Below the pieces are notes generated by a model. The model saw only the letters and a list, made by a program, of their open reading frames with translations. It searched no databases and was not told the DNA's origin. A stretch of 35,564 bases of DNA. Source: a virus. Both the position numbers and the translations under genes were made by a program. The stretch is from IMG/VR virus record IMGVR_UViG_3300044726_000205, positions 1-35,564 of that record, one strand, 5' to 3'. This document shows positions 1-35,564 of the stretch, in pieces (within the stretch, counting starts at the first letter, position 1; each line of letters opens with the position of its first letter).

Positions 1-923
1 TCCCCGTAGGGCAGGACGGCCGAGATGTAGTCGGCTTCCTCCGCCGTGACGTATGCCCACGGCGTATCGGTGGTCGCGAACTGCCGGCCGTATTCATCCG
101 CAACGGTCGCGAGCGGCTTGACCTCGGTGCCGAAGCGGCGGAAGAACGCGACCGGCTTTCCGTCCTCGTTCAGTTGAGCGAAGGTGCGGCCATCGATGCC
201 GCGGCGCACGAGCTTCGCCGGGATATGGATTGTCTGGAGCGGGAGATCGCTTTCGTCGCGCACGATCTCGCAATGTGCGTTCCCGGTTGCGTCCCAATCC
301 TTGATGATGCGCTGCGAGAACTCGGCGACCGAGATGTGCTGATCGTCGAAGTCGAGGGTCATCTGGTCGAGGAACTTCTCGCCCATGACGCGTTGCGCGG
401 CCGCCCCTGCGTCGTCGACCCCGGTTGCGGGATCGATGTGCCCGGCCTCGGGTTTCCCGGTCGAGGCATCGACGAGCGACCACCCGCCGCACGCGTCGGT
501 CGCGAATTGCTTCACGATCGAGGCATAGGTGTCGCCGTGGTACAGCATCTCGGTCAAGCGATCGAGATCGAACGGCGGCTCGGCGTAGTGGCCGAGGATG
601 AGGGCCGTCTGCTCGGTCGAGGGCTCGGAGCGGGAGACACGCTGCCCGGCGAGCTCGGCCTTTTTCTGGACCTCGTCCCGGTAGGCGCGGCGGGCCCGGC
701 CGGGCCCGGTCAAGCCGGCGAGCGGTGAGGCCTTCGGGGTCGAGGAGAGCGGGTCATCGGTCCCCGAGCCGCGGGTCGTGATCGACCAAGCATCGATCGG
801 CGACCACTCCTCCCACTCTCCGCGGCGAGGCGGAGGGCCGGAGGGTGGAGCCGGCGGCGGCGGGGGTGGAGCGGGTGGCGATGGGGGGAGCGACTGCTCT
901 ACGGGCCACGCCCGCTCGATCAT
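1..923 (-). CDS. Phage portal protein (3' end cut off by window edge)
   Basis: The portal forms the dodecameric ring at the head vertex through which DNA is packaged. About 307 residues are visible and the frame is still open at base 1. A proline-rich N-terminal stretch (residues about 12-31) is followed by a segment with portal-like content: DLDRLTEMLYHGDTYASIVK, then DWDATGNAHCEIVRDES and IHIPAKLVRRGID, matching the usual portal pattern 'D...TGNAY.EI.R......I..IP...VR'. The ATG overlaps the stop of the upstream gene as ATGA. It lies downstream of the terminase genes on the same strand, as expected of a head module. I inferred the frame by reading the minus strand directly; family assignment rests on motif resemblance and context. 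Confidence 0.85.
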   Translation of the reverse strand, partial: MIERAWPVEQSLPPSPPAPPPPPPAPPSGPPPRRGEWEEWSPIDAWSITTRGSGTDDPLSSTPKASPLAGLTGPGRARRAYRDEVQKKAELAGQRVSRSEPSTEQTALILGHYAEPPFDLDRLTEMLYHGDTYASIVKQFATDACGGWSLVDASTGKPEAGHIDPATGVDDAGAAAQRVMGEKFLDQMTLDFDDQHISVAEFSQRIIKDWDATGNAHCEIVRDESDLPLQTIHIPAKLVRRGIDGRTFAQLNEDGKPVAFFRRFGTEVKPLATVADEYGRQFATTDTPWAYVTAEEADYISAVLPYG

Positions 924-1096
924 GTGATTCCCTTCGGCGGCCTTCTACTGTCCGGGGCCGCCTTCCATGGCGGGCCCACATCCTCAAGCCACGCGCGCGC
1001 GATAGCTTGTTGCCGACACTCGTCCGAGACCTCCCGGACCTCCAAGGCGAGTGCTGCGTCTAACAGCCTGTCGTGATCGCACGTCCGGACGGCCAT
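920..1096 (-). CDS. Small hypothetical protein (58 aa)
   Basis: I do not recognise this protein. It starts MAVRTCDHDRLLDAALALEV and is probably mostly helical in the first 45 residues, with a basic Pro/Lys-rich end. The frame stays open further upstream, but this ATG follows the stop of the preceding gene by one base and the residues before it look like out-of-frame translation. Its stop overlaps the portal ATG, so it is probably translationally coupled to the portal. No Shine-Dalgarno sequence is visible. Confidence 0.6.
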   Translation of the reverse strand: MAVRTCDHDRLLDAALALEVREVSDECRQQAIARAWLEDVGPPWKAAPDSRRPPKGIT

Positions 1097-1097
1097 G

Positions 1098-1361
1098 TCA
1101 ATGGCCAAGCCTCTGCGCGAGCCGGCGGGAGCGCTGGCGCCGAGCGATCCGCCGTTGCCATTCGAGCCGGCCCTCCGCCGCGATGAGAGCCAAGATCCGC
1201 CAGATCTCATCGTTGTATACAAACTCGTCAGCGATCGCCTCCATCGTCATCCGCATGAGCTCTTGTTCAAGCTGCTCTCCGGTCATGCCGTCGACAAGGT
1301 CCTCGTCGCGGAGACCCTGGATCGAGCGATACCACTCATCGCGAGTGATCGATTCAGACAC
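1098..1361 (-). CDS. Small hypothetical acidic helical protein (87 aa)
   Basis: The function is unknown. The chain is acidic and helix-rich in the N-terminal two thirds (DEDLVDGMTGEQLEQELMRM) and ends in an Arg-rich tail (RRIARRQRSRRLAQRLGH), which suggests an acidic/basic two-part protein able to contact nucleic acid or the portal. It overlaps the end of the upstream gene by 8 bases and lies between the ParB-domain block and the portal. Codon third positions are GC-rich like its neighbours. Confidence 0.7.
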   Translation of the reverse strand: MSESITRDEWYRSIQGLRDEDLVDGMTGEQLEQELMRMTMEAIADEFVYNDEIWRILALIAAEGRLEWQRRIARRQRSRRLAQRLGH

Positions 1362-1554
1362 GGGAGATCTTCACTCCATGGAGCATGAGAAACCGCGGCG
1401 CGGTGCTGTTATACCATTGCTGAACTTCATCGCGGATATGCTCCAACTGCTCGGGCGTGGCATCATGCTCCAACGTTATCAGGTAGCGCGGGTGCGGGCG
1501 ACCCTTCCTGCCCGAGCGCTTCCGCTTCTGCTGGATCCAGCGACGGGGATTCAT
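1354..1554 (-). CDS. Small basic hypothetical protein (66 aa)
   Basis: This 66-residue protein has a strongly basic N-terminus (MNPRRWIQQKRKRSGRKGR) followed by a short alpha/beta segment (PRYLITLEHDATPEQLEHIR). The second part resembles a small ferredoxin-like or beta-alpha unit, but I cannot place it in a family. I chose the ATG at 1554 because it overlaps the upstream stop as ATGA; an in-frame GTG at 1587 is possible. Confidence 0.65.
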   Translation of the reverse strand: MNPRRWIQQKRKRSGRKGRPHPRYLITLEHDATPEQLEHIRDEVQQWYNSTAPRFLMLHGVKISRV

Positions 1555-1922
1555 CGCGCGACCAAAGGCGACGGGCCGGTCGCCCACTTAGGCGGCGCTT
1601 CCGGTCCGGGATGGAGTAGGAGGGCGGCGAGCACGGCCGGTGAGACTTCGGCGCCGAGCCGGTCGCGGTCGCAGGCTTCGATCCGGACCGCGGCCTTCCC
1701 GCCCCATATCGGCGTGAAGCCGAGAGGGATCTGATCTTGCGGCGGCGATCCAATTTGAAATGTTCCAGTGCCATCGGGAAGCACGATGGGCGCGCCGTAA
1801 CGCTCTCGCGGCGTCACGAGCTTCACGATGAACACGCGCGCAAGCCGCATGTCCTGGTCGGGCGCCGAGACCCCGTTCGGGTCTAGGGCGGGACCGACCG
1901 CCCCCTGCTCTTCTGCCGTCAT
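1551..1922 (-). CDS. Hypothetical protein (123 aa)
   Basis: Unrecognised. An acidic, probably flexible start (MTAEEQGAVGPALDPNGVSA) precedes a beta-rich core (LARVFIVKLVTPRERYGAPI and IPLGFTPIWGGKAAVRIEA). The ATG at 1922 overlaps the upstream stop as ATGA, which decides the start; the frame is open further upstream. It lies between a proline-rich protein and the small genes that lead to the portal, so it may be a minor head-module component, but nothing in the sequence proves that. Confidence 0.65.
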   Translation of the reverse strand: MTAEEQGAVGPALDPNGVSAPDQDMRLARVFIVKLVTPRERYGAPIVLPDGTGTFQIGSPPQDQIPLGFTPIWGGKAAVRIEACDRDRLGAEVSPAVLAALLLHPGPEAPPKWATGPSPLVAR

Positions 1923-2551
1923 TGCTTGGTCGGCTTCCTGGCCTCGGGGTTGATCGGTTCCGGGATCCTGGACCCCGGCGGGGGAGCGTAGCCGGGCATC
2001 CCGCCCACCATCGGATTCCACTCTGGCTCGGCGGGGGCCGGCGCCACTCCCTCGGCGTATTGGTGCGGCTGCTGCGAATTTCTCCAGGCGATAAATTCCT
2101 CGTACGTCGGATCAGTCCCGCCCGGGCTCGTGGCCTTCGGATCCGGGACCGGGAGCCCCTGGAGTGCAGGCGGCACGTACTGGCCTGGCGCCTGCCCGTA
2201 GACCCCGGTCGGGGGCGCGGGCGGGGGCGCCGTCGGCACCGGGGGCGTGAATTGGAAGCCCGCGGGCGGCCCGGCTGGCGAGTACATCGCCGGCATCGGG
2301 AGCGGAAGCTGGCCGTTGATCCCGAGTGCCGTCCGGCGCTTGTTCGCCGTCGCGAGGAGATCCTGCGCGATCGCTTCGAGTGCCTGGATCTCGGCGATCC
2401 CAGAGGACAACCCGAGCGGCAACCACAGGAACGACCGGCCGCGCGGATTGTCGATCGTGTAGGGCATGATCCCCATGTACTCGAAGTTTGTCATAAGGCG
2501 CGTGAAGGCCTCGGCGCGCTGCTCGACTGGAACGGAATGCACATCTGGCAC
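1919..2551 (-). CDS. Proline/glycine-rich hypothetical protein (210 aa)
   Basis: The N-terminal 85 residues look folded (AEAFTRLMTNFEYMGIMPYT, then a helix around EIQALEAIAQDLLATANKRR). The rest is a low-complexity Pro/Gly/Ala tail with repeated PPAPP-type runs, ending in a Lys/Arg-containing tip. Tails of this kind are common in phage head-associated or scaffold-like proteins, but the fold is not recognised. Translation starts at a GTG with an AGGAG sequence 8 bases upstream. It follows the ParB-domain gene after 11 bases. Confidence 0.7.
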   Translation of the reverse strand: MPDVHSVPVEQRAEAFTRLMTNFEYMGIMPYTIDNPRGRSFLWLPLGLSSGIAEIQALEAIAQDLLATANKRRTALGINGQLPLPMPAMYSPAGPPAGFQFTPPVPTAPPPAPPTGVYGQAPGQYVPPALQGLPVPDPKATSPGGTDPTYEEFIAWRNSQQPHQYAEGVAPAPAEPEWNPMVGGMPGYAPPPGSRIPEPINPEARKPTKQ

Positions 2552-2562
2552 GGGGCTGTCTC

Positions 2563-3330
2563 CTACTCCGGCGGTGAATGCCGGTCGAGGGCTTCTCGGA
2601 GCGCGGCGTGGACGATCGCGCTCGCGTTGTCGTCAGCGTACACGCCAGCCAGCCGGCGGAGCGCGCGCTTGACGAAGGCGAAATCGTTATGAGTGAACGT
2701 GAGCCGGAGCGATCGCGAGCTCGACTCGGGCTCCAGGTCGGGACTCGGACGGCGGTCCTCGGTCCGGGTCGGACGCGAGCCCTTCGGCTCCGGAACCTCT
2801 TCCCCGAACGTAAGGACGTCCGAGAGTGCATCGATCCGGAGCTCGTCGTAGGCGATCGGGTCCTGAGTCCGGATCTCGTCCAGGATCTCATGCACCTTGT
2901 CGTCGAATTGACCCTGGATTGCGGGATTGTTGAGCGCGATGTTGAGCGCGCGCTCTTCGGCGAGCGAGATGTCGACGACCACGACCGGGACATCGGTCAC
3001 GCCGAGAGCGGCGAGTGCTTTCAACCGCTGATGCCCGCCGACGACGTGCTCGGTCTGTCGGTTCCATACGATCGGCTCGACGAGGCCGAATCGGCGGATC
3101 GAGGACTTGAGGCCGGCCAATTCCTCCGGCTCGATCTTCCGGGGGTTGTAGGCGGCGGGGATGAGCTCCGCGATCGGTTTCGACTCGATATGAACGCCAG
3201 CGATCGATGCGGAAGCGAGGGCGGCCTGCACTCGCTCCGCTGCTTCGGCTAATACTTCGCTTTGTCCTTCGGCTTGGGCTTGGGCTTGGGCTTTTTCGTC
3301 GCCATGAATTCCTCCTCGGGTTGTTGCCAT
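2563..3330 (-). CDS. ParB/sulfiredoxin-like (ParB N-terminal domain) protein
   Basis: This 255-residue protein carries a ParB/Srx-type domain. The sequence shows AAYNPRKI (NPRK at residues 62-65), LAGLKSSIRRFGLVEPIVW and VVGGHQRLKALAALG (GGHQR at 98-102), the signature of ParB N-terminal and Srx-like domains. I see no ParB helix-turn-helix or dimerisation domain. The C-terminus is instead a linker plus a helical segment (FAFVKRALRRLAG). Phage proteins of this type are usually nucleases or DNA-modification partners rather than partition proteins. The ATG at 3330 overlaps the upstream TAA as TAATG; an in-frame GTG at 3231 is an alternative because residues 1-30 are low complexity. In another frame, an ATG at 3305 with a strong GAGGAG site opens an 18-codon Lys/Pro-rich ORF. 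Confidence 0.85.
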   Translation of the reverse strand: MATTRGGIHGDEKAQAQAQAEGQSEVLAEAAERVQAALASASIAGVHIESKPIAELIPAAYNPRKIEPEELAGLKSSIRRFGLVEPIVWNRQTEHVVGGHQRLKALAALGVTDVPVVVVDISLAEERALNIALNNPAIQGQFDDKVHEILDEIRTQDPIAYDELRIDALSDVLTFGEEVPEPKGSRPTRTEDRRPSPDLEPESSSRSLRLTFTHNDFAFVKRALRRLAGVYADDNASAIVHAALREALDRHSPPE

Positions 3331-3668
3331 TACGTCGAGGCCGCCGACCCGTGCGCGAGGATCTTCGCGGTTGGGACTTGAGCCTCGGCCTCGCACGCGA
3401 AGCACTTCACCCCGCGCTCGGTCCCGTGCCGACATACGTCGTATTCGGCGAACGGGATCGAAAGGGTCTCGGGGCCCTTCCGCTTCGGGATCTCGTACTC
3501 GGGAGCCATATCCGGGAACACTGACTCGGCCTTGATCCCCGCATTGCCGAACTTGTCGTACACCCACCGCGCCATGCGTCGACGCGCGGCGCCCTCCGGT
3601 AGCTTCATGATGATCTTCGCGATCTGATTGGCCGCGATGAGCTCCGGATCGTATTTAGCCTGGACCAA
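3330..3668 (-). CDS. Hypothetical protein with CxHG...GVxCxxC zinc motif
   Basis: This 112-residue protein has a helical N-terminal half (ELIAANQIAKIIMKLPEGAA, then MARWVYDKFGNAGI) and a C-terminal metal-binding-like motif, VCRHGTERGVKCFACEAE. The Cys-x-His-Gly...Gly-Val-x-Cys-x-x-Cys pattern recurs in the early protein at 20119-20871. It starts at TTG with GGAGG four bases upstream, overlapping the end of the tiny membrane-peptide gene, and ends in TAATG with the ParB-domain gene. Function is unknown; a small zinc-binding adaptor is an inference. Confidence 0.75.
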   Translation of the reverse strand: MVQAKYDPELIAANQIAKIIMKLPEGAARRRMARWVYDKFGNAGIKAESVFPDMAPEYEIPKRKGPETLSIPFAEYDVCRHGTERGVKCFACEAEAQVPTAKILAHGSAAST

Positions 3669-3747
3669 CGTACCTCCAGAAAAGCGACCACAAGGCGACG
3701 AGCGCGAGCGTGGCCACCGCGATCACGGCCGCGCGCTTGAGGCTCAT
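3655..3747 (-). CDS. Tiny single-pass membrane peptide (30 aa)
   Basis: The peptide reads MSLKRAAVIAVATLALVALW and then SLFWRYVGPG, a short basic N-terminus followed by one hydrophobic helix. Its ATG overlaps the stop of the lectin-like gene upstream as ATGA and its end overlaps the next TTG start, which supports real translation. Phages use such peptides as pinholin, anti-holin or superinfection factors, but nothing here identifies the role. It is one of several similar peptides in this strand block. Confidence 0.55.
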   Translation of the reverse strand: MSLKRAAVIAVATLALVALWSLFWRYVGPG

Positions 3748-4562
3748 GCCGTCCAGCGCAGATCCCGGAACGCGATCTCCGGAGTTCCACCAAAGAGCCC
3801 AAGCTTGTCCATGTTCCCGATCGCAACCGAGTAGGGATTCACCGACTGCGGGTGGATCGTGACGATCCGCTCGGCGGTCCGGCCGCTGGCCGAGAACCGC
3901 ATCCACATCTTGTCGGCCGCACGCCGCTCCCATTCGAGCCCGATCGCGATCCACTTCCCAACACCCTCGTGCGGGATCCCCGTGTTCCAGACATCGACCA
4001 CGTGATCCTTGTGCCCCTCCGGACCGAACCAAGCCTCACCATTCGGGCCGTTGTTGTAGGTGTGGATCTTCCAGATGGACGACGAGCTCACGATGTCGGG
4101 CCGGAACCAACCCTTGATGTAGTCCGGATTCAGCGCACGCTCGCCCGATTGCGCCGTGAAGAGATGCCCGCCACCCACGTCCTGCGGGATCTGGGCCGTG
4201 TGATAGTTGACCTCGATCGACACCTTGCCGCGCGCCTGCCCCGAGTTTGGAGCAAATCGCCGGTAGGCGTTGGCGTTCGTCCCTATGACACCGACGTTGC
4301 CGCCGTCCTCGGTCCGGAACTTGGGCGGCTCGTCACCGCAGAACTTGTTCCACCATCCAGAGAGAGGAATGAAGCCGGCGAGACAGGTGCCGGGCTCCGG
4401 CTCGGGTTCGGGCTCGGGATCGGGTCCTGGGTCCACGGTGTCGGTGAACGTGGACTGGAAACACTCGCTGATCTCGTTGAACTGAGACTCCGGGATGCCC
4501 TTGTCCTGAAGGCAGCGCTGGAACTCGGAGAACAGCGCCAGCGTGATCGGCTTCCATCCCAT
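3744..4562 (-). CDS. Lectin/jelly-roll-like protein (concanavalin A-like)
   Basis: The 272-residue product has three parts: a small helical N-terminal domain with two cysteines (residues about 1-45), a Pro-Asp/Glu linker (DPGPDPEPEPEPEPG), and a beta-rich C-terminal domain. The last resembles concanavalin A-like lectin/glucanase or polysaccharide-lyase jelly rolls (YIKGWFRPDI, WIAIGLEWERRAADKMWMRF, closing LFGGTPEIAFRDLRW). Such domains usually bind or cut glycans, so host-surface polysaccharide recognition is plausible, although the gene sits between terL and the portal. The start at 4562 has a G-rich sequence 8 bases upstream; residues further upstream look unreal. Catalytic residues are not identified. 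Confidence 0.7.
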   Translation of the reverse strand: MGWKPITLALFSEFQRCLQDKGIPESQFNEISECFQSTFTDTVDPGPDPEPEPEPEPGTCLAGFIPLSGWWNKFCGDEPPKFRTEDGGNVGVIGTNANAYRRFAPNSGQARGKVSIEVNYHTAQIPQDVGGGHLFTAQSGERALNPDYIKGWFRPDIVSSSSIWKIHTYNNGPNGEAWFGPEGHKDHVVDVWNTGIPHEGVGKWIAIGLEWERRAADKMWMRFSASGRTAERIVTIHPQSVNPYSVAIGNMDKLGLFGGTPEIAFRDLRWTA

Positions 4563-4563
4563 G

Positions 4564-4833
4564 TTAGTCACCCCCCGAGCCGGTGGATGAACCACCCGAC
4601 TGGACATCGCCGAAGTCTGGCGCGGGAGAGGAAGGCGGATCCCATCCACCGCTCGCACCACCGCCACCGAAAGCTCCACCACCGCCGGAGAACAGCGAGC
4701 CACCGCCGATCGACATGCCCGGGGTGCTCGACTTGTAGGTCGTGTCCTCTACCGGATCCGTACGACGAAGCGCCGAAGTCTCTTTCTGCGCGCGGCGCGC
4801 TTGCTCAAGACTCCTCGACACCAGGAAGCGCAC
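4564..4833 (-). CDS. Gly/Ser-rich small protein; true start may be a non-AUG codon at 4896
   Basis: The C-terminal half is a Gly/Ser-rich low-complexity tail (GGGSLFSGGGGAFGGGGASG) and the N-terminal part a basic helix (SRSLEQARRAQKETSALRRT). The first conventional start is GTG at 4833, but it has no ribosome-binding site. The frame continues upstream with convincing protein sequence (IIIRIQIDDNEPAEFETFD) back to ATA at 4896 and ATC at 4893, and AGGAG lies at 4901-4905. The real gene therefore probably begins near 4896. Function is unknown; such tails occur in minor virion or scaffolding-related proteins. Confidence 0.65.
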   Translation of the reverse strand: MRFLVSRSLEQARRAQKETSALRRTDPVEDTTYKSSTPGMSIGGGSLFSGGGGAFGGGGASGGWDPPSSPAPDFGDVQSGGSSTGSGGD

Positions 4834-4903
4834 GGCGTGGTCGAAGGTTTCGAACTCGGCCGGCTCGTTGTCGTCGATCTGGATGCGGATGATTATGGTT
4901 CTC

Positions 4904-5740
4904 CTAGACTATGTCGCCGACTTCTGCGGCGAGCTCGTAGGCCTGGTCCACCGCCTCGGCCGAATGCCCGGTGAAGGCGATCCAGTGACTTTCCTTGATG
5001 CGGCTCTCGGCCAGTAGCGCATACATGGCTTCGAGATCGTCGGCCAACACCGACAGAACATCCATGCCCGGCCGGGCGGCACCCCACCCGATCAGATCCA
5101 GCTTCCAATTCAACTGCGCTTGTTCGCGGTAGAAGCCGGCGCGCTCACCCGAGGCCAAGGGCACGATGTAACGCTCACCCTCTAGCAAGATGTGCGGCTT
5201 CGGATCCGGGAAGGCCTCAAACTGCGCGCCGAGTAGCTGGACAAACTTCCGGAACCGCCGCTCCCAATAGGGCCAATCGCCGGCCGGGAATTCGGTGTAA
5301 GCCGGGCCGTCGAATCGGAACATCCAATCGCGCGGACGAAACCACGCGAGATCGAGCATGACCCCACGCATCCCGAGCGATCGAACTTCGCCAACCAAAG
5401 CATCCACCAGGCCAAACAGCTTGCCGCCATCCAGGTCCGGCCAATCGATCATCTGCCGGCCGTGGGACCACGCGACCGCGTTCCGGCCGTCGAGGGTCGC
5501 GAGCGGAGCTGTCAGCGCGTTTACGGCATCGAGCCACGGGGAGCCCGTCGGGCTGCCCCACGTGGGGTCGGGTCGGGTAAGCACCTGCGCGTAGAGATAG
5601 CCCGGCATGCCGCTCGCGAGCTCGACCGCGGACGCGCGCAAGGCGAGATCTTCCTGTCCGCTATGGAAGACGAAGCCGTCAAAATGCGGGAGGGTGCCGA
5701 CCCGACTCCAGTCATCCTTCTCCACGTGGCGGAGGATCAT
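4904..5740 (-). CDS. TIM-barrel-like protein, possible glycoside hydrolase
   Basis: This 278-residue protein shows an alternating strand/helix pattern that fits a TIM barrel: FDGFVFHSG, MPGYLYAQVL, AVAWSHGRQMI, GMRGVMLDLAWFRP, PHILLEGERYI and MDVLSVLADD. The Asp in VMLDLAW and the Glu in LLEGER lie at strand ends where glycoside hydrolases place acids, but I cannot match a numbered family. The ATG at 5740 has GGAG 5 bases upstream; an in-frame ATG at 5857 lacks a site. It follows terL after 140 bases and ends just before the Gly-rich small gene. A cell-wall or glycan hydrolase role is inference. Confidence 0.6.
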   Translation of the reverse strand: MILRHVEKDDWSRVGTLPHFDGFVFHSGQEDLALRASAVELASGMPGYLYAQVLTRPDPTWGSPTGSPWLDAVNALTAPLATLDGRNAVAWSHGRQMIDWPDLDGGKLFGLVDALVGEVRSLGMRGVMLDLAWFRPRDWMFRFDGPAYTEFPAGDWPYWERRFRKFVQLLGAQFEAFPDPKPHILLEGERYIVPLASGERAGFYREQAQLNWKLDLIGWGAARPGMDVLSVLADDLEAMYALLAESRIKESHWIAFTGHSAEAVDQAYELAAEVGDIV

Positions 5741-5880
5741 GAGCTCTCCGGGTCCCTCCGGAATCGGCCTAAGTCGGGGGACCGGCAAACGGAAGGCCGG
5801 TCCCGAGGGACGCCGCTCGGGCGATTGAACGTCCCGGCGGCAACGTATGCAGGCCATGAATGGCCGTCAAGGGGAAAGTA
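5741..5880 (-). other. Spacer between terL and the TIM-barrel gene
   Basis: This 140-base gap holds an in-frame upstream extension of the TIM-barrel gene, back to an ATG at 5857. The extension is Arg/Pro-rich and has no ribosome-binding site, so I treat it as untranslated. No promoter or terminator is obvious. Confidence 0.35.
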
Positions 5881-7374
5881 TCAGACCGAGAAGGCGTCGA
5901 TCAGCATCGCCGTCCCGATCCCTTCGAGCCGTAGGTTCGCGAGCCAGAGCGCGATCAAACGGTCGCCCGTGTGCTCCTGGAGCGAGTACCGGCGAGCCTC
6001 CCGGATCAGGTATTCGACTTCCGGTTGATCCTTCGGAAGCCGCCAGCGCCGGGCATCGAAGTCGGCCCCCATGCCGCGGATCGCCCAATAGGCCTCGCCC
6101 CGCTTATGGGTCGTCGTCGTGTACTGGCCGAAGATCCGGATGTCGTCGGCCAGCTTCTCGGCCTCCCCCTCCGGGATCCCGAGCTCTTTGGCGACGGCGA
6201 AGATGATCGTCTTGTCCGAGAGCATGGACGCCACGTGCATCTGCGCTTGGTTCGTCTCGACGAGCCATTCGTGCGGCTTGAGCTCCCGCTGCACCTGGAT
6301 CACTTCCCGGATGATCGGCTTCCCGACCCACTGCCCCGAGCGCATGTGCAGGAGATGCTTGAGCCCGTCCTCTTTGGCCAGCCCCTCGACCGCGATCGCC
6401 GAGAGATGGGAGCCTGGCCGTTCGGACGCCCCGAGATCGAGCCCGGCGGTGATCCACTCGAAATACCCCTGGTCGTACTCGCCATGCCACCACCCGGCGG
6501 GATCGTTGCAGAGCCGTTGGCAGTCCCGGATGGACTCGGCGGGGAGGAGATTGGTCGCCGAGCCGAGGGCTACCTGGAGAAACTGCCGGCCGTACTCGAC
6601 GAGCCCGAGCTCGGCCATGAGGGCGGCGAGCCGGTCGGGGGGATAGACCTCGGGGTAGGAGGCTTCGGGATCGGACGCCACCAGCCGCTCGACGTGCCAG
6701 AGCTCGGGGTTCTCTTCTGGGAGCCGGTGAAACGCGTCTTCTTCGTGCCACGTGTTGTTGATGGCCCCGATCTTCCCGTGATTCGAGAGCCGGGTGATGG
6801 CGACCCGCTTGATCCAATCGTAGGTTTTGTCGCGGCCGGCCTCGGTGAAGGCGTTCCGGTTCGTGATGATGTCGTCGAAGTAGAGCCGGTCGAAGCGGGA
6901 CCCCATGATGGTCCCGCCCACCCCGATTGCCTCAACCGAGTAGTGGGGATCGGTGAGGGAGAATTCGAGCTCGCGCTCGACAAGGATTGCGTTCGAGTAC
7001 CAGGCGGCCGGCCGGTTGCCGCTTCCCATGGCCGGGCGGAGATCGGGGTAGACCTCGTGGAGCCGGCCGTTCCACAGGATGTTCTCTTTGATGCGGCCGA
7101 GCCACTTGCGGGAGAGAGTGGCGGTCTCGGAGATGAGACCGATACGGAGATTCGGGTTCTTTCCTAGATCGTCGAGCGGGCGGGCGAGGAGGATCTGGCT
7201 CGACTTACCGTACTCGGGCGGGGCGAAGATGACCGTGCGCTCGTTCTCGTCAATCGCTCTCTGCCATTTCAGGTGGAACGACTTCGGCGTCAGCCTCAAC
7301 GCGTACTCGGCCAGGAACGCGGGGTTGGAGCGCGCGGCCCCGAGCGAATAGCTCGTTAGCACGCCGGACGGCAT
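5881..7374 (-). CDS. terL: Terminase large subunit (packaging ATPase/nuclease)
   Basis: TerL powers DNA packaging into the prohead and cuts the concatemer. The 497-residue product has an N-terminal ATPase with a degenerate Walker A (APPEYGKSS, residues 51-59), a Walker B-type strand (RLYFDDIIT, about 163-171) and the coupling region GVGGTIMGSR. The C-terminal RNase H-like nuclease begins at ITAGLDLGASE (Asp 313). The start at 7374 is supported by the typical N-terminus ARSNPAFLAEYALR; the open frame upstream is out-of-frame noise. It overlaps terS by 125 bases, which is unusually long. Codons 285-295 contain one copy of a 32-bp repeat shared with an early gene. Confidence 0.92.
   Translation of the reverse strand: MPSGVLTSYSLGAARSNPAFLAEYALRLTPKSFHLKWQRAIDENERTVIFAPPEYGKSSQILLARPLDDLGKNPNLRIGLISETATLSRKWLGRIKENILWNGRLHEVYPDLRPAMGSGNRPAAWYSNAILVERELEFSLTDPHYSVEAIGVGGTIMGSRFDRLYFDDIITNRNAFTEAGRDKTYDWIKRVAITRLSNHGKIGAINNTWHEEDAFHRLPEENPELWHVERLVASDPEASYPEVYPPDRLAALMAELGLVEYGRQFLQVALGSATNLLPAESIRDCQRLCNDPAGWWHGEYDQGYFEWITAGLDLGASERPGSHLSAIAVEGLAKEDGLKHLLHMRSGQWVGKPIIREVIQVQRELKPHEWLVETNQAQMHVASMLSDKTIIFAVAKELGIPEGEAEKLADDIRIFGQYTTTTHKRGEAYWAIRGMGADFDARRWRLPKDQPEVEYLIREARRYSLQEHTGDRLIALWLANLRLEGIGTAMLIDAFSV
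6492..6523. repeat. 32-bp perfect direct repeat, copy 1 (inside terL)
   Basis: Bases 6492-6523 are identical to bases 22548-22579 in the same orientation on the top strand. Here the sequence is read on the minus strand as terL codons for CQRLCNDPAGW. In the second copy the plus strand is read as PAGSLQSRWQ. Confidence 0.9.
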
Positions 7375-8002
7375 CGTTGAACTCTTGCTGCTCGTCGAGC
7401 GGGAGCGCTCGGACGACCGCCTCAACTGCATCGATCTCATCTCCCGCGGGCCCCATGCGCGTCCCGTGGGGTATCTGCTCGGCATCGTCGCCATTCGGAT
7501 CCGAACCTACTCCGCCGGGCGGAGGGATCGCAAGCTGGCCCGCGATCCTGGCTTCGTCGACAAGGAAGCCGCGCGCTTTCTGGTAGGCCTCGACCCGGAA
7601 GGCCGCGCGCTCGGCTCGGGCTTTCGATCGCAGGGGGCCGAGGGCGGGCCGCTCGGCGATCTCGTCGTCGGTGATCCCGCACTCGGCGGCGAGATAGTTG
7701 GACGCTTCGCCAAGGGTGAGCTCGTAGAGATGCCGCATCCGGCCGAGGATTCCGAAGCGGCGCGCCTCGAAGTCGGGGCGCTTGGATTGCGCCTTCGTGT
7801 AGGCCTGCTCGTCGTTGTTGACGGTCGAGACCGCGACCCCGAGAAGGGTGGCGATCTGGCGCTGCGGCATCCCGGAGTAGCGGAGCCGGACGACTTCGCG
7901 GCGCCGGGCGTCTCTCTCGGCGGCGGTAATTTTCTGGCCACCTGGATCAGATGCGTTGGCGGGATCTTGCGAGCCGGGGGCGGGCGCGAGCTTTTTAGGC
8001 AT
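7250..8002 (-). CDS. terS: Terminase small subunit (DNA-recognition subunit)
   Basis: TerS recognises the packaging site and loads TerL. The 250-residue product has a low-complexity N-terminus, a helix-turn-helix (RREVVRLRYSGMPQRQIATL then LGVAVSTVNND, residues about 34-64), a long helical middle (GILGRMRHLYELTLGEASNY) and an acidic C-terminus. This fits small terminases with an N-terminal HTH and a helical oligomerisation region. It lies directly upstream of terL on the same strand and its last 125 bases overlap the terL start. The ATG at 8002 lacks a clear Shine-Dalgarno sequence, so coupling to the small gene just upstream is possible. Confidence 0.75.
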   Translation of the reverse strand: MPKKLAPAPGSQDPANASDPGGQKITAAERDARRREVVRLRYSGMPQRQIATLLGVAVSTVNNDEQAYTKAQSKRPDFEARRFGILGRMRHLYELTLGEASNYLAAECGITDDEIAERPALGPLRSKARAERAAFRVEAYQKARGFLVDEARIAGQLAIPPPGGVGSDPNGDDAEQIPHGTRMGPAGDEIDAVEAVVRALPLDEQQEFNDAVRRANELFARGRALQPRVPGRVRVEADAEVVPPEMAESD

Positions 8003-8011
8003 CAGGGGGAA

Positions 8012-8116
8012 TCACTCGGCGCCTCGTTGGAAGGGGAGCTTGTCGACGTCGTCGGGCTCGAAGGGACGGTCGAGCGGCCCGTCGCCGGCGATCAGAAGCC
8101 CGTGGTGGCCGTTCAC
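8012..8116 (-). CDS. Small ORF between the membrane zinc protein and terS (34 aa)
   Basis: A GTG overlapping the stop of the upstream gene as GTGA opens a 34-codon frame (VNGHHGLLIAGDGPLDRPFE, then PDDVDKLPFQRGAE) that ends ten bases before the terS ATG. The overlap junction, protein-like composition and GC-rich third positions support translation. Its main role may be to couple translation into terS, which lacks its own site. No homology is recognised. Confidence 0.5.
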   Translation of the reverse strand: MNGHHGLLIAGDGPLDRPFEPDDVDKLPFQRGAE

Positions 8117-8712
8117 TCCGGCCGAGCCTTACTCGCCTGGATGAAGGCGGCGATTGCCTCATGATCCACGCAGCCGGGCGATGGCTCGGCGAGCGGTTGA
8201 CTACAGTTGCGGCAGAGATCGACCGGCTTGCCGTCCCGCCACACTTGATCGGGCGTGTTCGTCCTGGCATCCATGTGGACGATCCCGCCGCGGAAGGTTG
8301 GGGGCGGCTCCTCGCGCCCGCATCCCGTGCACTTGCCCGCCCGGTAGGCGTGGCCGTAGTAGCAGGGAGAGTCGGCTTGGGGTTCGGGCGGAGCTCGATG
8401 GATGGCCGAGCCCTTGCTGGCCCGGACATCGGCGGCGATCGCATCACAGGCGGCGCCGAAGGTCGTGAGCTTGGCCTTCCGCTTCGGGCAGTTGTCGACG
8501 GCCGCGACCCACTCCCGCCGAGTCATGCCCTGGCAGACGTGGCAGGGGCAGGTCGGACCGGGAACGTTCCGGGGCTCATCGGGTGGCTGGCCGGGCCCAT
8601 GCCACATGGGCGGGAAGCCCGTGGCTTGGGATCGAAGCCGGCCACCGAGCCAGAACACGAAGGCACAACCAGCAAGGAAGCATCCGAGGAGTAGCAGGCC
8701 GAGCTCGAACAT
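8113..8712 (-). CDS. Membrane-anchored zinc-ribbon protein (199 aa)
   Basis: The N-terminus is one hydrophobic helix (LGLLLLGCFLAGCAFVFWLG) followed by a cytosolic, Cys-rich chain. Cysteine pairs occur at CPCHVC (residues about 55-60), CYYGHAYRAGKCTGCG and LCRNCSQPLAEPSPGC, enough for two zinc sites. A central segment AACDAIAADVRASKG is helical. The start has GGAGGGACC directly upstream, matching the ribosome-binding box used elsewhere in this block. Function is unknown; it is the largest of the small Cys-rich genes upstream of terS. Confidence 0.7.
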   Translation of the reverse strand: MFELGLLLLGCFLAGCAFVFWLGGRLRSQATGFPPMWHGPGQPPDEPRNVPGPTCPCHVCQGMTRREWVAAVDNCPKRKAKLTTFGAACDAIAADVRASKGSAIHRAPPEPQADSPCYYGHAYRAGKCTGCGREEPPPTFRGGIVHMDARTNTPDQVWRDGKPVDLCRNCSQPLAEPSPGCVDHEAIAAFIQASKARPE

Positions 8713-8887
8713 TGGTCCCTCCGGGTGAAAAGGGCTGGCGATACCGAGGCGGGATCAACACGGGGAGCACTCCAACGTGGCCAGTGGCAGGGATCTCACC
8801 CCCGCAATCGTTCCCCCGCCTTTTCTACCGAACCCTTGAATCGTACACACAGGGCCGGCCCCGAGCGGGATCGCCAGTTTCCAGAAC
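8713..8887 (-). other. 175-base intergenic gap upstream of the membrane zinc-ribbon gene
   Basis: No ORF with coding character is seen here. The gap ends in the ribosome-binding site of the gene at 8712. A GC-rich partial inverted repeat lies near 8850-8865. I see no copy of the sigma-54-like element and no convincing -35/-10 pair. Confidence 0.3.
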
Positions 8888-9121
8888 CTACACCGGGCAG
8901 CGGTGATGGCTCAAGAGCCGGGCGCCCGGTTCGAAGTCGGCGTCGGAGCTCGGGCGCCTGGCCGTGTAGAACTCGCGCGCAAGGATCGGCCGGCCGCACG
9001 CAGAGCATGGGCCGAGCGTCCGAGGCTCCGGTCGGTCGAGCATCCGCACGGCGCGCGGGATGAACATCCCGGCGAGCACGAGAGCGGCGAGGGCTCCGAG
9101 CGGGAGGAAGTCGTCGGTCAT
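8888..9121 (-). CDS. Small membrane protein with Cys motif (77 aa)
   Basis: An N-terminal transmembrane helix (FLPLGALAALVLAGMFIPR) is followed by a short soluble tail containing GPCSACGRPIL and ending SHHRCPV, so CxxC plus His/Cys could bind one zinc ion. The ATG overlaps the stop of the upstream gene as ATGA. The layout, one helix and then a zinc knuckle, repeats that of the 199-residue protein downstream. Function is unknown. Confidence 0.65.
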   Translation of the reverse strand: MTDDFLPLGALAALVLAGMFIPRAVRMLDRPEPRTLGPCSACGRPILAREFYTARRPSSDADFEPGARLLSHHRCPV

Positions 9122-9297
9122 GGCTTGACCCTGACGGTCGACGCGTGCTTATCGCAGAGGAACCAGTGGCGAGGCTCCTCCATGTCGATCGTCTGGTATT
9201 CCAGCGAGCGGGTAGCGGCGCGGTCGCAACCGTCGAATTCACAGACCCCGCGCGCGCGGTCATTCCATCGCCGTAGCGTGTAGATCATCGACTTCAT
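9118..9297 (-). CDS. Small Cys/His protein (59 aa)
   Basis: The product begins MKSMIYTLRRWNDRARG and contains CEFDGCDRAATRSLEYQ and WFLCDKHAST, giving a C-x4-C...C-x2-H arrangement that is likely to bind zinc. Such small C4/C3H knuckles are frequent among phage accessory proteins. The ATG at 9297 has GGAGG four bases upstream and overlaps the upstream stop as ATGA. An ATG three codons in is an alternative start. Confidence 0.6.
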   Translation of the reverse strand: MKSMIYTLRRWNDRARGVCEFDGCDRAATRSLEYQTIDMEEPRHWFLCDKHASTVRVKP

Positions 9298-9497
9298 CGA
9301 GCCTCCGATGATGTTTGCTTGACGTAGCTTCGGTGGAAGAGCACTTCCTTCGCTCGCTTGTGCATGCCGCACACTCGGCGCTCGTGGTTCGAGCCGTCGA
9401 GCCGGCGGAGCCATCCATGCCGCGAGCACTGGCATTGATGTCCCTCGATCCAGACTTCGGCCTCACACTGATTGGATGGCGGTGGCTTGTGCGTCAT
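9294..9497 (-). CDS. Small Cys/His-rich basic protein (67 aa)
   Basis: The 67-residue chain carries CEAEVWIEGHQCQCSRHGW and RRVCGMHKRAKEVLFH, so four Cys and several His are spaced as in small treble-clef or HNH-like zinc folds. An HNH nuclease motif is not complete. It overlaps the next gene by four bases (ATGA). Function is unknown. Confidence 0.6.
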   Translation of the reverse strand: MTHKPPPSNQCEAEVWIEGHQCQCSRHGWLRRLDGSNHERRVCGMHKRAKEVLFHRSYVKQTSSEAR

Positions 9498-9506
9498 GGC
9501 CGGCGA

Positions 9507-9707
9507 TCACGACTTCGCCACGCCGAGCTCGGTCTCGACGAGCTCCGTGCGCTCGGATTCGAGAGCGCGGATCGCGGTCTCTAACGTGTCAACGGTGCGC
9601 TGCGCATCGCGCAATTTCTTGACGGCTTCGGCCCGCTTGAAATAGGCCGACTGGAGCTCGGTCGATACGCGCAAGAGCTCGGCCGTGTTTTCGACTTCGG
9701 GTGGCAT
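9507..9707 (-). CDS. Small coiled-coil protein (66 aa)
   Basis: Almost the whole protein is one predicted coiled coil (RAEAVKKLRDAQRTVDTLET, then AIRALESERTELVETELGV). I chose the ATG at 9707 because the bases before it form GGAGAATCCG, the same ribosome-binding box found before the genes at 10213 and 15320. The in-frame ATG at 9719 lies inside that box and has no site of its own. Function is unknown; a small oligomerisation factor is possible. Confidence 0.65.
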   Translation of the reverse strand: MPPEVENTAELLRVSTELQSAYFKRAEAVKKLRDAQRTVDTLETAIRALESERTELVETELGVAKS

Positions 9708-9735
9708 CGGATTCTCCATCGGTTGAAAGGTGAAT

Positions 9736-9792
9736 CGGGGGGCCCGGCTACCAGGCTTGCACCGAAGTGGCCGGTTATGGATCGGCCCCCCG
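9736..9792 (-). repeat. Inverted repeat with 9-bp arms and 39-base loop
   Basis: Perfect complementary arms at 9736-9744 (CGGGGGGCC) and 9784-9792 enclose 39 bases that can themselves fold further. It lies in the gap between the tiny membrane gene at 9797 and the coiled-coil gene at 9707. There is no T-tract, so it is more likely a leader structure or processing site than a classical terminator. Confidence 0.6.
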
Positions 9793-9796
9793 AAAA

Positions 9797-9892
9797 CTAC
9801 TGGATCAGGTGCGCGGCCACGTAGAGGCCGAGCATCCGGCTTGCGATCAGGAACACGACCGCCGCTATCCCAAAAACCATCGTGCCTCTCAT
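9797..9892 (-). CDS. Tiny single-pass membrane peptide (31 aa)
   Basis: The frame reads MRGTMVFGIAAVVFLIASRM and then LGLYVAAHLIQ, one hydrophobic helix with a short basic start. A second in-frame ATG four codons in has AGAGG upstream and may be the true start. Hairpins lie on both sides. Length and design match the tiny peptides at 3655 and 9966. Function is unknown. Confidence 0.45.
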   Translation of the reverse strand: MRGTMVFGIAAVVFLIASRMLGLYVAAHLIQ

Positions 9893-9910
9893 GTCCCCCC
9901 CGTCCTTCCT

Positions 9911-9932
9911 CCCCCGCCTACCTTTGCGGGGG
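9911..9932 (-). repeat. GC hairpin upstream of the tiny membrane gene
   Basis: Arms CCCCCGC (9911-9917) and GCGGGGG (9926-9932) pair perfectly around an 8-base loop. On the minus strand the hairpin lies 19 bases before the ATG at 9892 and just upstream of a G-rich ribosome-binding region. A role in translation control or weak termination of the preceding genes is possible. Confidence 0.5.
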
Positions 9933-9965
9933 CTCTTGCGCGCTCCATTGACCGGAGCCCGCCGC

Positions 9966-10055
9966 CTAACCCTCGCTAAGGTGAACCAGAATCAGGATCC
10001 CGCCCGTGATCGAGACGACCGAAACCATGACGGGGAATAGGATCGCTACGAGCAT
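9966..10055 (-). CDS. Tiny single-pass membrane peptide (29 aa)
   Basis: The peptide is MLVAILFPVMVSVVSITGGI followed by LILVHLSEG, essentially one transmembrane helix. GGAGGAGCC directly precedes the ATG, which is a strong ribosome-binding site, and the gene overlaps the end of the upstream gene by ten bases. These points support real translation despite the small size. Function is unknown. Confidence 0.6.
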   Translation of the reverse strand: MLVAILFPVMVSVVSITGGILILVHLSEG

Positions 10056-10213
10056 GGCTCCTCCGGGAGCTCGATCGCGTCGACCTCTGCGCGTGCGGCC
10101 TCGATCGAGGGCTCGCTCGCGACGATCCGCCCGTCCTTCGTCACGTACCAGATTCCGAGATGCAGGGAGCACGTGAGCTCGTATCCGCGGTAGACCTCGT
10201 AGAACTTCGCCAT
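10046..10213 (-). CDS. Small hypothetical protein (55 aa)
   Basis: The 55-residue product (MAKFYEVYRGYELTCSLHLG, then a strand-turn-strand and an acidic helix ending PEEPCS) looks like a small beta-beta-alpha fold of unknown family. Its ATG follows GGAGAATCCG, the recurrent ribosome-binding box. It is the first gene downstream of the sigma-54-like element at 10248-10282, about 50 bases after it, so it probably heads a transcription unit. Confidence 0.7.
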   Translation of the reverse strand: MAKFYEVYRGYELTCSLHLGIWYVTKDGRIVASEPSIEAARAEVDAIELPEEPCS

Positions 10214-10247
10214 CGGATTCTCCAGGCTCGGCGCGGGCCCCATTGTC

Positions 10248-10282
10248 CGCGCACGCCCATAGACATTGCACGGGACGTGCCA
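10248..10282 (-). promoter_or_regulatory. Sigma-54-like promoter element, copy A
   Basis: On the minus strand this reads TGGCACG, CCC, GCAATG and GGG in fixed register. GG and GC are 10 bases apart, as in the sigma-54 -24/-12 consensus. The same 35-bp pattern occurs at 15004-15038 and 15756-15790. It is 35 bases from the ATG at 10213 and lies in a non-coding gap. Confidence 0.65.
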
Positions 10283-10415
10283 TGGGAGAATCGCTCGTAA
10301 GTCGTTGAGGTAGCGCTTGGGTCGGATCACCCGAGGCACCGGCCGCGGCTATTCGCCATTGCCGATCTCGCATCTTGCGAGAAGTCACCCGACCCTTGCG
10401 CCAATGGACCCATGA

Positions 10416-10433
10416 CCCCATGGAACCATGGGG
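10416..10433. repeat. 18-base palindrome
   Basis: CCCCATGG and CCATGGGG flank the two bases AA, giving a near-perfect twofold-symmetric site. Its place in the regulatory gap about 135 bases upstream of sigma-54-like copy A fits an activator or repressor site, but chance cannot be excluded in GC-rich DNA. Confidence 0.4.
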
Positions 10434-10569
10434 CCCGGCCGGGGGCGACCGCTACCGTTCCCGCTCGCCGATTCAGGAAGATTGGACCCTTCACGAATCA
10501 ACTAACCCGAGCGAAACAAGTCGCAGGGGTCGAGCGGTTCAGGTCGCGGCGCCCGTGCCGGGAAGAGAT

Positions 10570-10600
10570 GCCGCGCGCGGAAAGGCCACCCGCGCGCGGC
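10570..10600 (-). terminator. GC-rich hairpin terminator
   Basis: Perfect 11-bp arms (GCCGCGCGCGG at 10570-10580 and its complement at 10590-10600) enclose a 9-base loop. On the minus strand the stem is followed by ATCTCTTCC, a weak T-containing tail. It lies 48 bases past the stop of the gene at 10648 and probably ends that transcription unit. Confidence 0.6.
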
Positions 10601-10647
10601 TTACAAGCCCGCAGAGATGGAGACCTCCGGGCCTGCTAGCGCCTTCC

Positions 10648-10926
10648 TTAGTCGCCGTAGGTCGGCTTGAACGCGACGAGCGACGTGAAGCTGGCCTTGA
10701 TCTTGGCGATCACATCCTCAAGGTCCGCTTCCCGCCGCTCGCGCCAGCTACCACCGGTAGAACTACCGCCACCGCCACCGCACCAGGACGCGGGCTCACG
10801 AGCCCCGCGTCGCTCGCTGCAATCGTCCCAATCGCCCGCCTGGACGTTGATGCACGCCGCGCGAGCGATCTCGGGTGCTACTCCGAGAGCGACCAGCGCG
10901 AGTGCTACGATCAGATATCGCCTCAT
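10648..10926 (-). CDS. Secreted small protein with signal peptide (92 aa)
   Basis: The N-terminus MRRYLIVALALVALGVAPEI ending ARA-A is a clear Sec signal peptide with cleavage expected around residue 24. The mature part has three cysteines, a Gly/Ser-rich loop and a C-terminal helix. The ATG at 10926 has GGAGG five bases upstream and overlaps the upstream gene by four bases. An exported phage protein of this size might act in the periplasm, for example in lysis control or exclusion, but nothing identifies the role. Confidence 0.7.
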   Translation of the reverse strand: MRRYLIVALALVALGVAPEIARAACINVQAGDWDDCSERRGAREPASWCGGGGGSSTGGSWRERREADLEDVIAKIKASFTSLVAFKPTYGD

Positions 10927-11492
10927 CGCTTCCTCCTGCATGGTATGCAACGCTCGACCCCATTCACATCGACAATGCGAACAGAGCCCGGAACTTCCTC
11001 CCTACCCCGCACAGTGACGACCGAGATATAGGATCGCATCCCTGGATCCCAATACTTCTCGGGCATGGAGCGAAACCAGAGCGTGTCAATGCTCGCGGCT
11101 CGTGTCCATATCACCTTCGCCGCGCGTTCCTCGCGTGGCACGTCCAGAACGATGATGCGGTTGGCGAGCGTGATCTCGCTATAGCCGGCTTCGAGCGCAC
11201 GCGCGGCTAGCCAATCCTGCGACCGCTGCCACGGAAGCGGCGCCCCGGTCTGCGCGTTGAACATAACGTCCGAGCAGTACCATCCGATTGGCGGGCTTGC
11301 GTGGGCGATGGCGGCGGCGAGCATTAGGAGCACAAATAGCGCGGCCATGAGCGCGCTGGCGATTGTGCAGATTCGGCGCATCTCGCGGTTATGCTTCTCG
11401 ATGATGGGCAGCATGATCTCGCGCGGGATGCGCAGGGATGGATTGGCTTCCTGGCAGGCCGGGCAGGCACAGTCGCGGATGTCGAGTCTCAC
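10923..11492 (-). CDS. Membrane protein with N-terminal CxxC and periplasmic domain (189 aa)
   Basis: A short cytosolic start with DCACPACQ precedes one transmembrane helix (ICTIASALMAALFVLLMLAA, residues about 42-62) and a soluble domain of about 120 residues, which should lie in the periplasm. That domain has paired cysteines near its C-terminus (CIPC). Translation begins at GTG (GTGA overlap) with AGGAGG 7 bases upstream. Together with the next gene it forms a membrane/secreted pair. No family is recognised. Confidence 0.7.
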   Translation of the reverse strand: MRLDIRDCACPACQEANPSLRIPREIMLPIIEKHNREMRRICTIASALMAALFVLLMLAAAIAHASPPIGWYCSDVMFNAQTGAPLPWQRSQDWLAARALEAGYSEITLANRIIVLDVPREERAAKVIWTRAASIDTLWFRSMPEKYWDPGMRSYISVVTVRGREEVPGSVRIVDVNGVERCIPCRRKR

Positions 11493-11827
11493 TCCCCGTC
11501 CTCCTTCTCTATCCATTGCTGGTTGTCGCTGTCGGCCGACGATCCGTCAAGCTGCCGCATAAAGCGCCAATCATCCGAGCGTGGGAAGTATTCCTTGGTT
11601 TCATCCAGGAACCGCACCCGGTTGGTCGGGTCGGTCATGTCCTCGCGCTCATCGTCATCGTGCTCCCATCCGACCCTAATCCCGTCGTGACCGCACTCAT
11701 TGCAGTGCTTAGCCAGGAACTTGAACGAGTCGATAATGTCGAAGTTGCCCCATCCCCATGCCTGCCGGGAGAAGAAGCCGCCGGACTGGTTGCACTTCGT
11801 GCAGACGAAGTGATAGAAGGTGCTCAC
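11489..11827 (-). CDS. Zinc-ribbon hypothetical protein (112 aa)
   Basis: The N-terminal half contains FVCTKCNQSGGFFSRQ and KHCNECGHDGIRV, a four-cysteine zinc ribbon. The rest is acidic and rich in Asp/Glu (EHDDDEREDMTDPTNRV). The GTG start overlaps the upstream stop as GTGA and has GAGGAG 8 bases upstream. Such ribbons occur in phage transcription or nuclease-accessory proteins, but this one is not assignable. Confidence 0.7.
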   Translation of the reverse strand: MSTFYHFVCTKCNQSGGFFSRQAWGWGNFDIIDSFKFLAKHCNECGHDGIRVGWEHDDDEREDMTDPTNRVRFLDETKEYFPRSDDWRFMRQLDGSSADSDNQQWIEKEDGE

Positions 11828-12114
11828 TTGCCCGGCTCCTCGCCCGCGTCCTTCATCGCCTCGGCCCAGGGGAGCAGCCACTCTCCGCTTTCTGTCGCGG
11901 CCTGTCGCTCCTTCTCTCCAAAAATCTCTGTTAGCAGCTTTTCGTTGCAGGCAGCCTTCGCCAACCGCTCCGCGAAGTCGGCGGCGATGCGGGCGAAGCG
12001 CTCTAGGCACTGTGGACACGGGTTGACCGCAGATACGGAACAGATTCCAGATATGTCGTTCATCCGTTCCGCGAGCCACCGCTCCGCCGCCTCTCGCGTG
12101 CTGTCGGTGGTCAT
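11824..12114 (-). CDS. Helical hypothetical protein (96 aa)
   Basis: The product is largely helical (TREAAERWLAERMNDISGI, then FARIAADFAERLAKAACNEK) with one CPQC pair in the middle. The ATG at 12114 overlaps the upstream stop as ATGA; longer in-frame starts lie inside the neighbour and look unreal. Function is unknown. Confidence 0.7.
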   Translation of the reverse strand: MTTDSTREAAERWLAERMNDISGICSVSAVNPCPQCLERFARIAADFAERLAKAACNEKLLTEIFGEKERQAATESGEWLLPWAEAMKDAGEEPGK

Positions 12115-12338
12115 GGCTTGGCACCACGCGAGCTGAACAGGGCAGCTTGCGATAGTCCGGGCTTGGTCTGTTGGCAGACGGGACAAATGGCCTTGCGCTC
12201 CACCATGCTCCCGGTAAACCAAGTCCATCCCGCCCAATCTAGCTCTGGCAGCGTTCCACTTGCCCGTTTTTCGCAAAGACAGCAAGCCAGGATTTCTACC
12301 GGCCAGAAATTAAGAAAGGCCGAATGGGCGCGTATCAC
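12111..12338 (-). CDS. Zinc-ribbon-like hypothetical protein (75 aa)
   Basis: Two cysteine pairs, CCLCEKRASG and CPVCQQTKPG, separated by about 35 residues (including DWAGWTWFTG) suggest a zinc ribbon. GTG is the start, overlapping the upstream stop as GTGA with GGAGGGG 5 bases before it. That ribosome-binding site lies inside one copy of a 36-bp repeat. Confidence 0.65.
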   Translation of the reverse strand: MIRAHSAFLNFWPVEILACCLCEKRASGTLPELDWAGWTWFTGSMVERKAICPVCQQTKPGLSQAALFSSRGAKP

Positions 12339-12538
12339 GGCTTCCCCTCCTCCGCTGCATCCGCTTCGGCGGCGCGCTCGCCGTCAAACTGCATGCCAGG
12401 ATCGTTGCTCTTGGCTTGCATTACATACCATTGCTTAATGTCTTTGCGGTTCGCTAATCCTGGTTGAGAGTAGTAAGCTGCCAGCGCACGCCGGAATTGC
12501 TCGTCAACTTCCACTGTGAAACACACTCTAACTTTCAT
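12335..12538 (-). CDS. Small hypothetical protein (67 aa) with duplicated C-terminal tail
   Basis: The first 25 residues (MKVRVCFTVEVDEQFRRALA) resemble a strand followed by a helix, as in small ribbon-helix-helix-like or accessory proteins. The C-terminal eleven residues (EADAAEEGKP region) are identical to those of the upstream protein encoded at 12535-13008, because a 36-bp segment is repeated. The ATG overlaps the upstream stop as ATGG/TGA coupling. Confidence 0.65.
   Translation of the reverse strand: MKVRVCFTVEVDEQFRRALAAYYSQPGLANRKDIKQWYVMQAKSNDPGMQFDGERAAEADAAEEGKP
12339..12374. repeat. 36-bp direct repeat, copy 1
   Basis: These bases are identical to 12539-12574. Each copy holds the last twelve codons of a small gene and the ribosome-binding site for the next one. 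They are 200 bases apart, one gene length. Confidence 0.85.
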
Positions 12539-13008
12539 GGCTTCCCCTCCTCCGCTGCATCCGCTTCGGCGGCGGCGATGTACTCCTTGATCTGCACGCA
12601 TTGAGGGCAGCCCTTGCTGATTGGATGCAGACGATGTACTGCATGGCGCAACAATTCCACCGCCTCGCGCTTGGCCTCGCGGGCTCCTTCCTTGCGTCCA
12701 CGGCGCCGACAGCGCGAGCAGTAGTGCAAGTGTTCGCTCGGGGGCTCGGCCGCTTCCCGTTGGGATATACCGCAACCAGCCTGCGCGTGCGTGCAGGCGC
12801 GACCGTGGATCAGGAAGATCCCGCCAGCACCATACACTCCACGATGGACGAAGTTGACGATCTGCCCGCACCCGCAATCACCACAGCACCGAGCACACAT
12901 GACGTTCTCCGGCGCGATGTGCGGATTCCGCGCGAGCTCGACCCAGCGGTGCCCATGGAATCGGCACGGGAGCGCAGCGAGCCACGCGATGAGGCGGTGC
13001 CACATCAT
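12535..13008 (-). CDS. Cys/His-rich multi-zinc protein (157 aa)
   Basis: The protein begins MMWHRLIAWLAALPCRFHGH, and has a dense metal-binding centre (CARCCGDCGCGQ), then CTHAQAGCG, YCSRCRRRG and a final GCPQC. At least ten cysteines make two or three zinc sites likely. A basic helix (KEGAREAKREAVELLRHAV) precedes the acidic tail that is repeated in the next gene. The ATG overlaps the upstream TGA. Function is unknown; nucleic-acid binding is a reasonable guess only. Confidence 0.65.
   Translation of the reverse strand: MMWHRLIAWLAALPCRFHGHRWVELARNPHIAPENVMCARCCGDCGCGQIVNFVHRGVYGAGGIFLIHGRACTHAQAGCGISQREAAEPPSEHLHYCSRCRRRGRKEGAREAKREAVELLRHAVHRLHPISKGCPQCVQIKEYIAAAEADAAEEGKP
12539..12574. 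repeat. 36-bp direct repeat, copy 2
   Basis: Identical to 12339-12374. It encodes the C-terminal tail of the gene at 12535-13008 and contains the GGAGGGG ribosome-binding site used by the following gene. Confidence 0.85.
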
Positions 13009-13253
13009 CGGAGCCACAAACACTCGTAGGCGGGGTTCTGATAGAGCTTGGCCGAATGAGACGCGACGACGACGCCCGTCTCGACGTGGCGGCCGATCGA
13101 CCAGATCCAGCCCTCGGTCTCGGCGTTGCAGTAGTCCGGCATATCGCTCTCCGGGTCCGGGATCATGTCGCCTTCGAGGATGTAATCCCCGGCCGTTGTT
13201 CGCAGACAGGCGGACACGTCGACGCATTCCCCGGCCGCAAGGCTACGCTCCAT
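13005..13253 (-). CDS. Hypothetical protein (82 aa)
   Basis: The 82-residue product starts MERSLAAGECVDVSACLRTT and is beta-rich, with DYILEGDMIPDPESD and WIWSIGRHVETGVVVASHS. It resembles small phage proteins of SH3-like layout, but the family is not known. The same frame is open back to 13478, so an automatic annotation may call one 157-residue protein. I split it because the upstream stretch fits a different, frameshifted gene, and because residues just before this ATG have poor coding character. Confidence 0.6.
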   Translation of the reverse strand: MERSLAAGECVDVSACLRTTAGDYILEGDMIPDPESDMPDYCNAETEGWIWSIGRHVETGVVVASHSAKLYQNPAYECLWLR

Positions 13254-13478
13254 CGCTTTGTTTCTCAAGTGTCGCCTCCAAGGCTTCCGCGAGCTTGTCG
13301 CGCACTCCATTGATGATCGGCGGCATGGCTCGCAGCAGACATTCCCAGTAGTGGCGGGGGCAGTGACGTTCCTAGCGCCGCATCTACCGCTATTGACCGA
13401 ATGACCTGCGCCACCTTCGTAGCATTCGCATCGCGCCGTCCACGTTCTCTCTAGCGCGGGAAAAATTCCGGCAGCCAT
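13243..13478 (-). CDS. Small gene readable only with a -1 frameshift near 13356-13360
   Basis: Translation from the ATG at 13478 has an excellent site (GGAGGG, 6-base spacing) and gives WTARCECYEGGAGHSV and RCGARNVTAP in one frame. The continuation with good protein character (RHYWECLLRAMPPIINGV, then RDKLAEALEATLEKQSDGA and stop at 13243) is in the -1 frame. The two join naturally at a run of five C residues (minus strand) at 13356-13360, giving about 79 residues. Either one base is missing from the assembly, the gene is mutated, or frameshifting occurs. Without a shift the first frame runs on into the next gene. Two Cys pairs suggest zinc binding. Confidence 0.5.
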
Positions 13479-13481
13479 CGT

Positions 13482-13562
13482 TTACCCTCCGAGGATGCGT
13501 ACAACGGCGATCGACGTAAGTAACGGGACCACGACAAGGACGAAAACCGCGTCGGCGCTCAT
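13482..13562 (-). CDS. Tiny single-pass membrane peptide (26 aa)
   Basis: The peptide MSADAVFVLVVVPLLTSIAV VRILGG is one hydrophobic helix with an acidic start. Its ATG overlaps the upstream stop as ATGA and its 3' end contains the GGAGGG ribosome-binding site of the next gene, so it is embedded in the translation chain. Function is unknown. Confidence 0.5.
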   Translation of the reverse strand: MSADAVFVLVVVPLLTSIAVVRILGG

Positions 13563-13771
13563 GACGACCCCGATCCTGATTCGAGGGCCACGTCGCTCGG
13601 CCCGATTACCTTCCACGTGATGACTTCATATTCGCCACCATCCTCGCCCTCGATCGATGCAGGATCCGCGTCGCTAATTACCGCGAGAAGGATCTCTTCG
13701 AGCTCTTCGCGCTCGGCCGACTTGCCCGACGTTTTTTTCAATTCGACTTCGACGATCAACTTGATTTTCAT
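13559..13771 (-). CDS. Small acidic hypothetical protein (70 aa)
   Basis: The product has a beta-alpha-beta look: MKIKLIVEVELKKTSGKSAE, then REELEEILLAVISDADP, then EYEVITWKVIGPSD, and a Ser/Gly tail. The ATG has GGGGGA 8 bases upstream. No family is recognised. Its stop overlaps the tiny membrane gene downstream. Confidence 0.7.
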   Translation of the reverse strand: MKIKLIVEVELKKTSGKSAEREELEEILLAVISDADPASIEGEDGGEYEVITWKVIGPSDVALESGSGSS

Positions 13772-13776
13772 GGCAT

Positions 13777-14112
13777 CTATCCCCCGTTGGCGAAGAGCTC
13801 GCGCGGTTGCTCGGGGCCGAGATCGAACGGCGGCAGATTGATCCGCTCGTCCTGGTAAGCGGCGAGCAAGAGCGCGATGAATTCGGTCCCGTGCTCCTGG
13901 AGATACGCGCCCGCGATCTCCTCGGCCCGATCCTTTGCCTTGTAGCCGGTGACTTCGAGGCTCCATCCCGTGCGCTGGCCCGCGGGCGGCTTCGCCTCGG
14001 CGCGGAGCTCGACCACTGAATTGAAGCGAACGGTCGCGAGCAAGATCGGATACTGGCCGGCGATCCCGACCCATCCGAATTGCGTGACTCTAAACGGCCA
14101 TTCAGCTTGCAT
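13777..14112 (-). CDS. Hypothetical protein (111 aa)
   Basis: The chain is beta-rich in the first half (GWVGIAGQYPILLATVRF, LRAEAKPPAG, WSLEVTGYKAK) and helical after (RAEEIAGAYLQEHGTEFIAL). I place the start at 14112, preceded by GGAGACTCCA, a variant of the recurrent ribosome-binding box; an ATG at 14124 lies inside that box. Function is unknown. Confidence 0.65.
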   Translation of the reverse strand: MQAEWPFRVTQFGWVGIAGQYPILLATVRFNSVVELRAEAKPPAGQRTGWSLEVTGYKAKDRAEEIAGAYLQEHGTEFIALLLAAYQDERINLPPFDLGPEQPRELFANGG

Positions 14113-14314
14113 TGGAGTCTCCATCGAGTGAAGCCCACACGGTCAGCATTTCGCCGCATCCATCGCACACGCAACCGGGCGGGATTTCGTCGGGCTCGAT
14201 CTTGATGAAATCTTCCGCGGTCGGCGCGTCGGGTGCCGGCGGGCTCGTGATCGTATCCAGGTGGCAGGCGTCGCACGCGTATCCCCAACCGCCACCGATC
14301 GGGAATGCACTCAT
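14102..14314 (-). CDS. Small zinc-ribbon protein (70 aa)
   Basis: Two cysteine pairs, YACDACHLD (residues about 12-17) and CVCDGCGEM (about 48-54), frame a Pro/Asp-rich loop and an acidic segment (AEDFIKIEPDEIPPG). This is the classic layout of a small zinc ribbon. The ATG overlaps the upstream stop as ATGA. Role unknown. Confidence 0.7.
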   Translation of the reverse strand: MSAFPIGGGWGYACDACHLDTITSPPAPDAPTAEDFIKIEPDEIPPGCVCDGCGEMLTVWASLDGDSNAS

Positions 14315-14595
14315 GACTTCCCCCACCCGGAGACCGGGGAACAGAAGGGGCACTTGCCGGCCTTGAGACCCGAGCCGCACCCGCCGCACGCGGCCCCGCG
14401 GTCGACGAGATCGTCGAGCCGGATGCCGGCCGCGGCGAGCACGGCCGCGCGCTTCGCCTTCTCGCGGGCGCGGGCGTCGGCCTTGGCGGCTTCGGCGGCG
14501 AGGGTCGAGGGCGCCATCGCGCGCAAGTCGACGAGCGGGAGCACGAGCGTCGGGTTCGTGTCGACCGGCTCGACGTGTCCAGGAATCCGCTTCAT
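14311..14595 (-). CDS. Helical protein with C-terminal zinc ribbon (94 aa)
   Basis: The N-terminal third is extended (VEPVDTNPTLVLPLVDLRAM). It is followed by a long Ala/Lys/Arg helix (AEAAKADARAREKAKRAAVL) and a C-terminal CGGCGSGLKAGKCPFC ribbon. The arrangement suits a nucleic-acid or protein-binding adaptor. The ATG follows the preceding stop by two bases, with GAGGA upstream. No family name can be given. Confidence 0.7.
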   Translation of the reverse strand: MKRIPGHVEPVDTNPTLVLPLVDLRAMAPSTLAAEAAKADARAREKAKRAAVLAAAGIRLDDLVDRGAACGGCGSGLKAGKCPFCSPVSGWGKS

Positions 14596-14597
14596 GG

Positions 14598-14972
14598 CTA
14601 TGAGTCCTCCCGCGGCATCCAGGGGCCATCATCGCGGATCGAGTCCGCGCGGTAGTCGTGATCGTCGTCGCGTGAGCCGGCGGCCGGGAGTGCGTCGATC
14701 GCCGACTGGATCCGCTCGGCGAGCGGGGCGGTGTCGATTGCGAGCCGAAGCCGAACCTCGACCGCCTGCTCGTTCGCAAGGCATTCGGTCATGATCCGCT
14801 TATCGCGACGATCGAGCCATTCGATCATGTCCTGGAGTCGGTTGATTTCGGCGCGCTCGCCCGAGATACGCACGTCATCGAAGCGGCGCATGACCGCCTG
14901 GGTCGCCCGCAAGGTCCACGCTGCCCGGCGCGGGTAGCTCGTGTTGATCGACTCTCCAGGGATTCGGCTCAT
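14598..14972 (-). CDS. Helical hypothetical protein (124 aa)
   Basis: The 124-residue protein is mainly helical (TLRATQAVMRRFDDVRISGE, then INRLQDMIEWLDRRDKRIM, then VEVRLRLAIDTAPLAERIQ) with an acidic Asp-rich end. The ATG has GGGAGAGACCG upstream, a form of the recurrent ribosome-binding box. It is the first gene after sigma-54-like element B and probably heads a transcription unit. Function unknown. Confidence 0.7.
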   Translation of the reverse strand: MSRIPGESINTSYPRRAAWTLRATQAVMRRFDDVRISGERAEINRLQDMIEWLDRRDKRIMTECLANEQAVEVRLRLAIDTAPLAERIQSAIDALPAAGSRDDDHDYRADSIRDDGPWMPREDS

Positions 14973-15003
14973 CGGTCTCTCCCGTTTCGCTGCGCGCCCA
15001 TCG

Positions 15004-15038
15004 CGCAGACACCCCTATACATTGCAGGGGCCGTGCCA
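15004..15038 (-). promoter_or_regulatory. Sigma-54-like promoter element, copy B
   Basis: On the minus strand TGGCACG is followed in register by CCC, TGCAATG and GGGG, with the GG and GC dinucleotides 10 bases apart. This is the best match of the three copies to the -24/-12 consensus (TGGCACG, four bases, CTGCA). It lies 32 bases before the ATG at 14972. Confidence 0.7.
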
Positions 15039-15119
15039 CCCCTAACCCCTTGCGCCACCGTCCGGCGCCGGGCCCGCTCGGGCAATCCGCCGTTGCAGGC
15101 CGGGCGATCCGCCGATGTC

Positions 15120-15320
15120 TCATTCCGAGACCGTGGTTCGGAGCTCGTCGCGGAGTGCCGCGTGGCCGACGGCGAGCGCCGAGATCATGGTCGGGGCTTC
15201 GCCTTCGTCCAGTACATCGGGCGCAAACTTCGGCGGCCCTTCGCGCATGAGGGACCAGCGATACATATCGCTCGACGCTTCGTGCCAGGCCTCGACCCAT
15301 AGCTCTCGGTTCTTTTCCAT
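15120..15320 (-). CDS. Small hypothetical protein (66 aa)
   Basis: The product (MEKNRELWVEAWHEASSDMY, followed by RWSLMREGPPKFAPDVLDE and a helix) is unrecognised. The ATG has the recurrent box GGAGAATCCG. The frame is open upstream through the neighbouring frameshifted gene, but the box and a hairpin at 15341-15363 separate the two. Confidence 0.65.
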   Translation of the reverse strand: MEKNRELWVEAWHEASSDMYRWSLMREGPPKFAPDVLDEGEAPTMISALAVGHAALRDELRTTVSE

Positions 15321-15340
15321 CGGATTCTCCGGTTGCCAGA

Positions 15341-15363
15341 GCGGGGCCCCTTCGGGGCCCCGC
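15341..15363 (-). terminator. GC hairpin between two minus-strand genes
   Basis: Ten-base arms (GCGGGGCCCC and its complement) pair around a three-base loop. On the minus strand the hairpin comes 11 bases after the stop of the first gene of this strand block and 21 bases before the ATG of the second. With no T-tract it may be a partial terminator or RNA-stability element. Confidence 0.55.
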
Positions 15364-15373
15364 CTTGCGGTTG

Positions 15374-15644
15374 TTAGTTGTCCGACTCCATCACCACCGC
15401 CTCGACTTCGGTCGCATTCCGCCACGTCGCATCCCCGATGATCCGCGGATCGCAGAAGTATTTGAAAATCCGCTGCGAGTCCCGCCACTGCACGTTCTCC
15501 GGCCGCGCTTTGATCCTTGACCGCGTTCATGTAGTCGAGATGCGCGACCGGGTGATAGCTCCGGGTCGCTTCCGGGAGCGGGACGGCTGCGATCTCATCG
15601 GTCGAGGCATTCCATCCGCCCGCGTGCAACACCAGACCGTTCAT
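15374..15644 (-). CDS. First leftward gene; readable only with a +1 frameshift near 15510
   Basis: From the ATG at 15644 (GGAGAG site, 6-base spacing) the frame gives MNGLVLHAGGWNASTDEIAA, then ATRSYHPVAHLDYMNAVK. The sequence with good coding character beyond that point, ARPENVQWRDSQRIFKYF and ATWRNATEVEAVVMESDN, lies in the +1 frame and stops at 15374. The intact product would be about 90 residues. Its beginning resembles the N-terminus of some phage DUF932-type proteins, though much shorter. A one-base assembly error, mutation or programmed shift are all possible; a separate gene starting at GTG 15493 is less likely. Confidence 0.5.
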
Positions 15645-15755
15645 GTTGGACTCTCCAGTGTTGGGGTTGAGTGCCGGCGGGGGGCTTGTTGGTCGCCGTT
15701 CTCCGGGACCGGGGTTTTCACCCGGCGTCGCCCCGGCAGCCCCTCCCGCGTTCCC

Positions 15756-15790
15756 CGCCGACACCCCTTGCCATTGCGAGGGTCGTGCCA
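15756..15790 (-). promoter_or_regulatory. Sigma-54-like promoter element, copy C
   Basis: On the minus strand this reads TGGCACG, CCC, CGCAATG and GGGG in the same register as copies A and B. The -12 part is CGCA rather than TGCA. It is about 110 bases upstream of the first leftward gene (ATG at 15644). Confidence 0.6.
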
Positions 15791-15907
15791 GATTCTAGGC
15801 GGGCCCGATGTCCTTGTGCCGCAATGGCTTGGGTCAATCCTACCGCGGGGTCGAGCTCGGCCTCCCCTGCATTCCGCCCGTGCACCCTCGCAACCCGCAA
15901 CACCACT

Positions 15908-15935
15908 AGCCTAGCAGATTCACAAGAAAACGCAA
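15908..15935 (-). promoter_or_regulatory. Possible sigma-70-type leftward promoter
   Basis: On the minus strand TTGCGT (15930-15935) and TAGGCT (15908-15913) are 16 bases apart, acceptable -35 and -10 boxes. The region is locally AT-richer than the rest and lies in the divergent gap. The same -10 hexamer occurs in the rightward candidate. Confidence 0.45.
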
Positions 15936-15997
15936 CAGAATTCGGCGCGGCCAAGCCTGTGCTAGATAGAGACATCCACCGCATGCCTAAAAAACGC

Positions 15998-16027
15998 TTG
16001 CGAATCTGCTCAAGTTTGCGGTAGGCT
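15998..16027 (+). promoter_or_regulatory. Possible sigma-70-type rightward promoter for the early module
   Basis: TTGCGA (15998-16003) and TAGGCT (16022-16027) are separated by 18 bases and face the ERF gene about 100 bases downstream. A 9-base sequence in the spacer (GAATCTGCT) is repeated inverted beside the leftward candidate, which could be an operator pair. Confidence 0.5.
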
Positions 16028-16062
16028 TTTCTGGTCGGGGCGTGGAGGGGTCGGGTGGCTTG

Positions 16063-16104
16063 GGGGATTGCTGCTCGGAGCCGGGCCGCGCCCCGGCAAT
16101 CCCC
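16063..16104 (+). repeat. Inverted repeat in the leader of the early operon
   Basis: GGGGATTGC (16063-16071) pairs perfectly with GCAATCCCC (16096-16104) around a 24-base GC-rich loop. The second arm ends 11 bases before the ribosome-binding site at 16116-16119, so the structure may control translation of the first early gene or stabilise the mRNA. Confidence 0.6.
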
Positions 16105-16125
16105 TTTCCTCCCATGGAGAATCGA

Positions 16126-16929
16126 ATGGAAGACGTAACCGAGTCCGGCGCGATCGACCGGGCGGAAGCGGCGATCTCCGCGGCAAAGCGCGCCTTTGGC
16201 GAGCCCGAGACGATCACCGACTTTATCGCGACGCTCTCGTCGGCGCCGGCCGTGGTCGCGGATCGTTCCGACCGGATCGATCAACTGGCGATGGCGCTCT
16301 CGAAGGTCCAAGGCGCGCTCACGGCCGCCGAGCGGAACGCGTGGAATCCGCACTTCGAGAGCCACTACTCGGACATCGCTGACATCGTCGGCGTCGCACG
16401 CCAGCCAATGGCCGATAACGATCTCGCGTGGTGGCAGGACTTCGAACAAGATCGCCTCAATCCCGAGTGGATCACCTGCGTCACGACGATTGCGCACGGG
16501 CCGAGCGGTCAATGGAAAGTCTCGCGCTGCTCGACGTGTGTCACTCCAAAGGTCAAGCGGGGACAGTCGCCGCCGGCGGGATGGACTCCTGGCCCGCATG
16601 ACATCGCGGCCGGCCAGACCTTCGCCCGGCGGATCGGCTTCGCCTCGGCACTCGGGGTCGTGGCGGCCGGCGAGGACGACGACGGCAACGAAGCGGGCGG
16701 CAAGTCGGGCGAGATGAGCGAGCGGCAAGAGACGACCGACGCGTTCCTTGCTGACAAGCCCGAGCTCGCCGCGGCCTTCAAGGTCGAGCACCCGATCATC
16801 CGCGACATCTACGCGAAGCTCGGCCGTTACGGCTCGATCTCCGAGAAGCAAATCAAGTTTGTCATGGATCTCGCTGCCGAGCACGGTGGCCCAAACGACC
16901 TACGTGGACGAGCCCTACACACCGAATGA
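16126..16929 (+). CDS. ERF-family single-strand DNA annealing protein
   Basis: ERF proteins anneal complementary single strands in phage homologous recombination. The 267-residue product has the family core: LAMALSKVQGALTAAERNAW, NPHFESHYSDIADIVGVAR and the following MADNDLAWWQDFE, matching 'A...A......K...NPHFKSKYADL' of ERF members, at about residues 54-107. The C-terminus contains SISEKQIKFVMDLAAEHGG, a helix also seen after ERF cores. The ATG at 16126 follows GGAGAATCGA; ATGs at 16042 and 16114 are less likely. It is the first gene of the rightward operon and overlaps the next gene by 44 bases. Confidence 0.85.
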   Translation: MEDVTESGAIDRAEAAISAAKRAFGEPETITDFIATLSSAPAVVADRSDRIDQLAMALSKVQGALTAAERNAWNPHFESHYSDIADIVGVARQPMADNDLAWWQDFEQDRLNPEWITCVTTIAHGPSGQWKVSRCSTCVTPKVKRGQSPPAGWTPGPHDIAAGQTFARRIGFASALGVVAAGEDDDGNEAGGKSGEMSERQETTDAFLADKPELAAAFKVEHPIIRDIYAKLGRYGSISEKQIKFVMDLAAEHGGPNDLRGRALHTE

Positions 16930-17356
16930 GCGACTTCAGCCATTCAACGTCTCGGTCGAGGAATCGCGCGAGATGATGGATCTCATTCGGCGCGCGGGCG
17001 GGGACACCTATCGCGCTGGCGATCCGGAGAAGGGACCGAAGCACGCGAAGCTTCCGCAGTTGCTCGTCGACGAGCTCGGGCCGGGATATTCGATCGACTT
17101 TCCGCTCGCGATCTTGACGCGTGAGAAGTGGAACTATCTGCTCGAAGTGTTGCGCGAGTACGTGCGCATCAGTGGGACGGGGGCCGCTGGCGGAAAGGAT
17201 TCCGCTGGTTCGGGTGCGGGGAGCACTGTTGCGCAAGGGGAGTCCAGGATTCCCCCCGCGACGGGCTCGACACCTGGAACCAAGGCGGCCCCCCAGCCTT
17301 TCGTCCCGAAGCCCGCGAAGGCGATCGAGCCGATCGATGAGGAGATTCCATTCTAA
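16886..17356 (+). CDS. Hypothetical protein with SSB-like acidic C-terminal tip
   Basis: The 156-residue protein ends in EPIDEEIPF, very like the D/E-x-I-P-F tip by which single-stranded DNA-binding proteins recruit partners. The body (VSVEESREMMDLIRRAGG, then YSIDFPLAILTREKWNYLLE) is not an obvious OB fold. A Gly/Ala/Pro linker separates the body from the tip, again as in SSB. It lies directly after ERF, where phages often place an SSB. Translation starts at GTG (16886) inside the end of ERF. I call it SSB-like only for its tail and context. Confidence 0.6.
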   Translation: MAQTTYVDEPYTPNERLQPFNVSVEESREMMDLIRRAGGDTYRAGDPEKGPKHAKLPQLLVDELGPGYSIDFPLAILTREKWNYLLEVLREYVRISGTGAAGGKDSAGSGAGSTVAQGESRIPPATGSTPGTKAAPQPFVPKPAKAIEPIDEEIPF

Positions 17357-17733
17357 TGGCCGCCTACACCTGTACCTATCATCCCGAGCGCGGCGTGATT
17401 GACGAATACTGCCCGCTCTGCATTCAGGAGCACGAAGAGCGCCGGAACGCCGAGAGCATGACGGGCGATGAGCGCGCGGCCGAAGTCGCTCGGCTCTTTT
17501 CGGGCGTGCTCTCGCGGCCGTTCGAGATGATCCACAAGCGGATCCAAGAGCTCGTGGGGCGCCCGGTCTGGACGCATGAGCTCGGCCTCCGAGCGGACGA
17601 ATTGATCGAGGAAGCGCGCAGCCGGCCGCGAGACACGCCGATCAGCGGTGACGAGATTCGGGATAAAGTGATCGGCTCGATCCCGCCGGATAAGCCGGTC
17701 ATCGTCGTTCAACTTGATCCCGAGAACGAATGA
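17356..17733 (+). CDS. Hypothetical protein with N-terminal zinc motif (125 aa)
   Basis: The N-terminus AAYTCTYHPERGVIDEYC PLC gives C-x2-H and C-x2-C ligands about 15 residues apart, similar to the zinc motifs of the proteins at 3330 and 20119. A helical middle (DERAAEVARLFSGVL, then FEMIHKRIQELVGR) and a short strand end (KPVIVVQLDPENE) follow. The ATG starts in the preceding TAATGG. Function is unknown. Confidence 0.7.
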   Translation: MAAYTCTYHPERGVIDEYCPLCIQEHEERRNAESMTGDERAAEVARLFSGVLSRPFEMIHKRIQELVGRPVWTHELGLRADELIEEARSRPRDTPISGDEIRDKVIGSIPPDKPVIVVQLDPENE

Positions 17734-18122
17734 TGGACCGTGATCTCGCCATCGCGCGCGCGGTGCGCGATTACGTGTTCGAGTACATGATCCGCCGCGT
17801 GCCAGATAGCATCGAGCGCGGGTGGTGCAATGACGAGGCCATGCGCCGCATCGTTGATGCGGTCGACGGTTCGGAACCACCACCACGCGAGCGCGAGCGG
17901 GGGCGGCCGCTCGGCGGGGTGCCGGTCTACGCAACCGATGCCTTTCTTTTAGGGCTTGCGTCAAATATCGGTGATCTCGACCGGCTTGGTCTGGAGGAAG
18001 ATTTTCGCCAATCGCTGATCACCTGGATCGAGAGCATCACCGAAGTCATTGTCGATGCACGGAAGCATTGGCATTCCCCACTCCAGGATGGAGAGGAGAA
18101 GGATGAGGACCGAAGCCCGTGA
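17730..18122 (+). CDS. Hypothetical protein (130 aa)
   Basis: Unrecognised. The N-terminal third is helical and mixed-charge (DLAIARAVRDYVFEYMIRR), followed by a charged loop rich in Pro/Arg and a second helical region (LEEDFRQSLITWIESITEVI). It ends in an acidic tail. Two consecutive ATGs at 17730 and 17733 overlap the upstream stop. Codon third positions are less GC-rich than in its neighbours. Confidence 0.65.
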   Translation: MMDRDLAIARAVRDYVFEYMIRRVPDSIERGWCNDEAMRRIVDAVDGSEPPPRERERGRPLGGVPVYATDAFLLGLASNIGDLDRLGLEEDFRQSLITWIESITEVIVDARKHWHSPLQDGEEKDEDRSP

Positions 18123-18297
18123 GAATCGCCGCTCGATAGCGATCCTACATAAGATCGAGCGGCTACTCCGAGACGAGCCGGACGATACCGTGCGGCTCGT
18201 TCAGGTATTTGTGGAACAACTCCGCACGAGTAGGGCGGGCGCCGTAGGTGCCGCTCCAGACCGCGCGCGCCCGCGGGCGGAGGAGCCGGCAGCATGA
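18103..18297 (+). CDS. Small basic helical protein (64 aa)
   Basis: MRTEARENRRSIAILHKIER begins a basic amphipathic helix, followed by an acidic turn and VRLVQVFVEQLRTSRAG, then an Ala/Arg/Pro tail. The ATG has GGAGAGGAGAAGG directly upstream. It overlaps the preceding gene by 20 bases and the next by four. Function unknown. Confidence 0.65.
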   Translation: MRTEARENRRSIAILHKIERLLRDEPDDTVRLVQVFVEQLRTSRAGAVGAAPDRARPRAEEPAA

Positions 18298-18542
18298 CGA
18301 CGCGCTGCGGGACGTGCGACGCGCGCGTCATCTGGACCGTAAACTCGAAGAGCGGGAAGCGGATGCCGGTCAACGCCGATCCGGTTCCGAGCGGGAACGT
18401 CCGCCTCTCGGAATCCGTGGACGAGCGCGGGCGAAAAACCGTGCTCGCGTACGTGCTCGGCGCCAAGGATGCTCGCGAGGGCGTGCTCTACATCTCGCAC
18501 CACGCGACTTGCCCGCAAGCCGCGCAGCACAGGAGAAAGTGA
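18294..18542 (+). CDS. Small zinc-ribbon protein common in phages (82 aa)
   Basis: The chain starts with MTTRCGTCDARVIWTVNSK, contains KRMPVNADPVPSGNVRL and ends HHATCPQAAQHRRK. This CxxC, 'G.RMPVD..P...GN', 'H...CP.A...R+K' pattern is familiar from short uncharacterised proteins in high-GC phages. It likely binds one zinc ion through the CxxC and the H/C near the end. Role unknown. Its stop overlaps the next ATG (TGATG). Confidence 0.75.
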   Translation: MTTRCGTCDARVIWTVNSKSGKRMPVNADPVPSGNVRLSESVDERGRKTVLAYVLGAKDAREGVLYISHHATCPQAAQHRRK

Positions 18543-18820
18543 TGAGCTATAGCTACCCGGAAGAGCGTGCAAGGCTGTTTACCGAAGAGGGGCAAGCGAC
18601 GTTCATCGTTGTGCGCGATACCTGCCGGAAGCTGATCGAGAAGGCGGGCGCGTTCCAGTCGATAAAGGCCGGGCGGAATCTCAAAAGCTACGACTCGTAC
18701 ACGCTGCTTGCGTGCCTCGATCTTCTCGTGGAGCGCGGTGAGCTGCGCTACGTGCACGGGCCGGCGGGCGTGGCCGGGCAGGACTGGACCTTCATCGCGG
18801 GACCGAAATGGAGGGAATAA
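18542..18820 (+). CDS. Hypothetical protein, possible winged helix (92 aa)
   Basis: The 92-residue protein is helical at first (FIVVRDTCRKLIEKAGAFQS), then DSYTLLACLDLLVERGELRY and a beta hairpin with VHGPAGVAGQDWTFI. The last two parts look like the recognition helix and wing of a small winged-helix domain. DNA binding is inference. The start overlaps the upstream stop. Confidence 0.65.
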   Translation: MSYSYPEERARLFTEEGQATFIVVRDTCRKLIEKAGAFQSIKAGRNLKSYDSYTLLACLDLLVERGELRYVHGPAGVAGQDWTFIAGPKWRE

Positions 18821-19056
18821 TGGTCCCGCTTGAGGAATATCTCGCGCTCTCCCACGAGTATCTGCGGCTCCAATGGGTCTATTGGATCACGCTCGCGCTG
18901 CTCGGCCTCTCTACCGGCGCGCACTTCATCGCCTTCCGCGCTTACCGGAAGCAAGCCCGGACGATCGCCGAGCTTTACGTGATCAAAGCCCACTACGAGA
19001 AGGCGCTACGGCATGTCCGGGGAGACGTGGATAAGTCGGTGGAGAGCGGTGGATAA
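18820..19056 (+). CDS. Small single-pass membrane protein (78 aa)
   Basis: A short amphipathic start is followed by one transmembrane helix (WVYWITLALLGLSTGAHFIA) and a charged cytosolic tail (ALRHVRGDVDKSVESGG). The ATG at 18820 overlaps the preceding stop as TAATG with GGAGGG upstream; an ATG at 18808 is possible. Its last codons contain one of two DnaA-box-like sites and its stop codon lies in the second. Confidence 0.65.
   Translation: MVPLEEYLALSHEYLRLQWVYWITLALLGLSTGAHFIAFRAYRKQARTIAELYVIKAHYEKALRHVRGDVDKSVESGG
19026..19056 (+). other. Two DnaA-box-like sites, candidate replication origin
   Basis: Bases 19026-19034 (CGTGGATAA) and 19048-19056 (GGTGGATAA) each match the reverse complement of the DnaA box TTATCCACA at eight of nine positions. 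They are in the same orientation and 22 bases apart, about two helical turns. They lie directly upstream of the replication-protein gene. Confidence 0.45.
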
Positions 19057-19190
19057 GCGGTGCGGTGAATGTAGATCGAATCCGCTTGGAACGTGGCGCG
19101 CGGCGGGAGCATGATGCGGCCCGAAATAGCGAGGGCGGGTCTCCCTGCGAGGATCCCGCCCTCAACCCTTCCCGGAGGAAAGGGCCGCAC
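19057..19190 (+). other. Leader of the replication-protein gene
   Basis: This stretch continues the open frame of the replication protein back to GTG 19065, but the encoded residues are compositionally unlike the rest. It contains the 9-bp inverted repeat at 19131-19163, so I treat it as untranslated leader. Confidence 0.4.
19131..19163 (+). repeat. Inverted repeat upstream of the replication-protein gene
   Basis: GAGGGCGGG (19131-19139) pairs perfectly with CCCGCCCTC (19155-19163) around a 15-base loop. It lies 27 bases before the GTG at 19191. It may end transcription from upstream, regulate the replication gene, or be part of the origin. Confidence 0.55.
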
Positions 19191-20126
19191 GTGGACGAGT
19201 CTACCAGCCCACCCGCCAAGCGCAAGCCGAATGCGCGCGCCGGCAAGCCCCCCGCCTTCCAATTCTACCCGGCCGACTGGCTCGCCGATCTCCAGGTTCG
19301 CGCCATGACCCACGAAGAGCGGGGGGTCTATATCGACCTCCTCGCCTATTGCTGGAGGGAGGGTTCGATCCCGACCACGGTCCCCGATCTTGCCCGGCTC
19401 CTCTCCGCCAGCGAGGAGAACACAGCCCGATGGTGGGCTCGCGTCGGACCCCGATTCAACCCCGACGGAACTCATCGCCGATTGGACGCCGAGCGACGCA
19501 AGCTGCGCACGTTCTCGCGCCTCCAAAGTGAGCGAGCGCGCAAGCGATGGGATGCCGGAACCCATAACCAACAACCGGCGCAACAAGATCCCGGCATGGC
19601 TCCGGCATTGCCGTGGCAATCCCGAAACGATGCTCTGCATTCTGCATCTGCATCTGCAATACCCAGAGATGAACTACCAGGCAAGGCGACCGAAGGGAGC
19701 CTTAAGCGCGCGCGAGTGGACGATGCGATCGGCCCTCCGGGCCGGCCAGATCCGGACGCTCACGGGGGGATCCGGAGACTCCCGACCCCCGGCAAGAAAC
19801 CGATCCCGGCCGAGCTCCAGCGCGCGCTCGGCGTCCTGATCCGGAAGATCGAGGACTTCGACCGGAAGCTTCGGGGCAACGGGAAGCCGTTCGACGCGGG
19901 CGCGTGGTTCGGGATGGGGAGAAAAGAGAACCGAGACCCCGAGGCGATGGCCGACACCCTCGCCCAACTGATCGCCTTACTCCGGACGGGGAAGCGTCCC
20001 GACTCATGCTTCGCCTACTGCGAGGACACCTACGGCGAGAAGGAAGCCAACCGGGGGATGATGCGAGCCGAGGCCGAAAGCAAGAGCCGGCGTGATCCCG
20101 GCAGGGGGGAGCCGAAGATTGCCTAG
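19191..20126 (+). CDS. DUF1376-type replication protein
   Basis: Residues about 20-75 (FQFYPADWLADLQVRAMTHE, then ERGVYIDLLAYCWREGSIP) match DUF1376, an N-terminal domain of phage and prophage replication proteins that resembles a DnaD/Rep winged helix. The family usually has a variable C-terminal part that recruits helicase or loader; here it is a long polar linker followed by a helical region (AELQRALGVLIRKIEDFDRK). I place the start at GTG 19191 (AAGGG 6 bases upstream); an earlier GTG at 19065 adds residues with poor coding character. The DnaA-box-like pair and a hairpin lie just upstream. Confidence 0.7.
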   Translation: MDESTSPPAKRKPNARAGKPPAFQFYPADWLADLQVRAMTHEERGVYIDLLAYCWREGSIPTTVPDLARLLSASEENTARWWARVGPRFNPDGTHRRLDAERRKLRTFSRLQSERARKRWDAGTHNQQPAQQDPGMAPALPWQSRNDALHSASASAIPRDELPGKATEGSLKRARVDDAIGPPGRPDPDAHGGIRRLPTPGKKPIPAELQRALGVLIRKIEDFDRKLRGNGKPFDAGAWFGMGRKENRDPEAMADTLAQLIALLRTGKRPDSCFAYCEDTYGEKEANRGMMRAEAESKSRRDPGRGEPKIA

Positions 20127-20871
20127 TTGCGCCATCCAGACCGAGCGCACCGTCACGATCGGGACGGCGCGGGTTAAGCACATCTTGCCGCTCGTCCACA
20201 TCCAGCGGATTTCGGCAGCCGAAGCCGACGAGGAAACCCGAGAGCAAGGGATGCTCCGAAACTCTTTCGGGAAGGCCTGGAAGGACAACCCCGGATACGG
20301 GGCATTCCGGATCGACTTCGCCCGCCGGCTCCTCCGGGACGGGATGAACCCCGAGAAGGCGGCGGCCTATCTCGAACAACACCAGGCCGCCGGCACGTGG
20401 CCAGACCACGACTTCGGGAACGAGATCCGCTACTGGCGAGCTCGGGCGAACGGCGAGCGGGTGTGCGACGCGTGCCTGGAGATCCTGCCGCCGGCCCCGC
20501 CCTGCGACTGCGGGTGCCAGAAAGCCGCCCGCCCGGTTCCCGGCTTCGCACTCCTCGGTCGCTCCGCGGTGGCCTCGCTCGCGAGCGGAACCGTGGCGCC
20601 ATTGAGCCCGGCGCCCACCACCCGACCCGAACTACCAACCGCCGCGGGAATCGATCCTGGAGCCCCTGGCGCATCTAAGGCCACTGATCAAGAATTAGCC
20701 GCACTCTCCTGCCGGCACGGGATCGAGCTCGGCGTTCCTTGCCGGGAGTGCGCGGTCGAGGATGCTTATGACGGCAACCCCGCACCATTGACCGGCCAAG
20801 AATTGGCCGGCAGTGTTCCACGTGGAACACCCCCACCGGAGGAGATCAGCGACGATGACAACCCATTCTGA
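20119..20871 (+). CDS. Hypothetical replication-module protein with two Cys clusters and acidic tip
   Basis: The 250-residue protein has a folded helical N-terminal half (MLRNSFGKAWKDNPGYGAFR, IDFARRLLRDGMNPEKAAAY), a zinc-type cluster VCDACLEILPPAPPCDCGC, a Pro-rich linker, and a second cluster SCRHGIELGVPCRECAVED like that of the protein at 3330. It ends EISDDDNPF, close to SSB C-terminal tips. I favour the TTG at 20119 (GGGGGAG, 7-base spacing), overlapping the end of the replication gene; GTG 20092 is in frame. The parS-like palindrome is embedded near its 3' end. Confidence 0.7.
   Translation: MPSCAIQTERTVTIGTARVKHILPLVHIQRISAAEADEETREQGMLRNSFGKAWKDNPGYGAFRIDFARRLLRDGMNPEKAAAYLEQHQAAGTWPDHDFGNEIRYWRARANGERVCDACLEILPPAPPCDCGCQKAARPVPGFALLGRSAVASLASGTVAPLSPAPTTRPELPTAAGIDPGAPGASKATDQELAALSCRHGIELGVPCRECAVEDAYDGNPAPLTGQELAGSVPRGTPPPEEISDDDNPF
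20814..20829. promoter_or_regulatory. parS-like 16-bp perfect palindrome
   Basis: TGTTCCACGTGGAACA is a perfect palindrome identical to the Pseudomonas form of the chromosomal parS site bound by ParB (general consensus TGTTTCACGTGAAACA). It is read in the preceding gene as SVPRGT, so it is not an intergenic leftover. No second copy was found in the window. Confidence 0.65.
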
Positions 20872-21196
20872 ACAGCGAGACCTCTTCGATTCGGCTCGGG
20901 CGGAAGCCGCGCGCGACGAAGCGATCGCCATCGTCGCCATCGGGAAAGAGGAATTCCTGGCCGAAGCCCTCGACGCCGTCCGGCGGGTGGCCGAGCGGCG
21001 CGTGCTCTTCACGACCGACGACGTCAAGCGGGAGCTCCTGGACCGGGGGCCCGACGAGCAACGAGTCTGGGGGGCGATCATGATGCGGGCGAAGCGAGCG
21101 GGATGGATCGAAGCGACCACCGAGCACCGGCTCTCGGAGCGTGTCGCCTGCCACCGCCGGCCGCTTCGGGTCTGGCGGTCGAGGATTGCCACATGA
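20855..21196 (+). CDS. Hypothetical winged-helix-like protein (113 aa)
   Basis: After a helical start (ARAEAARDEAIAIVAIGKEE) the protein shows VLFTTDDVKRELLDRGPDE, then GAIMMRAKRAGWIEATTEH and a Arg-rich end (CHRRPLRVWRSR). The last two parts match a small HTH-like protein often seen in phage replication regions, where the 'AKRAGWI' helix precedes a beta wing. The ATG at 20855 overlaps the upstream gene by 17 bases, with GGAGGAG 10 bases upstream. Role unknown. Confidence 0.7.
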   Translation: MTTHSEQRDLFDSARAEAARDEAIAIVAIGKEEFLAEALDAVRRVAERRVLFTTDDVKRELLDRGPDEQRVWGAIMMRAKRAGWIEATTEHRLSERVACHRRPLRVWRSRIAT

Positions 21197-21378
21197 TCCG
21201 CGACACGTTCCAACTCCGGCCGTTGTGCCACCCGGCCGCCGACGTCGTCGTCCGATGGTCGATCGGATCGGACCTCTTCGATGTCCACTGCGCAACCTGC
21301 TCGCGACCGATGTTTCAAGTCGCGTGGCCGATCAATCGCGGGGCGCGCACGACCCGCCATCCGAAGAGGCGAGGATGA
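21193..21378 (+). CDS. Small Cys/His protein (61 aa)
   Basis: The 61-residue product has LCHPAADVVVRW and FDVHCATCSRPMFQVAW, so a possible Cys/His zinc site on a beta framework, and a basic tail (NRGARTTRHPKRRG). The ATG overlaps the preceding gene by four bases. Function unknown. Confidence 0.6.
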   Translation: MIRDTFQLRPLCHPAADVVVRWSIGSDLFDVHCATCSRPMFQVAWPINRGARTTRHPKRRG

Positions 21379-21863
21379 GCTACATCTCCTCCGATCCGTG
21401 TCGCTTCTGGTTGCGCGCAAGTGTTGGCGGGCCACCCTGCGCCTACGGGAGCAAGGTCCCCGGCCGCACAAAGGCGGGGAAGCTCTTCGTCCGAAACGCC
21501 AACGCGAGCGGCGTGCGCGAGTGGCAGGACGCGATGAGGAAGGCGATGCAACAGTGCCTCGACGATCTCATGCTCGACCCGGTCGTCCTCCCGTTCCGAC
21601 AAGGAAAGGCCGTCCGCTTTACCGTGGTCGCCTATCTCGCGCGTCCGAAGAGTCATTTCCGGAAGGATGGTTCGCTCACGAAGGCGGGGATCGGAGCGCT
21701 CCCCACCCGCAAGCCGGATGGGGATAAGCTCCAGCGGATCGCCGCCGATTGCGGGACGGGCATCTGGTATTTCGACGACGCGCAAATCACGCAATGGGGA
21801 TGCGAGAAGCGTTGGAGCGATGGATTCGAACGAACGGAAGTCGAGGCCTCCGATGCAAGTTGA
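21375..21863 (+). CDS. RusA-family Holliday-junction resolvase
   Basis: RusA enzymes cut four-way junctions made during recombination or replication. The 162-residue protein carries the core pattern KPDGDKLQRIAADCGTGIWY (from residue 113) and FDDAQITQWGCEKRW (about 133-147), corresponding to the RusA 'KPDlDNL.K...D.L.......DD.QV......K' signature, with the acidic residues of the metal site. The preceding strands include VRFTVVAYLARPKSHFR. It pairs logically with the ERF protein upstream. The ATG at 21375 overlaps the previous stop as ATGA. Confidence 0.82.
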   Translation: MSYISSDPCRFWLRASVGGPPCAYGSKVPGRTKAGKLFVRNANASGVREWQDAMRKAMQQCLDDLMLDPVVLPFRQGKAVRFTVVAYLARPKSHFRKDGSLTKAGIGALPTRKPDGDKLQRIAADCGTGIWYFDDAQITQWGCEKRWSDGFERTEVEASDAS

Positions 21864-22227
21864 CGTCGAGCGGGACATCCCGCGCTTGCGATTCAGGTTC
21901 TACGTTACGATCCCCGAGGATGAGCTTGAAGCACTCGACGACGCGCTCTACCATGAGGCCAAGCGTCTCTCGACTACCGGCCGCGATCTCTCGCCGGCCG
22001 AGATGCTGCGCGTGATCGAGATCGCCCGCGAGCACCTGATGAACGTGCTCGGCATCTATCCATCCAATCCGTATGCCCCGACCGCTTCGGATCATCTGCC
22101 GTGCATTGTGGGCCCAATCTTCGCCGCGCGCGGGTCGGGGATCGCCGGGTCATCGCCGGACTACACGACGGTGATCGTCCGCGAAAAACTCGACAAGCGC
22201 CCGTGGTGGCGGAGGCTCTTCCGATGA
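21853..22227 (+). CDS. Hypothetical protein (124 aa)
   Basis: The first 30 residues (VDVERDIPRLRFRFYVTIPE) form a probable strand pair, followed by a helix-rich region (LEALDDALYHEAKRLSTTGR, EMLRVIEIAREHLMNVLG) and a basic end (KLDKRPWWRRLFR). The start at 21853 has GAGG 6 bases upstream; ATG 21820 is also in frame. Function unknown. Confidence 0.65.
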   Translation: MQVDVERDIPRLRFRFYVTIPEDELEALDDALYHEAKRLSTTGRDLSPAEMLRVIEIAREHLMNVLGIYPSNPYAPTASDHLPCIVGPIFAARGSGIAGSSPDYTTVIVREKLDKRPWWRRLFR

Positions 22228-22430
22228 CGATGGCCAAGTATGCCGCCTATCGCGACGCGTTCACGCGCGGTCGGATCGTCGAGCATGCGCGAGCCGTGGA
22301 GATCTTGCTCGGCATCGCCTTGTGGCCCGACCCGCCGTGCTGGTGCTTGGATCAAGGCGAGCACTCGGAAGCCTGCGAAGCCGCCCGCGCCTACATCGCC
22401 GAATTCGCCAAATACGCCGAGGGACTATGA
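22224..22430 (+). CDS. Small hypothetical protein (68 aa)
   Basis: A helical protein starting MTMAKYAAYRDAFTRGRIVE with a central WPDPPCWCLDQGEHSEAC segment and ending AEFAKYAEGL. The last residues are nearly the same as the end of the next protein, since a 17-base sequence is repeated (22404-22420 and 22715-22731). ATGA overlap at its start. Function unknown. Confidence 0.65.
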   Translation: MTMAKYAAYRDAFTRGRIVEHARAVEILLGIALWPDPPCWCLDQGEHSEACEAARAYIAEFAKYAEGL

Positions 22431-22753
22431 TGAGCGATCCCATCGCGTGCATTCATGCCGCCGACGCCGAGCTCAATAGGCTCGCCGATGAGGCGAACGC
22501 GAAGATACGCGCGACCAACCAAGCGCTTCAAAGTTGTCACATGGCCTACCCGGCGGGATCGTTGCAGAGCCGTTGGCAGATGAGCCGTGACGGACTAAGT
22601 TGGAACGAGACCACGACCACATGGCAACTCCACTGGATGGGCCGGCCGTTGCTAGAGTGTAATCGCATGAACCGAATTCAGGGAGCGAAGCGGATCGATG
22701 ACTTTCTTGTAGCCTTCGCCAAATACGCCGAAGAGCAAGCGAGCGAGGGATGA
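22430..22753 (+). CDS. Hypothetical protein containing a copy of a terL-derived 32-bp repeat
   Basis: The 107-residue chain has a helical start (ADAELNRLADEANAKIRATN), a middle with MAYPAGSLQSRWQMSRDGLS and TTTTWQLHWMGRPLLECNR, and an end DDFLVAFAKYAEEQ. Residues around PAGSLQSRWQ are encoded by the 32-bp repeat also found in terL. ATGs at 22427 and 22430 overlap the previous stop. No family is recognised. Confidence 0.65.
   Translation: MSDPIACIHAADAELNRLADEANAKIRATNQALQSCHMAYPAGSLQSRWQMSRDGLSWNETTTTWQLHWMGRPLLECNRMNRIQGAKRIDDFLVAFAKYAEEQASEG
22548..22579. repeat. 32-bp perfect direct repeat, copy 2
   Basis: Identical on the top strand to 6492-6523 inside terL. Flanking bases differ immediately on both sides. 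Here it is read on the plus strand within a small early gene. Confidence 0.9.
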
Positions 22754-22989
22754 ACGCGCTCTCGCGATTCCTGAAACGGACGAGCATCTGGTACTGCTAT
22801 CACCACTGGCACCCGACCGGCGACACGCGCGGGAAGCATGAGGATTGGACGTGCCGATCGAAGCGCGAAGCCGAGTGTCAATGGGAATGCTGCATCTGTG
22901 GACGGCGCGAATGGATGCCATCGTTCGTCCGCGTCGGAGGGTTCATTATGCCTCTCTCGGGAAGGATCGCCGAGAAGTCGCACCGATGA
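22750..22989 (+). CDS. Cys/His-rich small protein (79 aa)
   Basis: The protein contains WYCYHHWHPTGD, DWTCRSKREAECQWECCICG and an ending basic tail. The cysteine and histidine clusters suggest a zinc ribbon or treble clef. The start overlaps the previous stop as ATGA. Function unknown. Confidence 0.65.
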   Translation: MNALSRFLKRTSIWYCYHHWHPTGDTRGKHEDWTCRSKREAECQWECCICGRREWMPSFVRVGGFIMPLSGRIAEKSHR

Positions 22990-23429
22990 AGGCCGTTGTC
23001 ATTGATCGCTGGCTCACGTTCTGCCGGCACTGCACGCGGCGTGCGACATGGAACGGGCCGAGCGCGCCACGCGAGCATCGATGTCCCGCTCTCGGTCCCG
23101 AAGCCGTCGCCGGGTTCGAATCCGTCGCCCGAATCACGTGGCGGTATCTCCCCTCGCGGGGCAACTGCCGGCAGGCCGAGCCACGGCATATCCCCGCACT
23201 CCCCGAGCCGAAGCCCGGCGAGTGCTCGTGGGCTTGTCGGGGATCCCTCTCCCCCATCTGCTACTGCCCTGGATGCGGAGGAGCGGAGCACGGCATCCTC
23301 AACATCGCGACCGAGAACACGGTCGTCGCCCACATCCATCTTCCCCGCGAGGAGCCCGACATCATCGATCAGATCATCGCGCGCACACCCGGCCACGACT
23401 ACCCACGACGAGCGAGGAAGAGCACATGA
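22986..23429 (+). CDS. Cys-rich hypothetical protein (147 aa)
   Basis: The N-terminal part has FCRHCTRRATWNG; the middle has ECSWACRGSLSPICYCPGCG followed by GAEHGILN. At least eight cysteines and two histidines could form two zinc sites. The C-terminus is acidic, then basic (DEPDIIDQ-like region and RRARKST). The CYCPGCGG..HG block resembles part of small phage zinc proteins. ATGA overlaps join it to both neighbours. Role unknown. Confidence 0.65.
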   Translation: MKAVVIDRWLTFCRHCTRRATWNGPSAPREHRCPALGPEAVAGFESVARITWRYLPSRGNCRQAEPRHIPALPEPKPGECSWACRGSLSPICYCPGCGGAEHGILNIATENTVVAHIHLPREEPDIIDQIIARTPGHDYPRRARKST

Positions 23430-23641
23430 CCAAAGCCGAGGCCGGTAGCACTCTTGTGAGCATTCTTTTCCAGGCGAACATCTCAACGTCCGGTCAAGTG
23501 ACGGCACTCCTGCTCGGATTCGCCGAAGCAGTCGACGGCGGCCGCGAGGAAGTCGAAGATCTGAATTGGGATGCCGGCGTTGTTTTCGTGCGCGATTTTG
23601 TCGCCGAGGCAAACCGGCATCGCATGGGAACGACGACGTGA
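23426..23641 (+). CDS. Small hypothetical protein (71 aa)
   Basis: MTKAEAGSTLVSILFQANIS begins a mostly helical protein with TALLLGFAEAVDGGREEVED and FVRDFVAEANRHRMG. It lacks cysteines, unlike its neighbours. It overlaps both adjacent genes by four bases. Not recognised. Confidence 0.65.
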   Translation: MTKAEAGSTLVSILFQANISTSGQVTALLLGFAEAVDGGREEVEDLNWDAGVVFVRDFVAEANRHRMGTTT

Positions 23642-24132
23642 GCAAACCGAAGCCCTACTTCGTGCGCGACGTCGACGACGGAGGGCACATAGCTTGCTCC
23701 CGCCCGAAGGTGCGACTCTACGGGACGGAGCAACCGCTCGGCGATCAAATGATTGGCACTCGTCCATATTGGGTCGAGTGCGTTCACTGCGGCGCTCGCT
23801 CCGCCAATCATGCCAGCGCGAGCGGTGCATTGATGCTGTGGAATCAAGCTTGGCCAAGGCCCGGGGAATTGTCGGTCCCCGACGAGCGAGCGCTGGCCGA
23901 GGACCGGATTGCGGCCAAACTAGAGGATGCTTGGAACAGCCGTAGCGATGAGCCGAGCCCAAGCTATTTCATCGGGGATGTCGTGAAGCTCGTCGCCGAC
24001 GAAATCACGAAGGCGTGCTTCGGCGTAGAGATAAACATCGAATCGGTGATGGGGGAGGAGACCACGATCGCCGTAACCATCCCCTGGCACCTGGTCTGCA
24101 AGGACGAACCAACCGAGAAGAGGAGCACATGA
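23638..24132 (+). CDS. Lar-like zinc-ribbon protein (164 aa)
   Basis: The segment YWVECVHCGARSANHASASG followed by ALMLWNQAW strongly resembles the second half of Lar restriction-alleviation proteins ('V.C..CG..........A...WN.R'). The first CPxCG pair of Lar is not obvious; only one Cys (IACSRP) lies before it. Lar proteins modify type I restriction activity to protect phage DNA. The C-terminal 80 residues (FIGDVVKLVADEITKACFG, then IAVTIPWHLVCKDE) are unassigned. Starts at GTG overlapping the previous stop as GTGA. Confidence 0.55.
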   Translation: MSKPKPYFVRDVDDGGHIACSRPKVRLYGTEQPLGDQMIGTRPYWVECVHCGARSANHASASGALMLWNQAWPRPGELSVPDERALAEDRIAAKLEDAWNSRSDEPSPSYFIGDVVKLVADEITKACFGVEINIESVMGEETTIAVTIPWHLVCKDEPTEKRST

Positions 24133-24620
24133 CCCTGTCGAGTCCCGAGGATTTTCTGCCCACAGCGGCACAGATTTCATCGCTCACGCGCGACGCGCGG
24201 CACGAGCCCGTCATCTTCAACGTCTACTTCACGGACCCCAACGGCAAGGCCGAATCGCTCTTCTGCGATCACATTGAATTCTACGAAGTCCTGCCGGCGA
24301 AGGTCGGCGCGCCGGGGATCGCCAAGATGGAGTGCTACATGTTCCGCGGCGCTCGGATTGAAATCGTCGGCCGGCAAGCGGGCGGGGATCTGGTCTCGCG
24401 CTCGATCAAGATCGCAGGCCCGATCTTCAAGAGCAAAGCGACCATCTTCTCGGCCGTGATGGTAGCACCGCCCTACTGGTGGAACCGCGTTCTAGAGAAT
24501 CCGACGCCCGAGCGGATCGCGCAGGTGCTCGCCGGCATCGACCCCGATGCGGTCAAGGCCAAGGCCGACCCGCAACCCCTGGAGCTCGTGACGCTGGAAC
24601 CGACGGATCCGGCCGAATGA
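24129..24620 (+). CDS. Hypothetical protein upstream of helicase (163 aa)
   Basis: A beta-rich protein: PVIFNVYFTDPNGKAESLF, CDHIEFYEVLPAKVG, MECYMFRGARIEIVGRQ and SIKIAGPIFKSKATIF alternate as strands. A helical C-terminus (TPERIAQVLAGIDPDAVKAK) follows. The layout may be an OB-like or PH-like barrel, but this is unproven. It overlaps the helicase gene by four bases, so it may assist that enzyme. Confidence 0.65.
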   Translation: MTLSSPEDFLPTAAQISSLTRDARHEPVIFNVYFTDPNGKAESLFCDHIEFYEVLPAKVGAPGIAKMECYMFRGARIEIVGRQAGGDLVSRSIKIAGPIFKSKATIFSAVMVAPPYWWNRVLENPTPERIAQVLAGIDPDAVKAKADPQPLELVTLEPTDPAE

Positions 24621-26017
24621 GCGAGTATTCGGCGTTCCTTGATCGCAAGGCACAGCTCGGTGGCGATCACGGCTTTGAACCAAAGTGGATGCCGGACTTT
24701 CTTTTCGACTTCCAGCGCGTGCTCGTCGAGTGGGCCCTCCGGCGAGGACGCGCTGCGATCTTTGCCGATTGTGGACTCGGCAAAACGCCGATGCAGCTGG
24801 TGTGGGCGGAGAACGTGGTCCGCCGCACCGCGCGGCCCGTGCTCATCGCAACCCCGCTAGCTGTCACCTACCAGCTTCTCCGCGAGGCCGAGAAGTTTGG
24901 GATTGATGCCGTCCGCGTGGTCGATGGCCAGATCCCTAATGACGCGCGCGTGGTCGTCACGAACTACGAACGGTTGGATCACTTTCGGTCGAGCGACTTC
25001 TCGGGCATGGTCTGCGACGAGTCATCGATCCTCAAAAACTTCGACGGCGTTAGGCGCTCCACTATCACCGAGATGATGCGCCGATTACCCTATCGCTTGC
25101 TCTGCACGGCGACGGCCGCCCCCAACGATTACATAGAGCTCGGTACCAGCAGCGAAGCGCTAGGCGAACTCGGCCACATGGACATGTTGGGTCGGTTCTT
25201 TCGGAACCAGAACAACAATGCAACTGATACCAGGGGGCATTGGCGCGGGCATTCGGCGCCTCGCATGTACGAGCAAAAGCAGTGGCGCTTCAAGGGCCAC
25301 GCTGAACTCCCGTTCTGGCGGTGGGTATGCTCGTGGGCGCGCGCAGTGCGACGACCATCGGATCTCGGCTTCCCGGACGAGCGCTTTGTCCTCCCCTCGA
25401 TCGAAGAGCACGAATACGTGGTAACAGCCCGCACGCCCCGCCCCGATATGCTCTTCGATCTCCCTGCCGTTGGACTCCATGAGCAACGGGAAGAGCGGCG
25501 ACGGACGATCCAAGAGCGTTGCGAGCGGGTAGCGGAACTGGTCCAGCACAATCACCAAGCACTCGTCTGGTGCCACTTGAACCCCGAAGGCGATCTCCTG
25601 GCCGATCTGATTCCGGATGCTCTCCAGGTTGCCGGTGGTGATTCGGACGATGCCAAGGAAGAGCGATTGATCGCCTTCGCGAACGGCGAACTCCGGGTGC
25701 TCGTGACGAAGCCGAAGATAGGTGCATGGGGGCTCAACCTACAGCGCTGCGCCCATGTGACCTTCTTCCCTTCCCATAGCTACGAGCAGTATTATCAGGG
25801 GGTCCGACGCTGCTGGCGATACGGGCAAACGAAACCCGTCCGCGTCGACGTGATTTCGACCGAAGGGGAACGCGGGGTGCTCGCGAACCTACGCCGGAAG
25901 GCGGCTCAAGCCGATCGCATGTTCTCCTCGCTCGTGGCCGAGATGAATTCAGCGCTCGCGATCAAGCGATCAGCCTACGAGAATACGCAACCCACGGAGG
26001 CCCCAACATGGCTGTAA
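24617..26017 (+). CDS. SNF2-type superfamily 2 helicase/ATPase
   Basis: The 466-residue protein has Walker A ADCGLGKT (50-57), a DEAD-box variant VCDES (132-136), motif III TATAAPN (164-170), and a C-terminal helicase lobe with AWGLNLQ and QGVRRCWRYGQ, which corresponds to SNF2 motif VI (Q..R..R.GQ). This is a DNA translocase of the SNF2-like kind that phages use in replication or DNA protection. It is followed, with a 10-base overlap, by a DNA methyltransferase; the pair recurs in phages. The ATG at 24617 overlaps the previous stop as ATGA. Confidence 0.9.
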   Translation: MSEYSAFLDRKAQLGGDHGFEPKWMPDFLFDFQRVLVEWALRRGRAAIFADCGLGKTPMQLVWAENVVRRTARPVLIATPLAVTYQLLREAEKFGIDAVRVVDGQIPNDARVVVTNYERLDHFRSSDFSGMVCDESSILKNFDGVRRSTITEMMRRLPYRLLCTATAAPNDYIELGTSSEALGELGHMDMLGRFFRNQNNNATDTRGHWRGHSAPRMYEQKQWRFKGHAELPFWRWVCSWARAVRRPSDLGFPDERFVLPSIEEHEYVVTARTPRPDMLFDLPAVGLHEQREERRRTIQERCERVAELVQHNHQALVWCHLNPEGDLLADLIPDALQVAGGDSDDAKEERLIAFANGELRVLVTKPKIGAWGLNLQRCAHVTFFPSHSYEQYYQGVRRCWRYGQTKPVRVDVISTEGERGVLANLRRKAAQADRMFSSLVAEMNSALAIKRSAYENTQPTEAPTWL

Positions 26018-26967
26018 TAGATCAAGCGATTACCGAACGGTATGCGGTCTATCTCGGTGACTGCATGGAAGTGATGCCGACCTTCCCGGAATCGTCCGTC
26101 CATCTCTCGGTCTACTCGCCACCATTCGCCGGGCTCTATCACTATTCGAGCTCCGACCGCGACCTCTCGAACTGCCGGAGCTACGAGGAGTTTTTCGAGC
26201 ACTATGCGTTCGTCGTTCAAGATCTCTTTCGGTTGACGATACCGGGCCGCTTGACCGGCGTCCACTGCATGGACGTCCCATCCTCGAACACGGGATGCGA
26301 CTTCCTCCGCGACTTTCCCGGAGACATCATCCGGCTCCACGAGAAGATCGGTTTCCGCTACGTCGCGCGGTACTCGGTCTGGAAAGAACCGCTCGGTGTG
26401 CGTAACCGAACGATGGCCAAGAACCTCGCGCACAAGTCGATCGTCGATGATTCGAGTCGGTGCTCCGTCGCTTCCGCCGATTATCTCCTCATGTTCCGCC
26501 GGGCCGGCGAGAATCCTTTGCCCATCGCGCACCCGGTCGGTCTCACCGAGTACGCTGGATCAAGATCGATCCCATCGGATGTGCTGCCGTTCCGTGGCTA
26601 CCAGGGCAATCAAATCGAGAACCGCTACTCGCATTGGATCTGGAGACAGTACGCGTCCGCCTTTTGGGATGATGTACGTATCGATCGCGTCCTTCCCTAC
26701 AAGGAAGCCCGCGATGCCGAAGATGAGAAGCACGTCCATCCGCTCCAACTTGACGTGATCGACCGTTGCCTTACCCTTTGGAGCAATCCCGGCGAGATCG
26801 TGTTGACGCCGTTCATGGGTGTGGGATCAGAAGTCTACTCCGCCGTCCGGATGGGGCGAAAAGGGATCGGAGTCGAGCTCAAGGAGTCCTACTACCGGCA
26901 GGCCCTCAAGAACGTTGAAGAGGCAGCCAAGTCGGACATCCAATCGCAGTCGGAAATGTTCAGATAG
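26008..26967 (+). CDS. Site-specific DNA methyltransferase (beta-class, N4-cytosine or N6-adenine)
   Basis: The 319-residue enzyme has catalytic motif IV SPPF at residues 37-40 and AdoMet motif I TPFMGVGSE at about 267-275, the IV-before-I order of beta-class DNA methyltransferases. S-P-P-[FWY] is most common in N4-cytosine enzymes. Further family features are WKEPLGVRNRTMAKNLAHKS and the final GIGVELKESYYRQA strand/helix. No restriction enzyme gene is nearby, so it probably protects phage DNA or acts with the helicase. The ATG has GGAGG 7 bases upstream and overlaps the helicase end by 10 bases. Confidence 0.9.
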   Translation: MAVIDQAITERYAVYLGDCMEVMPTFPESSVHLSVYSPPFAGLYHYSSSDRDLSNCRSYEEFFEHYAFVVQDLFRLTIPGRLTGVHCMDVPSSNTGCDFLRDFPGDIIRLHEKIGFRYVARYSVWKEPLGVRNRTMAKNLAHKSIVDDSSRCSVASADYLLMFRRAGENPLPIAHPVGLTEYAGSRSIPSDVLPFRGYQGNQIENRYSHWIWRQYASAFWDDVRIDRVLPYKEARDAEDEKHVHPLQLDVIDRCLTLWSNPGEIVLTPFMGVGSEVYSAVRMGRKGIGVELKESYYRQALKNVEEAAKSDIQSQSEMFR

Positions 26968-26973
26968 CAAAGA

Positions 26974-26995
26974 GGGCCCGGATCACTCCGGGCCC
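26974..26995. terminator. Hairpin terminator between converging operons
   Basis: GGGCCCGG and CCGGGCCC pair perfectly around a six-base loop. It sits 7 bases after the methyltransferase stop and 25 bases before the stop of the opposing gene at 27021, so it can serve both strands. On the minus strand it is followed by TCTTTGCT. Confidence 0.75.
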
Positions 26996-27020
26996 CCCTC
27001 CGCTCCGCCCGTGAGGAGCC

Positions 27021-27575
27021 TTACCAGTAGGTCCCTATCTGGATCCCGAATTCACCGTCCCACGGATAGACCTCGTCGTCATCCCCGACCCATATATCGC
27101 GCAGCGTGTAGCGCACGCCTGCGTAGAGCGGGTCGAGATCGAACTCGAACCCCGTCTCGAACCCGAGCGATAGCTTGTCCGGCCCCGTCGGGACGGCCAA
27201 CACCACCGCCGCATGGATGTACGTCGGGACCGAGCCGAGCTGCCCGACCCCACCCTGATAGAGCCCGAGCTTCCCATAAGCCGTCCCGTCCCACGGCACG
27301 ACCTGAACCTCGGCAAGAACGTCGTGGAGCGTGTAACCAATGCCGAGCCAAAAGGGATCGAGATCGACCTCGACACCTGCGGACACGCCGGTCGTCCACG
27401 CCGCCTCGTTGCCCGAAGTCCGGTCCGAATTGAATTCGATGTAAGGATGGGTTTCGAGCCCGAGAACTTCGTGGGTTGGGATCTCGCGATCGTCATCCGA
27501 GTCCTTCTCTTGAGCAAGGGCCGCGGTCGATGCGAGCATGAGTGCTACCGTAGCCGCGAGTAGAGACCTTCGCAT
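27021..27575 (-). CDS. Exported beta-rich protein (184 aa), possible outer-membrane barrel
   Basis: MRRSLLAATVALMLASTAAL followed by A-QEKDSD is a clear signal peptide. The mature protein alternates short beta strands with periodic aromatic ends (VDLDPFWLGIGYTLHDVLAE and FDLDPLYAGVRYTLRDIWVG are near repeats), and ends FGIQIGTYW with a C-terminal aromatic residue. This fits an outer-membrane beta barrel or related porin-like protein. A phage-encoded outer-membrane protein could block superinfection, but that is inference. The ATG at 27575 has GGAGG 5 bases upstream. It is the last gene of the right minus-strand operon. Confidence 0.7.
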   Translation of the reverse strand: MRRSLLAATVALMLASTAALAQEKDSDDDREIPTHEVLGLETHPYIEFNSDRTSGNEAAWTTGVSAGVEVDLDPFWLGIGYTLHDVLAEVQVVPWDGTAYGKLGLYQGGVGQLGSVPTYIHAAVVLAVPTGPDKLSLGFETGFEFDLDPLYAGVRYTLRDIWVGDDDEVYPWDGEFGIQIGTYW

Positions 27576-27609
27576 TTTGTCCTCCCTGACTATGCGAGAA
27601 TGAATTGGC

Positions 27610-27669
27610 GGTCGGGCCCTCCGCATGGAGCGCCGTACAAGACAGAACGCCCGAGCTCGGGGCCCGACC
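27610..27669 (-). repeat. Inverted repeat with 10-bp arms and 40-base loop
   Basis: GGTCGGGCCC (27610-27619) pairs with GGGCCCGACC (27660-27669). It fills the gap between the three-helix membrane gene and the exported barrel gene, 35 bases before the latter's ATG. Its size matches the inverted repeat at 9736-9792. Confidence 0.6.
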
Positions 27670-27672
27670 AAG

Positions 27673-28173
27673 TTACCGACGCTTGAACAGATTGCCGCGA
27701 TCCTTCCCGATCCACTGCACGAGCGCCGCACCGAGGAACGACAGAAGTTGTGCAGCGAAGAATCCCCCGATTGAGCGGAAGATCGTGTTCGGCGTCCCGC
27801 CCTCCGGCACGAGATCGACCACGATGCCCGTCGTGTCCACTTGCGCGTGCGCCCGGAACGCGAAGGCCAACGCCCCGAGCGCCCCTGCGATCGCGATCGA
27901 GCGCAGAGCGGCCGTCGATACCGAGACCGGGGGTGCAATGATCTTCGACATCGCCCACCCCGATGTCAGTGCCGCATAGACGAGCGCGATCTGGAGATTG
28001 AAGGCGTCCCAATCGAGTGGGGTCGCGAGAATCACCACCAGCACGATCACACCCGCAATGCCCCACAGGAAGAGCGGGCGCAAGCGCTCGGGGATCCAAC
28101 GATTGATGAGCTCCTGCACGGGGCTCCCAAGCCCGAACAGCGCCCATACCCATCCGGGAATGTATTCACTCAT
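27673..28173 (-). CDS. Membrane protein with three helices (166 aa), holin-like candidate
   Basis: Three hydrophobic segments are visible: LFLWGIAGVIVLVVILATPL, IALVYAALTSGWAMSKIIAP and a region around ALRSIAIAGALGALAFAF, plus a weaker one near the C-terminus (GGFFAAQLLSFLGAALVQ). A basic end (GKDRGNLFKRR) follows. The length and helices would suit a holin or a GtrA-like flippase partner in a glycosylation cassette, and neither is proven. The ATG at 28173 overlaps the previous gene by four bases, with GGAG 8 bases upstream. Confidence 0.6.
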   Translation of the reverse strand: MSEYIPGWVWALFGLGSPVQELINRWIPERLRPLFLWGIAGVIVLVVILATPLDWDAFNLQIALVYAALTSGWAMSKIIAPPVSVSTAALRSIAIAGALGALAFAFRAHAQVDTTGIVVDLVPEGGTPNTIFRSIGGFFAAQLLSFLGAALVQWIGKDRGNLFKRR

Positions 28174-28841
28174 GAAACGAGCTCCCTTCCTTTTGCGACC
28201 TCGAACACTGGAGGTTTCAAGTCGGGCGTCAGTTGCCCGTACCAATCGATCCCCGGGATCGAGCGCGGCTCTTTGCCGAGCTCGCCGTACCGATCGCCTG
28301 TCATCTCGCGCACAATGCGATCAAAGGGGAGCGACCATTCGGCATGGCAGCCATCGAAGCCGCGGAAGTCGGTCATCGATAGTTGCTCCCACAGGGAATC
28401 GATTTCCGAGAAGCGGTTCGGCCCGATGACTTGGATCGCACTCTCGGGGAATCCATGGCGCGCGCACCAAAATGCCGTCCATCCCGACGTAAGCTCGGCG
28501 AGCTTGTCAACCATCCGCCAGCTACAGATGTAGAAATCGGACTCGATGTGAATGATCCGCTCGCAGCCCGCGAGCCGAGCGGCACGCGACGCGTAGGCGA
28601 ATGAGCGCCACCAGCCGGGGTACGAGAGATGGTTGGGACGGCCGAGATGCGGATAGAGATTCGCGCGGAAGTAGTCGCCCGCGGGCCACGTGACGGGCTC
28701 CGGAAGCCCATCCGCAAAGACAGCGATCACGACCTCGCAGGGCCACGGGATCGCTTGATGGTGGCGGAGCCAGCGGCCCACGCGGGCGTCGAGATCGGCC
28801 GTGGTCTCGGCCCACGCCGTACAGAACACGAGCGTTTTCAA
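28170..28841 (-). CDS. Putative GT-A glycosyltransferase (223 aa)
   Basis: The protein starts MKTLVFCTAWAETTADLDAR, a first strand plus nucleotide-binding loop, and contains CERIIHIESDFYICSWRMV (residues about 93-111), where ESD occupies the DxD-type metal site of GT-A folds. PCEVVIAVFADG is another core strand. The TTG start overlaps the preceding stop as TTGA; the longer open frame upstream belongs to another gene. It lies in the cassette of transferases, which supports sugar transfer, but donor and acceptor are unknown. Confidence 0.6.
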   Translation of the reverse strand: MKTLVFCTAWAETTADLDARVGRWLRHHQAIPWPCEVVIAVFADGLPEPVTWPAGDYFRANLYPHLGRPNHLSYPGWWRSFAYASRAARLAGCERIIHIESDFYICSWRMVDKLAELTSGWTAFWCARHGFPESAIQVIGPNRFSEIDSLWEQLSMTDFRGFDGCHAEWSLPFDRIVREMTGDRYGELGKEPRSIPGIDWYGQLTPDLKPPVFEVAKGRELVS

Positions 28842-29086
28842 CGCACGAACCGCGTGTGTCGGACCGTGACCCACACTCGCCCCAACCAATCCCACACGCT
28901 CTCCCCGTATTCGTGCAGGTTGTCGATCTCCATCTCCCAATAGTGCCGAAGGCACCATTTCCAACCGACGTAATCGAGGATCGCTCGGCGCTGGCATCCA
29001 GGCCTCACACCACCCGGCCCGAGCTTCCAGCACCGCCGGGCTTCCGCTTTCGCGTGGGGATTCGATGCGACTTGGAATGGGCTCAT
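28838..29086 (-). CDS. Small Cys/His/Trp-rich protein (82 aa)
   Basis: The sequence has EARRCWKLGPGGVRPGCQRR and YVGWKWCLRHYWEMEIDN, so C-x12-C and C-x2-H ligands that may bind zinc, then a Trp-rich helix (YGESVWDWLGRVWVTV). It overlaps both neighbouring transferase genes by four bases. No family is recognised; it may be an accessory factor of the adjoining glycosyltransferases. Confidence 0.6.
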   Translation of the reverse strand: MSPFQVASNPHAKAEARRCWKLGPGGVRPGCQRRAILDYVGWKWCLRHYWEMEIDNLHEYGESVWDWLGRVWVTVRHTRFVR

Positions 29087-30351
29087 CGCTTGTCGTGGTC
29101 CACGTGGTAGGCAACGGCGCCTGGCAGGAACTTGAATTTCACGCCCTGACGCGCGAGCGTGAAAGCGAGATGCAGATCGCTCGCCCCGTGGCTCAAGCCC
29201 TCCGAATAGCCGCCCGATCGATCGAAGTCGTCCCGATGGATCGCCCCGCAAAAGAAATAGGGCGCCTGCCGTTGACCGCCCGTGTAGACCTCGACCGGAT
29301 AGCCGCCGACCCGGATCCGGAAAGGCGGGGCTGATGTGCCGGCGCCACCGTCGGGCCGGATGCCATCGGGATCGATCCACGTCCTAACATCCAGACTCGA
29401 CCATCCCCCGCCGACCCCGATCCATCCACGCCGCACCGCATCCGCCACGGGCGCGAGCCCGTGCATGTCGCCTGCGAGCACCGTGGCAAAGGCGACCGTC
29501 CCCCGCTCGCAGGCCTCGGTCAATTGCCGGGCGACGGGCGTCAGGTGCACGACCTCCGCCGATTGCTGGATGAGCACTTGCCCGCGCGCCCTGAACATCA
29601 TGAAGTTGAAGATCTCCGCGGGATCCTTGAGATACTGATTCCCCGGCCGGTCGACGAGTGTCGTCCGGACCCACGAATACTGCTCCAGCATCCGGCGCGT
29701 GCCGTCGGTCGATCCGTCATCGAGGACCAAGCATTCGGTATCGCCGTAGCGCTGCTCGCGAATCGAGTCGAGCGTGCGTCGCAAGAGCTCGGATCGGTTC
29801 CTCGATGAGATGACGATCGACGTGTGCGGTGGCACGTTCCCCCGGTAGTAGGTCCCGACGGTAGCGAGCCCGGAAGGCACGGGCCCCCGGTGGAGCTCCG
29901 TCCATCCTTCGGCGACGAGCTCGTCGTGCGTCCACTGTGCGACGTGCTCCTCGTAGGGATTCCCGAAGGGATCGCCCCGCTGCGGGCAGTCGGTGACGGG
30001 GATCGAGAGGAAAGACGAAACCCCGGCAAGGTCGAGCCGCGCCACAAGCGCGCGAGCGTCATCCTTCGGCATATGCTCCAACACGTCGCCGAGGATCGCG
30101 ACGTCAAAGAGCTCCCACCCGATGTAGAGCCGCGCGTCCTCGCACACCACGTCGGGATAGATCGTCGAGAGATTGAACTCCTCGACGTAGGGCGGCCAGA
30201 TTTCGAGCGCCGTCACGGGCGCCACGTCGCGGAGGATCCGGCCCCACTTGCCCGGCCCGGCGCCGACGTCGATGATCCGACGCGGTTTCATCGCGCGGAT
30301 CCGCTCGACCATCATCGCCTGCCCCGCTTCCGGTTGCTGGCTTTCTGGCAC
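29083..30351 (-). CDS. Fusion of SAM methyltransferase and GT2 glycosyltransferase (422 aa)
   Basis: Residues about 10-165 form a class I SAM-dependent methyltransferase with motif I DVGAGPGKWG (28-37) and ILGDVLEHMP (86-95). Residues about 177-420 form a GT2 glycosyltransferase with SIVISSRNRSELLRRTLDSI and LVLDDGSTDGT (208-218). The product could add a sugar and methylate it, or methylate the acceptor. Starting at GTG 30351 with AAGGG 6 bases upstream. It follows the gene at 30354 after two bases and overlaps the next by four. Confidence 0.85.
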   Translation of the reverse strand: MPESQQPEAGQAMMVERIRAMKPRRIIDVGAGPGKWGRILRDVAPVTALEIWPPYVEEFNLSTIYPDVVCEDARLYIGWELFDVAILGDVLEHMPKDDARALVARLDLAGVSSFLSIPVTDCPQRGDPFGNPYEEHVAQWTHDELVAEGWTELHRGPVPSGLATVGTYYRGNVPPHTSIVISSRNRSELLRRTLDSIREQRYGDTECLVLDDGSTDGTRRMLEQYSWVRTTLVDRPGNQYLKDPAEIFNFMMFRARGQVLIQQSAEVVHLTPVARQLTEACERGTVAFATVLAGDMHGLAPVADAVRRGWIGVGGGWSSLDVRTWIDPDGIRPDGGAGTSAPPFRIRVGGYPVEVYTGGQRQAPYFFCGAIHRDDFDRSGGYSEGLSHGASDLHLAFTLARQGVKFKFLPGAVAYHVDHDKR

Positions 30352-30353
30352 GG

Positions 30354-30641
30354 CTAGCCCTTCGGGAGCTCGTAGGTCCGCGTATCGGGAGTGAACCCGA
30401 TTGCGCCCCGTGTGACCGCTTCGGCGAGCCGGCGGTTGATTTCATCCCGGAGCCGAACGCGATGCTCGCCCGCCTTCCGCGCCTTGAATTCAAGGGCACT
30501 GATCCGCACGTGATCCGGCTCATCCTTCCGACGCTCGGAGAGAATGGATTCGTTGGCGTGATAACACTTGATGTTCTCGATCGAGAGCTTGTCGATGAGC
30601 TCACCGATCGAACAGATGAAGTCGTAAGGATCAGGGATCAT
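30354..30641 (-). CDS. GELIDKL-type helical protein (95 aa)
   Basis: The start DFICSIGELIDKLSIENIKC followed by an acidic/basic helix (SERRKDEPDHVRISALEFKA) looks like short 'GELIDK' proteins found beside glycan-biosynthesis genes in bacteria and phages. Their biochemical role is not established to my knowledge. The rest is helical and charged. The ATG overlaps the upstream methyltransferase end as ATGA. Confidence 0.65.
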   Translation of the reverse strand: MIPDPYDFICSIGELIDKLSIENIKCYHANESILSERRKDEPDHVRISALEFKARKAGEHRVRLRDEINRRLAEAVTRGAIGFTPDTRTYELPKG

Positions 30642-31291
30642 CTCTCGTGCGGTTCCTTTTTGCGGATGCGAATGAAAAACCAGTACGACTGAAACTCGTA
30701 CCACTCCATGAGCGTCCCCGCAAGCGTGACCGTGAAGCGCGATCCCAAGAGATGCCGAAGCCGCGCGATCATGAACTCTTGCGAGCGGCACATCCGGCCA
30801 TCGAACTCGGGCGGCACGTCCGGACGCTCCCAATCGTTCTCCCCCGGGCGGTGCGATCCCGCCACATGGAGCGAGAAGATTCCGCCCGCGACGAGCGCGC
30901 GCGAGACGTGGCGCACCTGCCGGATCAGATCCGGAAGCGCCATGTGCTGTGCCACGAGATGCGAGATCGCGAGATCGTAGGTGTCGGCCGGCAAGATCCC
31001 CGAATCTTCGTCCAGGTAGAACTTCCGGATATGCGGTCGGACGCGGTCCTCCGCTTCGGGCGCGATGTCGAGCGCATCGACCACGGCGCCGAGCCCGTAG
31101 AAGTATCGAGCCGCGTTCCCGTGTCCGACCCCGATGTCGAGGAAGGTCCGCGGGTGTGCTGCCGCCACGATCTCCCGGAGACCGTGCAGGTCAAGCATGT
31201 TCTCGGCCGCGGTCCCGGAGAGCGCATTCCTTGAGACCTCGCTCTCGTTGAACGAGGCATGGACCGCGGCCCACGTGGCGCGATTCGTCAT
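30638..31291 (-). CDS. SAM-dependent methyltransferase (217 aa)
   Basis: A class I methyltransferase with motif I TFLDIGVGHGNAAR (residues about 49-62), an acidic strand end VVDALDIAPEA (70-80) and YDLAISHLVAQHM, the region that follows the third core strand. The C-terminal ALVAGGIFSLHVAGS is typical of small-molecule or sugar methyltransferases. With its neighbours it probably methylates a glycan or sugar intermediate. ATGA overlap at its start. Confidence 0.8.
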   Translation of the reverse strand: MTNRATWAAVHASFNESEVSRNALSGTAAENMLDLHGLREIVAAAHPRTFLDIGVGHGNAARYFYGLGAVVDALDIAPEAEDRVRPHIRKFYLDEDSGILPADTYDLAISHLVAQHMALPDLIRQVRHVSRALVAGGIFSLHVAGSHRPGENDWERPDVPPEFDGRMCRSQEFMIARLRHLLGSRFTVTLAGTLMEWYEFQSYWFFIRIRKKEPHER

Positions 31292-32040
31292 GCCCCCTCC
31301 GCTAGATGCTCGGCCCCCGGCGGGCGAGCGCCGCGCCGCTCGACGGCCTCATGATGATAGACGATCGAATCGTGCGCGAGACCGAACCGCGCCCCGCCTT
31401 CGTGGCAGCGGCGGAAGAATTGACGGTCGGGCGCCATCGTGCCGTCAAAGATCGGAGACCACGGCCCGCACTGCTCCCACCAGGAGCGATGGAGGAGATA
31501 CGGGAACGTGGCGCACTGCTCCCACCCTCCCCGCTCCTCTTCCCACTCCACGCGCTCGACGTAGAGCTCATCGTGCAGGCGCCAGAACTCATCGGCGAGG
31601 AACGTCCCCTCGACCGTGACCCCAAGGTCCCGCGTGATCACGTTCCCCGTACCCTCGACGGGCGTGATATGCGTCGAATTGACGATCGATCCGGGGCCCG
31701 CCTCCGCCGCCCACTTGACGAGATTCCGAAGCCAGTTGCGCCCGAAGGCCATATCCGTATTGACGAGCGCCACCCAATCGTTGACCTCGTAGCCCCACCC
31801 GAATCCGTGGTTCATCATCGCGCGCAATTGCGGCACGTAGGCAAGCCCGTCCACCGTATGGTGGATTAAGCGCCGCGCCGACACGGGCGGATTCTCCAGC
31901 CACTCGGCCACCTGCCGATTGGCAAGCCACGTCACCACGAAATAGTCGAAGTCGGTGCCGGCGTTCTCGGTCAACATCCGCGAGGAGAAGTCGAGCATGT
32001 CGGGGCGCGTCGAACAGAAATTGACGACCGATACTCTCAT
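31288..32040 (-). CDS. GT2-like glycosyltransferase (250 aa)
   Basis: MRVSVVNFCSTRPDMLDFSS and DYFVVTWLANRQ form the first strands of a GT-A fold. WVALVNTDMAFGRNWLRNLV (residues about 89-108) contains the NTD metal site usual in GT2 enzymes. The C-terminal half has GTMAPDRQFFRRCHEGGARF and the final Y-HHE, resembling the acceptor-side ED..L region. The ATG at 32040 overlaps the previous stop as ATGA; the longer frame upstream is not used. Donor sugar unknown. Confidence 0.7.
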   Translation of the reverse strand: MRVSVVNFCSTRPDMLDFSSRMLTENAGTDFDYFVVTWLANRQVAEWLENPPVSARRLIHHTVDGLAYVPQLRAMMNHGFGWGYEVNDWVALVNTDMAFGRNWLRNLVKWAAEAGPGSIVNSTHITPVEGTGNVITRDLGVTVEGTFLADEFWRLHDELYVERVEWEEERGGWEQCATFPYLLHRSWWEQCGPWSPIFDGTMAPDRQFFRRCHEGGARFGLAHDSIVYHHEAVERRGARPPGAEHLAEGA

Positions 32041-32858
32041 TCGCCTAGCACCTCCGCGATCGCCCACGAGATCAGTCCCGGCCGCGCGCGGTAGTTTTCG
32101 CGGGTCAGCGCGCGGTTATATTCCTGATTCTTGCCGCCGTACCAGTGGACCCCGAAGCACTCGGCGGGGAGATCCGGCCACGTGGCGTCCTCGAACATCC
32201 AATCATGCCACCGCATCCACTCGGCCTTGAGCGCGAAGGGATAGACCGCGTACTCGGAGAGCAATTGCTTCGGCTCGGGGATCTCTGCCCACGCGGGAAA
32301 CATCCCGGCCCCACAGCTTTCGTACACGGTCGGGTCGTAGCGCTCGACCGATCGCCGGAACATCTCCCGCCAGAAGTGACACGGGCGCCCCTGGAGGAAT
32401 CCGATCGGCATGTAGCCCGCGCGCGGCCAACCGGTACACACGACCGCGTGAACGTCATGGGTGACGGGCGGCAAGTCCCGGAGGAAGAGAACATCCATGT
32501 CGGCGACCGACCCGCCGTGATGCGCGAGTAGCCACCACGCGAGCAAGTCGGACGTCTGCACGTCAGGGGCCCGGATCGCGGCGATCTCGGGCGCCACATC
32601 CTGTAGCCGCCGGATCTCAACTCCCGCCGGCAATTGGTCGAGATAGTTGGCGCCCATGTCATCCGATTGGAAGTCCTGCGATTCGTGCCAGTGCCGGCTC
32701 ATCGCCCGCGCATTCGTCCGAAATGCGTCATCGTGCGGGCGATGGATCAGCACCACGCGCTCGTGGATCCGCTTGGCGCTCACGAGCGTCATCCAACGAA
32801 GGAACGTCAGATGATCCCCACCCCAATAGAGCCAAAGCGTATCAGATGAAGTTGGCAT
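32037..32858 (-). CDS. DxD glycosyltransferase of the GT32/TcdB-like type (273 aa)
   Basis: The motif GGSVADMDVLFLRDL (residues about 115-129) is the 'GG.y.D.DvlfL.dl' signature of DxD-sugar transferases such as GT32, with DxD at 120-122. The N-terminus LWLYWGGDHLTFLRWMTL matches the 'iw.yWg......l.....' start of this group. The protein ends with a Trp-rich region. It overlaps the radical SAM gene by 17 bases and its downstream neighbour by four. Probably transfers a sugar from a nucleotide donor; acceptor unknown. Confidence 0.75.
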   Translation of the reverse strand: MPTSSDTLWLYWGGDHLTFLRWMTLVSAKRIHERVVLIHRPHDDAFRTNARAMSRHWHESQDFQSDDMGANYLDQLPAGVEIRRLQDVAPEIAAIRAPDVQTSDLLAWWLLAHHGGSVADMDVLFLRDLPPVTHDVHAVVCTGWPRAGYMPIGFLQGRPCHFWREMFRRSVERYDPTVYESCGAGMFPAWAEIPEPKQLLSEYAVYPFALKAEWMRWHDWMFEDATWPDLPAECFGVHWYGGKNQEYNRALTRENYRARPGLISWAIAEVLGE

Positions 32859-33930
32859 GTAGGGGCGTCGTCTTCACGAGATTCGTGATGACCGCGTTCT
32901 TCTCGACCATCGGGCAAGTGATGCACGTGCGAGCGTCAAAGTCGCGATATAGCTGTGCAGCCTCATCGCTCGCCCACCAATCCGAGAAGCGTTGGCGCGT
33001 CAAATCCCCGACCTCTCCCATCGCCGTGAATGCCGTGTAACAGCAGCGGTACACCTTCTGATTGCCGCCGACGTAGACGACGATCTCCTGAAACCCGCAA
33101 TACGGGTCATCCATCCGCTGGCCGAGCGAGCCCTCGAAGAGATTCACGACCTTGAAGTCTGGCGTCGAGAGATCGCTCGATGCTTCCCGGCAGACTTCGA
33201 TTGCATCCTGGAGCCGATCCCCATAGACCGACTCGCCCTCGATCGACTGCATCGAGGCCAGGCGAACGTAAGCGGCCCCCGTGTCGCGGATCCTCGCCAC
33301 TCCCTGCATGACGTTCTCGATGTTGGTTGGCTCGACGACGTAGCCCGCGCCCACGACACATCCAGTATGCTGCTCCTCGATCGCGCGCACGAGCGAAGCC
33401 ATGTGCTCCAGGGCGGTATGGTACATCGCGGGCGGCGTGCGCCGGATCCGCGCGTATTCCTCCGGCGTTCCGGCATCGATCGAAAATCGAGCATAGGCAA
33501 AGCGCGGGAGAACATCCTCCCATCCCTTCCGGAAGATGACCCCGTTCGTGTTCAGGGAACATTCAAGGCCAAGGTCTAGGGCATGATCGAAGAGCTCGAT
33601 GTGCTGCGGGTGAACCGTCGGCTCTCCGCCACCCGTCCAGGTGATGCTCTTGACACCCATCGCCGCCGCGTCGTTGACAATCTCCCGCACCTTCTCGGGA
33701 GGAATCATGCGAAGCGGATTGCGGCTTATCGCGCCCGTTTTGTCCGGGCCGGCGAACTGCTCGACCGAGAGACCGCCCGATGCTCGGTACGCGCACCAAT
33801 GGCAATCTTGGTTGCAATAGTCGCTGATGATGAGCTGGAGACTAACGGGAACCGGCCGTTCGCCTGCCCGCATCGCCGCGAGGCGATCCGGGTGCCACAA
33901 GATTTTGTCCGTGGCGTAGGGATTTCCCAC
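32842..33930 (-). CDS. Radical SAM enzyme with SPASM/twitch-like C-terminus (362 aa)
   Basis: The cluster motif C-x3-C-x2-C is present as CNQDCHWC at residues 39-46. TGGGEPT at about 99-105 is the classic SAM-binding GGE motif, and LNTNGVIF (126-133) follows. C-terminal cysteines at 278, 296-297, 336 and 339 (TCITCPM) suggest an auxiliary cluster of the SPASM or twitch type. Such enzymes modify peptides, sugars or other metabolites through radical chemistry. Its place among glycosyltransferases points to an unusual sugar or protein modification. GTG start with AAGGA upstream. Confidence 0.88.
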   Translation of the reverse strand: MGNPYATDKILWHPDRLAAMRAGERPVPVSLQLIISDYCNQDCHWCAYRASGGLSVEQFAGPDKTGAISRNPLRMIPPEKVREIVNDAAAMGVKSITWTGGGEPTVHPQHIELFDHALDLGLECSLNTNGVIFRKGWEDVLPRFAYARFSIDAGTPEEYARIRRTPPAMYHTALEHMASLVRAIEEQHTGCVVGAGYVVEPTNIENVMQGVARIRDTGAAYVRLASMQSIEGESVYGDRLQDAIEVCREASSDLSTPDFKVVNLFEGSLGQRMDDPYCGFQEIVVYVGGNQKVYRCCYTAFTAMGEVGDLTRQRFSDWWASDEAAQLYRDFDARTCITCPMVEKNAVITNLVKTTPLHANFI

Positions 33931-33943
33931 CTATTCCTTCCTT

Positions 33944-34591
33944 TCATGGGACGTCCCTGTCCCACAAGGTAGGCAAGTCAACGCGGGGCGGCCCTCCTGG
34001 CAACCCCGACGAATTGTGCCCGCGCTCGACGATTGCGAGTGCGTGGCAATCGATCGCCTTGAATCCGAACCGCGCCGCGAGCTCTCCAGCCCACCGCGAG
34101 TCCTCGGCATAGTGCCGTTGCGGAGCGGGCGGAGTCAGGGTCTCGCCGTTAACTTGTCGGCGATGGTACATCCCGCACGTCGGCGTCCGGTTCTCGCCCG
34201 GCGGGAGATGGAACCAGAGCGCACCCGCGAGCGAGATCGGGAACACGCCGAAATGCTGCTCGGTCGGGGTAACGAGGATTGCGCGCCCGAGGGTTTCTAT
34301 CGCGTCCGGGACGTAGTAGTCGTCGTCGTCCAGGTAGAGGATGAAGGTGCCGCGGGCGAGGCTGCGGATCGCCTCGCCCCGGCAGGTAGCTCCACAGTCG
34401 TTGTGCCGCACGTCGCACCGGACGATCGTCCGTCGCGGGTTCCGCATCCAATCGAACGGCACCGGATCCTCGATCCCGTCGACCATGACGACGTGCTCAT
34501 AGTCGACGGACGTCTGGTCGTCGACGCTCCGCATGGTGCGGTGCGACGTCGAGCGAAGGATCGTCGGGGTGATGATCGAGAATTTAGGCAC
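33944..34591 (-). CDS. GT2 glycosyltransferase (215 aa)
   Basis: KFSIITPTILRSTSHRTMRS and YEHVVMVDGIEDPVP give the first GT2 strands and nucleotide site. GTFILYLDDDDYYVPDAIET (residues 81-100) contains the DDDD metal-binding strand typical of GT2 (DDDD..). I set the start at GTG 34591 because the first strand begins there; TTG 34603 is also in frame. It is the first transferase of the cassette. Donor and acceptor unknown. Confidence 0.8.
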   Translation of the reverse strand: MPKFSIITPTILRSTSHRTMRSVDDQTSVDYEHVVMVDGIEDPVPFDWMRNPRRTIVRCDVRHNDCGATCRGEAIRSLARGTFILYLDDDDYYVPDAIETLGRAILVTPTEQHFGVFPISLAGALWFHLPPGENRTPTCGMYHRRQVNGETLTPPAPQRHYAEDSRWAGELAARFGFKAIDCHALAIVERGHNSSGLPGGPPRVDLPTLWDRDVP

Positions 34592-34606
34592 GCCAGCGAT
34601 CAACGC

Positions 34607-35161
34607 CTAGTCAGGAACCGGGGTTCCGACGGAGACGTTCAACCGCCGCCGCTGTCCAGGAACGTAGGAGACCGGCAGAACGTCGGTCTCGTAGCCCGGC
34701 GAGCTCATCGTGATGTCCGCGGCTCCGCTATCGAGCGGAGTCGTGGCCCATGCCTGGTGGGTTGCGGGAATGGTGGTCGGCTGCCCTTCGGCGTCGAGGC
34801 CGTCGTGCTCGGGCAAGGGCTCGATCCCGATTTGCTCCGGAGCCGAGCTCGCCCAAGTAATGACGGCCGCGGTGTCGGGCGTGCCGTCGGCGGCGAGCGG
34901 TGCCGTAGAGATCAGGATCCGCTCGACGCTAACGCAAGTAACGGGCGGTAGAGTCGCCATCGTCAATTCCTTTCCTTGAATCTCGCGCAAGTGAACCCCG
35001 AGGCGAGGCTTCACTTGAATCGATTCGACTAGTTTTGCCAACAGTTGCTCGATCCCGCGCACGTGCTGCACGAGTCGAGCCAAGAGCTCATCGGTATGAT
35101 CTGGCCGGTGGTGCTCGCCATGCTGTTCTGGCCGCCCACCGCGGCCTCCTGGCCAATCCAA
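34607..35161 (-). CDS. Coiled-coil plus Ig-like/beta protein (184 aa; possible restart at 34960)
   Basis: The C-terminal 117 residues (from MATLPPVTCVSVERILISTA) are beta-rich, with AAVITWASSAPEQIGIEP and YVPGQRRRLNVSVG, resembling an Ig-like domain or minor virion protein. The N-terminal part in the same frame is an amphipathic helix (DELLARLVQHVRGIEQLLAK). A TTG at 35161 has AAGGGGG 5 bases upstream; an internal ATG at 34960 has AAGGA 7 bases upstream, so two products are possible. It directly precedes the transferase cassette and may be its acceptor or a virion component. Confidence 0.6.
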   Translation of the reverse strand: MDWPGGRGGRPEQHGEHHRPDHTDELLARLVQHVRGIEQLLAKLVESIQVKPRLGVHLREIQGKELTMATLPPVTCVSVERILISTAPLAADGTPDTAAVITWASSAPEQIGIEPLPEHDGLDAEGQPTTIPATHQAWATTPLDSGAADITMSSPGYETDVLPVSYVPGQRRRLNVSVGTPVPD

Positions 35162-35174
35162 GGTGGCCCCCCTT

Positions 35175-35333
35175 TCAGTTGATGGCTTGCGTGCCGCCGA
35201 TCGCGCGCCAAAGATAGATGGCCAACGCCACGACGAAGATCACCATCAGTGCAACCTTGGCCGGCGGCTGCACATATCTCTGAATAAGAATCAAGATCCC
35301 AATAACCACCAAGGTCACGATCAGAGTTACCAT
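35175..35333 (-). CDS. Small membrane protein, two helices (52 aa), holin-like
   Basis: Two transmembrane helices, MVTLIVTLVVIGILILIQRY and VALMVIFVVALAIYLWRAI, are joined by a short polar turn. Length and topology fit a small class II holin. The start at 35333 has GGGGG 9 bases upstream; an earlier GTG at 35363 is less likely. It follows another small membrane gene, so the pair may form a lysis or membrane unit, though no endolysin is recognised nearby. Confidence 0.65.
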   Translation of the reverse strand: MVTLIVTLVVIGILILIQRYVQPPAKVALMVIFVVALAIYLWRAIGGTQAIN

Positions 35334-35359
35334 GTTTCCGTTCCCCCTTTCAACCGATT

Positions 35360-35557
35360 TCACCTTGGAGCCCCGCCGCCAACCTTGAAGTAGTTGGAGA
35401 TCGCGATCAAAAGCTGGATCGCGATCGGGATCGCCACCGCGAGAAAGACTGCAATCGTCGACACCTTTTCAAGCGACTGGAGCCGACCGCTCTGCGCCTC
35501 GATCTTCGCGTCGATGGTTTGGGTTAGCGCCTCGATCATCGCGCGCATTTCTTTCAT
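35360..35557 (-). CDS. Coiled-coil membrane protein, XhlA-like (65 aa)
   Basis: The N-terminal half is a coiled coil (MIEALTQTIDAKIEAQSGRL) and the C-terminal half a transmembrane helix (VSTIAVFLAVAIPIAIQLLI). This helix-then-membrane layout is that of XhlA/haemolysin-type phage proteins, which act with holins at lysis. Start at ATG 35557, close to the window end; upstream context is not visible. Next to the two-helix protein it suggests a lysis pair. Confidence 0.65.
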   Translation of the reverse strand: MKEMRAMIEALTQTIDAKIEAQSGRLQSLEKVSTIAVFLAVAIPIAIQLLIAISNYFKVGGGAPR

Positions 35558-35564
35558 GTCTCCG

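Follow-up and report, generated by a model that had tools for sequence, protein, structure and literature searches.

The window analysed here, a stretch of 35,564 bases with a GC content of 64%, is the full IMG/VR record IMGVR_UViG_3300044726_000205 from an uncultivated virus; it is classed as linear, is probably a fragment, and its DNA matched no known phage. Gene calls and family scans delimit a leftward block, running from 15644 to the left end of the window, that contains small unknown genes, an HTH protein, the large terminase subunit (terL, 5881-7374, minus strand; phrog_38, 3.3e-49), a ParB-like gene and a portal gene cut at the left end, the HTH protein adjoining terL being probably the small terminase subunit. 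A rightward block begins with an Erf recombinase and continues to a helicase and a DNA methylase at 26967; a further leftward block contains genes for glycosyltransferases and a radical-SAM protein. In the region 28170-34591 (minus strand), genes for glycosyltransferases, methyltransferases and a radical-SAM/SPASM protein are clustered, possibly for the modification of surface sugars.

Three exact copies of a short element, TGGCACGNCCCNNGCAATG, had been claimed in the preliminary description, and all of them are present without mismatch on the minus strand, at 10264-10282, 15020-15038 and 15772-15790. When up to three mismatches are tolerated, the window holds five matches against 0.59 expected, a number reached by none of 100 shuffled sequences. 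Each copy agrees with the sigma-54 consensus TGGCACG-N4-TTGCW at 11 of 12 positions and keeps the ten bases between GG and GC that are characteristic of sigma-54 promoters, as had been proposed. No other site in the window reaches at least 11 of 12 with an intact GG/GC, where 0.15 would be expected from dinucleotide-model sequences; derived from this rate, the chance that an unrelated repeated element would match the sigma-54 consensus this well, and in the right orientation, is estimated to be near 1 in 25,000.

Setting element position 3 as -24 gives a predicted transcription start for each copy. The core of putative promoter A (15764-15790, minus strand) has a -24 box TGGCACG at 15790-15784, a -12 box TCGCA at 15779-15775 and a predicted +1 at 15764; that of A2, an extra copy in the window phage (15012-15038, minus strand), reads TGGCACG-GCCC-CTGCAATG with +1 at 15012; and that of B (10256-10282, minus strand), located before the block leading into the terminase and late genes and upstream of terL, reads TGGCACG-TCCC-GTGCAATG with +1 at 10256. 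The GGG and GT described downstream of the element lie in register in all three copies, and every copy is indeed placed ahead of a gene start, with predicted leaders of 43, 40 and 120 nt to the ATGs at 10213, 14972 and 15644. The first genes behind B (10046-10213, 55 aa) and A2 (14598-14972, 124 aa), both on the minus strand, are of unknown type. The first gene behind A (15373-15644, minus strand) has a broken frame: its N-terminal part and a plausible C-terminal part, which ends near 15375, are read in different frames. Family scans gave no match for it, and it has the look of a short remnant that recalls a DUF932-like protein minus its middle.

Relatives were found among viral contigs by a DNA pattern scan and an alignment-based terminase scan, a first TerL scan with a single sequence having found none. 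They comprise G001 (60.9 kb), G002 (25.7 kb), the fragment L122 and the more distant G012 (54.8 kb, 57% GC), whose terminase is 52% identical, and tblastn comparison revealed a gene order common to the window and these relatives. Near terL in G012 there is a 40% relative of the window's radical-SAM gene. Random scatter of the element in related genomes, an outcome contemplated at the outset, is not what was found, as the copies occupy equivalent places: site A lies ahead of the leftward block opposite erf (window 15790, G001 22585, G002 7591), and site B before the small genes leading into the terminase block (window 10282, G001 17977, G002 10232, L122 55). In G012, repeat finding without any assumed motif yielded a three-copy family of 34 nt (26471, 27315 and 34078), reading in reverse complement TGGCCCCGGCCTTGCAAT... 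or TGGCCTCCACCTTGCAAT...; its copies precede leftward blocks, one of them facing a rightward block, and their -24 box is altered to TGGCCCC or TGGCCTC, with TTGCAAT kept and the GG/GC spacing identical. All ten sites of the four phages have TGGC, GCAAT and the CC at -17/-16 in common, the bases between them being variable, and GG at -25/-24 is always ten bases from GC at -13/-12. Agreement with TGGCACG-N4-TTGCW amounts to 10 or 11 of 12 in G001 and G002 and to 9 or 10 of 12 in G012, whose A-type site, at 9 of 12 by hand count, tells against a sigma-54 reading.

A loose pattern run over 2.9 million viral contigs retrieved 25 stretches; this family alone is represented more than once in a genome, and the remaining stretches have no leader. 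Other exact 19-mer matches (L005, L006 and L008-L011) are likewise without the leader and were treated as unrelated. The helicase proved to be a mobile gene: another genome, G004, shares the helicase and the methylase, not the element, and was therefore left unused. Structural-half fragments of relatives contained no copy. The sequence, spacing, position and conservation of the element and the clustering of its motifs, together with the foldability of the leaders, are direct observations.

Identity past the sigma-54 core, also claimed beforehand, is borne out by CC ahead of the -12 box, AAT behind it, and RTGYGCG and an AUGGG-loop hairpin past +1. At eight of the ten sites, a hairpin of 6-8 bp with an AUGGG-type loop can be folded from the first 30 nt of the predicted transcript, the exceptions being site A of the window and site B1 of G012. 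These hairpins begin no more than about 6 nt from the predicted start, and their arms differ between sites yet stay complementary, as in CUGCGCG-AUGGG-CGCGCAG (A2) and CGCGGCG-AUGGG-CGCCGCG (site B of G001). In the window, predicted folds start from +5 both at A2 (14990-15008, minus strand; CTGCGCG-ATGGG-CGCGCAG) and at B (10231-10252, minus strand; GCGCGG-(ACAATGGGGC)-CCGCGC). At most sites an arm pairs best, or equal best, with its own partner. Stability relative to shuffled sequences is increased modestly (z from +1.3 to -2.7), the hairpin energies being unremarkable because the DNA is GC-rich. The position of the hairpins supports a transcription start close to the predicted +1, and they may serve for message protection or as a protein site. 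Rfam gave no match, and a conserved upstream ORF beginning at the hairpin AUG was rejected, as the frame is not kept. Another conserved hairpin, GAGCCCCCGC-N-AGGTAGGCGGGGGAGGAAGG, is found directly before a gene at 9940-9905 (minus strand) of the window, where two small genes separate it from promoter B, and also after the B leaders of G001, G002 and L122.

Alignment of the sites of the window, G001 and G002 indicates that the DNA upstream of the element has mostly diverged, with conserved islands. In the B sites, GCAATSGC starts at -106, -106 and -105 in the window, G001 and G002, respectively; in the window this candidate upstream activating motif (GCAATGGC) lies at 10355-10362 (minus strand), adjoined by a perfect dyad, TCTCGCA-AGA-TGCGAGA, at 10382-10366. 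A related motif is present in G012 at -103, at -103 on the reverse strand, and at -114, and repeat finding independently gave repeats of 34-35 nt upstream of all three G012 sites. GCAATNGC is located between -103 and -106 at five B-type sites and, one helical turn further out, at -114 in the A-type site of G012. GCAATSGC occurs at about six places in the whole window, and the B sites of the window group have CGACTTACG in common, some 20 bases ahead of the -24 box. Upstream of promoter A, the alignment displays a conserved block GGTGCACGGGC spanning roughly -122 to -112 (15876-15886, minus strand), which is a candidate for an enhancer, and a second block, TTGACCCAAGCCATTGCGGC (15818-15837, minus strand), while TGACCCAAGCCATTG near -70 is common to the A sites. 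Further upstream lies a sigma-70-like pair, TTGCGT-N16-TAGGCT (15908-15935, minus strand), with N17 in both relatives and TAAGCT for TAGGCT in G002, which possibly constitutes a second promoter for the block behind A; a sigma-70 consensus scan did not pick it up.

For sigma-54 promoters of Desulfovibrio, tGGcacg/tTGCt has been described as the consensus, and the largest share of enhancer sites lies no more than 100 nt away (PMC4641369). The islands reported here fall within the 80-150 bp typical of enhancers (UAS), and as candidate sites they may be bound by an activator. Two aspects count against the sigma-54 reading in this respect: the A motif is not the same as the B motif, and GCAATNGC is missing upstream of A2.

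Which proteins would read such an element? The preliminary description considered the use of sigma-54 by a phage unusual, since it needs an activator ATPase and none was visible. The latter part stands, as the window and the two longer relatives encode none, and the sigma-54 activator domain was not found in the window, G001, G002 or G012; the sigma-54 reading is nonetheless favoured. A model of the sigma-54 DNA-binding domain, searched in G001 and G002, detected nothing, and sigma-54 is absent from the Pfam lists of the window and G012. T7-type RNA polymerase (PF00940) gave no match in the four records, nor in control genomes, and no sigma factor or RNA polymerase family figures among the Pfam and PHROG matches listed for G001, up to 25 families, or the Pfam matches listed for G012. 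The ends of G001 and G012 fall within each other's maps according to tblastn coordinates, so that most of the gene set is seen between them, with a small gap. As neither an activator nor sigma-54 was found in the phage records, both would have to be supplied by the host, whose possession of rpoN is the key condition of this reading. An AAA protein of G012 was considered as the activator and rejected, being Cdc48-like and without the GAFTGA motif. This Cdc48-like ATPase (L126:11316-12869, minus strand) has a large N-terminal region and belongs to the block behind the A-type site; G012 also encodes an SPFH/Band 7 protein. A host search by TerL and portal found no prophage relatives, and no host is named because the isolate relatives of portal and capsid are less than 30% identical and come from phages of mixed hosts. 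Synechococcus phage S-H1 was rejected as host evidence, sharing the helicase alone in a different layout.

Since the conserved islands lie upstream and the hairpins at the 5' end, the units would consist of a promoter plus a leader. We consider it probable that the elements are promoters of the sigma-54 (RpoN) type, each joined to a short leader with a fold of its own: in G012, TGGC and the spacing of GG and GC are kept where the -24 box has otherwise changed, and the placement at two operon starts is orthologous, with islands about 105 bp upstream. Conservation that exceeds sigma-54 needs (CC at -17/-16, AAT after GC, RTGYGCG after +1) counts against it. The promoter-leader units are real and conserved, and most likely of the sigma-54 type, read by the host sigma-54 polymerase with a host enhancer-binding ATPase. 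According to this model, host RNA polymerase with sigma-54 would bind the -24 TGGC and -12 TGC boxes in a closed complex, and an enhancer-binding AAA+ ATPase of the host, attached about 105 bp upstream at the GCAATSGC region (B) or the GGTGCA region (A), would loop in and open it. Transcription would begin at a G about 12 bases past GC, and the transcript would carry the AUGGG-loop hairpin at its 5' end and then a ribosome site of the GGAGA type. Promoter A would drive the non-structural genes of the leftward block, and promoter B the block of terminase and structural genes. From the sequences we infer the binding of sigma-54, the involvement of an activator, the position of the start, the timing of expression and whatever role the hairpin may have.

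The same elements might instead be phage-specific promoters for a phage-encoded polymerase or sigma factor, their likeness to sigma-54 being accidental. Conservation running past +1, as in T7-type promoters, the restriction of the family to one phage group and an activator not encoded in the records would all fit, and the failure to detect a T7-type polymerase domain counts against it weakly, the control genomes having given no match either. The listed matches of G001 and G012 include no sigma factor or polymerase family, the window's sigma-70 region 4-like HTH match, which adjoins terL, is probably the small terminase, and the exact GG/GC spacing would have to be a coincidence, so that we regard this explanation as unlikely. 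Rather less probable still is that the elements are not promoters, acting as operators of a phage repressor or activator over ordinary sigma-70 promoters. GCAAT does appear both in the -12 region and again upstream, the CCC/GGG arms about the -12 box are dyad-like in the window, the conserved TTGCGT/TAGGCT upstream of A is sigma-70-like, and G001 has Cro/CI-type HTH families. Such operators are hard to reconcile with a strictly one-directional placement, with the short leader, hairpin and ribosome site that start right behind, with the loss of the CCC/GGG dyad in G012, and with the absence of sigma-70-like matches overlapping the sites.

That the resemblance is due to chance, or that the repeats are leaders with no role as promoters, for example an RNA element only, seems very improbable. 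The conserved leader hairpin does point to constraint at the RNA level too, and the sigma-54 consensus is itself GC-rich in a GC-rich window, but the low yield of sites of such quality in shuffled sequences speaks against it, as do the conserved islands, which precede the predicted start and so lie outside the reach of any constraint on the RNA.

Bacterial sigma-54 promoters (the Desulfovibrio vulgaris sigmulon, PMC4641369; a cross-phylum set, PMC12316311) share with the sigma-54-type units proposed here the TGGCACG/TGC boxes and their spacing, as well as candidate upstream activating sites about 100 bp away. In contrast to them, the present elements lie in phage genomes, ahead of phage operons and with no phage activator gene, and add CC, AAT, RTGYGCG and the leader hairpin. 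A sigma-54 regulator or sigma-like gene has been reported in phage phi1422 (PMC3391216) and in Pectobacterium phage Q19 (PMC7693777, a weak HHpred match); contact of a phage with the sigma-54 system would be the shared trait, but theirs is a putative regulator or sigma-like gene, whereas here promoters are present and no such gene was found. Late transcription in T4 (PMC2988020) also imposes operon-level control on later genes through host polymerase, using a phage sigma factor, a sliding clamp and a short -10-like box, in contrast to the -24/-12 form without visible phage factor seen here. T7-type promoters are likewise a repeated conserved element including the start site (GGG), unlike the present family in their TAATACGACTCACTATA-like core. 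No report of a sigma-54-driven phage operon, late ones included, was found in the open-access literature searched.

Sigma-54 promoters are silent without an activated ATPase, and a phage using them would therefore gate its genes on host physiology, not on a repressor of its own. The arrangement suggests that a host stress or nutrient signal decides when the middle and late genes of these viruses turn on. In its widest form, the proposal is that in this tailed-phage lineage the non-structural and terminase/structural operons are under host sigma-54 and host enhancer-binding proteins, that lytic progress hinges on a signal from the host concerning nutrients, the envelope or RNA damage, and that most transcripts begin with a phage-specific AUGGG-loop hairpin, a combination that may equally well prove right or wrong. 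If true, it would represent a new principle of lysis timing, with a prediction precise to the base.

Two further features of the relatives may be mentioned. The RNA-repair operon of Salmonella includes a Ro60 homologue, and G001 carries a gene for a TROVE/Ro60-type RNA-binding protein (L107:18099-19463, minus strand) just upstream of its promoter B. The Salmonella operon is reported to be under the control of sigma-54 with RtcR (PMC9879122), and a link between the G001 gene and such control is speculative. In G012, a region of about 1 kb (L126:17583-18643), with GG roughly every five bases and repeated GGCWGCAAAGGT-like units, is perhaps an origin or a protein-binding array, and is followed by a tRNA-Asn gene.
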